Shown here: piece after piece, positions 1-64,000 of the stretch
Layout: every line of letters starts with the position of its first letter
How positions within the stretch are numbered: the first letter of the stretch is position 1
DNA from: Polytrichum commune
Taxonomy: Eukaryota; Streptophyta; Polytrichopsida; Polytrichales; Polytrichaceae
DNA length: 64,000 nt
Reading direction: 5' to 3'
NCBI GenBank assembly: GCA_950295325.1
Contig: OX485806.1
Location: 55,979,169 to 56,043,168 of the forward strand
Program-made: the position numbers and the translations under genes
Notes under the pieces: model-generated
Told to the model about the DNA's origin: nothing
What the model saw: the letters and a program-made list of their open reading frames with translations, nothing else
The model's database searches: none

Positions 1-702
1 AAAGATAATCTATGAGATTATATTTATTATGGAAATCAATTGTGAGTACGCATAAGGTCCACAAATGGCCACATCCATTAAGGCACAATGCATTACTAGG
101 CCTTGAGGAATTCTAAGAAGTAGAATCTGTCAAGAGGCCCCCCTCGAGGATGGGTTTGACCTCATTGAAGCTAAATGTCGGGGCGTGAATGAACAAGTCA
201 ACGTCAAGATCTAAATTAAAGACATTGACAAAAATGAAGTAGAGGTGCTTACAATGTAGAAATTTTTTTCGTTTGTGGCCGAATTTTGACATCATATCTT
301 TGAAGGGTGGGCAATTACACCCGGGTAGAGAACTCACTATGAGTTGGTAAACTGATTGTGTAGGTGCAGGTTTGGATTGCAATAATCACGCAACCAAATC
401 CAGGGTGTGGAATCACAGTTACCTCCAAGATGGACCGTCCATAGCTCGTGCAGAGGCGACCATCTGCATTTGTTTTGTTGATCGTGCCATGTTGGACCGT
501 CGCGTAGGCTTAGAATGCCTAGAATTAGGGTAAGAGTTTCGATTGGGTGGAATGTCCACACTGAAAAGGTCGAGTAAATGAGCAAATGCCATGCCATGCC
601 ATAAGGTCATATGAAGAGGTACATGGAAAGGCATATGGAGAGGCATATGGAGAGGTACATGTCGAGTAGATGAGCAGATGCCATGCCATGCCATAAGGTC
701 AA
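1..702. other. Left-edge intergenic stretch with a short direct repeat
   Basis: No convincing gene is seen here; open frames on the minus strand are low-complexity and match nothing I recognise. Two near-identical blocks of about 45 bp lie at roughly 571-611 and 660-704. Both contain a doubled CATGCC and the string CATAAGGTC, and they are separated by a run of CATATGGAGAGG-like units. The second block abuts the point where retroelement homology begins (about 703), so this region marks the 5' truncation point of the element to the right. Confidence 0.5.
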
Positions 703-1810
703 GGATGGCATGCCCGTCAATAGGAGAATTAGAAAGGTGAAGACTAGAGTGGCCGCTAGAATTCAATCACAAGGAGATCGAGATGTGAAGGCCATAGAGA
801 TAGAGGTCAACATAGTAGACAAGGTGGTCCCAAATGTGCTAGTGGATGGAGGTAGTAGTTTGAACATTTTTTCGGAACATACTATGAAGAAATTGTGTCT
901 TGGTCTTACGGGTCCTTCTCCCTTGATTATAAACATGGCAAATCAAAGCTCAACCACACCTTTGGGAATGATTCAAGATTGTAGGATGACCACCGGGGGA
1001 GAGGAGTATTTAGTTACTTTTCATGTGATTAAGATGCATTCCAACAAGGACTCGTTCCCCATCTTGTTGGGAAGACCTTGGTTGAGAATGGCCGATGCCA
1101 TAGTAGATTGGGGAGGTGCGAAGCCATCCATTACTTATGGTCCTAAGGATAATCGAGTCAAAGTGTCAATTGGGTCATTAGAAGGGTGGATGAAGAAGGG
1201 ATTGTACCTACGATTGGAAGAGGAAGACCTTGACAAAATCAAGGATGAAGGAGGGGAGGCTCTAGTCGGAGTTGTTCATCCCGGAAGTCGCAACACCATC
1301 ACCATCACGGACTCGGGTTCAGGAAATTTAGGTCATAGGTTCTATAATTATGGGGATGATGGGGAGTATGCCCAATGGTTGAGGGATTATCCGGAGTCCG
1401 AATTTGATGTTATGACCACGTCCCATCATGCATGTTTGAGGGATTATGTTGTTAGTTCAAGGAACGAGAAATATTTCTTGTTAGAACCATGTGAGGTGCT
1501 CACCGAGGAAGAGTGGATTTTAGGGGGATTAATACCTTGGGTTGATAGTATGGAAGAGAGTGACGTACGTTTAGTACATGTAGATGGGACGCAAGATCAG
1601 GATGCTATCATGGAGATGGAGAAGTTGGAGGAGCCTTTACACTTCAAGACTATGTCAACGGGAATTGTTGTTGGGCAAGATGTCAAGGATTATCCCAACG
1701 TACCGGCGGATTGGTATAGGAACAAAGATGAGCAAGTTCATGTTATCAAAGGAGATTGGAATTATGTAGATGTTCCAATTAAAGTTGGGCATTGGATGTT
1801 AGAGTGGTGA
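683..1810 (+). pseudogene. LTR-retrotransposon gag-pol fragment with retropepsin domain (copy A)
   Basis: This 375-residue open frame matches the second half of the larger retroelement frame at 12,258-14,789. Homology starts near 703 at the sequence encoding DGMPVNRR. It carries the retropepsin active-site segment VLVDGGSSLN, where the usual D-S/T-G appears as D-G-G, and the downstream flap/C-terminal signature ILLGRPWL. An acidic region of about 200 residues follows. The frame ends at a TGA (1808-1810) where the sister copy has a TCA serine codon, and similar coding sequence continues to about 2,006, so this stop is a nonsense mutation. The capsid and zinc-knuckle part is missing on the left. 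No reverse transcriptase, RNase H or integrase follows before the LTR at 2,123. I infer a dead, non-autonomous element fragment. Confidence 0.85.
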
Positions 1811-2484
1811 TCTCGCGATCCACATCAATGTTGGGTTGAAATTTGGACACTATGGGTGGAAGACGGAATTAGGATTCAATTGGGGTACCAACAATGTTAC
1901 ATCAAACTGTCCGATGATGAAGAGGAGGACCAATGTGTCACTAGCTCTAAGAGAAGGTTGCCTATACTTCAATCTAGCTTGCAATGGAGTCTCTTAAGGT
2001 CGCAATGAGTTCACACCTATCGAAAGTCAATCATGGGAAAATGTTGATTGACTTGGAGTTTGAACGACAACTTGCCTTCGAAGCAAGAAATTCGGTATTT
2101 ATCCCCCGATGGTCGCCAATAATATGATCCCAAAATGATGCTCACATGTGTTCTTAACTCTTCGAAACCATTAGAAGTTATGTTTTAATGTTTTATGATT
2201 ATCCACAAAAATATAAAAAGAGTGAAGCTTGAATGAAGTTATGTTTAGTCATTAGGCTAGTGTGGAGAGGATTTATTAGAAGTAGGTAGCGTGAAGAAGT
2301 TCCTTAGTTAGGTGAGCGTAAGGAGTGGTGAACCAAGGGTAGTTCCTTGGTTTAAATGTTTGAATTAGGATCTATGTTGTTAGTTTAAGAGAAAAAACTT
2401 AGAAGATAGGATGAGAGCCTACAAAGTAGGAAAGGATTACAAGGGCTTATCTTGAGGGTGCTCACCTACTCCCTCTCAACTCAC

Positions 2485-2492
2485 TATATAAA
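2485..2492 (+). promoter_or_regulatory. TATA box in LTR copy A
   Basis: TATATAAA is followed by a pyrimidine-rich stretch (CTTCCCTCTCTC), typical of a plant core promoter. About 30 bp upstream lies GGTGCTCACC, which is also found upstream of the TATA-like sequence in the third LTR near 25,974. This is the likely U3/R boundary. Confidence 0.6.
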
Positions 2493-2839
2493 CCCTCACT
2501 CTTCCCTCTCTCATCATCTTTCCTTCGTGCTCCTTGGCACCCCACGTGTTATAAGTGTGGGTGTGGGAGGCAAGAACGGAACACATGTGCGTACAAGATC
2601 TCAAGGTGAAGAACCAAGACTAATTCACCTTGAAGTTAGTTTGACATTTGTTAGGAGTAGTCTTTGGTTGAGACATTTAGAGTTTAGCTTGTTGTATGTG
2701 ACTTATAGAATTTAGATTCATGATATTTAGATTTATAGTGTTTGGAATCATGGCATTTAGAATTGTAGCATCCACATTCATGTTGAATTTAAAGCTCTCT
2801 CTCCTCTAAGGAGTTGAGCTCTTAGAGCTTTGGGAAATA

Positions 2840-3105
2840 CAGTATTTAGTTGTTGGAACTACAGTATTTAGTCAGAGCATTAGTTGCTGGAAATACAGTA
2901 TTTAGTTGCTGGAAATATAATATTTAGTTGCTGGAAATATAGTATTTAGTTGCTGGAACTACAGTATTTAGTTGCTGGAAATATAATATTTAGTTGCTGG
3001 AAATATAGTATTTAGTTGCTGGAAATACAGTATTTAGTCAGAGGGTTAGTTGCTAGAAATACAGTATTTAGTCAGAGGGTTAGTTGCTGGAAATACAATA
3101 TTGGG
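2840..3105 (+). repeat. 22-bp minisatellite inside LTR copy A
   Basis: The unit TTGCTGGAAATACAGTATTT plus AG repeats at 22-bp spacing (for example at 2,883, 2,905 and 2,927). Some units are interrupted by a TCAGAGGGTTAG insert. It sits at the same relative place in the LTR as the GCTGGGACTGCAG-type minisatellite of copy B, so the two are likely homologous and have expanded independently. Confidence 0.85.
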
Positions 3106-3398
3106 TTCAGAAGTTAGACAGCTGGGACATTAGATTGGGTCATAGTTAGTTAATAAGAATATTACCTAATGCTAATTAGGTAATGAGCATTTAGCTAGGG
3201 AGTTGACTACAAGGCATCATAAGGTGATATCAAGGGGGGGAACTTGTAGTTAAGTTGTTGGGATTGTAATCAAGCACTTAAGGGTGCCATGGCGAAGAAT
3301 GAACGAACTTAGGAGTGAATGGCGAAGAATTGCGGAAGAGGATGTAACGCTAAGTGATGAGAGTGATGAGTGTTTTTTAACACTTGTGTACTCATCAC

Positions 3399-3578
3399 AT
3401 GGAGTCAACAAGTCACAACTTCAGCGAGGTGACGAGCACTAGTGAAGAATCAACGGCCAGAACTAAGGTTTCAAGAGGGAAGTCCTTAAGAGCATGTGTA
3501 GCTAAGGCCGTGGGATGGACCCTTGAGGCGGCCAATGCTATACCCACTCAAGAAAATTGCATTAATAAAACATCATGA
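3399..3578 (+). CDS. Short conserved open frame inside LTR (59 aa), copy A
   Basis: An ATG at 3,399 opens a 59-codon frame ending in TGA at 3,576-3,578. Its C-terminal half, with the signature SLRACVAKAVGWTLEAANA, is closely similar to a 46-codon frame at the same LTR position in copy B (SLKACVAKAAGWTLEKANA). A remnant in the third LTR reads WSTLEKANA. The DNA between the copies differs at many sites, yet the peptide is similar. AATAAA overlaps the end of the frame, so a transcript started at the LTR TATA box could encode this peptide and terminate just after it. I recognise no protein family and give no function. It could also be chance conservation within an LTR. Confidence 0.4.
   Translation: MESTSHNFSEVTSTSEESTARTKVSRGKSLRACVAKAVGWTLEAANAIPTQENCINKTS
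3564..3569 (+). terminator. Polyadenylation signal AATAAA in LTR copy A
   Basis: AATAAA lies in the context ATTAATAAAACATCATGA, with near-identical sequence at the corresponding place of the third LTR (26,360) and a variant in copy B (16,572). It would end the R region of the element transcript. Confidence 0.55.
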
Positions 3579-3769
3579 CTTAAGAGAAGTTGGGGGTTCA
3601 TTGAGATGGGACTTATAGCTTATGTTGCTATTTTTGGTGTAACACATGCGAGTCTCAAAACCATCACCCGGACTAGGACGCTTAAGGATGGTGGGTTTGG
3701 CCTCACAAATGGCCATATTTTTATCTGAATGTTGTGAGGAATGTATGTTTAACTACATATTTCTTGTGT

Positions 3770-4160
3770 GTTGTGGTTCGGACTAGTTGTGTATGGGCTG
3801 GGATAGGACCCCCTCGGATCCGATAGGGTCATGGGGTAGGCTCATAAGGGCCAGATTTTGAGTGGAATGTGTGTGAGGCATGTATGTTTAACTAGATATT
3901 TCTTGTTTGTTTTGGTTCGACCTAGTTGTAAGTTGGCTGGAAGAGGACCCTCTCGGATCCGAGAGGGTCATTGGGTTGGCTCCTAATGGCCACATTTTGA
4001 TAGAAATGTGTGTAAGGCATATATGTTGAACTAAATATTTTTTGTATGTTGTGGATCGGCCTAGTTGTGTATAGGCTGGGATAGGACCCTCTCGGATCTG
4101 AGAGGGTCATGGGGTTGGCTCATAAGGACCAGATTTTGATTGAAATGTTGTGAGGCATGT
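3770..4160 (+). repeat. 140-bp tandem repeat with BamHI-centred palindrome, left cluster
   Basis: Three units have their palindrome centres at about 3,816, 3,955 and 4,094, a period of 139-140 bp. Each carries GACCCTCTCGGA joined to its reverse complement (24 bp, centred on GGATCC) with small changes, inside a conserved context containing GTTCGGCCTAGTTGTG, TGGGCTGGGATAGGAC and GGCCAGATTTTGA. The cluster lies immediately upstream of the first recognisable exon of pseudogene copy 1, possibly within an upstream intron. Confidence 0.9.
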
Positions 4161-5929
4161 GTGTTTAATTGTCTCGGGATATGACATTTGGATCAGATTA
4201 TGACTTCAATGTTCTCTTGCATTTGTGTAGGAATCACAATCCATGGATCTCATTCTATCGGTGGATCCCTCAATGGATGACCATAATGTTCAATTCGACG
4301 TTCCTCTGGTATGATTATAAGCCATTGCCTCCATCCTTGAGTTTTTCGTCGTATTCCAAAAATGGCCTTGCTTTCATTGTATTTTCAATAATTTTGGCAT
4401 TACCTTTGTAGAATGATGCACCAATTTCATCCAACTCTTTGCGTCCTCTTGATGAGTCGAACCCAGAGGAGACTGAGCTCTTGATTCGGAGATCGCAAAA
4501 AGAAGACTCTAATGCTGTGATTCACCGGGTTCGAATGAAACCTTTTCATAAGTCGCGTTTCTCTATCCCTTTGTGCCGCTTGCGATGTCTTCCACTTGTT
4601 CGTCCCATCAACAAGGTTGATGTCGCTCGGTTGGAAAATGAGTTCGTCATGGGTTACCGTGACGGTGACCGAGCCTTGTATGTCTCTCCCTACAACAACC
4701 TCAAAGAGGTACTCGATGTCTCCGATGACATCCACAATTCTTGGAGTTCATTATGGCAAGAGGCCAATGAGGAATTCGACGCCATGCTCCAAAATGACCC
4801 TGACCTTGAACACCTTTTTGGCAAGATGTTCAACGTGTGGGAGGGGAACCACCGTTTGTCGGCTTGGTGGAGGCACATTAATAAACATCATTCGCTGGAT
4901 AAAAATTGGCATATCCTTGTTCACTGTATTGTTGTGGATTCAAGAAATTCCACCGCCGTCTTCTTGAATGCCATGAATGACATCAATTGGTAAGTTTACG
5001 TTTCTTTCCCTTCTTTCTTTGCCTTTTTCCGGTTTCCTTTTATGTTTCATTTTTCTTTGGACCCTCATTACTTCGTCTTTTAGGTCCATGGAGCACGATC
5101 ATGTTAAGGACAACCTCCCCGCCAAATTGCTTCGCATTCGTACATTTGGAACAATGAAGCTTGAGGATTTCAAGGACCTCATTTCGGTTGACGACTACAA
5201 GATGTGCGAGGGTAAGATGGAGAAAAGTCCTACTTGGTATCCCCTCACATTGGATGTCTTCTTCAAGTTCTTGTACAAGGTAATATTTCTCCTGCCTCTA
5301 GTTTTTTCTTTCTCATGTTTTGTGCATTAATCTTTACACACATTTCTGTTTGTTTTAGAGAGAGATCTCGAATTCGGCGGATACTGCTGCACGGTTATAC
5401 TGTGAGTCCACTCCCGAGGCTCTTAGATCTGCTACTGGTATTTGGGATGCTATGACAAAAGCCCAGGATAGATTGATCAAAAGTATTCGATCTCGGAGCT
5501 TTGAGAAGTTTATCTCCGTCACCCACAAGGACAACGGCGATGACTTCTTCCAAGAGGTACTCCCTGCACCTCTACAATTTTTGTTTGTTTGTACCTTCGT
5601 ATTTTTCTACTTGTGCTTTATGTATATTTCCTTACATTACACTATTCATTTTTTCAGATTGACCGTCATTTCTCCACCTTCGTCGTCCCGGATATGACTA
5701 TTGAGAAACTACAAAAGGTGGCAACTACACATGTGGATGCTTCCTTTAAGGCTAGATGGCTTCGGTGGTGGAATTCCCCCGCCGAGGTCAAAACTAAAAA
5801 CAAGTTCCCGTCTTCTCTTCCTTTTCGCGAGAAAGCCCTCGATGACTCGTTTCACAAAGCTTCTTTTTGGGCACAGGTGCTCCCATACCTTATATTTTCT
5901 GGATTGTGATGTTGAAATAGTTTGGTGTG

Positions 5930-6045
5930 CTCTAGAGGACGACCCTCTCGGATCCGAGAGGGTCTTTTGTTGAGGGCATGAGGACCAGATTTTGCCTTAT
6001 GTGTTGGGTACTTTGTGTGTTTAGTTAGGCCAGATTTCTAACTTC
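5930..6045 (+). repeat. Single 140-bp-type palindromic unit inside an intron
   Basis: One unit with the complete 24-bp palindrome (about 5,940-5,964), followed by the conserved GAGGACCAGATTTTG context, sits in the intron between exons at 5,658-5,876 and 6,065-6,306. The intron of the second gene copy at this position (28,372-28,449) is only 78 bp and lacks it, so the unit is an insertion. Confidence 0.85.
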
Positions 6046-6996
6046 ATTTTTTTCTTCATCTTAGTTGGAGAAAGGGATTGATGATGAAATCGCCTCATTT
6101 GAAAATGAATGCTCCATCGACATCGACTGGGTTTCTACGGAAGATCTTTTGCAACCTGCTCATTTTGTCGAGCATTGGAGGCTCATTTTGTGGGACAAGG
6201 CTTTTCGAGTGTATTTTGATGACAAGGGAGTCTTGAAATTCACCAAAGGGCTCGATCTCATGGAGTTCGAGGAAGGTCCCATAGCTATCAAGCACGTTGC
6301 TTACCGGTATTCATTTTTCTTTTTCTTTTCGCCTTAATATCTTTTTTTGTTTTCGTTATTTCAACTCCATTTCTTTGTTCTCATGTTCTCTAATTGGAAG
6401 GTACATTCACCGTGAGCTTGTCGTGAAGAATGTTTTTCCTTCTTTGTCATTGCTGTCATTCCTTGACGATGGGATCGATGACAACTCAAAGCTTTGTGTG
6501 TACACTCCCATGCAACTTGTAAAATTTCCACGCGTGCATTTGGTGGCTGGTGGTTGGTACTTGGATTGCTCTCGTGGATTCGTTCCCGACATAGAAGAAC
6601 CCCTCTACGACAACCTCGCTTCCTCTGCCCCTGAGGTAATTGAATTGGAGGAAGAGCCAGAAGAAGATGAGAATCCGGCTCCTCCCACCATTGACAAGGA
6701 GGTTGCACCGGTGAAGGCCAAGGCCAAAGGCAAGAAAGTGGCCTCTCGTCAAGTCTCCACCCGCTCTTTTACCAAAGGCCTCCGTTTGGAGCACTGCAGC
6801 TCCAGCTAGCACGGTTGTGGGAAGTCCAATGGCAACTCCTTCTGCCCCTTCTCGGGATCATGTTCCCGCTCCGTCCCATAGCAGTGTCACCATTCCCTCT
6901 GTGCCGCGCAAGAGGAAGGCCATTGCTCCGGATACCTCCGCAACTTCTTCGGAGAAGTCATCTTCTCTTTTTTTGATTGAGAATGTCGACATGGGG

Positions 6997-7969
6997 TGTC
7001 GCGCACCTCTCCATGAGGAGTGCCCGAAACACCATGGGCACAAGGGGGACCCCGGAGTGACACCCGGGACTTGTGGCGCCGTTGGTGAGAGGGCCCAAGT
7101 GATCCTAGTGTGGGTGAGGGCCCCGGGCGTTGGGAACGCCTCCCACCCACGGAGACTAGGAGGCATGAGGGTAAGGCTAAGAGCTATGCGTAGCTCATGG
7201 CGTGGTGATTCTAGAATGCTCAAGAACACCTCAATCGGAGGTGCAAGCTAGGAGTTATGGCCATTTGAATGAGACGCTGTCCCGGGACAGCGCCCTGGTA
7301 CAGCAGTGCCTGGATGTGATTCCCGGGACTGCCAAGGTTCAAACAGGCATAACTTCCTCAAGACTTGCCCGAATGGGGCAAGTGAGGCATCCATCGGCAT
7401 CTACGTGAAGCGTAGATGAAGATGGAGTGGTTGATGGTTACCATCAAACATCATACAAGGAAGTTATGATGGTCTGAAGCTGCTGGGGGCTTCTAGGCCC
7501 AACAGCTAAGGGAAAGTGTCTACTTGGCCCCAACTCTTGGTGGAGAGACAAGAGGTTGGTTGACGGTGGGGTAGGGGCCCCGCGTAGAGTCCTAGAGGCT
7601 TATATGGGTGAGGTGGTGTGGCCTCACCCACCCGAGGCCGAATGGCACGGCCTCCATGGGCATTGGCCCAATGTGAGGCCATAGTTGCCTAGTATGGTTC
7701 GGGTTGTTGTAGTGTTGCTCCGGCAACGCGATGATCAACATGGGATTAGACTTCTATGGATGGAAGTCCACATCTAGGAATGAGTTACCGATTAAGGGGT
7801 GAGTCCCGAAAGCAAAGTAGGAGGGTTGGTTTCCTCCTATGAACTATATGGTCCGGGGTAGGAGGAACTAACCATTAGCATGGCGGAATGCGAATGGTTA
7901 GCGCTCGTAACCTTTGCTATAATTGAAAATTGGCAAGATTGTCAAGGGGGGCTAGCAAGGGTTGTGACA
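6997..7969 (+). mobile_element. Solo-LTR-like element (family C) inserted in an exon
   Basis: The element starts TGTCGCGCACCTCTCC and ends GGGTTGTGACA, and is flanked by a 5-bp target-site duplication TGGGG (6,992-6,996 and 7,970-7,974). The uninterrupted exon is visible in gene copy 2 near 29,362. It is 973 bp with no coding capacity. Short TG...CA ends and a 5-bp duplication fit a solo LTR. The inverted ends TGTCGC/GCGACA leave a small terminal-inverted-repeat transposon as an alternative. It contains strong hairpins, including a CCCGGG-centred palindrome near 7,280. Other copies or pieces lie at 19,218-20,155, 31,641-31,834 plus 36,678-37,460, 37,583-38,072 and 42,075-42,174. Confidence 0.85.
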
Positions 7970-9448
7970 TGGGGGACCTCATAGAGGATCTCATGGGGTC
8001 TAAAGTTCCCCCTCCCGCTTACCGCTGCATCCTAGAATTCCTCACTAAGGTATGTGCAACATTTTTTTATTTACCCGTTCTTTCATTCTAATTCAACAGT
8101 TGTTTTTTTATATTTTTCCTTGGATTTTTGCTTTCCAGGTTGGAGCGGGTCGTACTCGTCCTAATACCAAGCCTAAGGTGCACACATGGCTTGATGTATT
8201 ATTTGGAGATGTGCCTGAGAACCTCCGTGTACCGGACATCTCGTCATCACCGTCGGATGTTCCCCAATGGAACAAGCGGTCTTCGACTTACTTTGAGGTT
8301 CTGTTTGCCTTCGCAAATGCCAACCTCCATGAAGATGGCATTCTTGTCATTGTACACGCCGCTGATCCTCACGTGTCTAGATCCATACATGACTGGGCAC
8401 ATACAAAGGACTTCTACGTTGTCGAATATTTGGTTCGGCATGAATGACCTCGACCTCCAATCGCCTACTAATCCATCGGAGTTGGTAATTTCTTTCTTGC
8501 CTCATCGTTTTGTATTCTTGTCTTTTTTTCTCTTGCATTTTTGTATTCCTAATTCTACCATTTTCATGTCTTGCAGACTCGCAAGTTCTTCATCAAGGTT
8601 CTCGTACGTAATGATTCTGTTTTGAATGTCCAGACCTCGGACTTCGACGACATGGGTTAGAATCTCAAGAGAGATGGTTGGCTCAATAGCTTCGCCGATT
8701 CGAAGAACTAGTCGCTGAGGGAAAACGGGGTGCCTTAGAGAGGTGCTCGTGAAAAACGCCCCGAGTTGTTCTCCATCATTTTCTCCGCCCTCACAGACAA
8801 GGACGACATTATCATGGATTGGCAATGTGTCCTTGGTTGGCTTTTCTTTTCTTTGTTTCTCATGACTTTGTTCTTTATTCTTTTGCTTTCTTTTTTACTT
8901 GTTTCATTTTCCATTCATTACCTTATGCTCACATTCTCACATTTCGTTCTTTTAGGAGGTTCCGTCATTGCATGTCGATCCATTCAACGCCACATTGTGG
9001 CGCTTGAGTCGGATACCGACACCTTAAAGTCCATCCTCCTCCCTATACGTGAGACTGACCAAGAACATACTTTTCAGCATGCTGCCCCACAACGACGATC
9101 GGTTTTTGCTCCTCCTCCCCGGAAGATGGCGAAGCGCAATTTTGATTTGCTGTATGCGTAAGTTCGTTCTTGGCTTCTAACTTGCTTGCTTAGATTTATG
9201 TCTTCTCTATTCCGGATGTTTGTCATGTGCTCATTTTTTTGTTTTCTCGTTCTATATTTTCAAAGTCCATATTGACAACCCGATTCGTGTCCTTAATGCG
9301 GACATGTTTGCAGCCCCTTCGACGACGTTTGAGTTTCCTTCGTATGCTGCTGACATTGTCCATGTTTTGGCGGAAGCATCGTCCCCACCTCCTAGTCGAA
9401 CCCGCCCTTTCAACAAACTAATTTTGGATTTCCTAGACATAGAGGCCG

Positions 9449-10240
9449 ACAGAGTGTGTTTTTGGTTCGGCCTAATTGTGTATGGGCTGGGATAGCACCC
9501 TCTCGGATCCAAGAGGGTCATGGTCTAGGTTCAAAAGGGCCAGATTTTTGCTTTGAATGTGTGTGAGGCATGTATGTTTAAGTAGATTTTTCTTGTGTGT
9601 TGTGGTTCGGCCTAGTTGTGTGTGGGCTGGGATGGGACCTTCTCGGATCCAAGAGGGTCATGGTCTAGGCTCAAAAGGGCCAGATTTTTTATTTGAATGT
9701 GTGTGAGCCATGTATATTTATGTAAACATTTCTTGTGTGTTGTGGTTCGGCCTAGTTGTGTGTGGGCTGGGATAGGACCCTCTCAGATCCAAGAGGGTCA
9801 TAGGATTGGCTCAAAAGGGCCAGATTTTGATAGAAATGTGTGTGAGGCATGTATGTTTAACTACATATTTATTGTAAGTTGTGGTTCTGCCTAGTTGTGT
9901 ATGGGCTAGAATAGGACCCTCTTGGATCCGAGAGGGTCCTGGACTAGTTCAGCCTAGTTGGGTATGGACTAGAGAAGGACCCTCTCGGATCCGAGAGGGT
10001 CTTCATTTCAGGGCTTGAGGACCAGATTTTGAATTAAAGGTTGTTTATGTTGTATGTGTAGATAGTGTAAACTTGTGTGCACTAGTTTGGTTGATAGTGT
10101 CAGGGAGGACAAGTTGGGGTTGACGGGTTGAACCTTGTTTTTTTGGTTTCATATTTGTCACGTTAAAGGGTTGGACTATGTAGGGACCCTCTCGGTTCCG
10201 AGAGGGTCCACGGGTTGGGGGTTTGATCCAGATTTGTGCA
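9449..10240 (+). repeat. 140-bp tandem repeat with BamHI-centred palindrome, right cluster
   Basis: Units with TCTCGGATCC or close variants occur at 9,501, 9,641, 9,781 and about 9,920 (140-bp spacing), then a short-spaced unit near 9,983 and a diverged one near 10,190 (GGTTCC centre). The left border cuts into the last exon of pseudogene copy 1: the reading frame matches copy 2 up to ...FLDIEA and then runs into repeat sequence. Confidence 0.9.
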
Positions 10241-10600
10241 TGTGGCATTATAGCCATAATGTTATATATTGCATCCCAGGTCATTATGAGGTGTACTAGG
10301 TAGGATCCCCTATTTAAGTTAAGATTGAGCCCATTAATATATTGCATTAATAGCATATATCTTACCAATTATTGTCACATCCCTGTGCACCCTTTTCACA
10401 TGTGAGTGCTCCAAGCACATGCGCTCCAAGTACAATGGAAGACTTCCAAGCACAAGCATTCTGCTACTCTTTCCTGGTGAGTGTTCGGACTCTCAACTTT
10501 GTATGAGCCAAATTGTCCGCTTTCATTCAGGTGATGATCATATTTGAATTTTACAATGCTCTCACTTCCGTTAGCCTAGATGGGTAGGCGACATTCTCAA
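10241..10600. other. Spacer between the 140-bp repeat and the 80-bp satellite
   Basis: No gene is seen. The sequence is AT-rich and towards its right end begins to resemble degenerate 80-bp satellite monomers (CTCAACTT, TGATGATC), consistent with the eroded edge of the array. Confidence 0.4.
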
Positions 10601-12243
10601 CTTCGATTCATATGATGAAGTTTGTTCTTTCTTGGCTGCTCTCACATGAGAGATACTACAACCCTAAACCAGATTCTCAACTTGGATTCAGGGCTTGAAT
10701 GGTTGTGTGTTTTGGATGTTCTCAATTCTGAGAGCCTACTTGTGTGAACCAGATTCTCAACTTCGATTCAGGGCTTGAATGGTTGTGTGGTTTAGATGAT
10801 CTCAATTCCGAGAGCCTACTTGTATGAACCAGATTCTCAACTTGGATTCAGGGCTTCAATGCTTGTGTGCTTTGGATGATCCAAATCCGAGAGCCTACAT
10901 GTGTGAAGTACATTCTCAACTTGGATTCAGAGCTTAAATGGTTGTGTGCTTTGGATGATCTCAATTCCGAAGGCCTATATGTGTGAACCACATTCTCAAC
11001 TTGGATTGAGGGCTTGAATGGTTGTGTGCTTTGGATGATCTCAATTCCGAGAGCCTACGTGTGTGAACCTGATTCTCAACTTGGATTCAAGGCTTGAATG
11101 GTTGTGTGCTTTGGATGCTCTCAATTCTGAGAGCCTACATGTGTGAACCAGATTCTCAACTTGGATTCAGGGCTTGAATGGTTGTGTGCTTTGAATGCTC
11201 TCAATTCTGAGAGCCTACTTGTGTGAACCAGATTCTCAACTTGGATTCAGGTCTTGAATGGTTGTGTGCTTTGGATGATCTCAATTCCGAGAGCCTACAT
11301 GTGTAAACAACATGCTCAACTTGGATTCAGGGCTTGAATGGTTGTGTGCTTTAGATGATCTCAATTCCGAGAGCCTACTTGTGTGAACCACGTTCTCAAC
11401 TTGGATTCAGGGCTTGAATGGTTGTGTGCTTTGGATGATCTCAATTCCGAGAGCCTACATGTGTGAACGAGATTTTCAAGTTGGATTCAGGGCTTCCATG
11501 GTTGTGTGCTTTGGATTGTCTCAATTCCGAGAGCCTACTTTGTATGAACCACATTCTCAACTTGGATTCAGGGCTTGAATGGTTGTGTGCTTTGGATGAT
11601 CTCAATTCCGAGAGCTGACATGTGTGAACCATATTGTCAACTTGGATTCAGGGCTCGAATGGTTGTGTGCTTTGGATGATCTCAATTCGGAGAGCCTACA
11701 TGTGTGAACCATATTCTCAACTTGGATTCAGGGCTTGAATGGTTGTGTCCTTTGGATGATCTCAATTCCGAGAGCATTTGAACCACATTCTCAACTTGGA
11801 TTCAGGGCTTAAATGGTTGTGTGCTTAGGATGATCTTAATTCTGAGAGCCGACATGTGTGAACCACATTCTCAACTTGGATTCAGGGCTTGAATGGTTGT
11901 GTGCTTTGGATGATCTTAATTCGGAGAGCCTACATGTGTGAAGCATATTCTCAACTTGGATTCAGGGCTTGAATGGTTGTGTCCTTTGGATGATCTCAAT
12001 TCCGAGAGCCTACAAGTGTGAACCACATTCTCAACTTGGATTCAGGTCTTGAATGGTTGTGTGCTTTGGATGATCTCAATTCCGAGAGCCTACATGTGTG
12101 AACCAATTCTCAATTTGGATTCAGGGCTTCCATGTTTGTGTGCTTTGGATTGTCTCAATTCCGAGAGCCTACTTTGTGTGAACCACATTATGAACTTGGA
12201 TTCAGGGCTTGAATGGTTGTGTGCTTTGGATGATCTCAATTAG
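10600..12243 (+). repeat. 80-bp satellite array, left block
   Basis: About 20 monomers of an 80-bp unit have the consensus fragments GATTCTCAACTTGGATTCAG, GGCTTGAATGGTTGTGTGCT and GGATGATCTCAATTCCGAGA, then GCCTACxTGTGTGAACC. Each monomer carries a dyad of type GCTCTCA-N4-TGAGAGC or its CTCTC...GAGAG derivative. Open frames crossing the array are by-products of the period. The block is cut at 12,243/12,244 by a retroelement, and the array resumes at 16,718. Confidence 0.95.
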
Positions 12244-12257
12244 GATTCCAAGAGGCT

Positions 12258-14789
12258 ATGATCAAACAAATGCAAAGCCTTACCGATCAAATGTCATTGA
12301 AGATCAAAAGCCAACAACCGGGACCTCCGCCACCTATTGAGTCGGGTAGACATCTGTCGGGTTTATGGTGTGTTCAATGTGGCCAACCGGGCCACATTCG
12401 TCAATATTGTAGAGTTGGAGAAAACCGTGATCAACGGAGACACAATGGTCCACCTCTACAAAATCAACGAGGTCAAGCACCACCTCACTATGGTCAAGGG
12501 AACAATAGAGGTTACCTTCCTAGAGGTCAGGGTGGTCAAGACAATGAGAAGAAAGAGTTTCACCCGGTTTATGGGAGATGGCATGGCCAAGGTCAATGTT
12601 GGTCCGATGGACAAGGTTATGGTTGTAGTAATTGTGGGGGAAACCATCCTTCGGATGAGTGTCGTCAACCGGATAAAGTCATTAGCATGCCATATCCGGT
12701 GGCTAGTCCACAACAACAAGCGAGGGATAATATGAGAGGAGCTAGACCTCAAGGCGGACCACCTAATGAACTTAGACCACCAAATTTGTATTACGACCAT
12801 GGTAACGCGAGACAATTTTTTAACCCACCGGCGGGATTGCAAACGACGAATGGGTACATCCCCATTCAAGGTAAGCAAGGAGGTCCACAAAATCACAACA
12901 ATAGGCGTCAAGTTCCGCCTATGGATCCGGGTTCGTCTAACTCACAAGATGTTAGATTTATGGATGGTGTTGTGGATGCCAATTGTGATGACATGCTTCC
13001 TTTTCCAATGAGTATTGGAGAGGAGCAAAGTCAATGGCCTCCACACACGAATGCCATCACTTATGAATTGAGAGGTCTAGAGGGGGAAGTTATTCATGAA
13101 GTACCGGCCTTAGCGGTCACTACTAGAGCTAGAAGGGGAGATGCTCCACTAGAGGTAGGAATAGGGGATCAAGAGGAGTATTCTTCGGATGAAGGTCTTA
13201 ATATTCCCGAGTTAGACAATGTAGTTAGAGTAGCTAGGAGGGTCACCAAAGAGTTAGAAGAGGAGAATGCGATCCGCCATGATAGAGAGAGACCTAATGT
13301 AGTTCATGATTTAGAGGGTAGTGATGTAGGAGAATGGGAAGGACCGGAAGTTCCTTTGGATGAATTTGATGGTGTGGGCCATACTAAGATGGAGAAGTTG
13401 AGCGGTTATGATTTATGGGCCGACCTTAGTTCGCTCAAGGCGGACATAACCTTCGGACAACTATTAGAGATTTCACCGGTGGCGAGAAAGACACTCAAAG
13501 ATGGCATGCCGGTAAATCGGAGAGCTAGGAAGATCAAGACTAAAGTAGCCGCTAGGATTGAGTCACATGGAGGTCGGGATGTGAGAGCCATAGAGATAGA
13601 GGTTGTCATTGTGGACAAGGTAGTTCCCAATGTGTTAGTGGATGGGGGTAGTAGTTTGAACATCTTGCCGGAGCATACAATGAAGAGGTTAGGACTTGAT
13701 CTCACTGGTCCGTCACCATTGGTTATTAATATGGCGAATCAAAGTTCAACGACACCTTTGGGTATGATTAAGGATTGTAGGATAACAACCGGTGGAGAAG
13801 AATATTTGGTCACATTCCATGTGATTAAGATGCATTCTAATAAGGATACATTTCCCATATTGTTGGGTAGGCCTTGGTTGAGGATGTCGGATGCCATAGT
13901 AAATTGGGGAGGGGCGAAGCCATCCATCACGTATGGTCCTAAGGACAATAGAGTCGTAGTGTCGATTGGGTCACTAGGAAGTTGGATGAAGAAAGAATTG
14001 TATCAACCATCGGAGGACGTAGTTGATGACGAGGTGAAGGCTAACCTTGATGAGGCTTTAGTGGGAGTTGTTCAACCCGAAGGTCAAAGCAAAATTGTAA
14101 GTTCAAATTCGGGAAGCTTAGGTCCTAAGTTTTACCACCATCAAGATGATGGTGAGTACGTCGAATGGTTAAAAGAGTATCCCGAGTCGGAGTGTGATAT
14201 TCTAACAACGTCCCATCAACCTTGTTTGAGTGACGAAGAGCTTAGTTCTAGAGGAGAAGATGAATTGTCGGTAGAATCTTTTGAAGATCTTGACGAAGAA
14301 GGTTGGATTTCGGGAAAGTTAACTTTTTGGGTAGGTAATGAAGACGAGTTCGAAATTGATAAGATGGACGTGGATGGTACGCAAGACGACGAAACTATGT
14401 TGGAGGCCTCTAAGTTGGAAGAACCATTCCAATTTAATACAACATCTACGGATATCATGGTGGGGAAAGATGTCGACGACTACCCGAAGGTATCGATGGA
14501 TAATTATGAAAGTGATGACAATCAAACCCAATCGAGTGAAGAAGGCGCACATTATTTCAAAGCACCAAGTAGAGAAGGATCTTGGACATCGGAATGGTCA
14601 CGTTGCGACCCAAATACACTTTGGACGGAGATTCAGATACTATGGGTGCAAGACGGTATTCGTATCATATTGAGTTATGGACAATATCGCCATGAGCGGA
14701 CCGAAGACCATGGAGAGAACTCCTCTCTTTCACCTTTTTTGGAAAAATGGCCTAGATATCGGTCTAACCTTCAATGGTGTTTTTATTAA
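12258..14789 (+). CDS. Retrotransposon Gag-protease polyprotein fragment (copy B), 843 aa
   Basis: This is a long uninterrupted frame of an LTR retrotransposon. Residues 38-51 form a CX2CX4HX4C zinc knuckle (C38, C41, H46, C51). Residues 123-135 form a second, shorter CX2CX3HX4C knuckle (CSNCGGNHPSDEC). A Gln/Gly/Pro/Arg-rich stretch surrounds them. The retropepsin core VLVDGGSSLN lies near residue 458 and ILLGRPWL near residue 535, with an acidic C-terminal extension of roughly 250 residues. The gag capsid region expected before the first knuckle is missing: the frame opens just after the junction with satellite DNA at 12,244, so the first ATG is not the native start. No reverse transcriptase, RNase H or integrase lies between the stop and the LTR at 15,022. 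Copy A shows the same arrangement, so a gag-protease-only, non-autonomous family is likely. The intact frame suggests a younger insertion than copy A. Confidence 0.85.
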   Translation: MIKQMQSLTDQMSLKIKSQQPGPPPPIESGRHLSGLWCVQCGQPGHIRQYCRVGENRDQRRHNGPPLQNQRGQAPPHYGQGNNRGYLPRGQGGQDNEKKEFHPVYGRWHGQGQCWSDGQGYGCSNCGGNHPSDECRQPDKVISMPYPVASPQQQARDNMRGARPQGGPPNELRPPNLYYDHGNARQFFNPPAGLQTTNGYIPIQGKQGGPQNHNNRRQVPPMDPGSSNSQDVRFMDGVVDANCDDMLPFPMSIGEEQSQWPPHTNAITYELRGLEGEVIHEVPALAVTTRARRGDAPLEVGIGDQEEYSSDEGLNIPELDNVVRVARRVTKELEEENAIRHDRERPNVVHDLEGSDVGEWEGPEVPLDEFDGVGHTKMEKLSGYDLWADLSSLKADITFGQLLEISPVARKTLKDGMPVNRRARKIKTKVAARIESHGGRDVRAIEIEVVIVDKVVPNVLVDGGSSLNILPEHTMKRLGLDLTGPSPLVINMANQSSTTPLGMIKDCRITTGGEEYLVTFHVIKMHSNKDTFPILLGRPWLRMSDAIVNWGGAKPSITYGPKDNRVVVSIGSLGSWMKKELYQPSEDVVDDEVKANLDEALVGVVQPEGQSKIVSSNSGSLGPKFYHHQDDGEYVEWLKEYPESECDILTTSHQPCLSDEELSSRGEDELSVESFEDLDEEGWISGKLTFWVGNEDEFEIDKMDVDGTQDDETMLEASKLEEPFQFNTTSTDIMVGKDVDDYPKVSMDNYESDDNQTQSSEEGAHYFKAPSREGSWTSEWSRCDPNTLWTEIQILWVQDGIRIILSYGQYRHERTEDHGENSSLSPFLEKWPRYRSNLQWCFY

Positions 14790-15784
14790 TCCCAAGGAGT
14801 TACACATCACCGAGGTCCGCACAAAAGCGCATGTGGTTGGGTTACTCTCTCACTTGTAAATGAGGTGTTTTTCAACAACTCATGTTAATTAAACTTTTTT
14901 TAACGGAGAGCTCTTTACTACGCGGACCTCGGGAAGTCATTGTAAGCAATACCGGGCGTGAATTCGGCATTTACCTTCGAAGCAAACGATCTTGGATTCA
15001 CCCCCCGATGGTCGCCAATTATGTGAGCCCAAAATGGTATCCACATGTGGTAATAAACTCTTCGAAACCAATTTTAGTTTGACTTTGATGTGTTATGATT
15101 ATTCACAAAACATAAAAAGAGTGAAGTATGGTTTGGATTTAAGTTTAGGCTTTAGAATGTGTTGTGTGATTATTTCAAGGTTGAATTCAATAAGAGTATG
15201 CCTTGATATTGTGAGTAGGGGGTAAGGTGAAGCAAGGTGAGTTCCGCGGGTTAAATGCCCACTTTTGGATCCACCTTGGTAGTTTAGGAAGAAGGAAGCT
15301 TGGTGGAAGGGGATTAGTCCCTACTTTGAAGGTTAAGGTTAAGGGATTGTGATTGGAGGTGCTAATCCTCTCACCCTATCCTCACCTCTCTCCCCCTCTC
15401 TCCCTCTTTACTACTTAAGGTGTTTTTCTCTCATTTTCCCTCTCTCTCCATCAAGTGCTCTCAAGGGAGCAAGCTCTTAAGAGCTTGAGCCACGTGTGTG
15501 GGTTATTAGTTTTTAGTGAAGTGAATTAGTTAAGCTCTCTCTCAAGTCCTCTCAAGGGAGTGAGCTCGTAGAGCTTGAGGTTTTATGTGTGGAGTAGCTA
15601 GTTCTTAGTGAAGTTAGGAAGTTAACCCCCATCATAAGGAGGGAAAGTGTAGAATCCTTAGACTACACCCATGGGTGGTTGTTAGTTGGTTAAATTAGTG
15701 GCACATGTTAGTCATTAGTTAGGTGAGTAGGGGAAGGCTTGACTAGACACTAGGTTAGAAGATTGTGGTTATAATGATTATGGA

Positions 15785-16065
15785 ACATTAGCCTAGTAGC
15801 TAAAGGCTTCCCGGATTACAGTCTTCCAAGAATACAGTTGTTGGGCCACAGCTTGCCGGGACTGCAGTTGCTGGGATACAACTGCTGGCTACATATTGTT
15901 GGGACTGCAGTTGCTGGGCCACAGCTTGCCGGGACTGCAGTTGCTGGAAACGCAGCTGCTGGCTACATATTGTTGGGATACAGCTGCTGGCTACAGTTGC
16001 TGGGTTACAGCTGCCGGGACTGCAGCTGTTGGGACTGTAGCTGCTGGGGCAGTAAGGGCCCTCAA
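15785..16065 (+). repeat. GCTGGGACTGCAG-type minisatellite inside LTR copy B
   Basis: Units of about 15-17 bp such as GTTGCTGGGCCACAGC and TTGCCGGGACTGCAG occur in irregular order. The position in the LTR matches the 22-bp minisatellite of copy A. An open frame rich in Gly, Cys and Leu across it is a repeat artefact. Confidence 0.85.
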
Positions 16066-16421
16066 CTATTAAGCCGGTGAAGGAGCAGCTAAGGTGGCTG
16101 GGAGATTAGAGAAGGGTTTACTTAAGGAGGCAGATGGTCCAGCTGGGGTTAAGTTAGAATCAAAGAGCCACCATGGTGTTTAGCTAGTTAGGGAAGGGAA
16201 GGAATTGAATTAGGTGCTATAACCACCAATTGTTGGGAGTTAATGGGGCTAAGGACACTTAGCATTTAGCCCAATTTATAAACCCATAGATAGGGTGTAG
16301 TCACATTAGCCTAGGTAGGGGCATGTGTGGTTGACAGACGGTTGCATTTAGAGGCTATTACAGAGAATAGCATTTTTCAACGCTCACATCTTTTTTACCA
16401 ACTAAATCAATTACACAAGTG

Positions 16422-16562
16422 ATGGAGAAGGTCAAGGATCCTTGTCCCCAATCCACGACGGAGGTTAAGGTAAAGAGGACAAGGGGAATATCCTTGAAGG
16501 CGTGCGTGGCCAAAGCCGCGGGTTGGACTCTTGAGAAAGCCAACGCTACCACAAGCCAATAG
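16422..16562 (+). CDS. Short conserved open frame inside LTR (46 aa), copy B
   Basis: An ATG at 16,422 opens 46 codons ending in TAG at 16,560-16,562. The C-terminal half (GISLKACVAKAAGWTLEKAN) matches the copy A frame at 3,399-3,578, while the N-terminal half is more divergent. AATAAA follows 10 bp after the stop. No family is recognised. Retention of frame and peptide in diverged LTRs is the only argument that it is coding. Confidence 0.4.
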   Translation: MEKVKDPCPQSTTEVKVKRTRGISLKACVAKAAGWTLEKANATTSQ

Positions 16563-16717
16563 CCTAATGTTAATAAAGCACAATGATTCAAAGCCATATG
16601 CGCTCTCTTGAACATGAGAGTTACTTCGCACTTGTTTCAAATTTCTAGGCAACACATGTGATTCTCAAACCCATCACCCGGACTAGGACGCTTAAGGGGG
16701 GTGGTTTTGGCCTCACA

Positions 16718-19217
16718 GGTTGTGTGCCTTGAATGCTCTCAATTCTGAGAGCCTACATGTGTGAACCACATTCTCAACTTAGATTCACGGCTTGAATGGT
16801 TGTGTGCTTTGGATGATCTCAATTCCGAGAGCCTACATGTCTGAACCACATTCTCAACTTGGATTCAGGCCTTGAATGGTTGCGTGGTTTGGATGATCTC
16901 AATTCTGAGAGCCTACATGTGTGAACTAGATTCTCAACTTGGATTCAGGGCTTGAATGGTTGCGTGGTTTGGATGATCTCAATTCTGAGAGCCTACATGT
17001 GTAAACTAGATTCTCAACTTGGATTCAGGTCTTGAATTTTGTGTTTTTTTGAATGCTCTCAATTCGGAGAGCCTACTTGTGTGAACCAAATTCTCAACTT
17101 GGATTCAAGGCTTGAATGGTTGTGTGCTTTGGATGCTCTCAATTCCGAGAGCCTACTTGTGTGAATTAGATTCTCAACTTGGATTCAGAACTTGAACTTT
17201 GTGTTTTTTTGAATGCTCTCAATTCGGAGAGCCTAGTTGTGTGAGTAAGATTCTCAACTTGGATTCAAGTCTTGAATGGTTGTGTGCTTTGCATGATCTC
17301 AATTCCGAGAGCCTACATGTGTGAACCACATTCTCAACTTAGATTCAGGGCTTGAATGGTTGTGTGGTTTGGATGATCTCAATTCGGAGAGCCTAGTTGT
17401 GTGAACCACATTCTCAACTTGGATTCAGGGCTTGAATGGTTGTGTGCTTTGGATGCTCTCAATTCCGAGAGCCTACATGTGTGAACCACATTCTCAACTT
17501 GGATTCAGGGCTTGAATGGTTGTGTGCTTTGGATGATCTCTGTTCTGAGAGCCTACATGTGTGAGTCAGATTCTCAACTTGGATTCAAGGCTTGAATGGT
17601 TGTGTGCTTTGGATGATCTCAATTCGGAGACCCTACGTGTGTGAACCACATTCTCAACTTGGATTCAGGGCTTGAATGGTTGTGTGGTTTGGATGATCTC
17701 AATTCCGAGAGCCTACTTGTGTGAACTAGATTCTCAACTTGGATACAGGTCTTGAATTTTGTGTTTTTTTGGATGCTCTGAATACTGAAAGCCTACTTGT
17801 ATGAACCAGATTCTGAACTTGGATTCAAGTCTTGAATGGTTGTGTGCTTTGGATGATCTCAATTCCGAGAGCCTATTTGTGTGAACTAGATTCTCAACTT
17901 GGATTCAGGTCTTGAATTTTGTGTTTTTTTGGGATGCTCTCAATTCTAAGAGCCTACTTGTGTGAACTAGATTCTCAACTTGGATTGAGGGCTTGAATGG
18001 TTGCATGGTTTGGATGATCTCAATTCTGAGAACCTACATGTGTGAACTACATTCTCAACTAGGATTCAGGTATTGAATTTTGTGTTTTTTTGGATGCTCT
18101 CAATTCTGAGAGCCTACATGTGTGAACCAGATTCTCAACTTGGATTCAGGGCTTGAATGGTTGCGTGGTTTGTATGATCTCAATTCTGAGAGCGTATATG
18201 TGTGAACCATATTCTTAACTTGGATTCAGGTCTTGAATTTTGTGTTTTTTTGGATGCTCTCAATTCTGAGAGCCTACGTGTGTGAACCAGATTCCCAACT
18301 TGGATTCAGGGCTTGAATGGTTGTGTGGTTTGGATGATCTCAATTTTGAGAGCCTACTTGTGTGAATTAGATTCTCAACTTGGATTCAGGTCTTGAATTT
18401 TGTGTTTTTTTGGATGCTCTCAATTCCGAGAGCCTACTTGTGTGAACCTGATTCTCAACTTGGATTCAGGGCTTGAATGGTTGCGTGGTTTGGATGTCCT
18501 CAATTCCGAGAGCCTACTTGTGTGAACCAGATTCTCAACTTGGATTCAGGTCTTGAATGGTTGTGTGTGTCGGATGCTCTCAATTCCGAGAGCCTACATG
18601 TGTGAGTCAGATTCTCAACTTAGATTCACGGTTTGAATGGTTGTGTGCTTTGGATGATCTCAATTCGGAGACCCTACATGTGTGAACCACATTCTCAACT
18701 TGGATTCAGGGCTTGAATGGTTGTGTGCTTTGGATGATCTGAATTCCGAAAGCCTACTTGTGTGAACCAGATTCTCAACTTGGATTCAGGTCTTGAATTT
18801 TGTGTTTTTTTGGATGCTCTCAATTCCGAGAGCGTACATGTGTGAGTCTGATTCTCAACTTGGATTCAGGGCTTGAATGGTTGTGTGCTTTGGATGATCT
18901 CAATTCGGAGACCCTACATGTGTGAACCACGTTCTCAACTTGGATTCAGGGCTTGAATGGTTGTGTGCTTTGGATGATCTCAATTCCGAGAGCCTACTTG
19001 TGTGAACCAGATTCTCAACTTGGATTCAGGTCTTGAATTTTGTGTTTTTTTGGATGCTCTCAATTCCGAGAGCCTACATGTGTGAGTCAGATTCTCAACT
19101 TGGATTCAAGTCTTGAATGGTTGTGTGCTTTGGATGATCTCAATTCGGAGACCCTACATGTGTGAACCACATTCTCAACTTGGATTCAGGGCTTGAATTT
19201 TGTGTTTTTTTGGATGT
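16718..19217 (+). repeat. 80-bp satellite array, middle block
   Basis: About 31 monomers. Two variants alternate, one with GGTTGTGTGCTTTGGATGAT and one with TTTGTGTTTTTTTGGATGCT, in partial 240-bp (three-monomer) higher-order units towards the right. The perfect dyad GCTCTCA-ATTC-TGAGAGC is visible at 16,735-16,752. The block ends where the reversed family C element begins. Confidence 0.95.
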
Positions 19218-20155
19218 TGTCGCAACCCTTGCTAGTTTTCCTTTACTTAGCTTGACCGCCTTTCCAACCTAGCAAGTGCCACGAGCGCTAACCTGCACAT
19301 CCCACGCACATGCATGGTTAGCTCCCAAAACCGCGGACCTTCAAGCTCATGGCTAGGTCACCAAACCCTCCTACACATGCATTCGGGACTCTTCCCTTAG
19401 TAGGTAGCCAATGGCTAAGGTGGACTTCCATCCATGGAAGTCCACTCTTGAGTTGATCATCGTGTTGCCAAAACAACACGACAACTACCCGGAGCACATT
19501 GCCAAGTATGCTCCGGGGGGGTCGGTCGGCTAAGCCGCCTCACCCATATAAGCCTCTAGGACTTTGGGCGGGGCCCCTACCCCACCATCAAGTATCCTTT
19601 TTGTCTCTCTACAAGGATTGGGGCCAAGTGGACATTTTCCCTTAGCCGCTGGGGCTGGAACCCCCCAGCAGCTTCAGACCACCATAACTTCTACATATGA
19701 TGTCTGATGCTATTGAGCGACCACTCTATCGTCACCTACTCTTTGCGTAGATGCCGATGGACCCCTCACTTGCCTCATTCGGGCAAGTATTGAGGAAGTT
19801 ATGGCTCTTCAAACCTTGGCAGTCCCGGGCACCACTCCCAGGTCACTGCTGTCCCAGTGTGTTGTCCCGGGACAGCGCCCCACTCAAATGGCCATATCTC
19901 CTAGCTAGCACCTCCGATTGAGGTGCTCCTTAGCATTCTAGAATTCCACCACCATAAGCTACTCATAACTTATGGCCTTACCCTCATGACTCCTAGTCCG
20001 CGTGGGTGAGAGGCGTCCTCAACGCCCGGGGCCCTCACCCATGCTAAGAGTACTTGGGCCCTCTCACCAATGGCGCCACAAGTCCCGGGTGTCACTCCAG
20101 GGTCCCCCTTGTGCCCATGGTGTTGCGGGCACTCCTCATGGAGAGGTGCGCGACA
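19218..20155 (-). mobile_element. Solo-LTR-like family C element, reversed, in satellite DNA
   Basis: Read on the minus strand it starts TGTCGCGCACCTCTCC and ends GGGTTGCGACA, 938 bp. Flanks are GATGT (19,213-19,217) and GATGC (20,156-20,160), an imperfect 5-bp target-site duplication inside the satellite motif GGATGCTCTC. This copy is noticeably diverged from the one at 6,997. It has no coding capacity; the open frame starting at 20,070 runs out of it into satellite. Confidence 0.85.
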
Positions 20156-23100
20156 GATGCTCTCAATTCTGAGAGCCTACATGTGTGAACCTCTCAACTT
20201 GGATTCAAGGCTTCAATGGTTGTGTGGTTTGGATGATCTCAATTCTGAGAGCCTACTTGTGTGAATTAGATTCTCAACTTGGATTCAGGTCTTGAATTGT
20301 TGCGTGGTTTGGATGATCTCAATTCTGAGCGCCTACATGTGTGAACTAGATTCTCAACTTGGATTCAGGTCTTGAATTTTGTGTTTTTCTGGATGCTCTC
20401 AATTCAGAGAGCCTACATGTGTGAGTCAGATTCTCAACTTGGATTCAAGTCTTGATTGGTTGTGTGCTTCGGATGGTCTCAATTCCGAGAGCCTACTTGT
20501 GTGAACTAGATTCTCAACTTGGATACATGTATTGAATTTCGTGTTTTTTTGGATGCTCTCAATTCTGAGAGCCTACTTGTGTGAACCAGATTCTCAACTT
20601 GGATTCAGGCCTTGAATGGTTGCGTGGTTTGGATGATCTCAATTCCGATAGCCTACTTGTGTGAACCAAATTCTCAACTTGGATTCAGGGCTTGAATGGT
20701 TGTGTGCTTTGGATGATATCAATACCGAGAGCCTACATGTGTGAACCAGATTCTCAACTTGGATTCAGGGCTTGAATGGTTGTGTGCTTTGGATGATCTC
20801 AATTTCGAGAGCCTACTTGTGTGAACTAGATTCTCAACTTGGATTCAAGTCTTGAATGGTTGTGTGCTTTGGATGATCTCAATTCCGATAGCCTACTTGT
20901 GTGAACCAAATTCTCAACTTGGATTCAGGGCTTGAATGGTTGTGTGCTTTGGATGATATCAATACCGAGAGCCTACATGTGTGAACCAGATTCTCAACTT
21001 GGATTCAGGGTTTGAATGGTTGTGTGCTTTGGATGATCTCAATTCCAATAGCCTACTTGTGTGAACCAAATTCTCAACTTGGATTCAGGGCTTGAATGGT
21101 TGTGTGCTTTGGATGATCTCAAATCCGAGAGCCTACTTGTGTGAACTAGATTCTCATCTTGGATACAGGTCTTGAATTTTGTGTTTTCTTGGATGCTCTC
21201 AATTCGGAGAGCCTACATGTGTGAACCAGATTCTCAACTTGGATTCAGGGCTTGAATGGTTGTGTGGTTGTGTGGTTTGGATGATCTCAATTCCGAGAGC
21301 CTACTTGTGTGAACCAGAATCTCAACTTGGATTCAAGTCTTGAATGGTTGTGTGCTTTGGATGATCTCAATTCTGAGAGCCTACTGGTGTGAACCTGATT
21401 CTCAACTTGCATTCGGGACTTGAATGGTTGCGTGGTTTGGATGATCTCAAATCCGAGAGCCTACTTGTGTGAACTAGATTCTCATCTTGGATACAGGTCT
21501 TGAATTTTGTGTTTTCTTGGATGCTCTCAATTCGGAGAGCCTACATGTGTGAACCAGATTCTCAACTTGGATTCAGGGCTTGAATGGTTGTGTGGTTGTG
21601 TGGTTTGGATGATCTCAATTCCGAGAGCCTACTTGTGTGAACCAGAATCTCAACTTGGATTCAAGTCTTGAATGGTTGTGTGCTTTGGATGATCTCAATT
21701 CTGAGAGCCTACTGGTGTGAACCTGATTCTCAACTTGCATTCGGGACTTGAATGGTTGCGTGGTTTGGATGCTCTCAATTCCGAGAGCCTACTTGTGTGA
21801 ACTAGATTCTCAACTTGGATTCAAGTCTTGAATGGTTGTGTGCTTTGGATGATCTCAATTCCGAGAGCCTACTTGTGTGAACTAGATTCTCAACTTGGAT
21901 TCAAGTCTTGAATGGTTGTGTGCTTTGGATGATCTCAATTCCGATAGCCTACTTGTGTGAACCAAATTCTCAACTTGGATTCAGGGCTTGAATGGTTGTG
22001 TGCTTTGGATGATATCAATACCGAGAGCCTACATGTGTGAACCAGATTCTCAACTTGGATTCAGGGCTTGAATGGTTGTGTGCTTTGGATGATCTCAATT
22101 CCGAGAGCCTACTTGTGTGAACTAGATTCTCAACTTGGATTCAAGTCTTGAATGGTTGTGTGCTTTGGATGATCTCAATTCCGATAGCCTACTTGTGTGA
22201 ACCAAATTCTCAACTTGGATTCAGGGCTTGAATGGTTGTGTGCTTTGGATGATATCAATACCGAGAGCCTACATGTGTGAACCAGATTCTCAACTTGGAT
22301 TCAGGGCTTGAATGGTTGTGTGCTTTGGATGATCTCAATTCCAATAGCCTACTTGTGTGAACCAAATTCTCAACTTGGATTCAGGGCTTGAATGGTTGTG
22401 TGCTTTGGATGATATCCATACCGAGAGCCTACATGTGTGAACCAGATTCTCAACTTGGATTCAGGGCTTGAATGGGTGTGTGTTTTGGATGATCTCAATT
22501 CTGAGAGCCTACATGTGTGAGTCAAATTTTCAACTTGGATTCAGGTCTTGAATGGTTGTGTGTTTCGGATGCTCTCAATTCCGAGAGCCTACATGTGTGA
22601 GTCAGATATTCAACTTGGATTCAAGTCTTGAATGGTTGTGTGCTTTGGATGATCTCAATTCCGATAGCCTACTTGTGTGAACTAGATTCTCAACTCCGAT
22701 TCAGGTGTTGAATGGTTGTGTGTTTGGGATGCTCTCAATTCCTAGAGCCACCTTGTGTGAACCAGATTCTCAACTTCGATTCAGGTGTTGAATGGTTGTG
22801 TGTTTGGGATGCTCTCAATTCCGAGAGCCTACATGTCTGAACTAAATTTTCAACTGGGATACAATTGTTGAATTTTTTGTTTTTTTGGATGCTCTCAATT
22901 CCGAGAGTCTACTTGTGTGAACTAGATTCTCAACTTGGATTCAGGGCTTGAATGGTTGTGGGCTTTAGATGATCTCAATTCCGAGAGTCTACTTGTGTGA
23001 ACCACGTTCTCAACTTGGATTCAAATCTTCAATGGTTGTGTATTTCGGATGCTCTCAATTCCGAGAGCCTACTTGTGTGAACCAGATTCTCAACTCCGAT

Positions 23101-25596
23101 TTAGATGTTGAATGGTTGTGTGTTTGGGATGCTCTCAATTCCGAGAGCCTCCTTGTGCGAACCAGATTCTCAACTTCGATTCAGGTGTTGAATGGTTGTG
23201 TGTTTGGGATGCTCTCAAATCCGAGAGCCTACTTGTGTGAACCAGATTCTCAACTTCGATTCAGGTGTTGAATGGTTGTGTGTTTGGGATGCTCTCAATT
23301 CCGAGAGCGTACATGTGTGAACTAGATTCTCAACTTTGATTCAGGTGTTGAATGGTTGTGTGTTTGGGATGCGCTCAATTCCGAGAGTCTACTTGTGTGA
23401 ACCACATTCTCAACTTGGATTGAGGGCTTGAATGGTTGTGTGTTTTGGATGCTCTCAATTCCGAGAGCCTACATGTGTGAACTAAATTCTCAACTGGGAT
23501 TCAGTTGTTGAATTTTGTGTTTTTCTGGATGATGTCAATTCCGAGAGTCTACTTGTGTGAACCACATTGTCAACTTGGATTCAGGGCTTGAATGGTTGTG
23601 TGCTTTGGATGCTCTCAATTCCGAGAGCCTACATGTGTTAACTAAATTCTCGACGTGGATTTAGTTGTTGAATTTTGTGTTTTTTTGGATGCTCTCAATT
23701 CCAAGAGTCTACTTGTGTGAACCACATTCTCAACTTGGATTCAGGGCTTGAATGGTTGTGTGCTTTGGATGCTCTCAAATCCGAGAGCCTACATGTGTGA
23801 ACTAAATTCTTAAGTGGGATTCAGTTGTTGAATTTTGTGTTTTTTTGGATGATGTCAATTCCGAGAGTCTACTTGTGTGAACCACATTCTCAACTTGGAT
23901 TCAGGGCTTGAATGGTTGTGTGCTTTGGATGATCTCAAATCCGAGAGCCTTCTTGTGTGAACTAGATTCTCAACTCCGATTCAGGTGCTGAATTGTTGTG
24001 TGTTTGGGATGCTCTCAATTCCGAGAGCCTACTTGTGTGAACGAGATTCTCAACTTCGATTCAGGTGTTGAATGGTTGTGTGTTTGGGATGCTATCAATT
24101 CCGAGAGCCTCCTTGTGTGAACTAGATTCTCAACTTTGATTCAGGTGTTGAATGGTTGTGTGTTTGGGATGCTCTCAATTCCGAGAGCCTACATGTGTGA
24201 ACTAGATTCTCAACTGGGATTCAGTTGTTGAATTTTGTGTTTTTTTGGATGCTCTCAATTCCGAGAGTGTACTTGTGTGAACTAGATTCTCAACTTGGAT
24301 TCAGGGCTTGAATGGTTGTGGGCTTTAGATGATCTCAATTCCGAGAACCTACTTTGTGTGAACCACATTCTCAACTTGGATTCAGGGCTTGAATGGTTGT
24401 GTGCTTTGGATGCTCTCAATTCCGAGAGCCTACATGTGTGAACTAAATTCTGAACTGGGATTCAGTTGTTGAATTTTGTGTTTTTTTGGATGATGTCAAT
24501 TCCGAGAGTCTACTTGTGTGAACCACATTCTGAACTTGGATTCAGGGCTTGAATGGTTGTGTGCTTTGGATGCTCTCTATTCGGAGAGCCTACTTGTATG
24601 AACTAGATTCTCAACTGGTATTTAAGGCTTGAATGGTTGTGTGCTTTGGATGATCTCAAATCCGAGAGCCTACTTGTGTGAACTAGATTCTCAACTCTGA
24701 TTCAGGTGTTGAATTGTTGTGTGTTTGGGATGCTCTCAATTCCGAGAGCCTACTTGTGTGAACGAGATTCTCAACTTGGATTCAGGTGTTGAATGGTTGT
24801 GTGTTTGGGATGCTCTCAAATCCGAGAGCCTACTTGTGTGAATCAGATTCTCAACTTGGATTCAAGTCTTGAATGGTTGTGTGTTCGGGATGCTCTCAAT
24901 TACGAGAGCCTGCTTGTGTGAACCAGATTCTCAACTTGGATTCAGGGTTTGAATGGTTGTGTGCTTTTGATGATCTCAATTCCGAGAGTGTACTTGTGTG
25001 AACTAGATTCTCAACTTGGATTCAGGTCTTGAATTTTTTTATTTTTTGGATGCTCTCAATTTCGAGAGTCTATTTGTGTGAACCAGATTCTCAACTTAGA
25101 TTGAGGGCTTGAATGGTTTTTGCTTTAGATGATCTCAATTCCGAGAGTCTACTTGTGTGAACCACATTCTTAACTTGGATTTAGGGCTTGAATGGTTGTG
25201 TGCTTTGGATGCTCTCAATTCCGAGAGCCTACATGTGTGAACTAGAGTGTCAAGTTGCATTCAGGTCTTGAATGGTTGTGTGTTTTGGATGCTCTCAATT
25301 CCGAGAGCCTACATGTGTGAACTAAATTCTCAACTGGGATTCTGTTGTTGAATTTTGTGTTTTTTTGGATGCTCTCAATTCCGAGAGTCTACTTGTGTGA
25401 ACCACATTCTCAACTTGGATTCAGGGTTTGAATGGTTGTGTGCTTTGGATGATCTCAATTCCGAGAGCCTACATGTGTGAACTAGATTCTCAACTTTGAT
25501 TCAGTTGTTGAATTTTGTGTTTTTTTGGATACTCTCAAATCCGAGAGTCTACTTGTGTGAACCAGATTCTCAACTTGGATTCAGGGCTTGAATGGT
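20156..25596 (+). repeat. 80-bp satellite array, right block
   Basis: About 68 monomers, the longest block. It contains a 240-bp higher-order unit (GATAGCCTACTTGTG and GATATCAATACCGAG variants at 20,641, 20,881, 21,938 and 22,178). It also has a near-exact 328-bp duplication (21,258 versus 21,586) marked by an 8-bp expansion in GGTTGTGTGGTTGTGTGG. From about 22,680 a third monomer variant with CTTCGATTCAGGTGTTGAAT dominates. The block ends abruptly at the truncated LTR at 25,597. Confidence 0.95.
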
Positions 25597-26505
25597 TGTG
25601 AGTGAGGCTTGGTGTGAAGTTGTGTTTAGGCCTTAGGCTTATGTGGTGTAGTTAATTAGAAGCTTAGCAGCATGAAGGAAATTCTTTGGTTAGGTGAGTG
25701 TAGCATGTGGTGGACCAAGGGGAGCTCCTTGAATTTAAATATTTGAATTGGGATCCACCCTGTTGGTTTAGGAGTTTAAGGCTTGGCAGATAGGATAAGA
25801 GCCTACGAAGTAAGGAGAGGATCGAGGGGCTTACTTAGCGGATAGGATAAGAGCCTACGAAGTAGGAGATGATCAAGGGGCTTACTTAGCGGATAGGATA
25901 AGAGCCTACAAAGTAGGAGAGGATCGAGGGGCTTGTCTTGAGCTTTGAGGGGTGCTCACCCCTTCCTTTCCCCTATATATTCATTTCTCTCACCTTCTTC
26001 ACTCACTTGTGTTCCTATTCACTCTCTCTTCCTTCGCGCTCTTCCATATTGCACGTGTGGGTGCACACGTGTGTGTGGGCACATGAGCATGTTGTATTGA
26101 GAGGGGAGTGTGGGTAAAGGGGAGAGGTTCATACAAGGCCTCCTTACCCTCTCCCTTCCCCTCTCCTTCTCTCTCTCTCCCTCTTGTTGTTCCTCTCATA
26201 GAATTGATTTTTAGAATTAGAGTTGTGTGGGAATTAGTAGAAGGATTAGTGGAATTAGTACAATTCGTAGAGACTTGTAGGGGACTTAGTAAGGTTAAGT
26301 GTAGTAGTTGGTCGACCCTTGAGAAGGCCAATGCTCTACCTATTCAAGAGACTAGCATTAATAAAACATCATGATTTCAAGTGAGTTGGGAGCTTGTTGA
26401 GATGGAAGTACATTCCATGTTACCACGAGCTTTGGTGTGACACATGTGATTCTCAAAACCATCACCCGGACTAGGACGCTTAAGGGTGGTGGGTTTGGCC
26501 TCACA
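25597..26505 (+). mobile_element. 5'-truncated LTR, third copy of the gag-protease family
   Basis: The sequence from GAGTGAGGCTTGG onward matches the interior of LTR copies A and B and ends TTTGGCCTCACA at 26,505. The left part of the LTR and all internal sequence are missing. It keeps GGTGCTCACC upstream of a TATATAT (25,974-25,980) and an AATAAA (26,360-26,365). A piece of about 51 bp is triplicated at 25,789-25,941 (GATAGGATAAGAGCC at 25,789, 25,841 and 25,892), which is single in copy A. The short LTR peptide is only a remnant here (ending at 26,374). Confidence 0.8.
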
Positions 26506-26707
26506 TTTAGGTTGAAAATATGTTTTGGAGAAGTTTTGAGAAATTTGGTATGGAGGGGGGGTTTTGGAACCGAGAGGGTGGAGGTTGTGTAGACTAGTTA
26601 TACTTGACTGGTTATATGTATGTGTGTTTGATTGATTGAAATTAAATTTTGGAAATGTTTTGAAAAATTTGGTGGGTTGTGTCTTAAGTTGTGTTTCATG
26701 TATGTAG

Positions 26708-29700
26708 GCATCACAGTCTTCTGATCTTGCTGGATCTCGGGGCATTCAATGAAAGATCACGATGTTCAATTGGTGTCTCCTATGGTACTCGTTCCGGCTT
26801 TTGGTGACTGCTTACAGGGATAGGTGTTTGATTCATGGAACTTTTGTTAGGATTTTTGTGTTGAAACATTTTTTTTGCAAATTCTTGTATGTTTGATTTT
26901 CTTGTTATATTGTCATTCTTTGTTTGATATGTCTAGTAGAATGATGTATTGGTTGTACCAAATTCCCTACGACCTCTAACTAAGTCAAATCCGGATGAGA
27001 CTGAGTTTTTGATACGGAGATCAGAGAAAGAAGAGTCCAACACCGTGATTCATTGGGTTCGATTCAAACCTATTGGGAAGTCATGTTATTTTTTCCATTG
27101 TGCCGCTTGTGATGTCTTCTTCTTATTCGGCTCATCAACAACGTTGATGTCGTTCGTTTGGTAAATGAGTTCGTGATGCGTTATCGTGATGATGACCGAG
27201 CTATGTACGTCTCTCCATACAACAACCTCGATGAGGTCTTTCATGTCTCCGACAACATCAAGGCCTCTTGGAGTTTATTATGGCGGGAGACCAATTATGA
27301 GTTTGATGCCATTCTCCAAAAAGACTCCGACCTTGCTCACTTTGTAGACAAAATGTTCTACGTGTGGGAGGGGAACCATCGGTTGACAATTTGATTGAGA
27401 CACATCAACAAATATCATTCGTTGGACAAGGATTGACACATCTTTGTTGATTGTATTGTCGTGGACCCAAGAAATTGCATCCCCGTCTTCTTTAATGCCA
27501 TTAACAACATCAATTGGAGAGTTTTGGCATTTTTTTAATTTTTTGTTTTTTTCTGTGTTACATTTTTTTCGTTTAGATCCACGAAGCATGACCACGTTAA
27601 AAACAACCTCCCCGCCAAATTATTTCGCATTTAGACGTTTGGAAATATGAAGCTAGAGGAGTTTAAAGACCTCATTTCCGTCTCCGACTATAAGATGTGC
27701 GAGTCCAAGATGGAGAAGAATCCTACTTGGTATTTCTTTAACATTAGACGTTTTAGTTAAATTTTTGTAAAAGATAAATTTTCGTTTTTATTTTCCTTGA
27801 ATTTTCTTCTTCCCAGTTTATGACCGTTTTTTTATCCTCTCCTTTGTTTGTTTTAGAAAGAGTTATCCAAGTTGGCGGATACCGTAGCAAGGTTGTATCG
27901 TGAGGCCACTCCTGAGGCTCTCAAATATGCTCCTGAGATTTGGGATGCTATAACAAAACCCAAGATAGGTTGATCAAAAACATTCAATTTTGGAACTTTG
28001 AGAAGATCATTTCCATCGCCCACAAGGACAAAGGCAATGACTTCTTCCACGAGGTGCCTATCATATCTTTGTGTTTTTATTTTGTTTTTCATTTTCCTAT
28101 AATTTGTTGTACTTGATGTTTCTTTCTTACATATCACTATTCTATGTTGCAGATTGACAATCATTTCTCCACCTTCCTCATCACAGATATGACAATCGAG
28201 AAACTCCAAAAGTTGGCCACCATACATGTGGATGCCCACTTCAAGACCCAATGGCTTCGATGATGGAACTCCCCCGCCAAGGTCAAAAACAATAAAACAT
28301 TTCCCTTGGTTTTTCTTCTTAGGGACAAAGTCCACGAAAACTAGCTCAACAAAGCTTCATTTTCGGCTCAGGTGCATCTACAACTTTCCTTTATCTATTT
28401 GTTCATTTCTCTACTTCACATTTCTAACTATCGGTCTTTCTTATTATAGTTGGAAAAAGGGTTGAGGTTGAGATTGCATCATTTGAAAATGAGTGTTTCG
28501 TTGACATCGAGTGGGGTTATACGGAGGAAATTTTGCAACCCACCAATTATGTTGAGCATTGGAGGCTCATTTTGTGGGACAAGGCTTCTCGGGTGTATTT
28601 TGACAAAAAAAGAGTTTTGAAATTAATTAAAGGCCTTGATCTCATGGAGTTTGAGGAAGGCCCTATAGCAATCAAACATGTCGCTTACCAGTAATATTTT
28701 AAGTTGTCATTTAGTCTATTGTGTATTTGTTTTTTTTTTCCACCACCGTTTTCTTGTCTGATGTTCTTCATTTTGCATGTACATTTGCCGTGAACTCGTT
28801 GTGAAGAATGCTCTGCCTTCTTCGAACTTGCCCAATTTCCTTGTGGATTGGGTCGATATCAACTCCAATCTTTGTGTATATATGGGCATGCAACTTGCAA
28901 AGTTTCCACACATGCACTTGGTGGTTGGTGGTTGGTACTTGGATTGTTTTCGTGGATTCGTGCCCAAGGTGGAAGAAGTCCTTTACAACAACCTTGTAAG
29001 CTCTGCCCGTAAGGTGATTGAATTAAAAGAAGAGCCGGAAGAAGATAATCCCGCTCTTCCATTCGATGAGAAAGAGGTTGCATCGATCAAAGACAAGGCT
29101 AAGGGTAAGAAGGTTGTTGCCCATGTTTTATTTCAAGTATCTACTCGTTCTTTCACAAAGGCCTCAGTTCAACGCATTGTTGCTCCAGCCACCACCGTGG
29201 TTGGAAATCCAACCGCCACTCCTTCTTCCCCTGCCCCCGATCCTGGTGCTGCTCCATCGCAATCATCCCATTGGTGCCTCGCAAGAGGAAGGCTGTTGCA
29301 CCGGATACATCTGCAATTTCCTCAGAGAGGTCATCTATTTTTTCTTTGGTTAGGGAATGTAAACATGGGAGAGCTCATTGAGGATCTCATGAAGACCAAG
29401 GTTCCCCCTTCGGCCTACCGCTGCATACAAGAATTCCTAACCAAGGTTTGTATGTCGTTTTTTTTTTCTCCATTCATTTTATGGAATTCAATATATATTT
29501 TCTCATATAATTCTATCTTGGTTTTTAATTTGCAGGTTGGAGCGGGCCGTTGATATGTTCTTTGCAAGTGTGCCCGAGAATTTGCATGTGCCAAGGATCT
29601 CGGCCTCATCTTCGGATGTTTTTGTGTGGAACAAGCGATCTTCCACATACTTTAAGGTTTTGTTTGCATTTGCAAATGCCAACCTCCATGACGACGGCGT

Positions 29701-30815
29701 CATTGTCTTTGCGCATTGCGTTGATCCTGATGTCTCTAGATCAATTTATAATTGGACGCACAGTGAGGACTTCTACGTTGCCAAAGATTGGTTTGGCATG
29801 AATTACCTTGATCTCTTGTCTCCTACGAATCCTACTGAATTGGTAAATTCTTGTAGTCTTCATTTTTTCTAATACCCTTTTCTTTTGCATGCATGTATTA
29901 CTAACTCTCCCTTGCATATTTCATGTAGACCGCAAGTTCTTCATCAAGGTCCTTGTGCGTAATGAATCCATTTTGAATGTCCATACCTCAAATGTTTAGG
30001 ATATGGGTTACAATCTCAAGAGAGATGGTTGGCTCAACAACTTCACCGATGAGAAGAATCAAGCGATGAGGGATGATGGGGTGCCTTGGAGAGATGCTCT
30101 TGAAAAACACCACGAGTTCTTCTCCATCATTTTCTCCGCCCTCACGAACAAGGATGACATTATTATGAATTGGCAATGTGGCGTCGGTTTGTTCTTTATC
30201 TCTTTGAATTTCATCTTTTTGTTTGTTTGTTTTTTAATTTTTAATTTTTTTTCTGCATTTCTATTCATTTTTTAATTTGCATATTTTTGTTTTTTTATGT
30301 TCTAGGGGGTTTTGTCATTGCTTGCTGTTCCATTCAACACCATATTGTGGTGCTTGAATCGGACATCATATTTTCAAGTCTCTCCTCCTTCCCATGCGTG
30401 AGCATGAATAGGAGCACATTTCCCGGAAAATTGCCCCACAACGGGGGTCCGTTTTTGCTCCTTCACCCGGAAGATGGCGAAGCGGAATTTTGAGTTACTA
30501 TGTGCGTAAGTTCGATGTTGTCTATATAATCGGATTGTAGTTTTTTGCATGTGCTCATGTTTATTTTTGTCAGCTTGTATGTTCAGAGTTCCAAAATAAA
30601 ACCCGATCCGTGTCCTCAATGTGGACATGTTTGCAACCCCTTCAACGACGTTTGAGATCCCTTTGTATGCTGTTGAGCTTGCCCATCCTTTTGCAGAGGC
30701 ACCGTCCCCACCTCCTTCTCACACCCGACCTTTCAACAAACTAATCTTGGATTTCCTAGACATAGAGGCCGAGCAGGGCGAGGATAGTGATAAACATGAT
30801 AGTCCAAATTGTTGA
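26708..30815 (+). pseudogene. Multi-exon pseudogene, ParB-like plus amino-methyltransferase-like (copy 2)
   Basis: This copy is collinear with copy 1 over eleven exons: 26,708-26,784; 26,940-27,516; 27,577 to about 27,771; 27,857-28,053; 28,153-28,371; 28,450-28,690; about 28,780-29,445; 29,536-29,842; 29,929-30,186; 30,306-30,505; 30,587-30,815. It keeps the 3' end lost from copy 1: the frame closes with ...DKHDSPNC and TGA at 30,813-30,815. Motif I is better preserved here (NWQCGVGGFVIAC across the exon 9/10 junction). VWEGNHRL is present, but the following residues are interrupted by TGA. Lesions include frameshifts in exons 1, 2, 4 (one base lost near 27,959), 6 and 9, several in-frame stops, a lost donor after exon 2 (GG-AG for G-GT), a lost acceptor before exon 7 and a 38-bp deletion near 29,552 just before the putative motif IV. 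There is no family C insertion. I do not recognise a named gene. Confidence 0.7.
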
Positions 30816-31640
30816 TTAGACCTCGCGGGTTTGGAGACTCAAACTTGTATGCTATGTTTTTATTTGAATTTGTTTATTTTGTTTCCATCTACCTTTTGCA
30901 AATGCCCATTCCAATCGTTCTTTATCTTATGTTGAGGTTTCATTCCGTTTGCTGACATCAACCCTAATTTAATCCTAAATCATATAGAAACCATACTACA
31001 AAAACTTTCATAAGAAATACATTCTTCCACGACTTCACGTTCTATCTGCTGGTGGAATTAGATTAAGTTATAATCTCCACGGGATTGGGGTACCTTTTCA
31101 ACAAATTGAACTCATAAGATCTCAAAATTCCGTGGTCATAGGCACTCCTTCTATCAAATTTGTCCATCATAATTCAAATTCTTTGCTCTCCAAAATTTGC
31201 TTTCAGCTCTCTGCTATACGCTCTACGTAGGAGAATTTGGATTTGGCTAAGGCAAATATTCTATTCATGTGTTTTTTCTTCATGTACGTATGTAGGTGTC
31301 AAATAGTTCTTTCATGTGACCATGTAGGGATTTTGTTTAGCCAAAATTGGGTGGTGTGGGGGTGGGTTTAGCTTTAATGGTGTTGTCATTTGCCACTTAA
31401 TCAACTATTTCATTGCTTATTATGCCGGAGTGTGGCTTTACATTTTGATTAGTAATTTTGTGGGTAGTCCATTGTATTTGGTTGAAAATGGCAAAGATGA
31501 GTTTCTCCAGGTGATGATGTTGTGACAATGGGTGTCTCATATGATAAGAATTTAAATTTATGTTGTTGAGGTTGTTAGTGACTATGAATGTGTCATGGGA
31601 TTTAAGTCTTGTAGCGGATATGGCAAGTAATATGGTGTAT
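30816..31640. other. Unannotated spacer after pseudogene copy 2
   Basis: AT-rich sequence follows the stop of copy 2 (likely former 3' UTR and beyond). It contains no recognisable gene or repeat. Confidence 0.4.
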
Positions 31641-31834
31641 TGTCGCGCACCTCTCCATGAGGAATGCCCAAAACACCATGGGCACAATGGGGACCCCGGA
31701 GTGACACTCGGAACTTGTGGCGCCGTTGGTGAGAGGGCCCAAGTGATCCTAGTGTGGGCGAGGCCCCCGAGCGTTAAGAACGCTTCCCACCCACGGAGAC
31801 TAGGAGGCACGAGGGTAAGGCCATATGCTATGCG
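31641..31834 (+). mobile_element. Family C element, left piece split by a nested insertion
   Basis: It starts TGTCGCGCACCTCTCC as in the copy at 6,997 and stops after GCTATGCG. The remainder of the element resumes at 36,678. Left 194 bp plus right 778 bp (excluding the 5-bp duplication) gives 972 bp, matching the 973 bp of the intact copy. Confidence 0.9.
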
Positions 31835-32430
31835 TGTTGAGTACAACATTATCTAAGAAGAAAACGTAGCTACTGGCATTAGGAAGACAAGGGGGATCAC
31901 AAATTGAAGAGGAGAGAATCTGGTGCGAAGAGGAACCAAAACAGTGAGAGCTTGAGCGGGAGAAATGACTCTCGGAGACGAAGCAACCTCGGCCACGGTA
32001 ATAGATTCCCCTTTCACGGAGGTAGAAGGAAAACACGCGGTCATAGGGTCCCTTATCCACGGCTATAGGACCATCAGCGTTTAGTGAAGGAAATCTTAGG
32101 ATTTTGTTTAAGGACCATTATGTAGGAATGTAAGGACTTATTATAAGGGTATTAAGGGGTATATAGGACTATGTCTTGCATTCAATATAAGGGAATTTTG
32201 GAATGATCAACCAATTATGTATATTTGGTTATCAAGAAATGACTTATCTAATTTATTATGTAGCCACGGCAAGGATATAGTGAAATCTTAAAGATACGAA
32301 CATTATAGTGGTATAACGATTATAACCGTTTGTGTTAAGTACTATCTACAAACGTCATAGATAGATAGATATTTAGGGAAGTGGAGTTAACAACCACTTT
32401 AAATGTAGATTTTGGATAGTAAGAAAATAC

Positions 32431-32439
32431 TATATAAGG
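32431..32439 (+). promoter_or_regulatory. TATA box in family D LTR-like element
   Basis: TATATAAGG lies 0.6 kb from the start of the element in an AT-rich region, with CACCTCATTTCAATACGACG downstream. This fits an LTR core promoter. It is prediction only. Confidence 0.4.
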
Positions 32440-33147
32440 CAAGGAGTTTTTAGGGACTAACACCTCATTTCAATACGACGAAGTTATCTTAAGATTGAGT
32501 GTCAAAACCACTTGAGCTTATTTTGTACCTCTCATTTTGGAGCATTATTGCAATATACTTATTTTTTCCACAAATACGTGTGACCTCTCTTTTCTCTCTC
32601 AATTAGACTTATAAGTTGCTAAGCGGTACTTGTGTTACTTGAGTGATTAAGCAACCGAGAGAATAGTAGACTCTTTCGAGCAAGAACTCAAAAGAATAGT
32701 GTGAGGGTGAGAACAAAGCTCTCAAGGATATTCGGAGAATCAATGGAACTTTGAGAGACATCGTGATGTTGAATTGAACTTCGACTCATACGACTTGAAT
32801 AGAGAGAACAAGTTTGTCCTACAAAGTGGAAATTATAATTGAACTCCTCAAAAGGTAAATATATAATAGGGATTGAGTGATTAAGATTGAGTTATAAAAA
32901 TTATACACATGTCTTGAATAATTATGAGTGAGTCTTTTAAGGTTTACTAAACTCTTTTAAGAAGATATATGATTAAATGAAGAGAAAAGTATTAATGTAA
33001 ATTACATATTTGATTCGTATACGTGATACCTATTTTGTGATTTATGCATGAATATCGAACTTATTCTATGCTTAAATGAGTTGTAAAGATATTGATTAAT
33101 ACATCAAAGTTTGATGAATGAATTAAGATTGACTATTGATAAACTAC

Positions 33148-36061
33148 TGTGGTGCTTTCGGGCACCCCCCTCCGAAGGAGCCTTAAAGTACCGCACAAAC
33201 CCTTCGGTGAGGGTGGCCTGCCTTGGCAGATGCCCAAGCCGAACCCGGGTGTTATGATATTTAATGGGTGTTTTGTGTTTGTGGAGGGATTTGATAATCG
33301 CGTCGTATCTTTTTGATAGGTTGTGCCTAGATTTTAATTGCTTAAGGTAATTATCAAGTTCCCTAACTTAATGCCTAATCTATCCTAGTCTACGCACAAA
33401 TGCACCAGCCTTAAGATCAAGGCAACCTAACCTTAATGAATGAAATAACCTTACCTTTTACCTTGGGCCACCTCTGATTCTTTACTTCTTATATATTGGA
33501 TACTCTAAACGGAGGGACCTTAATTAAGTCCCACCTTCTCAACCTTCATTCTTAGTTTATGGTTGATTGAACAAAGCCTATGTTACTAAGTTCATAATAT
33601 ATGGCATCATCACCTACTTGTTTGGTGCACGCCCTAACCCGAACCCTTCAAGGCCCTGTGCGGGTCTCTTCAAAGTTAATTGATACTTACACCCTCCGAT
33701 CTCTGCCGTCGGAGGGATAGTCTTAATCCTCCGAGTTAAGTTTCCGATTTGTTTTTGCCCACAGGGATCGTACAAATTTTGTTGGTTATTAATTAGTTTA
33801 ACATGGTTTGACCACAAAAATTCAACTTGAAGGAACCGGAGAATAAGACAACCTGTGTGTTCAATCTGTTGCACAATCTTCAAGGGTTGTGGCCATCACC
33901 TCCAACCCTTGGTGCCGACAACATGATGGTGGTTCCATGGGTTATTATTCCCACCTTACCACCTACAAACATACAGAGTGGTCATGCCGATGATTAACCC
34001 AACTTCATCACACACAAACAAACTATAAATGAAAGCTACTACCACAATACTTAACCGAGAGGCTCCGCACAGATGGGAGTTGGAATCCCCTTGGCGGCTA
34101 GGTGGATGATGCCCCCCTAGCATTACATCGATAGTTGGGTTAGGTGAGAATAAAACCTTTGCCGCGCTCCCTCCGTTCTTAAATTGAAGGGTGTAGGGTT
34201 AAAAAGCTTACCGATTGACTCCCGTTTTGGTTTGGCGATGGTTGGTGCAGAACTCCTACTCCAACGCTCGGCTGCCCACAACACCAACTCGAGCCTGCCA
34301 ACCTTGGATGGAAGAACTTCTTCTCGTAAAACAGCAAACACCCCTTCGCGTAAACGGCCATAACTTTTGTTGACAAGCTTCAATTCAAACAATTGTTAGT
34401 AATCTGGAAAACTAATAACAAGAACTATAACTCATCCAATTATGAAAGAAACTGCAAGTATCTTTTTAGAGATATGAGCTTACAAAGTCAGCTCTTAGAA
34501 TTCAAAAGGCAGTTGGGATATCTTCATTCAACCATCTATAACTTATGCTTACTAACTTAGATTCCAACAAGCTTAGACTTTCAAGAAACCTTAAAATTAG
34601 ATCTACAACTACTACAAAGATCAAAACAATTGCATGCTTCTTCTTGCGGACATGAGCTTCCAAAATCAGCTCTTATATTTTAGGAGGCAGCTGGGATACC
34701 TTCATTCAAACATTCATAACTCTCACTCCTTAAATTTTATTGTAACAATCTTATACTTTCTAAAAAACTAAGAACAAGAACTATAACACATTTAAATATC
34801 AAAGCAACAGAATCATTTCTCTTTTAGTTATGCGCTTGAAAAGTCAGTACTTGTAGTCTGAGAGGCAGTTGAAACACCTTCATTAAAACACTCATAATTT
34901 TCACACATCAAATTAGATTTTAGCATGCTTACATATTCTAAATAGCTAAGAATAAGAACTATAACAAACTTAAATACCAAAGCAATTGAATGAATTTTCT
35001 TTTAGTTATGCGCTTGCAAAGTCAACGCTTGTAATTTAAGAGGCAGTTGAGACACCTTCACTCAGCCACTCATAACTTTTGATCCCTACGTTTGATTCTA
35101 ACAATCTTAGGCTTTTTGGAAAGCTAACACAAAAAACTACATTCATTCAAATCTCAAGGCTAAATCCACTACATTCGTTTGAAAGTGACACGGCTACTTA
35201 GGGGTGTGTTAAAAAATCCACTACCTTCTCTCAAGAATTCTAATTACAACAATTATAACTTATAACAATATTGAATGAATGAGGATGTTTCCTCCTTCTA
35301 ACAAAATTTTACAGGGCTTTGCCGTGCTAAATAAAAATTCGGAGAGAGATTGAAAGGGAAAAAAAAAGTTTTTATTACCCTTCAAATGAAGGATTGGGCC
35401 CCTTCTCCCTTCCGTTCACCGAGGTATCATGTTCCTTGGATGATGGCAACGAAGCCCTCGGAGGTGAATAAAGGTGAAGGATGCCACCTTGCACCCCACT
35501 TGCTCAAGCCCTTAGAAAGGTTTTTCTATTTTCGTTTGAAATTCATTTTTGGTTGGCAAGGGTGGCAACATCGCCCCCTTGCTCTAGTTGGCAAAATCCC
35601 TTACGCTCGTAGTTGTCACTTTCTTTTCTTTCTTGGCCGCTTCCAGAATTACTCTTGTTTTTTGTCGCCGCATGACCTTTGCTTGCTTGAATTGGTTGTT
35701 CCTAACTTAACCTACATACTAACTGGCCCACTATTTTCACACTTCCGATTCGGATAAAGGGCATTTCCCTTTTATCCCTTCGGTTTCTAAGTTCTACTTG
35801 CCCAAGGGTTTTATCCCAAGGGTAAAACACCCCTAGCCAACCTACCTTAATCTAAATGGTTTTTTTGCTAAATTTTCCTATTACTAATCTAATGATTTTG
35901 CTAAAATACCTCAATTGTGAGCCAAATTGCCGTTGGGGGCAATTTTGACGCTCACATATGTCGGCCATCAGGGGGCACTCGTCCAAGCACGACGGACCCA
36001 GAAATCTCTTGCTCGCACGTAAATCTTAAGCACACGGTCACCTGCAATTTTAACGCTCATA
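33148..36061. mobile_element. Unclassified noncoding element (family E) nested in family D
   Basis: Composition changes sharply at 33,148 (TGTGGTGCTTTCGGGCACC, a GC-rich hairpin start) and returns near 36,061. ACTAC occurs at both borders (33,143-33,147 and 36,062-36,066), a possible 5-bp duplication. The right end reads CGCTCATA rather than a clear CA, so the borders are tentative. The interior holds a 178-bp tandem repeat and a 135-codon open frame (35,350-35,757) that I do not recognise. Confidence 0.45.
34400..35130 (+). repeat. 178-bp tandem repeat, four units
   Basis: The marker GGCAG(T/C)TG occurs at 34,508, 34,686, 34,864 and 35,042, each 178 bp apart. Each unit also carries a TATGCGCTT/ATGAGCTT-AAA(A/G)TCA(G/A) block and a CATAACTT-like block. 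Units are diverged, so the array is old. It lies inside family E. Confidence 0.85.
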
Positions 36062-36677
36062 ACTACTCACAACGATTGTTATTCAAAGATTATTTGTGAG
36101 TTGTTGGATGTCATTACAAGTTGAAAGATTAAACAATCGAAGAAGAATTGTCTAAATATGTGATATACATAGAAGTAAGATTGATGTTTTAATTACCATA
36201 TGTATGCTTATTATTAAGATCGTAATATTAAAATATAAGTAGTAACACTTCAACTTAAAATAAGAAAGACTCAAGAACATGAGATCTTCTTCATTACTAT
36301 TATAAGTTATGAATGTAATATATATTAAATAGTATGATTGATGTTTATGAATCAAGAGCTTTAACTTCTCTTGGAGATTTATACAACTTATTGAAAATTA
36401 TATTGTTATCTATGATATTGTTGCACCTTTTGAAACCTTCTCTACTTTAGTTGTTCTTACTATCAATGATGCCTTACATTGAGAGTGAAAATATATGAGA
36501 ATGAGATGGTTTTACTCCATTAATTATATGCAAACCATAAGGAGAAGAGAGAGCTTATTAATTCAAGACCGAGCATATTAATGACGCACAGTAGTTCTCA
36601 ACAAATATAAATTTACATGATGTTTCATCGTGAGTCTTCTTAGCTAGTTGTAACCGAACGACCCACAGCGTGCATCA

Positions 36678-37460
36678 ATGCATAGCTCATGGCGTGGTGA
36701 TTCTAGAATGCTCAAGATCACCTCAATCGTAGGTGTGAGCTAGGACTTATGGCAATTTGAGTGGGGCGCTGTCCCGGGACAGCGCCCTGGGACATCAGTG
36801 TCTTGGAGTGATTCCCGGGACTGCCAAGGTTTGAACAAGCATAACTGCGTCAATAATTGCCTGAATGGGGCAAGTGAGGAGTCCATCGGCATCTACGTGA
36901 AGCGTAAATGAAGATGGAGTGGTTGCTTGTTAGCTTCAAACATCATACAAGGAAGTTATGATGGTCTAAAGCTGGTAGGGGCTTCTAGGCCCAGCGGCTA
37001 AGGGAAAATGTCTACTTGGCCCCAACTCTTGGTATAGAGACAAGAGGTTTCTTGACGGTGGGGTAGGGGCCCCGCGTAGAGTGCTAGAGGCTTATATGGA
37101 TGAGGTGGTGTGGCCTCACCCACCCGAGGCCGAACGGCACGGCCTCCATGGGCTTTGGCCCAATATGAGGCCATAGTTGCCTAGTATGCTTCGGGTTGTT
37201 GTAGTGTTGCTCCAGCAACGCGATGATCATTATAAGATTGGACTTCCATGGATGGAAGTCCACATCTAAGAATTGGTTACCAATTAAGGGATGAGTCCCG
37301 AAAACAAAGTAAGAGGGTTGGTTCCCTCATATGAACTATAAGGTCCGGGGTAGGAGGAGCTAACCATTAGCATGGCGGAATGCGAAGGGTTAGCACTCGT
37401 AACCTTTGTTAGAAATGAAAATTGGCAATATTGTTAATGGGGCTAGCAAGGGTTGCGGCA
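36678..37460 (+). mobile_element. Family C element, right piece
   Basis: This continues the piece at 31,641 and ends GGGTTGCGGCA at 37,460. It contains the perfect 20-bp palindrome GCGCTGTCCCGGGACAGCGC (36,766-36,786 region) and a second hairpin made of ATCTACG and CGTA(A/G)AT. No target-site duplication is seen around the whole split element (TGTAT versus TCATC). Confidence 0.85.
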
Positions 37461-37582
37461 TCATCAAGTGTAGGAAGCCCAAGGGAAAAGATGAACAAAA
37501 AAAAATTACAAAGGAATACTTGGGGAAATGGTGAGAATACCATGATATAGAAGCCACTTGGGTAGCAACAAGAGACATGATG

Positions 37583-38072
37583 AATGCCCCCGGCAGCTTC
37601 AGGCCATCATAACTTCCTTGTATGATGTTTGATACTAACAAACAACCACTACATCTTCATCTACGCTTCACGTAGATGCTGATGGACTCCTCATTTGCCC
37701 CATTTGGCCAAGTAGTGAGGAAGTTATGCCCGTTCAAACCTTGGCAGTCCCGGGAACCACTCCCAGGCCATTGCTGTACCAGGGCGCTGTCCCGCCCCAC
37801 TCAAATTGCCATAACTCCTAGCTCACACCTCCGATTGAGGTGTTCTTGAGTTTCATGGAAACACCACACCATAAGCTACGCATAGCTCATGGCCCTACCC
37901 TCGTGATTCTTAGTCTCCGTGGGTGGGAGGCATTCCCAACACCCGGGGCCCTCACCCACACTAGGATCACTTGGGTCCTCTCACCAACGTCGCCACAAGT
38001 CCTGGGTGTCACTCCGGGGTCCCCTATGTGCCCATGGTGTTTCACGCACTCCTCATGGAGAGGTGCACGACA
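37583..38072 (-). mobile_element. Family C element fragment, reversed
   Basis: On the minus strand it starts TGTCGTGCACCTCTCC at 38,072 and matches the left half of the family, stopping at about 37,583 inside GCTGCCGGGGGC. It lies tail-to-tail with the copy ending at 37,460, so the two form an imperfect inverted repeat about 120 bp apart. Confidence 0.85.
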
Positions 38073-39300
38073 TGAAATGTGTTGGAGATGGGAGGTGTGT
38101 GGTTGGTGGTGGTGTGGGTGAGGGGGTTGGAGGATGTGCACCATGATTTAGAAAAAAATGATTTTGGACATGGAGGCAAGCTATGTATGGGGTTGATTGT
38201 GATTTGTACATTGTATAATTTGAATATTTCCAATGATAGTGTGTTCATAGTTAGTTGGTTGCATAGTTGAGGTGGGGTGTTTTGGTTGTATATGCATATG
38301 ATAGTGGTGTAGCATATTTCATATGTGTAGAAGTTTTTTGGCCATTTTGGTGTAAGGTTGTCATGTTTTAAAATGACATTAATCTAATGGGCTCAAAGGT
38401 AAAAGAAACTTAAAAGGTCAAAAGTCTGAAGGAAACAAAAGGTTACCTTGCAAAGGTTGTGGATTTCTCAAGAAAAATGGATGCACTCAAAAGAATAAAT
38501 GGGGTCAAACAGTTGTTTGGTACGTTTCCTTAAGGTTTACAAATGAAAAAGAACAACGACTCTAACCTACCTGTATCATCACCTTAAGAATTTATAAATA
38601 TCACAGCATTTCTTACAAAGACTATTGCCCGTATTTCTTAAGTCACATTAAAAAGAATTAATAAATACAAGACTATTGCCCATACCAAAGTGCCTTCAGC
38701 TTTGGTAAGAAAGACTTCAATGAGATAATCTTGTAAAACAATTGCCAGCGGTTGTGTCTATAATTGTGCATTGCACATGGTCCGATTAAAATGAACCCAC
38801 TGCCACATTATTGCTTAGGAGATTAAAGTGCAGTGAATGACTGTTACAATTGCATCTACTAATGTTGAAAGACTTTAAAGACTATATCCCTTAAACTAAC
38901 CCCTAATTGAAAATTGAACCTAAAATGATCATAAATTAATGTTGTGATTTCCCTAATGGCACTTATATGAGAAACCTAGATGATACACAAATCATTTTTT
39001 AAGTCTTTCATGAGTGTTTCCCTGGGTTTGTTTGTAAGTCAAAACTTAAACTACAGTTTATTGTGGGGGTCATGGGTTTTGGGTTTTTTTGGGGACAGGA
39101 TGGTTTTGTAACATTTTATTAGCCAAAGGATTTTTGTGGAAAAATCTTGTGGTGGGGGTTGTAAAAAGCTTATTATGGGGTGCATTGTGTACTAGTTAAA
39201 TGTTTCTCATAGCCATTGGAGTTTTGCTAGAGGGATGGTCATTATGTAGCTACATGTTTGGTCAAATATGTTGGATTTAGTCCTTTGAAATAATATGTTT
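38073..39300. other. Spacer, probably LINE 3' region
   Basis: No gene is recognised. It lies downstream (minus strand) of the decayed LINE coding region and may contain its 3' end. No poly(A) tail or target-site duplication could be fixed. Confidence 0.35.
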
Positions 39301-40263
39301 GGTTTGCAAGTGTAAATCTTTGTTTGGGTTACATTCTTTGATAGCAAGGGTTAGGTTTGTGGCTTGAATTGCTAGACAAATGAAGTTATGGTTTGTTGAT
39401 TGTGTGAAGTTGATACAAATGTCAAAATTTGTAAGTGTTGTTTATTGGAAGTCCTTTTACATGTACCTATTCACTAGGAGTAGGTTGTGATCCAGGGTTA
39501 TGTTATCAAACCGGAGGAGTTGTGATTCAATTATCCACTTGGTGTTGGTTGGTTGTGTATTTCCATAAGCAAAGGTAGGATTTCTTGATGGCTTGAGTGC
39601 CCCACATGTCTTTGCGAGTTGTGCTTTTGGTGGCCATGATGGTGCGCATTAATTGCTTGGTGGTGTCAATATTCTAGTTGGTGTGACTATCATTGGTTTG
39701 TGTTTGTGAAGGTATGTTGGTGTTGGGTAAGAGTTGGGTTCGTGGAAATAGTATTTGTGCTTATTGGAAGGTTTTTCAGATAATTTGTTAGGAAGATTTG
39801 CAATGTTTTTGGAAACCTTCTAGGGGCAATATGGTGTGTTGGTGGTGGGCTTTTGGATTTTCTCTATAGTGGTGATGTTGTGCATGTATAGCTTGATGAG
39901 GAATTTCTTTGTGTTGTTTTTCTATTTGTAAAATAGTGTGGTGTAGTATAGGAAGTTTTTCCATTTGGTTTCAAGTGGGGTTAATTTTATTGGGATGGTT
40001 TGGTGTCATAATTGATATATATATATAATTCTCTCAAGCAAAAACATGGTATGGGCGATGGGTGACCTTATGCAATCTTGATATTTAAGTTTTGGTGGAT
40101 GTTGGGATCCTCCATAATTTGCACTGATGTGTTTGGCTAGGATAAACGTGATCTCATTGGCCTTGGTCATTAAGAGCCTCAATTAGTTGTTGTCCTATGC
40201 AATTCATGTAATCCAATACAAAGGAGGTGGTATTTATACCAAAATCTTCATGTGAAAGGTGGG

Positions 40264-40503
40264 TTAGGATATTAGTTGTGTTTTTGGATACGTTATAATT
40301 TTTTGGGTAAGTTTGTTTATTATTTTGTCAAGTATTCTTATGTCTAGTTTGGAGAAAGGGACCATGTAGTAGGCGTATGTTAATCTTGGTTTTATGGCAA
40401 TGTCAGGGATGCATATTTTATGTTTCATGGTCGTGAGGAGGATATTAGCAATTTGCTTTGACGAATAGTTATTTCCATTGTCACATTGTTTTGTATTCTC
40501 CAC
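40264..40503 (-). pseudogene. LINE reverse transcriptase C-terminal fragment
   Basis: This 79-codon open stretch contains MKHKICIPDIAIKPRLTYAY and MVPFSKLDIRILDKIINKLT, which resembles the region just after the catalytic domain in plant LINE ORF2 proteins (VIKPxxxYAxxxVPFSxxDIxxLDxxxxKLTK). It is a fragment of the larger decayed element, not an independent gene. Confidence 0.65.
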
Positions 40504-42074
40504 TTGAGGGAGGGGATTAGGTGGAAACCAAAATATGTTTAAGGTTCATTTTGCAATAATGTGGGGAAGGGTTGTTCTAAATGTTTTGGGTTTGGAAAAA
40601 AACTTTAAGTGTGGAGGAGTTTAGTTTGGATTTGTTCGAGCAACTTGTGATTGTGCATTTGGAAAGGTTGAGGTCATGGAGGATTTTGTGTGCATATTGC
40701 TTACTAGTTCAACCACATTTTTAGAATGGCCCAAATTTTCCATTATTGCGAGTAGGTTCGCATGGCCAACAATGCCAAAAACATCTAGAGGTCGATGTAT
40801 GTGAGGAATATGTCATAGTTGGTAAATCAAGCATTTTCTAGGGTTGTTATAATCATTTGTATTTGTTGTGTGATGTTACATTGTGGATAGTACCTTTCTT
40901 GGTTGAAGTAAAAGATTTTGTATTTTTCGCAGTGAATGTGCTTGTGTAGAGTTTGTAAATGGTGTCGGCCAAGGCTATGGGTTTGTAATTAATAATGAAG
41001 AGGGGTTTTTTTTGTGGAGGGGTATGACTTTATTGTGGTCATGCAAAAGGTATTTGAGGATGGCACAATGGCATGCAATATGGTGATCTGTTGGAACATC
41101 ACGTATGGGATTTGTTTTTTAAATGGAGTTTTGTTATGTGTGTAAGATTTTTTGTGCAATGTCTAATGGGTTTGTGAGTATGTTATTGTGTGTCCCTTAT
41201 GCAGTCTAGTGGGGTGTTTGCTAACAATTTAAATTTCCTTATGTGTATTGTTTTGACTTTTCGGCTTAGGAATGTGCAATATTTTGCTATGGGTTTTCTA
41301 TTGTTGATTGTTGTTTGTTTAGTAATGATATTTTTCTTTCATTTTTGTGGCTTTACCCAAGCTGGCGAGTTGCTCATCCATTAATGAGCAATAATGTGGT
41401 TGATGGGGGTGGATGGGAGGCTGATATTTGTCAAAGTATGCATGTGTCAGATGTCCATGTGGGATGACAAGGTTGTGTTTGGTTGTGTAGTGATGACTTA
41501 ATTCCTTTTCTTATGTTGTGCTATATGTGTAGTTATTGCTTTTGTACTTTATTAGTTAACGGGGAGGAAAATTGCCTTGGTGGTGGGGAAGGTGTGGGAG
41601 GGTGAGGGAGGTGTAGAGGTTTGTACATATTTTCTCAACGCATGTGCTTAGTGTGTTTATGATGTCCTAGACTTCATCTTGAGCTTCTTCCAAATCATTT
41701 GGTGGTAGGTGGGGGTTGTGGATTTTTTGGGTTAGTGATTGTATGTTGATATTGGTGGATTTTTGGAACATGATCACTAGGTTTTGTATGTTCTATGGTG
41801 GTATGGTGAATGTGAGTTTTGAGGGGTTTTTTGTTGTTGGTTTCAGTTTATTGATTAAATGGTTAGAGTTTATTCTCAACAAAATTGGGTAGAAATAAGA
41901 ATTTTGGGATTATTCAATGAGTGTTTAGCAAATTATGTGTGTGTTAAGGCATATATTTATGAAGAAAACCATCTATGAGGTTTATAGACGTGTAGTTATG
42001 ATCGCCTTATATAGAAAATCTATTTGTATTTTGTATGGGTTGAATGGGAGGTTTTGCATGTGTTGAGCCCAAAC

Positions 42075-42174
42075 TCATGCACCTGTGTGGGATGTGCAAG
42101 TTAGCGCTCGTGACACTTGCTAGAGTTGGGAAGCGGTCAAGATAAGTGAAGGGGCACTAGCAAGGGTTGCAACA
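42075..42174 (+). mobile_element. Family C element, right-end fragment
   Basis: About 100 bp matches the right end of family C: GTGTGGGATGTGCAAGTTAG, GCGCTCGTGACACTTGCTAG, then CTAGCAAGGGTTGCAACA. It is closest to the copy at 19,218-20,155 and is inserted within the LINE remains. Confidence 0.75.
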
Positions 42175-42542
42175 CCTAAGGTGAGTTTTTTTGAATATGT
42201 GGTGTTGTATGAAGGTGAGGTGGGGGTTATGTATTTGTAGTAAATGTTTTTGTGTGATTTTTGTGAGAGATGCATTTAAGAGTGTAAGGGTTATGAGTGT
42301 TTTTGAGTGTGTAAGTTGGTATCTTGTGAGTTTATTTACTGTTTGGATGTTGGATGGTGGTATGTTTAGGATGTTGGAGCGGATGGCATTGTTGGTGGTG
42401 GAGAATTGTTTTGTGGAGTTAGTCTGTAATGAGAATCTTGTGGTATGTTTGAGACATTGTTGTGTAGTGATAAAAATCCAAAGCAAAAGCTTGTAAATTT
42501 TATTTATAAAGGAAGGAGAATACATGCAAAAACAATGTAGAC

Positions 42543-44401
42543 CTATGGTGAGATTTTTAGTGGTGAGCTAATCATTAAGTGGTTAATGGTCTTGGTGGAA
42601 GAATATTGGGGTGTGCCTGGTGCAAATTGGTGGCATGTTGTGGTGGTGATGGGCGTCCAAATGGTAGAGTCGAGGGTTTGCATGATGTTATGGATGTGAT
42701 GCTTAGATTGTTGGAACTCCATAACCCCATAACCATAGCGCTTATGATGTTGTGTATGTTTGTTGCATGTGTTTGAGTGTCTCCGTCGATGCCTCAATAT
42801 GCTTGTCCGTGTTGAGGTTAATGTTATTGGGGAGTGTGATGAGTCTCCCATCTACCTTCTCCACTAACTTTTGCATGGTGTTGTTGAAGAGTTTATTCGT
42901 GACGGGGAGTGATGGTGGTAGTATTGTTCATTTGTTTAGACCTTTTGCGTGATGGTTTTTCATGCAAGGGTTTGGATGAGGCGGGTGACGATTTTATTGG
43001 GCTCCATGTTGTCCATGCTACCTTTGTGAGGTATGAAGTCTAATGTACCATTATGGATGTACATAGACTTATTTAGCCACTCCGTGTAGGCGACCACATT
43101 GAGGCATTGGATGTAGCACCATAGGTATGCTAATTGTTTGTGTGGTTGGCAATATACCTGTGATTGATTCTGACTACGTTGTTGTTTCCAAATATTTGCT
43201 TGAGTGTGTTGATGACGGAGGATTATGTATCCCATTGTAGTAGGTTGTTGGCTACCAAAGTGGTGTTAGTTTGGAGCTCCAATGGGTTGCCGACGTCCTT
43301 GTCCTTTCTGACACTTACTTTGAGCTTCTTGGATTGGTGGGCGAGGCCATTGTTGAAGATGTCATCTGGGGCCTCCTCTATGGTGAGCGTTATGATACTG
43401 AAGTTTTTTTCTTCGTTTGGTTTGGCAAATGAAAGGATCTCAACTTTCCACCCATTGTAATAGCATTCCTGCATGAGACTCCTAAAAAATGGTGGTGGCC
43501 ATGGTATTGCAGAGGGTTTCACCTTTGAGGTGTACCTCATATCTTGAATTTTGGTGATCAATTTGAACCCTTTGCAACCTTGCCAATGACCTTCACACCG
43601 TCTCCCATCGTCATGACAAAAATACGCTCCCCACATAATAAGGCTAGATTGTCATGTTTTGCGTGAAAGTGGATTTTGATGAAACCTGCCCAATTACGTG
43701 TGATCATGTTGATGCCGATGTCTAGTGGGTAAGTGTAGGGTTTCTCTCAATGGTATGTTCATCAATCGTAAACTCTCTAAGCATGTTGTCTTCACTAAGT
43801 TCCGGCTAAGTGTTTGTACCCCTCATCGAAGAAGAAAGTGATGAGACCCGTTTCTTGGGATATTTTTTCATACATCGGGATTTGGGTGAAGTGGAGATGT
43901 TGACCGGGTACGGCATCGGGGCATCATTCAGTGGGTGGAGGAATTGCTTGGTTCTTGGGAAGGCTCTCTTCGTTGAACGGAATTCTTGACCTTCACTTGC
44001 GGGTGTGCCTAGTGAGAGGAACTCTTCGTTGGTGCGCTTCTCCTAAGTACGTGTTTGCCTCTTTGGATGGCTAGAGCTTTGTGCATAGAGAAGCCCATCC
44101 ACATTTGTCTAATCACATCAATACTCAAGGGGGCTATGCGTTTTGATCGTGTTGGGTGGCGTTGGTGCGAACTCCTTGTGGAAATCGGGGGTGTGGATGT
44201 GGCGGTGAATTCGTCGGCCTTCCGACGCTTGGCGCTTTGGCTCTCCGAGACTTCTTTGGTTCTTGGGTTTCGATATTGAAGCGTTGATGGTGTGCTCTCG
44301 GTAATTAGCACGGCTTTAGGGGGTGCGGCTTGGGAGGAGTGGCGGGAGCTGTAATCAAGCTCGAGCTCGAGTGAGCTACTACCTTCTTCAGGGGGAAACA
44401 T
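42543..44401 (-). pseudogene. LINE first ORF remains
   Basis: Several minus-strand frames join across frameshifts to give one plausible ORF1-like protein: 44,401-44,009 (Ser/Thr/Pro/Lys-rich, with SAKRRKADE), 43,636-43,223 (CHDDGRRCEGHW, LAHQSKKLKVSVRKDKDVGN), 43,235-42,960 (YIQCLNVVAYTEWLNKSMYI, FIPHKGSMDNMEPNK) and 42,851-42,543. The middle part resembles LINE ORF1-type proteins of green plants. Two or more frameshifts separate the pieces. Confidence 0.5.
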
Positions 44402-46600
44402 TTTCTAAATGGGCGTTTATGTCAAGATCCTCCTCGTTGAAGTTGTGGGCTCCGAGGGGTCTGCTATCTTGCTGGGTTGAGTGTTGGCCTGGCTGTTGTG
44501 TCTAGTTGCATTCTTGAACTCGTGGTATTGGCCGTGTAATGATCGTGTAGATGGTTGATTCTCATGTAGTCTGTATTGAGACATGGTGCAGGTCTCTGGA
44601 GGTGGCTGTTTGTTGCGAGTTCATGAGTGATGCCAGTCATAGGGATTGTTGCCTTTTGAGGTCAGTTTCGGTCATGTCTCAGGTGCCCCTGGTTTACCTC
44701 TCCGACTCAAGTTTGTGCTTTGGGTATTGTTTGTATTTGTAGGGTCTGTGGTGGACTGTCCAGTGCGATGGCAATGGGGCTGACTGGTGGGGAGTCTAGG
44801 TGAGTGTGACTTTGAATTTTGCAATCAAAGCTTGCTGCAATTACAGGTCGTGGAGTTTCTGTATGGAGGTAGTGAGATGGGTGAGGGTGAATGTGGGTGC
44901 AAGAGATTACGTATGGAGAGTGGTTGTGTGAAGGTGAAGTCGAAGCTGTCTTGGAGTTTCTGTGTTGGTGGGGGGGGGAGGAGTGAGTGAGGAGGTGCAT
45001 GCATGTGAAAGATGATATATCGGAGATGATGAGCGAGGATGATCGGGGATACTTGGTGATGGTGGAGTTGCTTTCTCCAGTGTTAGTGCTGATGTTGTCT
45101 CCATTGCTCCAGTTGCTCCTTTGCACTTTTGGTCAACTTGGTGGGTAGTGTTGGGGTGAGTTGGGCTTATGATGTGCAGCTTTCATTTGTGATTGTGGAG
45201 GACCCAAAGTTGCTTCGGCCTCTGCTACTATGTCAAAGAATTGGGTTTTTGTGTTGTTGCTGGAGGGTCAGGTTGGGCCTTGAGAGTTGCGTTGTGTGAG
45301 GTGTAGATTCTCGGGTAGTGTAGGCAGCATTGGGGGTGTCTCCTAGTAATGGTGTCGTCCTATCTTCAAGAGCTCATGTCGCTCTGCTTCGCCATGGGTC
45401 AGTGTCTTAGGCAGCATTGCTGTGAGTTGAGTTCTACGAGTGGGGAAAATGCTGACTGGTGGAATTTTGGGGGCTTTGAAGCTGCAATAGGGGTAATTGA
45501 TGTTGCCAATTGTGGATTCTGATGTCTCTGCTAGATGAGTGGAAGGTGAGTAGAGGTGCTTGTTGGTGTGAGAGATGTTGTATGCAGTGTGGGAGGAGAC
45601 ATTATGTAGGGTGAGAGGTTAGGTTGAGTGGGTTGGTGCTTGCAGGTGTCCGTTTTTGAATTTGGTGGATGGACGCCCAGGCCAGGGTGGGCTCGGGAAT
45701 TCTTTGGTGTGAAGGGTTGATTGTATTATCGTTGATGACTAATTTCTAGTTTGTGTTGGGTTGTCCATATGATGTCTATGTGCTTGTTTGGTGGGCTTAT
45801 GCAGGAGGACGAAAATGAGAGGCTCCAACGTTTGAGTGTCATTGGGTATGACGGTCAGTGGGCAATTCGTCTGCGCCTTCGTGAGTGGAAATTGATACCA
45901 ATTATGGTTTGTGTTGTCTCGGATGTAAGGTGAGTCTTTGGTTGATTGTGTTGTTGTGTTGTTGTGTTGTTGCCAGATTTCTTTCTGGGTTGGGGTCGGG
46001 CGTATGCGGGGAGCATAAGTGGCAATTTTGATTTTGGTTATCCTGTGTGGGGCGGGGAGGAGATACTTTGTGGGCGGTTCCCTACATGAGCTTCTGTGTG
46101 AATGATTCGAGTGGGCAGGTGCATTGCCAAGGAGGTTATGTGCTTACCCTGGGGGAAGTTGCCTTTTGTGATGCTTTGTGGATTGTCTTCGTGGAGTACG
46201 ATGACACTTGGTTGATAAAGGCAATACTTAGGTTTAGGGTTTGAGTTTGAAACATACCTTTGTGTGCTTGCGTTTGAGGGTGCAGGGAGCGAGCTCGCGG
46301 TGGATTTGTGGCAGAAGGATGCAGGTGTGGGGCGCTTGATTCCTGCGGGTCGGAGCATGTGTGTCCGTCGGGAGAGGAGCTGCCTGCATTCCGGAGATAA
46401 ACTCGGTGGACCTGTTGCCTGTCATTAGCTTGGGGTTGTGTATGGTAGGGTTGGGTAGTTATGGTGGAAGGGAGTGTAGAGAAACACTCCGGAGTCACTA
46501 CTGGATGCAATGGGTGATTATGCAATGGGTCCTGTACTCAGGTGCACCTGGAACCAGTTCAGTGTCCAAGAAGATTGGGCATAATTGGTTGAGATCCTAG
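44402..46600. other. GT-rich spacer upstream of LINE ORF1
   Basis: Minus-strand open frames are Ser/Thr/Pro/His-rich and match nothing I know. This may be the LINE 5' region. The G+T bias on the plus strand continues from the LINE body up to about 46,600, supporting common origin. Confidence 0.35.
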
Positions 46601-46714
46601 TGTTTCCAAGTCCAACTAGTTAAATGTTGACATCTTTCAGTCTTTCTTTCTTAATTTGAGGTATATTCTTTAAATTCCTCTAAATTGATCGGGGATTTTC
46701 CTGAAATCTTGAAC

Positions 46715-47005
46715 TGTAACCCAACATTATTTGTCATTCTTTGTAAACATTTGGAGGATTATAAATTTACAGTGTTGTTGCAATTACTGTCACTTACCAA
46801 GTGAGTTTTCATCCAAATTGAAATCATCCATGACAATATTTCATCACAAGTTGCTGACAAGAGAAGGTAGGAGTAGGAGAGGGTTTAGGGGTTTAGGGGT
46901 CATCCATCATACATGACAGTAGTTGTTCACTTATTCATAAGAAGTGTCATCCAAAAAGTTACCATAGTAACATCAAATATCATATGATATTTAATGTCGT
47001 TTCTT
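46715..47005 (+). repeat. Dispersed ~270-bp repeat, copy in 3' flank of SMU1
   Basis: It runs from TAACCCAACATTATTTGTCATTC through CCATGACAATATTTCATCAC and GTTGCTGACAAGAGAAGG to TTCATAAGAAGTGTCATCC. The same order and orientation recur at about 51,053-51,325 inside an SMU1 intron. No coding capacity or clear ends; possibly a SINE or MITE remnant. Confidence 0.8.
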
Positions 47006-47890
47006 ACGATATTTAATGTAATTTTTCTTAGATTTGCCTAAGTCTTGTGGCTGTGAGCTGCCAATCAATTTGTATTGTGGGTATTCTAGAATGGAAAGTC
47101 AGGTGGACAACATTTTATGACCGCTTTAGACACATGACACAATCAATATTGGCATAAACTTTGTTTTCATTGACAAATGATCCACATACAATCTGCAAGT
47201 GATGTCATAGAATTATTCAAGAGTACTCCCTATAATAACACCAGATTGGGCAGCAAAGAATCTCAATTCCCCAGCCTAGATCAACACTTTCCTTGACTTT
47301 GATTTCAACAATTTTAAATTCTTTGGTCCTGATTCGCAACTGCTAACCTACTCAAAATTCTAGTGCTCAAAATCCATCAGCTGGATGATTCCACAGGGCT
47401 GGAGATGTCCATGTTAGCCACATCTATCTTAGTGGTGCATGATAATATGTTGCCAGATCCATGTCATGCAGTGGAAAAATGGACATAACCAGGGATTTTG
47501 GCTATTCCTATTCCATCTTTCTCCCAAGTTTCTAAGAATATTAGATCTATAGTGGAATGACATGGCCCTCAACCTTGTAGAGCACTTGTATGTCCCAGAA
47601 TTCAACTTTGTCAAATCATGTATAAATTGCTGCATGTCCAGAAAATTTTCCAAGTTCAAGTATCCAAACATTTGGATATTTCAAATGAAGTGCCTGAGTC
47701 ACCCATCAAGAAACTGTACATTAAGCGAAAACCTCCCACAACTCGGATGACAGTTCAAGAACTGCTTAAACAAACTCATCTTTGAAACAAGGTGCTTGAA
47801 GTATTCTTCACACAATTCCTCAACAAAATGTTGGTGGAGAAAAAGAAAGCTCAGAAACTTAAAACGATTTGAAATGTACAGGAAGGTTTT
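47006..47890. other. 3' flank and probable 3' UTR of SMU1
   Basis: AT-rich sequence downstream of the SMU1 stop codon on the minus strand. No other gene is seen. The poly(A) site could not be placed with confidence. Confidence 0.4.
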
Positions 47891-50800
47891 CTAAGGTTTC
47901 CAAAGCTTCATTGTGCTATCATCACTGTAAGTCACTAGAAGATTGCGGTGAGGATGATGTGTCACTCCAATGATGTCCTTATCATGTGCCTGTTGTTCAT
48001 CATCCAATACAAACCAGTGTCAATCCAAGCCTTGTTAGCCTAAACATTGACAAGTCATACCCCAAAATTTTAAAGCATCTCTGTAATAACTGCTTGTAGA
48101 GCCGCAACAAATTTGTGAGGTACCCAACACCTGCATATGCAACTCTAATTTGTGTGGAAAATTAGAGACAAGAACCTCCATAAAAAGAAGTCACCAGAGT
48201 AAAACATATGGAAAAAGACAAGCAGGCAACAAAATCCAGGGTCACTAATTTACCGTCATCAGATGCTCAAGCTTGCCAGACTGGTGACTGAAGCAATAAA
48301 TGTTCCTGTATCAACCCAACGGAAGGGTTCAATACACTTTTCTGAAGGTCACTCGATAAAGTTATGCTCCATAGGCATTTTCTATGTTCTCTAGGTTAAT
48401 TTTAGCAAATACTTAAATTAGCAGTGAAAATGACTAAGATAATGTTATGCTTAGTGTGTCCAGGTGATACTCAAAACAGACGCACCTCCATGTTCAAACA
48501 CAATCTCATTATTAGCACAAACTAGACCTATTCAGACAATATACTATATAACACATGGTTCCACAATAAAGAGCACAAACCTATATTTGCCCATATCAAG
48601 GCATGATTAAGAGCTGAGCTTACCGGTCTTCGCCAACACAGTATATCCAATCTCCTTTAGGAGAGACACATGCACCTACAAAGTCACCACCTTCTCGTTT
48701 TCCAGATGACAGACTTTTCACAACCTGCTCAATATTGAAGTTGTTAGACAAAAGGCCTCTAGCTTTGCAATTGTCAGACGCTTACTACAGCACAACATAT
48801 GAGATTAACAGCACTAAGCTGATACAAGTCTGTAGGAACATCTCTTCCACATTCTCCTCCACTCAAGTATGTTGCTTCAAAGTTATCATCTCACCAGCAG
48901 AACAAGGGAAGGGCATCCTGAACCATCCAGTGTAAGACAAGAATGGATAACAGGTGAAAAATTGAGGATGGATTGAGAAGCAAACCTGGCCCTGTAGGGT
49001 CATCACATAAATAGAAGAAGCTCGATTGCATACAACAATATGCTCTGGGTTCTTAGGCATAAGATGAACAGAATTTACTGTTGCATCACCGCCCTGGCAA
49101 ACAAAGGAATGTCACATGTTAAAATAAACTGGCAGTTCAAGCCACACAGTCACTACCCTATGGTACAATCAAAGAATCTCTGCAGCTTGCATGCACAAAT
49201 AAGGTTTCATATTACAACCACTTTTTCCTGCATAGTAAAGAGCACTTGAGCACAAGGCTATCACAAAAGTCAATATAAGCAATTTGAAATCTACTGCGAA
49301 GTGCTATAATAGCATCTTGCCCCAACTATTATTCCCAAGCCTAGGAAGTCAATGTGAGAATTGCTCACTCGAAGTGGAGGTGGAGGTTTAAACGTTTGCA
49401 CACAGTCCGTGGTCTTGACATCCCAGACCTGCCACAAACATAGGTCACATGGATGAGTAGATGGACACAGCAAGTATATTGAAAAGTAAGGATCTTGCAG
49501 TATTACCATATAGTGAAGACATTTCTAACTAAAATGCTGAAACAACTAGAGTAACTGATTCAAAACAGGACCTTTCAATCTGTTTAGTGTGGGTTGGAAA
49601 CAATTGGAATGAAAATAGTCTGGAAATTAGACCATGCTAATATTCTACAGCTTGGAAATTAGAGTCTATAAAAGATTTCATTTGAGAGCTCCTCAATATT
49701 AGCATGGTCAAATTGAGTTGAGTTGCACGCATTCATTATTCCCTACATATTCCATAATGACAAAACAAATGAGAATTACCTCTTCCAAACTGCATTAAAA
49801 TCTATAGTAACAAGTACATTAGCATAGACTACATTATATGCTCAAAAAAAGTGTAACATGACTGGTCTTCTTTGAAGTAAGACTATTTTGTCACATGAAG
49901 AGCAAGAAGACGCTATTGAATGCTAGGCTATGGTGGTACTCACTTTTACAGAGCCGTCACTAGAAGCTGTAATAACCCGACCTCCATCACTTGTAAAAAT
50001 GGCATCATTTACGTACGAAGTGTGGCCTCGAAATTCCTTCAAGGTTTTCCCAGACTTCAATCCATGTATCCTGTCAGACAACAATGGTCATGAAATGATT
50101 ACCAAGTGGAAATAGAAAGTTATCAAAATTATCCCTCCAAATGACCACAAACTCGGCTGCTCACCATAAAGATTAATAGTCAAATGTAGGCAACAAAACG
50201 TAACATAAGCACCATGCAACTTGTGGCAGAGACCGCATAGTTTACCGTGCTGTGCCATCAAAAGAGGTACTGAGGACTTGGGTGCTATCTCTTGAGAAAG
50301 ATACACTGGTTATGCCTTGTCCATGTGCTCGCTCAAAACGACGTAAGCATTGTCCTGTCCGTATCCTCCAAACCTGCCAAAATACACCCACAAACATTAG
50401 GAATTGGACAGGAAATCACTGCATCAGCCTTGGATCAACAGAATCGCTAAAAACAGATCTTCTAAAAATGCAAGATGCAGTCGAAGAATGTGTAACAGAA
50501 GTGTTAATTAAAGTCCTCATAATTATGACAGACCAACTGTTTGCTGTGAAGAATATGAGGAACTGCGGAAACCTTAATTTTTCCATCCTGAGATCCAGAA
50601 GCAAGCATCTCCGAATCACGACTGAAGTCGATGGATAAAACTGCATCATCGTGCATCATGAATGCATCCTGCACCACCAAAGCATATAGGACAGATCATC
50701 ATGCCCCTTACACTCTGTGAATACAACTGTCTTCAAATAGACTTGATGTCAATACCAATTACTCTTAAAGTGGATATGAATGGAAGTGCAACACAAACAC

Positions 50801-53800
50801 TAATACATTGACACTTACAGCTGCTTGATATAGAAGGTCCTTCTTGAGCTTCCCACTCAGGTAGTCCCACACCTGCAATAAATATCAGAATCATAAGATA
50901 AGTAACAACATAAGCAATGCATGCATGCTTGCAATAGTAGGAATTCAGCATGTATTGATCAAGATGGAATGCTACACTAAATATGATGAGTGTCACCAAT
51001 TCTAATTGTCTTCCTCAATACTACCACAGTATAGTGTCACCAACACTAATTGTTAACCCAACATTAATTGTCATTCCTTGTAAAAATTTGGAGGATTAAA
51101 GATTCCCAGTGTTGCAATTACTGTCACTTACCAAGTGATTTTTCATCCAAAATTCAATCATCCATGACAATATTTCATCACAAGTTGCTGACAAGAGAAG
51201 GTAGAATTTTGGCCAATGGATGAACTCATCCATCATCCATGACAATATTTGGTCACTTATTCATAAGAAGTGTCATCCGAAAAGTTAGCCTAGTGACATT
51301 AAATACCATATGACATTAAATAACATATTTAGTGTACTATGGAGCTTAGTGTGCCTATAACACAAATATGCAGGAAGCTTTCTGATAAAACAATGGCACA
51401 ATGCTCTTCGGGGCCTTATGCAGCATACCAATGCCTGCATGAAACTACACTGAATGTGGTAAATACAGTGGGTCACAATATATGCCAGGAAACCAACACT
51501 GAAACATCGGGAATAAGGTTTTAGGGATTGTGGATGCACTCTGTATTGCAACCACAGCATACAGCATTGGAGGCCTACATTGTAAATCACAATATTTCAA
51601 CTGGATGGAAAATAGTCTGCATTTAAAAATCTTCCAACATTTCCTAAGTTTCCTTGTTAGATGTTATTTTCTTAAAATAACATCCTGTTAACTTCAGGGG
51701 TATGTGGAGAGATTGATATAAAAACAATTCCCTTGAGTATTTCACACTGTTCTAATGCGTGATGCTGTATACTGTGGGCCACACTGTAATGCATTGAAGG
51801 GTAAGTCACTATCTGTATGCCTACAGTAATTACCATAAATAGTGTAGTTACTTGCAATGACCTTTCAAAGCTCGAACTCGATTTCAAACCATGAACATCC
51901 CAGCATTAACTTATTTCCAAGAATATTCAGACATGTTCCAGCCTTAACTCAATTCTCAATACTCATCCAGGCAATGAAGTTCTTTCATAAGTAATTTGTC
52001 AGTACAATGGCAAGTGTTGCTCACTCAATTCTCTTGTGTACAAACCTCAATAAAACCATCAACAGAAGAGGAGACAAGAAATTGGCCATCAGGTGAAAAT
52101 CTCGCACATTCCGGATGACTTTGTTTTCCAAACTGCAAACAAATCAATACATATATTGTTAGCTCTCAGATGAATATAAAACCTTCAATGCCTCAAGAGA
52201 TGGACAACCAGACTATTAAGTGAAAATAACAACACAGGAAGTATGAAATTGAAATGATAATATCAAGAATGCATGATTTTCTTCTAAGATCTATGACCTG
52301 TAACTCAAGTACAAAAGCAGGCTCAGACATTTCCAGAGATGGACAAACAGCCCATGACATAAGGTCCTGATGCACATAAAAGACGGTACAAAATACCGTT
52401 AAGGTCCAATTGATGAAATACTGATTGCTAGTGTACCTTGATTATATGATCAAGAACTGTTGGGTAAATTTCTTCCTCATCAGCTTTAACAGCTGCCGCA
52501 CCCTTAAAAAGATCAAACTGTGTGCCTGGGGGTAAAAGTCCTGCAAACAACAAAAATGCAATTGACTAAATTGTACCACCAACTTAGGTGAAATATGCAA
52601 CAACCAAATCAATATAAGTCCATGGGCCCTCCAGACAAACAGAATCAACTGACAGCAATACTAGGCACTATCATCACAGCTAAAGCTACAAATACCCTGA
52701 TGCTGTTGCCACTTCAATGCTTGACCAATCAAAGCCATCAGCCTCGAGGGTGGGACAACAGTGACTTCAACAGAAAGAGCTGCAGATGAACAGAACAACA
52801 TGTTAGACACTGTAATTCATCTTGCATCTTGGGAGAAAATTAGAACTATTAAATGTCATTATACCAACAAACTCAGAAGCTGATAAATCAATGACAATGA
52901 TCAATACAAGTCCAGGAATGATATTGTCAATCAAAAAACCTTGGGCAATCTGTGCTCTTCTCTTCTCCTTTGATGACTCTTGGTAAGCCTGCACAAGAGG
53001 CCACAACAGAAACTTGGATAGTCACAAAACATACAGTGATAGAAACCCAGCAAAAGCTCAATAATCATGGATGTCACTCTACAAAGGTTTCTGATATCAA
53101 TGACAATTTCAAGAAGATAAGGTACCTCGCGTGGGTCAAAGTAGGTGCGGACTAGAAGATGCTCAAGCCGGAGGTAGCGCTCAGGCTGTTCCTGCTTCAT
53201 GAAGCCCATAGCTTGTGTCTGCCTCAAGATGGCCCTCGCTGTATCCAACTCTCGGAGCTCAATCATTTCCAGGACAATCTGTGGAAACAATGCCAATATC
53301 CAACCACGAAGTTGTATAAGGAAGGAGATAACTACACTAAGGATTTCTGAAACATCAAATACATACAAGCCCCAGTAGAGTAAGTGATGTGTGCTTCTAA
53401 AGTACTTATACGTCCAGTTGGTCGGAACAAGGTACCTGCTCATACAAGTCTTCCAACTTCTTGCGAGGCAGTTTGAGCTGGGCCACCTGTGGTAACACTG
53501 CATCCCAGCGGCCATTATTTATGTCAGCGTTAAATGTCTCAAGGCTGTCCACAGTGTTCAGAGACACCTGACACTCATTTTGTAGGGTCTGGAATGTCTG
53601 CTGTAGTGAATTCTCCTTGCAGAATTGCAACACTATCTTGATGACACTGCAGACATCACACAAATCCTCAAGTCAGCACTGTATTTACATTCATTATTTT
53701 GCACTGTTGAAGCAGCTCTCCACGAGTCACTTTTCCATTGCACATCAGTTCTCCTAGAGTTCTACTCTCATAATTATGTCCATCCCTGACCCTGACTGCC

Positions 53801-55100
53801 CTGGCCTCCATTTCTGTAAACCGAGGACTCTGTGTGTGCTACTTTCCACCTCAAAATAGGTGTTCTGGCATGTTAAAAAATGCTCGTTGTGCTTCTATTC
53901 TGGAGCAAGAACCATTGATTGAAGTCTTTAGATAAGGATAGTGCGTTTCTTTCACAAGGATGGATAGTGACTAAGAGCGTCCCACTTTCCACACACAGGA
54001 CACCTAATGATGGTTACCGAAAGTGAGCACTGTTTTGTCCTCAACAAGTGGATTCTCCAGCCCCTTTTGTAGTCTGCTAAGGTTATGCATATCCAGCTGG
54101 ATAAATCATGAATCTTTAGTGCAGTCTCACTCATCTATGATTATCTTACTTCCTGAAAGCATAATAGTTGCCACCAGGAACTCATGGTGTTAAATTGAGG
54201 ATCAAAATCGATGTGTCCAGTAATAACCACTGGCTCACTCAACACAAACTCGGAACACTTAAATCTGAAGGAATATACAGGAAGCGATGTAATGACCCAT
54301 TTAGCGAGAACTGAGGCTAAACCCTAGAAATGATTATTTTTTAAATGACAGGGTTGCAAAAGTTATCCTTCAAGTAAGAACCTCGAAGATCACATAGGGA
54401 GGCTGTCTAGCACTTTCCATTTCAAGACAATGTGAACGGCATTTCTTCGAGCAGTTCTGATGCTCAACACTGTCATTTTGACCTCAACCCTGACACGACC
54501 AGGAAATGAAAAGCTCGCTCGCAGGGCCTTTCACTATACCACTCGAGGCACCTGAAAGATGTTGCAGAGGATTACTAAAGTCTACACGATTCGATTCTGA
54601 AAAACAAAAAACCAAAACAAAAACAAAACTATCTCACTTCAACCAAACCCTACCTTAGCCTTGCCCCAACAAAACCTACTCTCTCTTGGTGGCCACCCTT
54701 GAACCATTTGTGTGCACACTCACACCTATTTACTGTTTACAAATGCCAAGGAACGCTACCATCGAAAGCTACAGTAATTTGTCCGATTTTTGATACGTGG
54801 GGCTAACTTAAATTCTCTTGCGAATTATAAGCATCAAACTAAAAGCAATCTGGAAATAAATTGCCTCAAGAAGCTAGAGAGAAAGAGAAATAGATGGCGA
54901 TAGAGGAAAAGTGCAATATTCCCTTGCAAACGGTCGAAATAAAAAGAATTGACTTCGGGGGAGAGAACGCCACATCATTGAATAAAACGCAAGAAGCTTC
55001 AAAATAGAAGAAAATAATGAAGGCATGAGTGATACAGGAGTTGTGGAGGGAAGGGAAGAGGAGGTTCGTACTCGCGCGCCTCGATTTCGAGAGTGGACAT
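47891..55100 (-). CDS. SMU1: SMU1 spliceosome-associated WD40 protein, 16 exons, 513 aa
   Basis: Minus-strand exons: 55,100-55,072; 53,646-53,436; 53,278-53,126; 52,988-52,940; 52,779-52,696; 52,540-52,437; 52,132-52,046; 50,872-50,819; 50,668-50,573; 50,373-50,246; 50,070-49,944; 49,428-49,369; 49,093-48,986; 48,724-48,624; 48,305-48,254; 47,989-47,891 (TAG). All 15 introns are GT-AG, phases agree, and the 1,542-bp coding sequence gives 513 residues, about the length known for SMU1 in animals and plants. The start was fixed by a 29-bp first exon encoding MSTLEIEAR plus GA, which splices to give D-V-I-K. Residues about 6-38 are a LisH domain and about 40-92 a CTLH domain ([19 protein letters not shown]). 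Residues about 211-513 are WD40 repeats ([37 protein letters not shown]) ending TMKLWKP. SMU1 works with RED in spliceosome activation and affects splice-site choice. No lesion is seen, so it is probably functional. Confidence 0.97.
51053..51325 (+). repeat. Dispersed ~270-bp repeat, copy inside SMU1 intron 7
   Basis: Same sequence order and orientation as the copy at 46,715-47,005, with small indels. It lies in the 1.17-kb intron between exons 52,132-52,046 and 50,872-50,819, and partly accounts for that intron's length. Confidence 0.8.
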
Positions 55101-55330
55101 GACAATTTGCCACGGCTGCTACCTCGCAATATGCAGCTTGAGCAGCGCAGTGAGTGTGGGACCGATCAGTGCAACTGCAATTTGTGCAAACATAGGTTAG
55201 CTCCCAGCGCAGCCTCCTGCATTCATGATCCCACAGGCAAGACTGGGGGAGTCGATGATGGTAATAAACTCCTTCGACACCAAGAAGCTCGTCGACGAGC
55301 TTCGACGGACATCGGATGATTCTCATCGTT
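55101..55330 (-). promoter_or_regulatory. SMU1 5' leader/promoter-proximal region with uORF and palindrome
   Basis: GC content rises just upstream of the SMU1 start. An ATG at 55,326 (minus) opens a frame that overlaps the SMU1 start codon in another frame and runs into intron 1, so if the leader extends this far it is an overlapping upstream ORF. The 20-bp palindrome GAAGCTCGTCGACGAGCTTC (55,284-55,303) lies within it. The transcription start is unknown. Confidence 0.4.
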
Positions 55331-58029
55331 CGTCCCAGGTATCGTCTTTACTAAGTGACTTAGGTTACCAAATATAGGTATTATTTGAGTCATTAGCGTA
55401 CGCATTATACGTAAGGGAGAGGTATTACTATTCTCTAGTGTGTACATCCAAACAAGTTCGTAAGAAATATGATAAAAAAAGGTAGATGTACAAAAGAGGG
55501 TTTTTAAATTTTGAGAAAATTTTGACAATAAATGTGTTATAGTTTCATCAATTATTGTAATATGATAATAATCCTTAATGACTAGCCTATCCATATTTGT
55601 TTGAATTTCATTTTAAATTCTAGGTGTTTACAAATTGGATGCTCTTGAAGTGTTCATGGGTTTCCTTGAGTTTTATCCTCCATATTGTCTAAATTATTGT
55701 GTTTTTGTCTTTGTTTGTTTGATGCAATCATCGAGTTACATGCTATGGATGAAAAATGTTCAATGATATTTTCATTGGAAAATGATAGTGATATTGTGGG
55801 TATTTTGTATGTAATAAGGGCATATATTTGTTAATATAATTACCATAATGAATCCAAACTTGGGGAAACAAATAAAGGGGAATAAATGTTATGTGTGATT
55901 TTGTTTGACCCCCTTTTGAATGTTGCTAGAAATTAATTCTCTTAAGTTAGGTTTTTTAAACCACAATTTGAGAATTTAGGGTCTTGTAGTTATGATTGAG
56001 GAATTTCAATATAGTTGTTTTACACATATTTCAAACGACCAATCGCAATATTCCAAAAAACCAAGACTTAAATGAAGATAATCAATGCAAATGAGATCCA
56101 AATTGTGGGAAAATCCCAAAAAGGATGGGTAAAGTTTTTTTACATGTAAAAAGATGTTTATAACAAAATTGTTATGCATGTCCACTTGCAACCGGTTTTT
56201 ACAGCCATTGAATCATATGTGGCCTTATCCAAATGACAATGTTTTCGTGGTGTTTGTAATATCACACACTCCAACATGCGCTATTTGTTTTTCCATCCTT
56301 GATTTACACAAATGTTTTTTGGTGCTAAACCATGAAGTGGATCTTTTGTCACCACTTCAATTGGGTTAGCGATTGCACAATATTGTGTATATTATCCCTT
56401 TGTGTCACCCTCTTTTCACCTTGTGTGATTTGGCACGTTGTATACAAGTGTCATCCTACCTTGCTATGGAGCATAATGTATCATTTCAATAAATATAATG
56501 ATAACTATCTATGGTTTGTACTACATAATGGACATTGCCTCTTTTGCATATAGATGTCATGTTAATTGGTGTTTTTAATGCCAATTGTAAAATGCCCTTA
56601 AAAATACATTTCAATGGTGTGTTTGTCTACGTTAGTGAAATTATTTGTTCTTCATTATCACGAGGCAACGTTTTTTTCATTACATGTCAACGGTTTACAT
56701 TTTTCAATGGCAACACTTCAAACATAAGGTTGCTCCATGCCGTTCATTCCATTGGATGATGGTTTTGTAGTTCACCATGTTGTTAACAAAAGACGCCAAC
56801 AAAACTCCATTGCATAACCTTGTATTTTAAAGGGTGAAAAAAAACCAAATTTGATTTTTTTCACCCTAATTAATTGAAAAAATGATTTAGTCCATGTAGT
56901 TCACTTCTTTTGACACCTCACCATTTTCATTAAAGTCACATGGTTATTTACCTTCATCAATATCAACACATAGTCAGTAATCAATGCTTAATCCCCATAC
57001 ACGCAATTTTAGTTGCATGTTTGTATTCGACCACCTCCTCACCCAATATTTACAATGAAGGATGTCCATAGTTTGGATTGCTCAAAAGGGTTTGCTACCA
57101 TGGGAATAATGAAAAGTTAATGATGAGCATTAAGCGGTAACTTGTGAATAATGTAGGAGAAAAATGTTTGAAATTACATGTGCAAGATCCTATAATGTGG
57201 CATTTTGTGTTATTAAAAATTTAATATCCATTATTTAGAAAAATGCAATTATCAAATTCCAAAAATAATTATCAATAGATTTGAATAATTTAATATCCAA
57301 CCTTACAAAACACATGGATAAACAATGAACACATGAATTAAAACTATTGATAATTCCTATGTTTTACAACCTAAAAAAACCAATTTATTACCACATCTAG
57401 GTATTACTTGATTTGTACCTTCCTCGAGGTATTATTGCTTCCTATTACCTCTCTCATTCCATGTATTCCACTTCCCAAGTACCAAACATTGTTATTGATA
57501 CTAGGTTTTTCTGTTAGTAATATTGAAGGCGGAGCATTAGATAGCTCATAATCAATAAAAATGTAATGGAAGAGGCATGAAAAAAAATATTAGAATAAAG
57601 CCACAATGATGATCCAAAAAAAAAATTTATCCCATATTATTTTTATCAACCAAAAATAAAAATAAAAACAATAAAAAACAAATCAAAGATAGCATGAGAC
57701 CATCTCACTCCAAACATAGTTAATGTGTTTTTCTGCTTGTGTAATATGTTTGTGCAATCTCATGTCTAGTCTTATTGACTTCTAATATGTTATAGGTCCA
57801 TGTATGCAAGTAAAGTGCTTTAGAAATTTGATTGCTTTGAGGTTGTAGAATGGATCTTGAGGGGTTGGCCCTTTGGAGCTTTGGAAGGTTGTAGTGTCCA
57901 AGCGTGCATTTGGATGTTGCCAGTGTTTATTTGCTTTTTGCTTTTGCTTGAATGTATGTTTGATGCAAGAGTCTCCCCAGAGACCGAAGTTTTTTTTTTT
58001 TCTCTTTCTCTTCTCTTTGATGCAAGAGC
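55331..58029. other. AT-rich intergenic region
   Basis: Short open frames on both strands (for example 56,154-56,759 plus) have no recognisable domains and no supporting splice structure. I see no gene, RNA gene or defined repeat. Confidence 0.4.
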
Positions 58030-58480
58030 ATGTGACTTGAATTTTTTGAGTGTTGAAAGGCTTATTTGAGAGGTTTGAAGTGTTTAGGCTTCAAAGACAT
58101 TTGACTTGAGTGTTTTGAGTGTTTAAGGGATTAAGGGTTTATTTGAGAGTTTTGAAAATTTTTAGATTCCAAAAGTACATGACTCGAAGGGCTTGAGTGT
58201 TGAGAAATGTTTTTGAAAGGTTTGGAGGTGTTTAAACTTCAAAACATATGCTTTGAGTATTTTGAGTGGTTTAATGTTTATGTGTAAGGCTTGTGTGTTG
58301 TACGGTTTGTTTGAAATTATTCAAGGTCTTTTGAGTGTGTTGTTTGAGTGTCTTGAGGTGTGGAAGATTTGATTTCAAGTATTCAAGAGTGTAACATACA
58401 TTTGAGGTAAATAAAATTGTGTTTGAATGATTTGAATATCTCAAGATTTCTCGTGATGTGTAGAATATTTGACTTGAGGT
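58030..58480 (+). repeat. Degenerate GAGTGTTTTGAGTG-type repeat bordering the 71-bp satellite
   Basis: Irregular repeats of TTGAGTGTTTTGAGTG, TTTGAGAGGTTTGAAGTG and AGGCTTCAAA. They grade into the 71-bp satellite on the right and may be its eroded edge or a related family. Confidence 0.55.
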
Positions 58481-61400
58481 ATTTGAGATTGTAAGATACA
58501 TTTGAAAGAAAATGCATTCATTTGAATGAATTTTTTCAATTAAATGATTGGTAAGTAAAAGAGACATGTTTGAGAGAAAATGCATTCATTTGTATGATAC
58601 CAAATCTAAGTTGAATGATTGGAGAGTGCAAACGACATGTTTGAGAGAACATGCATTCATTTGAATGATACAAAATCTAAGTTGAGTGATTGGAGAGTGC
58701 AAAGGGCATATTTGAAAGAAAATGCATCCTTTTGATTGATTCAAAATCTAATTTAAGTGATTGGAAAATGCAAAAACCATATTTGAAAGAAAATGCAAAC
58801 CTTTGAATGATTCAAAATCTAACTTAAGTGATTGGGGAGTGCAAAGGCCATATTTGAGAGAAAATTCATTCATTTGATGATACAAAATCTAATTTCAATT
58901 ATTGGAAAAAACAAAAGGCATGTTTGAGAGAAAATGTATTATTTTGAATGATACAAATCTAATTTCAATGATTGAAAAATGAAAATGCCATATTTGGAAG
59001 AAAATGCATTCTTTTGAGTGATACAAACTCTAATTTGAATGATTGAAGAATACAAAGGGCATGTTTGAGAAAAAATGTATTATTTTGAATGATGCAAAAT
59101 CTAACTATAGTGATTGGAGAGTGCAAAAGGCATATGTGATCGAAAATGCATTCATTTGAATGATTCAAAATCTAATTTCAATGATTAGAGAGTGCAAAAT
59201 AAAAAATTGAGACAAAACGCATTCATTTGATTGATATAGATCTAGCTTCAATGAATGGAGAGTACAAAGGGCATATTTGAGAGAAAATGCAATCATTTGA
59301 ATGATACGAAATCTAACTATATTGATTGGAGAGTGCAAAGGGCATATTTGAGAGAAAATGCATTCATTTGAATGATGCAAAATTTTAACTTGAGTGATTA
59401 GAAAGTACAACGAGGATGTTTGAGAGAAAATGTATTTTTTTGAATGATATAGAATCTAACTTGAGTGATTCAAGAGTACAAAGGTTATATTTGAAAGAAA
59501 ATGAATTCGTTTGATTGATGTAGAATCTAACTTCGATGATTGGGAGTGTATAAAGGGCATTTTGACAAAATTGCATTTGTTTGAATTATGAATAATCTAG
59601 CTTTAGTGAATGGGGAGTGCAAAGGCCATATTTGAAAGAAAATACATTCATTTGAATGATAGAGAATCTAGCTTCAATGAATGAAGAGTACAAAAGCCAT
59701 ATTTGAAAAAAAATGCATTCATTTGAATGATGAAAATTTAAACTTCAGTGATTAGAAAGAACAAATAGCATGTTTGGGAGAAAATGTATTTGTTTGAATG
59801 ATACAAAATCTAACTTCAGTAATTTGAGAGTCCAAAGGGCATATTTGACAAAAAATGTATTATTTAGAATGATTCAAAATCTAATTTGATTGATTGAAAA
59901 GTGCAAAGAGGATGTTTGAGAGAAAATGCATTCACTTGAATGATACAATATCTAATTTTAGTGATTGGGAGTGTATAAAAAGGATATTTGACAAAAATTG
60001 CATTTGTTTGAATGATATAGAATCTAACTTTAGTAAATGGGGAGTGCAAAGGCCATATTTGAGAGAAAATGCATTCATTTTAATGATGCAAAATCTAATT
60101 TGGATGATTATAGAGTACGAAGGTTATATTTGAAAGAAAATGCATTTGTTTGAATGATAAAAAATTTAACTTAAATGATTTGAGAGTCCAAAGGGCATAT
60201 TTGATAGAAAATGCATTATTTTATAATGATTCAAAATCTAACTTGATTGATTGGAGAGTGCAAAGAGGATGTTTGAGAGAAAATGCATTCACTTAAATGA
60301 TACAAAATCTAACTTAAGTGATTGGAGAGTGCAAAGGGCATATTTGAGAGAAAATGCATTCATTTGAATGATAAAGAGTCTAACTTCAATGATTGAATAG
60401 TACAAAAACGATATTTGAAAGAAAATGCAATCTTTTGAATGATACAAAATCTAATTTTAATGATAGAATAATACAAAGGGCATGTTTGAATGAAAATGTA
60501 TTTTTTTGAATACTACAAAATCTAACTTCAATGAACAGAGTGTGCAATGGGCATATTTGACAATAATTGCATTCATTTGAATAATGCAAAATCTAACTTG
60601 ATCGATTAGAGAGTATAAAGGGCATATTTGATAGAAAATGCATTCATTTGAATAATGCAAAATCTAACTTGACTGATTGGAGAGTATAAAATGCATATTT
60701 GATAGAAAATTCATTTATTTAAATAATGAAAAATCTAACTTGACTTATTGGAGAGTACAAAAGGAAAATTTGACAAAAACATTCATTCATCCGAATGATT
60801 CAAAATTTTATTTCAGTAATTGGAGAGTGCAAATGGCATAATTAAGAGAAAATGCAATCATTTGATTGAGACAAAATCTATCTTGAGTGATTGGAGAATT
60901 TGAATGCCATATTTGGAAGAAAATACATTCATTTGAATAATACAAAATTCTAACTTCAACAATTGGAGAGTGCAAAATGCATGTTTGAGAAAAAATGTAT
61001 TATTTTGAATGATGCAAAATGTAACTTCAATGATTGGAAAGTGCAAAGAGCATATTTGAGAAATGATGCATTCTTATGAATGATGAAAAACCTAATTTGA
61101 ATGATTCAAAAATTCAAAGGGCATATTTGAGAGAACATGTATTCATTCGAATGATACAAAATCTAACTTGAGTGATTGGAGAAAACAAAGGGCATATTGG
61201 AGAGATTATGTATTCATTTTAATGATGCAAAATCTAACTTTAGTAATTAAACAGTACAAAATGCATATTTGACCCAAAATAATGCATTCATTTGAATGAT
61301 AGAAAATTTAGTTTTTGTGATTGGAAAGTGCAAATGGCATATTTGGGAGAAAATGAATTATTTTGAATGTATCAAAATATAACTTGAGTGATTGGAAAAT

Positions 61401-61650
61401 ACAAATGCCATATTTGGAAGAAATTGCATTCATTTGATCAATACAAAATCTAACTTCAGCGATTGGATAGTGCAAAGGACATATTTGAAAGAAAATGTAT
61501 TCATTTGAATGATGCAAAATTTAATTTGAGTGAATGGAAAGAGAAAATGGCATATTTGAGAGGAAATGCATTATTTTGAATGATACAACATCTAATTTCA
61601 ATGAATGGAGAATACAAAGGGCATATTTGAAAGAAAATGTGTTAGCATAG
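58480..61650 (+). repeat. 71-bp satellite array
   Basis: About 44 monomers with consensus pieces GATTGGAGAGTGCAAAGGGC, ATATTTGAGAGAAAATGCAT and TCATTTGAATGATACAAAAT, then CTAACTTGAGT. Spacing is 71 bp (for example GATTGG at 60,249 and 60,320). Monomers are quite diverged. Minus-strand frames such as ...MHFLSNMPFALSNH... are by-products of the repeat. Confidence 0.95.
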
Positions 61651-61774
61651 ACAATATGTGCATTGGAATTCGAGAAATCCACATTTAATGCATTGTAATT
61701 AGGCCATCCTAGATTGAAAACATGAATTAGACAACTCTCAATGAGATGCACTAGATTTAGATAGTTCCAAATAC

Positions 61775-62275
61775 AAGAATGAATGAAAAAATCAAGTTGG
61801 AATCAGAGAGTTTCGATTAGAAATTTGGATGGATGAATCAAGTTGAAATTAGACAATTCCAACTAGAGGAAAGGATGAAATAATCAACTTGGAATTATAC
61901 AATTCCAACTACTAGAAGGGATGGATGAATCAAATTGGAATGACACAGTTCCAACTAGAGAAAAAAATTGATGAATCAAGTTGGAATTAGATTGTTCCAA
62001 CTAGAAAAAATGATGGATGAATCAAGTTGGAATTAAACAATTCCAACTAGAGGAAGGGATGAAATAATCAAATTGAAATTAGACAGTTCCAACTAGAATA
62101 AGGGTTGGATGAATCAAATTGGAATGACACAGTTCCAAGTAGAGAAAAATATGGATGAATCAAGTTGGAATTAGATTGTTCCAACTAGAAAAAATGATGG
62201 ATGAATCAAGTTGGAATTAGACAATTCCAACTAGAAGAAAGGATGGATGAATTAAGTTAGAATTCGATAGTTTAA
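61775..62275 (+). repeat. 46-bp satellite with 10-bp inverted arms
   Basis: About ten units contain GATGGATGAATCAAGTTGG. Spacing of GATGAATCA is 42-50 bp, most often 46. Each unit has arms AGTTGGAATT and AATTCCAACT separated by 4 nt, so each can fold into a hairpin. The array directly adjoins copia remains on the right and lies about 125 bp from the 71-bp satellite on the left. Confidence 0.9.
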
Positions 62276-62329
62276 AATGAAAAAATTGGAAATATTTTTT
62301 TCATAAGATATTGTTGGCTCTTCCTTTAC

Positions 62330-63575
62330 ACGTATCTTAGGTTTGCAATGATCTTCGGGTCAATGGGAGAATGATGGTTAATCTTACCTTATCTTGTAAT
62401 CTCCTCGTAGATTGTTTGGATGGGCAACGATTCATTTTCATAAAATAACTACATGATCCATGTTTGCTTATTTGCTCACTTTTCCCCGCCACCAAGAATT
62501 GTTGTCTTGTGTTGTTTACCCTCAATGCACAATTCACAAACCAATGAAGATATGGGTTGAGGAATTTTGCCAAGGTTCATGCCACTCACCATGCTTTGAG
62601 GTGCATGAACAATCTCCATGCTCAATGCCCAAGATGGCAACACCAAAACTTAAGTGTGCTATCTTTTGCTGATGTTATCACCAAGTTGGCCATATCCACT
62701 CCATGCGCCTTGGTGAAATTCATTTGGTACAAGTTGCCTTCATGTAGCATTACTACAATAATTTTCCTTTTGTAGGTCTCATAATGGATTTTTTTAGGCT
62801 GAATTGCACCTTCAAACCGTTTGACAAAAGTTTGTTCACTAAGAGCAAATTTGCTTATTACTTGGACACATGGAAAGCATCGTTGATGTGAATTCTCTTG
62901 ATTTTATCTATCATTAGTAATTCAATAAAAATGAATCCCATTTTGATTTCTTTTACAACATTATCATCACCCAAATGAACGTTACATGAAGTAGTTACCT
63001 CGTATGTGTCAAATATCAACCTATATGAAATTATGTGTTTCGTTGCTCTTAAATCCATCATCCACATATACATGTCCTTGGAATGCATTCGATGTGTGTA
63101 TTGCAAATGCATGATCATCATCAACCTTCATGTATTTTTTTATTTTCTAACATTATTCTTTGCATTGTAGCAAAAACATGCAATGTGGCCTGGTTGCCAC
63201 CATGGTAACACGTCTTTGGATGAAGATGGATTGCGCCTTTTGCTTTGATGCAATATCATAACAACATCATTACCTTTGATTATTTTCCTTCCCCTTCGAT
63301 ATTTTGTGCATCAAACATTTCGTCACATACTCCATAGTCGGGTTTTTAATCGGATGGTCTCCAAAGTGATGACCAAATATTCGTAGAAGGTTGACAAGCT
63401 CTCGAGAAGACAAAAAACAAACTTTCTTTTTATAGGTACCTCCAAGAAAACAAACAAGTTAATTTGCACATGCCTTGACTTTGTTGATGTGGCCCAACAA
63501 ATTATCGCCTTATTGCATATTGCATGTGAAGAACTTGTGGAAAATAAAGCTTTCTATCCTCGTAGATATGTTTGG
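62330..63575 (-). pseudogene. Ty1/copia gag-protease-pre-integrase fragment
   Basis: Read on the minus strand in broken frames, in order: a gag (UBN2-like) region (63,575-63,190; LLGHINKVKA and LETIR-like segments), a zinc-knuckle remnant with PGHIACFCYNAK (about 63,200-63,165), the copia protease region WMMDLRATKHIISYR...FDTYEV...NVHLGDD (63,124-62,858; the catalytic D-S-G is replaced by D-L-R), then a GAG-pre-integrase remnant with CCHLGH (about 62,640). Frameshifts and stops throughout show it is dead. Transcription direction is opposite to the integrase fragment at 63,596. Confidence 0.75.
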
Positions 63576-63595
63576 ATGGATTAACAATGTAGAAA

Positions 63596-64000
63596 AAAAA
63601 CAAAAAAATCCTTAGGTAATACGCATGTGGATGTTTGTGACCCCATGATGAACATGTATGTGGGAGGGCTAAGGATATTGTTAATTTTGTGGATGATTTT
63701 TCAAAAAAAATGTGGTTTTATACGATGAAATCTAAAGGAGATTGATTTAAAAAGTTCAAGTAATTTCAAACATTTGTAAAAAAACAATTGGAGTGTGAAA
63801 TCAAGGAGTTTTGGTAGATGAGTGAAATGGACTCCATTTCAGAAGATTTAATTTATCTTTTATGAAACACGGTACGGAGAGCACACCTCAAGATATTGGC
63901 CCAGCGGAGAATGCAAATCAAACCATTGTTGCAATGACAAAGTGTATGCTTAGAACTCAAAAGTTTGAGAATTGCTTTGGGCAGAAGCGGTGGCAAATGC
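63596..64000 (+). pseudogene. Ty1/copia integrase fragment, runs off the window
   Basis: Plus-strand broken frames read HVDVCDPMMNMYVGG, FVDDFSKKMWFYTMKSKGD, and later PAENANQTIVAMTKCMLRTQ (63,900-63,962 region). These match the core of a copia integrase (GPM...FVDDFSR...W...F...A.NG..ERxNRT). At least two frameshifts and several stops are present. The fragment continues beyond 64,000. Confidence 0.75.

Follow-up and report, generated by a model that had tools for sequence, protein, structure and literature searches.

A decayed accessory gene of a two-gene DNA transposon in Polytrichum commune, with ParB-like and methyltransferase-like parts and arrays of candidate recognition palindromes

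How a gene that combines ParB-like and methyltransferase-like motifs comes to lie, split by introns, in the DNA of a plant is the question raised by a 64,000-nucleotide stretch of Polytrichum commune (contig OX485806.1, positions 55,979,169 to 56,043,168), here called the window. A first-pass annotation made from the letters alone had placed such a gene at 4231-9448 and had described it as descended from a ParB-methylase fusion. The gene at 4243-9450 (copy 1) has 11 exons and contains the motifs quoted in that annotation. Exons 2-11 were set by alignment with copies elsewhere in the genome, and exon 1 was read by eye. The following features are found in the window:

116 to 574, minus strand: remnant of a transposase-like gene, C-terminal exon with a SWIM-like region, divergent to copy 1
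4243 to 4308, plus strand: copy 1 exon 1, read by eye, GT directly after
4412 to 4990, plus strand: copy 1 exon 2, open, ParB-like stretch with GNHR
5085 to 5279, plus strand: copy 1 exon 3, open
5359 to 5556, plus strand: copy 1 exon 4, open
5658 to 5876, plus strand: copy 1 exon 5, open
6065 to 6307, plus strand: copy 1 exon 6, open
6402 to 8049, plus strand: copy 1 exon 7, interrupted by an insert of about 970 bp; its frame shifts near 6730-6790
6997 to 7965, unstranded: the later repeat insert of about 970 bp, with GACATGGGG at both borders; copy 2 does not have it
8139 to 8478, plus strand: copy 1 exon 8, motif IV region (DVPEN) and the sequence after it, frame change near 8427-8430
8577 to 8837, plus strand: copy 1 exon 9, reaching motif X and the beginning of motif I, three stops
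8958 to 9158, plus strand: copy 1 exon 10, remainder of motif I onward
9283 to 9450, plus strand: copy 1 exon 11, the part matched in alignment with genome copies
27017 to 30809, plus strand: copy 2, matched parts of exons 2-11, motif IV SVPEN, motif I NWQCGVG

The peptides on which the annotation was built all lie in frame: VWEGNHRLSAWWRHI within the frame 4412-4993, LFGDVPEN and ANANLHEDGILVIVHA in the copy 1 frame closing at 8447, MDWQCVLG in 8577-8837 and GSVIAC...ALESD in 8958-9158, with NWQCGVG and GFVIAC present in copy 2. Both copies are damaged, copy 1 by the stops, frame changes and insert listed above and copy 2 by nine stops within the matched stretches plus frame changes. Copy 2 is the more decayed of the two, and the copies align at 72-74% nucleotide identity. 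Stretches related to the insert of about 970 bp occur in the window at 19218-20155, 31641-31835 and 36678-38072. The transposase-like remnant matches residues 334-487 of the second exon of a transposase-like gene at 55% amino acid identity (tblastn, E=1e-42), and positions 1-477 of the window are 73-74% identical in nucleotides to young elements.

What the annotation missed is that this is an accessory gene in a two-gene DNA transposon. GRAS genes identify the host as a plant, and a search for 5S rRNA gave 29 matches, which by themselves do not place it further. In the 408-Mb genome at least 150 matches to exon 2 were found (150 scored among 1,280 candidates), the top one elsewhere in the genome having, among the matches listed, E = 9e-120, far beyond chance. 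The genome scans scored 149-150 of 970-1,666 candidates, so that copy counts are lower bounds and the pairing with the transposase-like gene may miss partners. Young copies of the gene sit in DNA transposons of 16.2-16.7 kb with inverted ends (GGGGACGACACTTGTATGTGAGCG... / GGGAAACTCAAGTATGTGAG...) and 8-bp target duplications, AGAAACTC and CTCGGGTG, seen in both of the two elements that were checked at both ends. The C3 element is inserted within a repeat of the 970-bp kind; where this repeat occurs in the window it is an empty site, with CTCGGGTG once. The C2 and C3 copies are mostly 98-99.5% identical across 16.2 and 16.7 kb, and near-identical 16-kb units are found on different chromosomes; the carrier is a large, recently active transposon. 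A divergent transposase-like match lies upstream within 20 kb of at least 74 of the 150 exon-2 matches listed, with a chance expectation of 0.6 on average and 4 at most (500 random placements), and the other gene-pair orientations account for 0, 0 and 2 cases among the same 150. Terminal inverted repeats, a target duplication and a linked transposase, the last named by eye, come together in one element. What lies in this interval of the window is a decayed version of the accessory gene that this large two-gene plant transposon carries. A multicopy host gene family, which the eleven exons and the strong constraint described below would suit, is contradicted by the terminal repeats, the target duplications, the empty site, the near-identical 16-kb units and the coupled transposase-like gene, and we regard it as extremely improbable. 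A viral insertion was likewise rejected, since two viral-contig scans with methylase and exon-2 profiles returned 75 and 52 pattern stretches and no relative, and terminal repeats and a transposase-like gene were found instead.

With regard to the superfamily, the transposase-like protein shows by eye D, D, CxxH and CxC..CxH patterns, which were compared with the motifs of MULE transposases. Searches against Pfam returned no transposase family at E<=10, the MULE model included, the sole match being FERM_M at 0.008, under the cut-off, and a PDB search gave nothing useful. The 8-bp duplications of the two elements examined at both ends fall within the 8-11 bp described for MULEs in the available part of PMC6446971.

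The protein consists of an N-terminal ParB-like stretch, a conserved middle part and a C-terminal methyltransferase relative. For the C-terminal part, the methyltransferase assignment of the first-pass annotation is borne out, with matches over the motif X and I stretch to DpnA (E=8e-4) and CcrM (E=1.2), one PHROGs methyltransferase family matching all five members (best 9.5e-6), and a profile-profile score of 47 against 15±3 (maximum 26) for 60 shuffles, which erase local sequence and so form a weak null. Single sequences had no N6_N4_Mtase match in Pfam. The beta-class order also stands, with motif IV ahead of X and I. Motif IV itself, which had been called degenerate, reads DVPE and SVPE in the window copies, DVPE in the relatives L017 and L018, and D-[I/V]-P-[E/D] in all ten of the copies examined outside the window; seven of these have no stop in the exons that were matched and three do, and four are near copies of each other. 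The canonical (D/N/S)-P-P-(Y/F/W) is thus not found, the second proline and the aromatic residue being absent from 10/10 outside copies. Since the change is shared by these copies and a distant relative, a lesion private to the window copy is ruled out. The predicted CGxGG of motif I is kept as CG[V/T/L]GG in all ten outside copies; it fails in L017, a relative on a MAG contig that is roughly one-third identical, which reads ASTGAS across the splice and is missing the first glycine. By sequence comparison, the C-terminal part is shown to be a relative of beta-class amino-methyltransferases with the catalytic motif IV changed to D-[I/V]-P-[E/D].

The ParB-like, middle and methylase parts have dN/dS values of 0.06-0.18 in the four informative pairs of the eight that were run, two copies among these pairs carrying stops; stop codons and gapped positions were skipped, and in three of the eight pairs dS was saturated for some parts. 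Constraint is weaker in the exon-7 part (0.27-0.34), and the two most similar copies gave 0.40 on few changes (dN 0.006), too close to judge. With dN/dS at 0.06-0.19 overall, the methylase part is constrained and probably non-standard, and because its usual catalytic motif is consistently lost, it suggests that selection in a transposon can maintain a methylase fold for something besides standard methylation.

For the ParB claim, the conservation that the annotation asked for was seen: the GNHR motif is invariant in 7/7 rows of one alignment, in 5/5 of another that includes L017 and in 12/12 copies compared. No ParB family was found with exon 2 in Pfam, PHROGs, NCBIfam or PDB, which returned nothing or other families at chance level (such as YdjC at 0.13 and Utp9 at 0.3), and the hhalign score against eight phage ParB parts (11.0) fell below that of shuffles (12.3±2.6), again a weak null that erases local sequence. 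An AlphaFold2 model of exon 2 from a two-row alignment had a pLDDT of 33. The N-terminal stretch is called ParB-like at motif level only, by its conserved GNHR.

The gene is surrounded by arrays of palindromes of up to 22-30 bp, which in the window are placed as follows:

3807 to 4108, unstranded: upstream array of GACCCTCTCGGATCCGAGAGGGTC-type sites at 3807 (two mismatches), 3946 (perfect) and 4085 (one mismatch)
5941 to 5964, unstranded: perfect 24-bp palindrome GACCCTCTCGGATCCGAGAGGGTC, inside copy 1 intron 5
9496 to 10208, unstranded: downstream array with sites at 9496, 9636, 9776, 9915, 9978 (perfect) and 10185

The upstream array lies in a 139-bp tandem repeat (3711-4168), and most of the downstream sites lie within a 140-bp tandem repeat. 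Perfection over 24 bp is seen in only 3/10 window sites and 3/8 S3 sites, and these were picked by similarity, which inflates their identity. When units were chosen by a flanking anchor instead, the palindrome was 0.94-1.00 identical and its neighbours 0.58-0.81, c2, c3 and c4 being near copies and not independent. Genome-wide there are 3,285 exact CTCGGATCCGAG sites, whereas the reversed word, used as a control, occurs 9 times. The arms differ among the subfamilies S1, S2 and S3 around a common CGGATCCG centre, a core shared by most of the arrays, with exceptions. An S3 exon 2 lies within 10 kb of 41 of the 50 S3-type sites listed (88 in all), and none lies inside that distance for the other nine. 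The arrays are located between the two divergent genes in S2 and S3, and in S1 palindromes also occur within an intron and downstream of the ParB-methylase-like gene. L017 has, about 200 bp upstream of its exon-2 frame, a 28-bp palindrome that is perfect and contains the same 12-bp core. The arrays are the novel and testable part of the system, and they are reminiscent of parS sites or VANC targets.

The reading that we favour, with somewhat better than even confidence, is that of a decayed accessory gene of a two-gene transposon whose product, with its altered methylase, would be a putative self-recognition factor for the element's own palindromes. The protein, probably as a dimer, would bind the arrays in the intergenic, intron and downstream DNA of its element. 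It might cluster or spread there, like ParB at parS, and could keep the element expressed or mark it, as VANC does for VANDAL elements. The methylase part, with its altered motif IV, would most likely bind DNA or SAM but not carry out the ordinary methylation of N6-adenine or N4-cytosine. A bolder version is more doubtful and is offered tentatively: a partition-like system of a plant transposon, in which a ParB-like clamp fused to a repurposed methylase would load on subfamily-specific parS-like arrays (CGGATCCG centre, diverging arms) and mark or de-silence the element's own copies, with protein and sites co-diverging between subfamilies, so that a eukaryotic counterpart of ParB-parS would have converged on the VANC-VANDAL strategy.

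Other readings of the same sites have to be weighed against the self-recognition factor. Other superfamilies are known to have repeated motifs to which their transposases bind, and the arrays could be the binding sites of the transposase, unconnected with the ParB-methylase-like protein. Because they sit between the divergent genes in S2 and S3, their position cannot separate the two candidate binders, and on this score the transposase comes very close to the ParB-methylase-like protein as a candidate. This reading nonetheless appears unlikely on balance, as the sites of the C3 element (9802-14732) are away from its ends (3464-20129), S1 sites extend into the intron and downstream of the ParB-methylase-like gene, and the palindrome of L017 is just upstream of that gene. 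It appears less probable still that the protein methylates its element as an active N6-adenine or N4-cytosine methyltransferase, perhaps at the GGATCC or GATC of the palindrome core. The beta-class order, the profile match, the constraint on the domain and the GGATCC inside the window, S2, S3 and L017 palindromes speak for such an activity, and methylation of the element has already been put forward for algal genes in the available part of PMC12477816. However, the motif IV changes of all ten outside copies and the relative speak against it, as do the missing first glycine in the relative's motif I and the GGAACC at the centre of all 24 sites found in one S1 copy (C7_10). We give the least credence of the three to the view that the palindromes are mere by-products: tandem repeats that form hairpins or are related to silencing, made uniform by repeat turnover and served by no protein of their own. 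Their location in tandem repeats, which homogenise unaided, and the S1b copy (C7 39.39 Mb), whose 60-unit array has only a half-site, fit this account; the greater conservation of the palindrome than of its neighbours in anchor-picked units, and the sharing of one centre across subfamilies and a distant relative despite symmetrically differing arms, do not.

The self-recognition factor can be placed among known systems. In the available part of PMC12477816 (references 50, Iyer 2011, and 51, Petroll 2025), Ectocarpus Sola1-1_Ec32 has an accessory gene with ParB-like and N4C/N6A methyltransferase domains, and green and red algal relatives are cited. The likeness lies in both domains in one protein, a large DNA transposon and the strand opposite to the transposase; by published description, the differences are the plant host, a transposase-like gene that gives no Pfam match, the altered motif IV (D-[I/V]-P-[E/D]) and the palindrome arrays, the word "palindrome" being absent from the PMC12477816 text. 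As ParB-methylase transposon genes have already been published for algae, the present gene adds a plant variant to a kind already known. Among the titles and abstracts listed in searches of an open-access library, there was no land-plant ParB-methylase transposon, nor palindrome arrays with one. VANC, as described in the available part of PMC5735166, is also an accessory product of a transposon; its short motifs occur in tandem repeats that lie upstream of the element's genes and within their introns, and its targets vary between related families. The arrays described here are likewise family-specific motif arrays in the element's own noncoding DNA. The same text describes no methylase or ParB-like part for VANC, gives the VANC21 motif as YAGTATTAY and does not contain the word "palindrome".

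Phage ParB-methylase fusions have the same order, ParB-like and then beta-class methylase (PMC12704722, available part), and the methylase parts of those compared (L024-L031) align with that of the plant protein. Motif IV in these eight is DPPY in five, DFPY in one and DPIY in one, L031 having no methylase part; the fusions are shorter (292-491 aa), and their ParB parts align no better than shuffles. DpnA and CcrM share the aligned motif X and I stretch and the order of IV before I, and differ in that their DPPY is replaced in the plant transposon protein. The algal work proposes, in the available part of PMC12477816, that a transposon's ParB-methylase accessory protein binds that same transposon and modifies it, and names no site there. 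The candidate sites described here are long palindromes with arms particular to each subfamily, present in thousands of copies, with the same core beside the gene of a distant relative; because they stand out in this way, the algal proposal of self-binding is directly testable by a simple binding assay.

The ParB-methylase-like gene is an accessory gene under selective constraint; its product includes a domain related to methylases. It belongs to a two-gene element that is mobile and carries conserved palindromes specific to each subfamily. The window (G000:C4:55979169-56043168, in a genome of 408 Mb) holds two copies of it, and the peptides quoted in the first-pass annotation, which had read an intron-split ParB-methylase fusion here, were all recovered in frame on translation. 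In copy 1 the frame changes in exon 7 and again in exon 8, and exon 9 contains three stops. Since the C-terminal exon of a partner gene survives nearby, copy 1 is a decayed element, with the following features:

116-574, minus strand: remnant of the C-terminal exon of the partner gene
4243-4308: copy 1, exon 1, read by eye
4412-9450: copy 1, exons 2-11, from alignment with other genome copies
6997-7965: insert of a ~970-bp repeat in copy 1, with edges GACATGGGG

Copy 2 (27017-30809) has nine stops across the matched stretches and is without the ~970-bp insert. This repeat, with no obvious gene, recurs at 19218-20155 and 36678-38072, is frequent nearby and occurs several times in an S1 locus on another contig (S1b); it could represent a solo terminal repeat, and its insertion in copy 1 shows a probable 9-bp duplication.

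Exon 2 and exon 8 each have at least 150 genome matches (150 scored among 1,280 and 970 candidates, respectively). The copies were grouped as S1, the window's own subfamily, S2 and S3, with exon-2 amino acid identities of ~63% for S2 and ~60% for S3. S2 copies on contigs C2, C3 and C4 agree at 98.3-99.7% over long stretches, falling to 97% in some array segments. Element length was taken from the copies on C2 and C3 (the C4 copy was fetched without its left end), which have both end points in common and measure 16.2 and 16.7 kb. These elements end in the inverted repeats GGGGACGACACTTGTATGTGAGCGTAGAGCGGAG and GGGAAACTCAAGTATGTGAG[C/T]GTAGAGCGGAG and are flanked by 8-bp duplications, CTCGGGTG (C3) and AGAAACTC (C2). 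The C3 element sits within a copy of the ~970-bp repeat, and at its insertion point the window's repeat is uninterrupted, with CTCGGGTG present once. A similar element end, GGGACGACACTTGTATGTAAGCG, is found at the S1b locus. The informative pairs (four of the eight run by Nei-Gojobori, three of the eight being saturated in some parts) gave dN/dS of 0.06-0.18 when the ParB part, the middle part and the methylase part were taken separately, and 0.11-0.19 for the whole gene; exon 7 gave 0.27-0.34, and the closest pair 0.40, resting on very few changes.

As side observations, 53 of the 150 scored exon-2 matches lie on C4, 48 of them above 41 Mb, a stretch of the chromosome that is possibly heterochromatic or sex-linked. 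A transposase reading frame that we take to be CACTA-like directly adjoins the C2 element (8594-9652 of the fetched sequence L003, reverse orientation). GRAS-domain matches number 70 in this genome, against 0 of 14 control genomes, which identifies the host as a streptophyte, in all likelihood a land plant.

The partner gene is encoded on the other strand, head to head (5' to 5') with the ParB-methylase-like gene, and has at least two exons (709 + 487 residues as read), in which the patterns D...D...CxxH and CxC...CxH (SWIM-like) were recognised by eye. A 254-residue part has at least 149 genome matches (149 scored among 1,666 candidates, 11 tied at the top score). A divergent partner match was present within 20 kb upstream for 74 of the 150 scored exon-2 matches, against a mean of 0.6 and a maximum of 4 in 500 random placements; the other orientations gave 0, 0 and 2. 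None of the Pfam transposase families matched the protein at E<=10, so that "MULE-like transposase" is a tentative label. It agrees with the 8-bp target duplication, MULE duplications being given as 8-11 bp (PMC6446971).

For the methylase part, exons 8-10 of five copies were combined into a profile. Its match to DpnA (5hfj, 5hek) had E=8e-4 and spanned motifs X and I; CcrM matched at E=1.2, where idllfadvpenlp falls beneath CcrM VDLIFADPPYNLQ in a segment scoring 1.3 bits only. PHROGs methyltransferase families were matched in 5/5 members (best 9.5e-6), and tblastn of one S3 copy against phage methylases reached 2e-5 (Enterococcus phage 9184). In profile-profile comparison with phage ParB-methylase proteins, the methylase part scored 47, against 15±3 (maximum 26) for 60 column-shuffled profiles. 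All ten copies read outside the window have D-[I/V]-P-[E/D]-N at motif IV and CG[V/T/L]G at motif I; seven of the ten are stop-free in the matched exons, and four form a set of near copies.

For exon 2, no statistical support for ParB families was obtained in Pfam, PHROGs, NCBIfam and PDB searches or in profile-profile comparison with phage ParB parts, and its structure model has a pLDDT of 33 (alignment of two rows). GNHR is invariant across the copies compared and a distant relative on contig L017. The order IPLCR...VR...L..EFV.GYR.G..YV...W.GNHR..AW resembles that of ParB, with extra residues ahead of the GNHR strand. The name "ParB-like" is kept at the level of the motif, and the ParB-methylase pairing published for algal transposons lends it some support.

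A scan of a prokaryote genome collection returned 56 pattern stretches, two of which, on contigs L017 and L018 from a MAG labelled "Synechococcales", encode this relative. Identity is 31 and 34% in the methylase part and 31-32% in exon 2. It keeps GNHR (YIWDGNHRHFAW); its motif IV is DVPED, and its motif I, read through the splice, is ASTGAS, the first glycine being lost. The L017 gene is intron-bearing, and one of its introns interrupts motif I where the plant copies are also interrupted. Given intron-bearing copies on both contigs, the MAG probably contains eukaryotic DNA, and these contigs are most likely eukaryotic contamination. Separately, bacterial or phage-type ParB genes lie on small contigs of the moss assembly (C12, 28.8-30.3 kb, L024; C23, 8.6-10.2 kb, L023), one being a ParB-methylase fusion with DPPY; these contigs are probable contamination.

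Each subfamily carries its own palindromes. In repeats flanking copy 1, GACCCTCTCGGATCCGAGAGGGTC has ten window sites at <=4 mismatches, three of them perfect (3946, 5941 in intron 5, and 9978), and in the S1 copy C7_10, GACCCTCTCGGAACCGAGAGGGTC occurs at 24 sites, with symmetry broken only at the centre. The exact core CTCGGATCCGAG is present 27, 32 and 47 times in the three S2 elements, mostly inside GAGGCCTCGGATCCGAGGCCTC, which is perfect over 22 bp at 25/29 (C2) and 44/50 (C4) sites; the S2 sites occupy the stretch that separates the two genes, well away from the element ends. The S3 element has seven sites of type CAATCCCACGGATCCGTGGGATTG, whose perfect symmetry extends over 12 to 30 bp and reaches at least 22 bp in four of them. 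Genome-wide, CTCGGATCCGAG occurs 3,285 times (9 for the reversed word), CCCACGGATCCGTGGG 88 times (0 for its control) and CCTCTCGGAACCGAGAGG 735 times forward and 895 reverse (0 for its control). Among the first 50 of the 88 S3-type sites, 41 have at least one of the ten S3 exon-2 matches within 10 kb. When units were picked by a flanking anchor in five arrays, three of them near copies, palindrome identity was 0.94-1.00 vs 0.58-0.81 for neighbouring sequence. The S1b locus has a 60-unit array carrying a half-site only. L017 has AATTGGGTCTCGGATCCGAGACCCAATT ~200 bp upstream of the exon-2 frame, with an imperfect second copy ~110 bp ahead of it.

The ParB-methylase-like protein may recognise these palindromes as self, for which ParB-parS offers a mechanical analogue. 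The closest working model for such recognition by an accessory protein is VANC, whose motifs, found in upstream and intronic tandem repeats, differ from family to family (PMC5735166). An Ectocarpus Sola1 element carries a ParB-like and methyltransferase gene opposite its transposase; the same source refers to relatives in green and red algae and proposes that proteins of this sort bind the transposon that encodes them and modify it (PMC12477816). Methylase fusions in phages are mentioned in a survey of the ParB fold, whose text contains neither "plant" nor "transpos" (PMC12704722), and TET/JBP genes carried by fungal transposons offer a further parallel (PMC12730594). With these already published, the plant gene is a variant of a kind described in algae. 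Among the open-access titles and abstracts examined, none reported palindrome arrays with such transposon genes.

Between the two gene copies, the window also holds two blocks of an 80-bp satellite (TTCTCAACTTGGATTCAGGGCTTGAATGG...), at 10667-12241 (~20 copies) and 16718-25600 (~110 copies), and further tandem arrays lie at 58500-61639 (71-bp units) and 61757-62272 (46-bp units).
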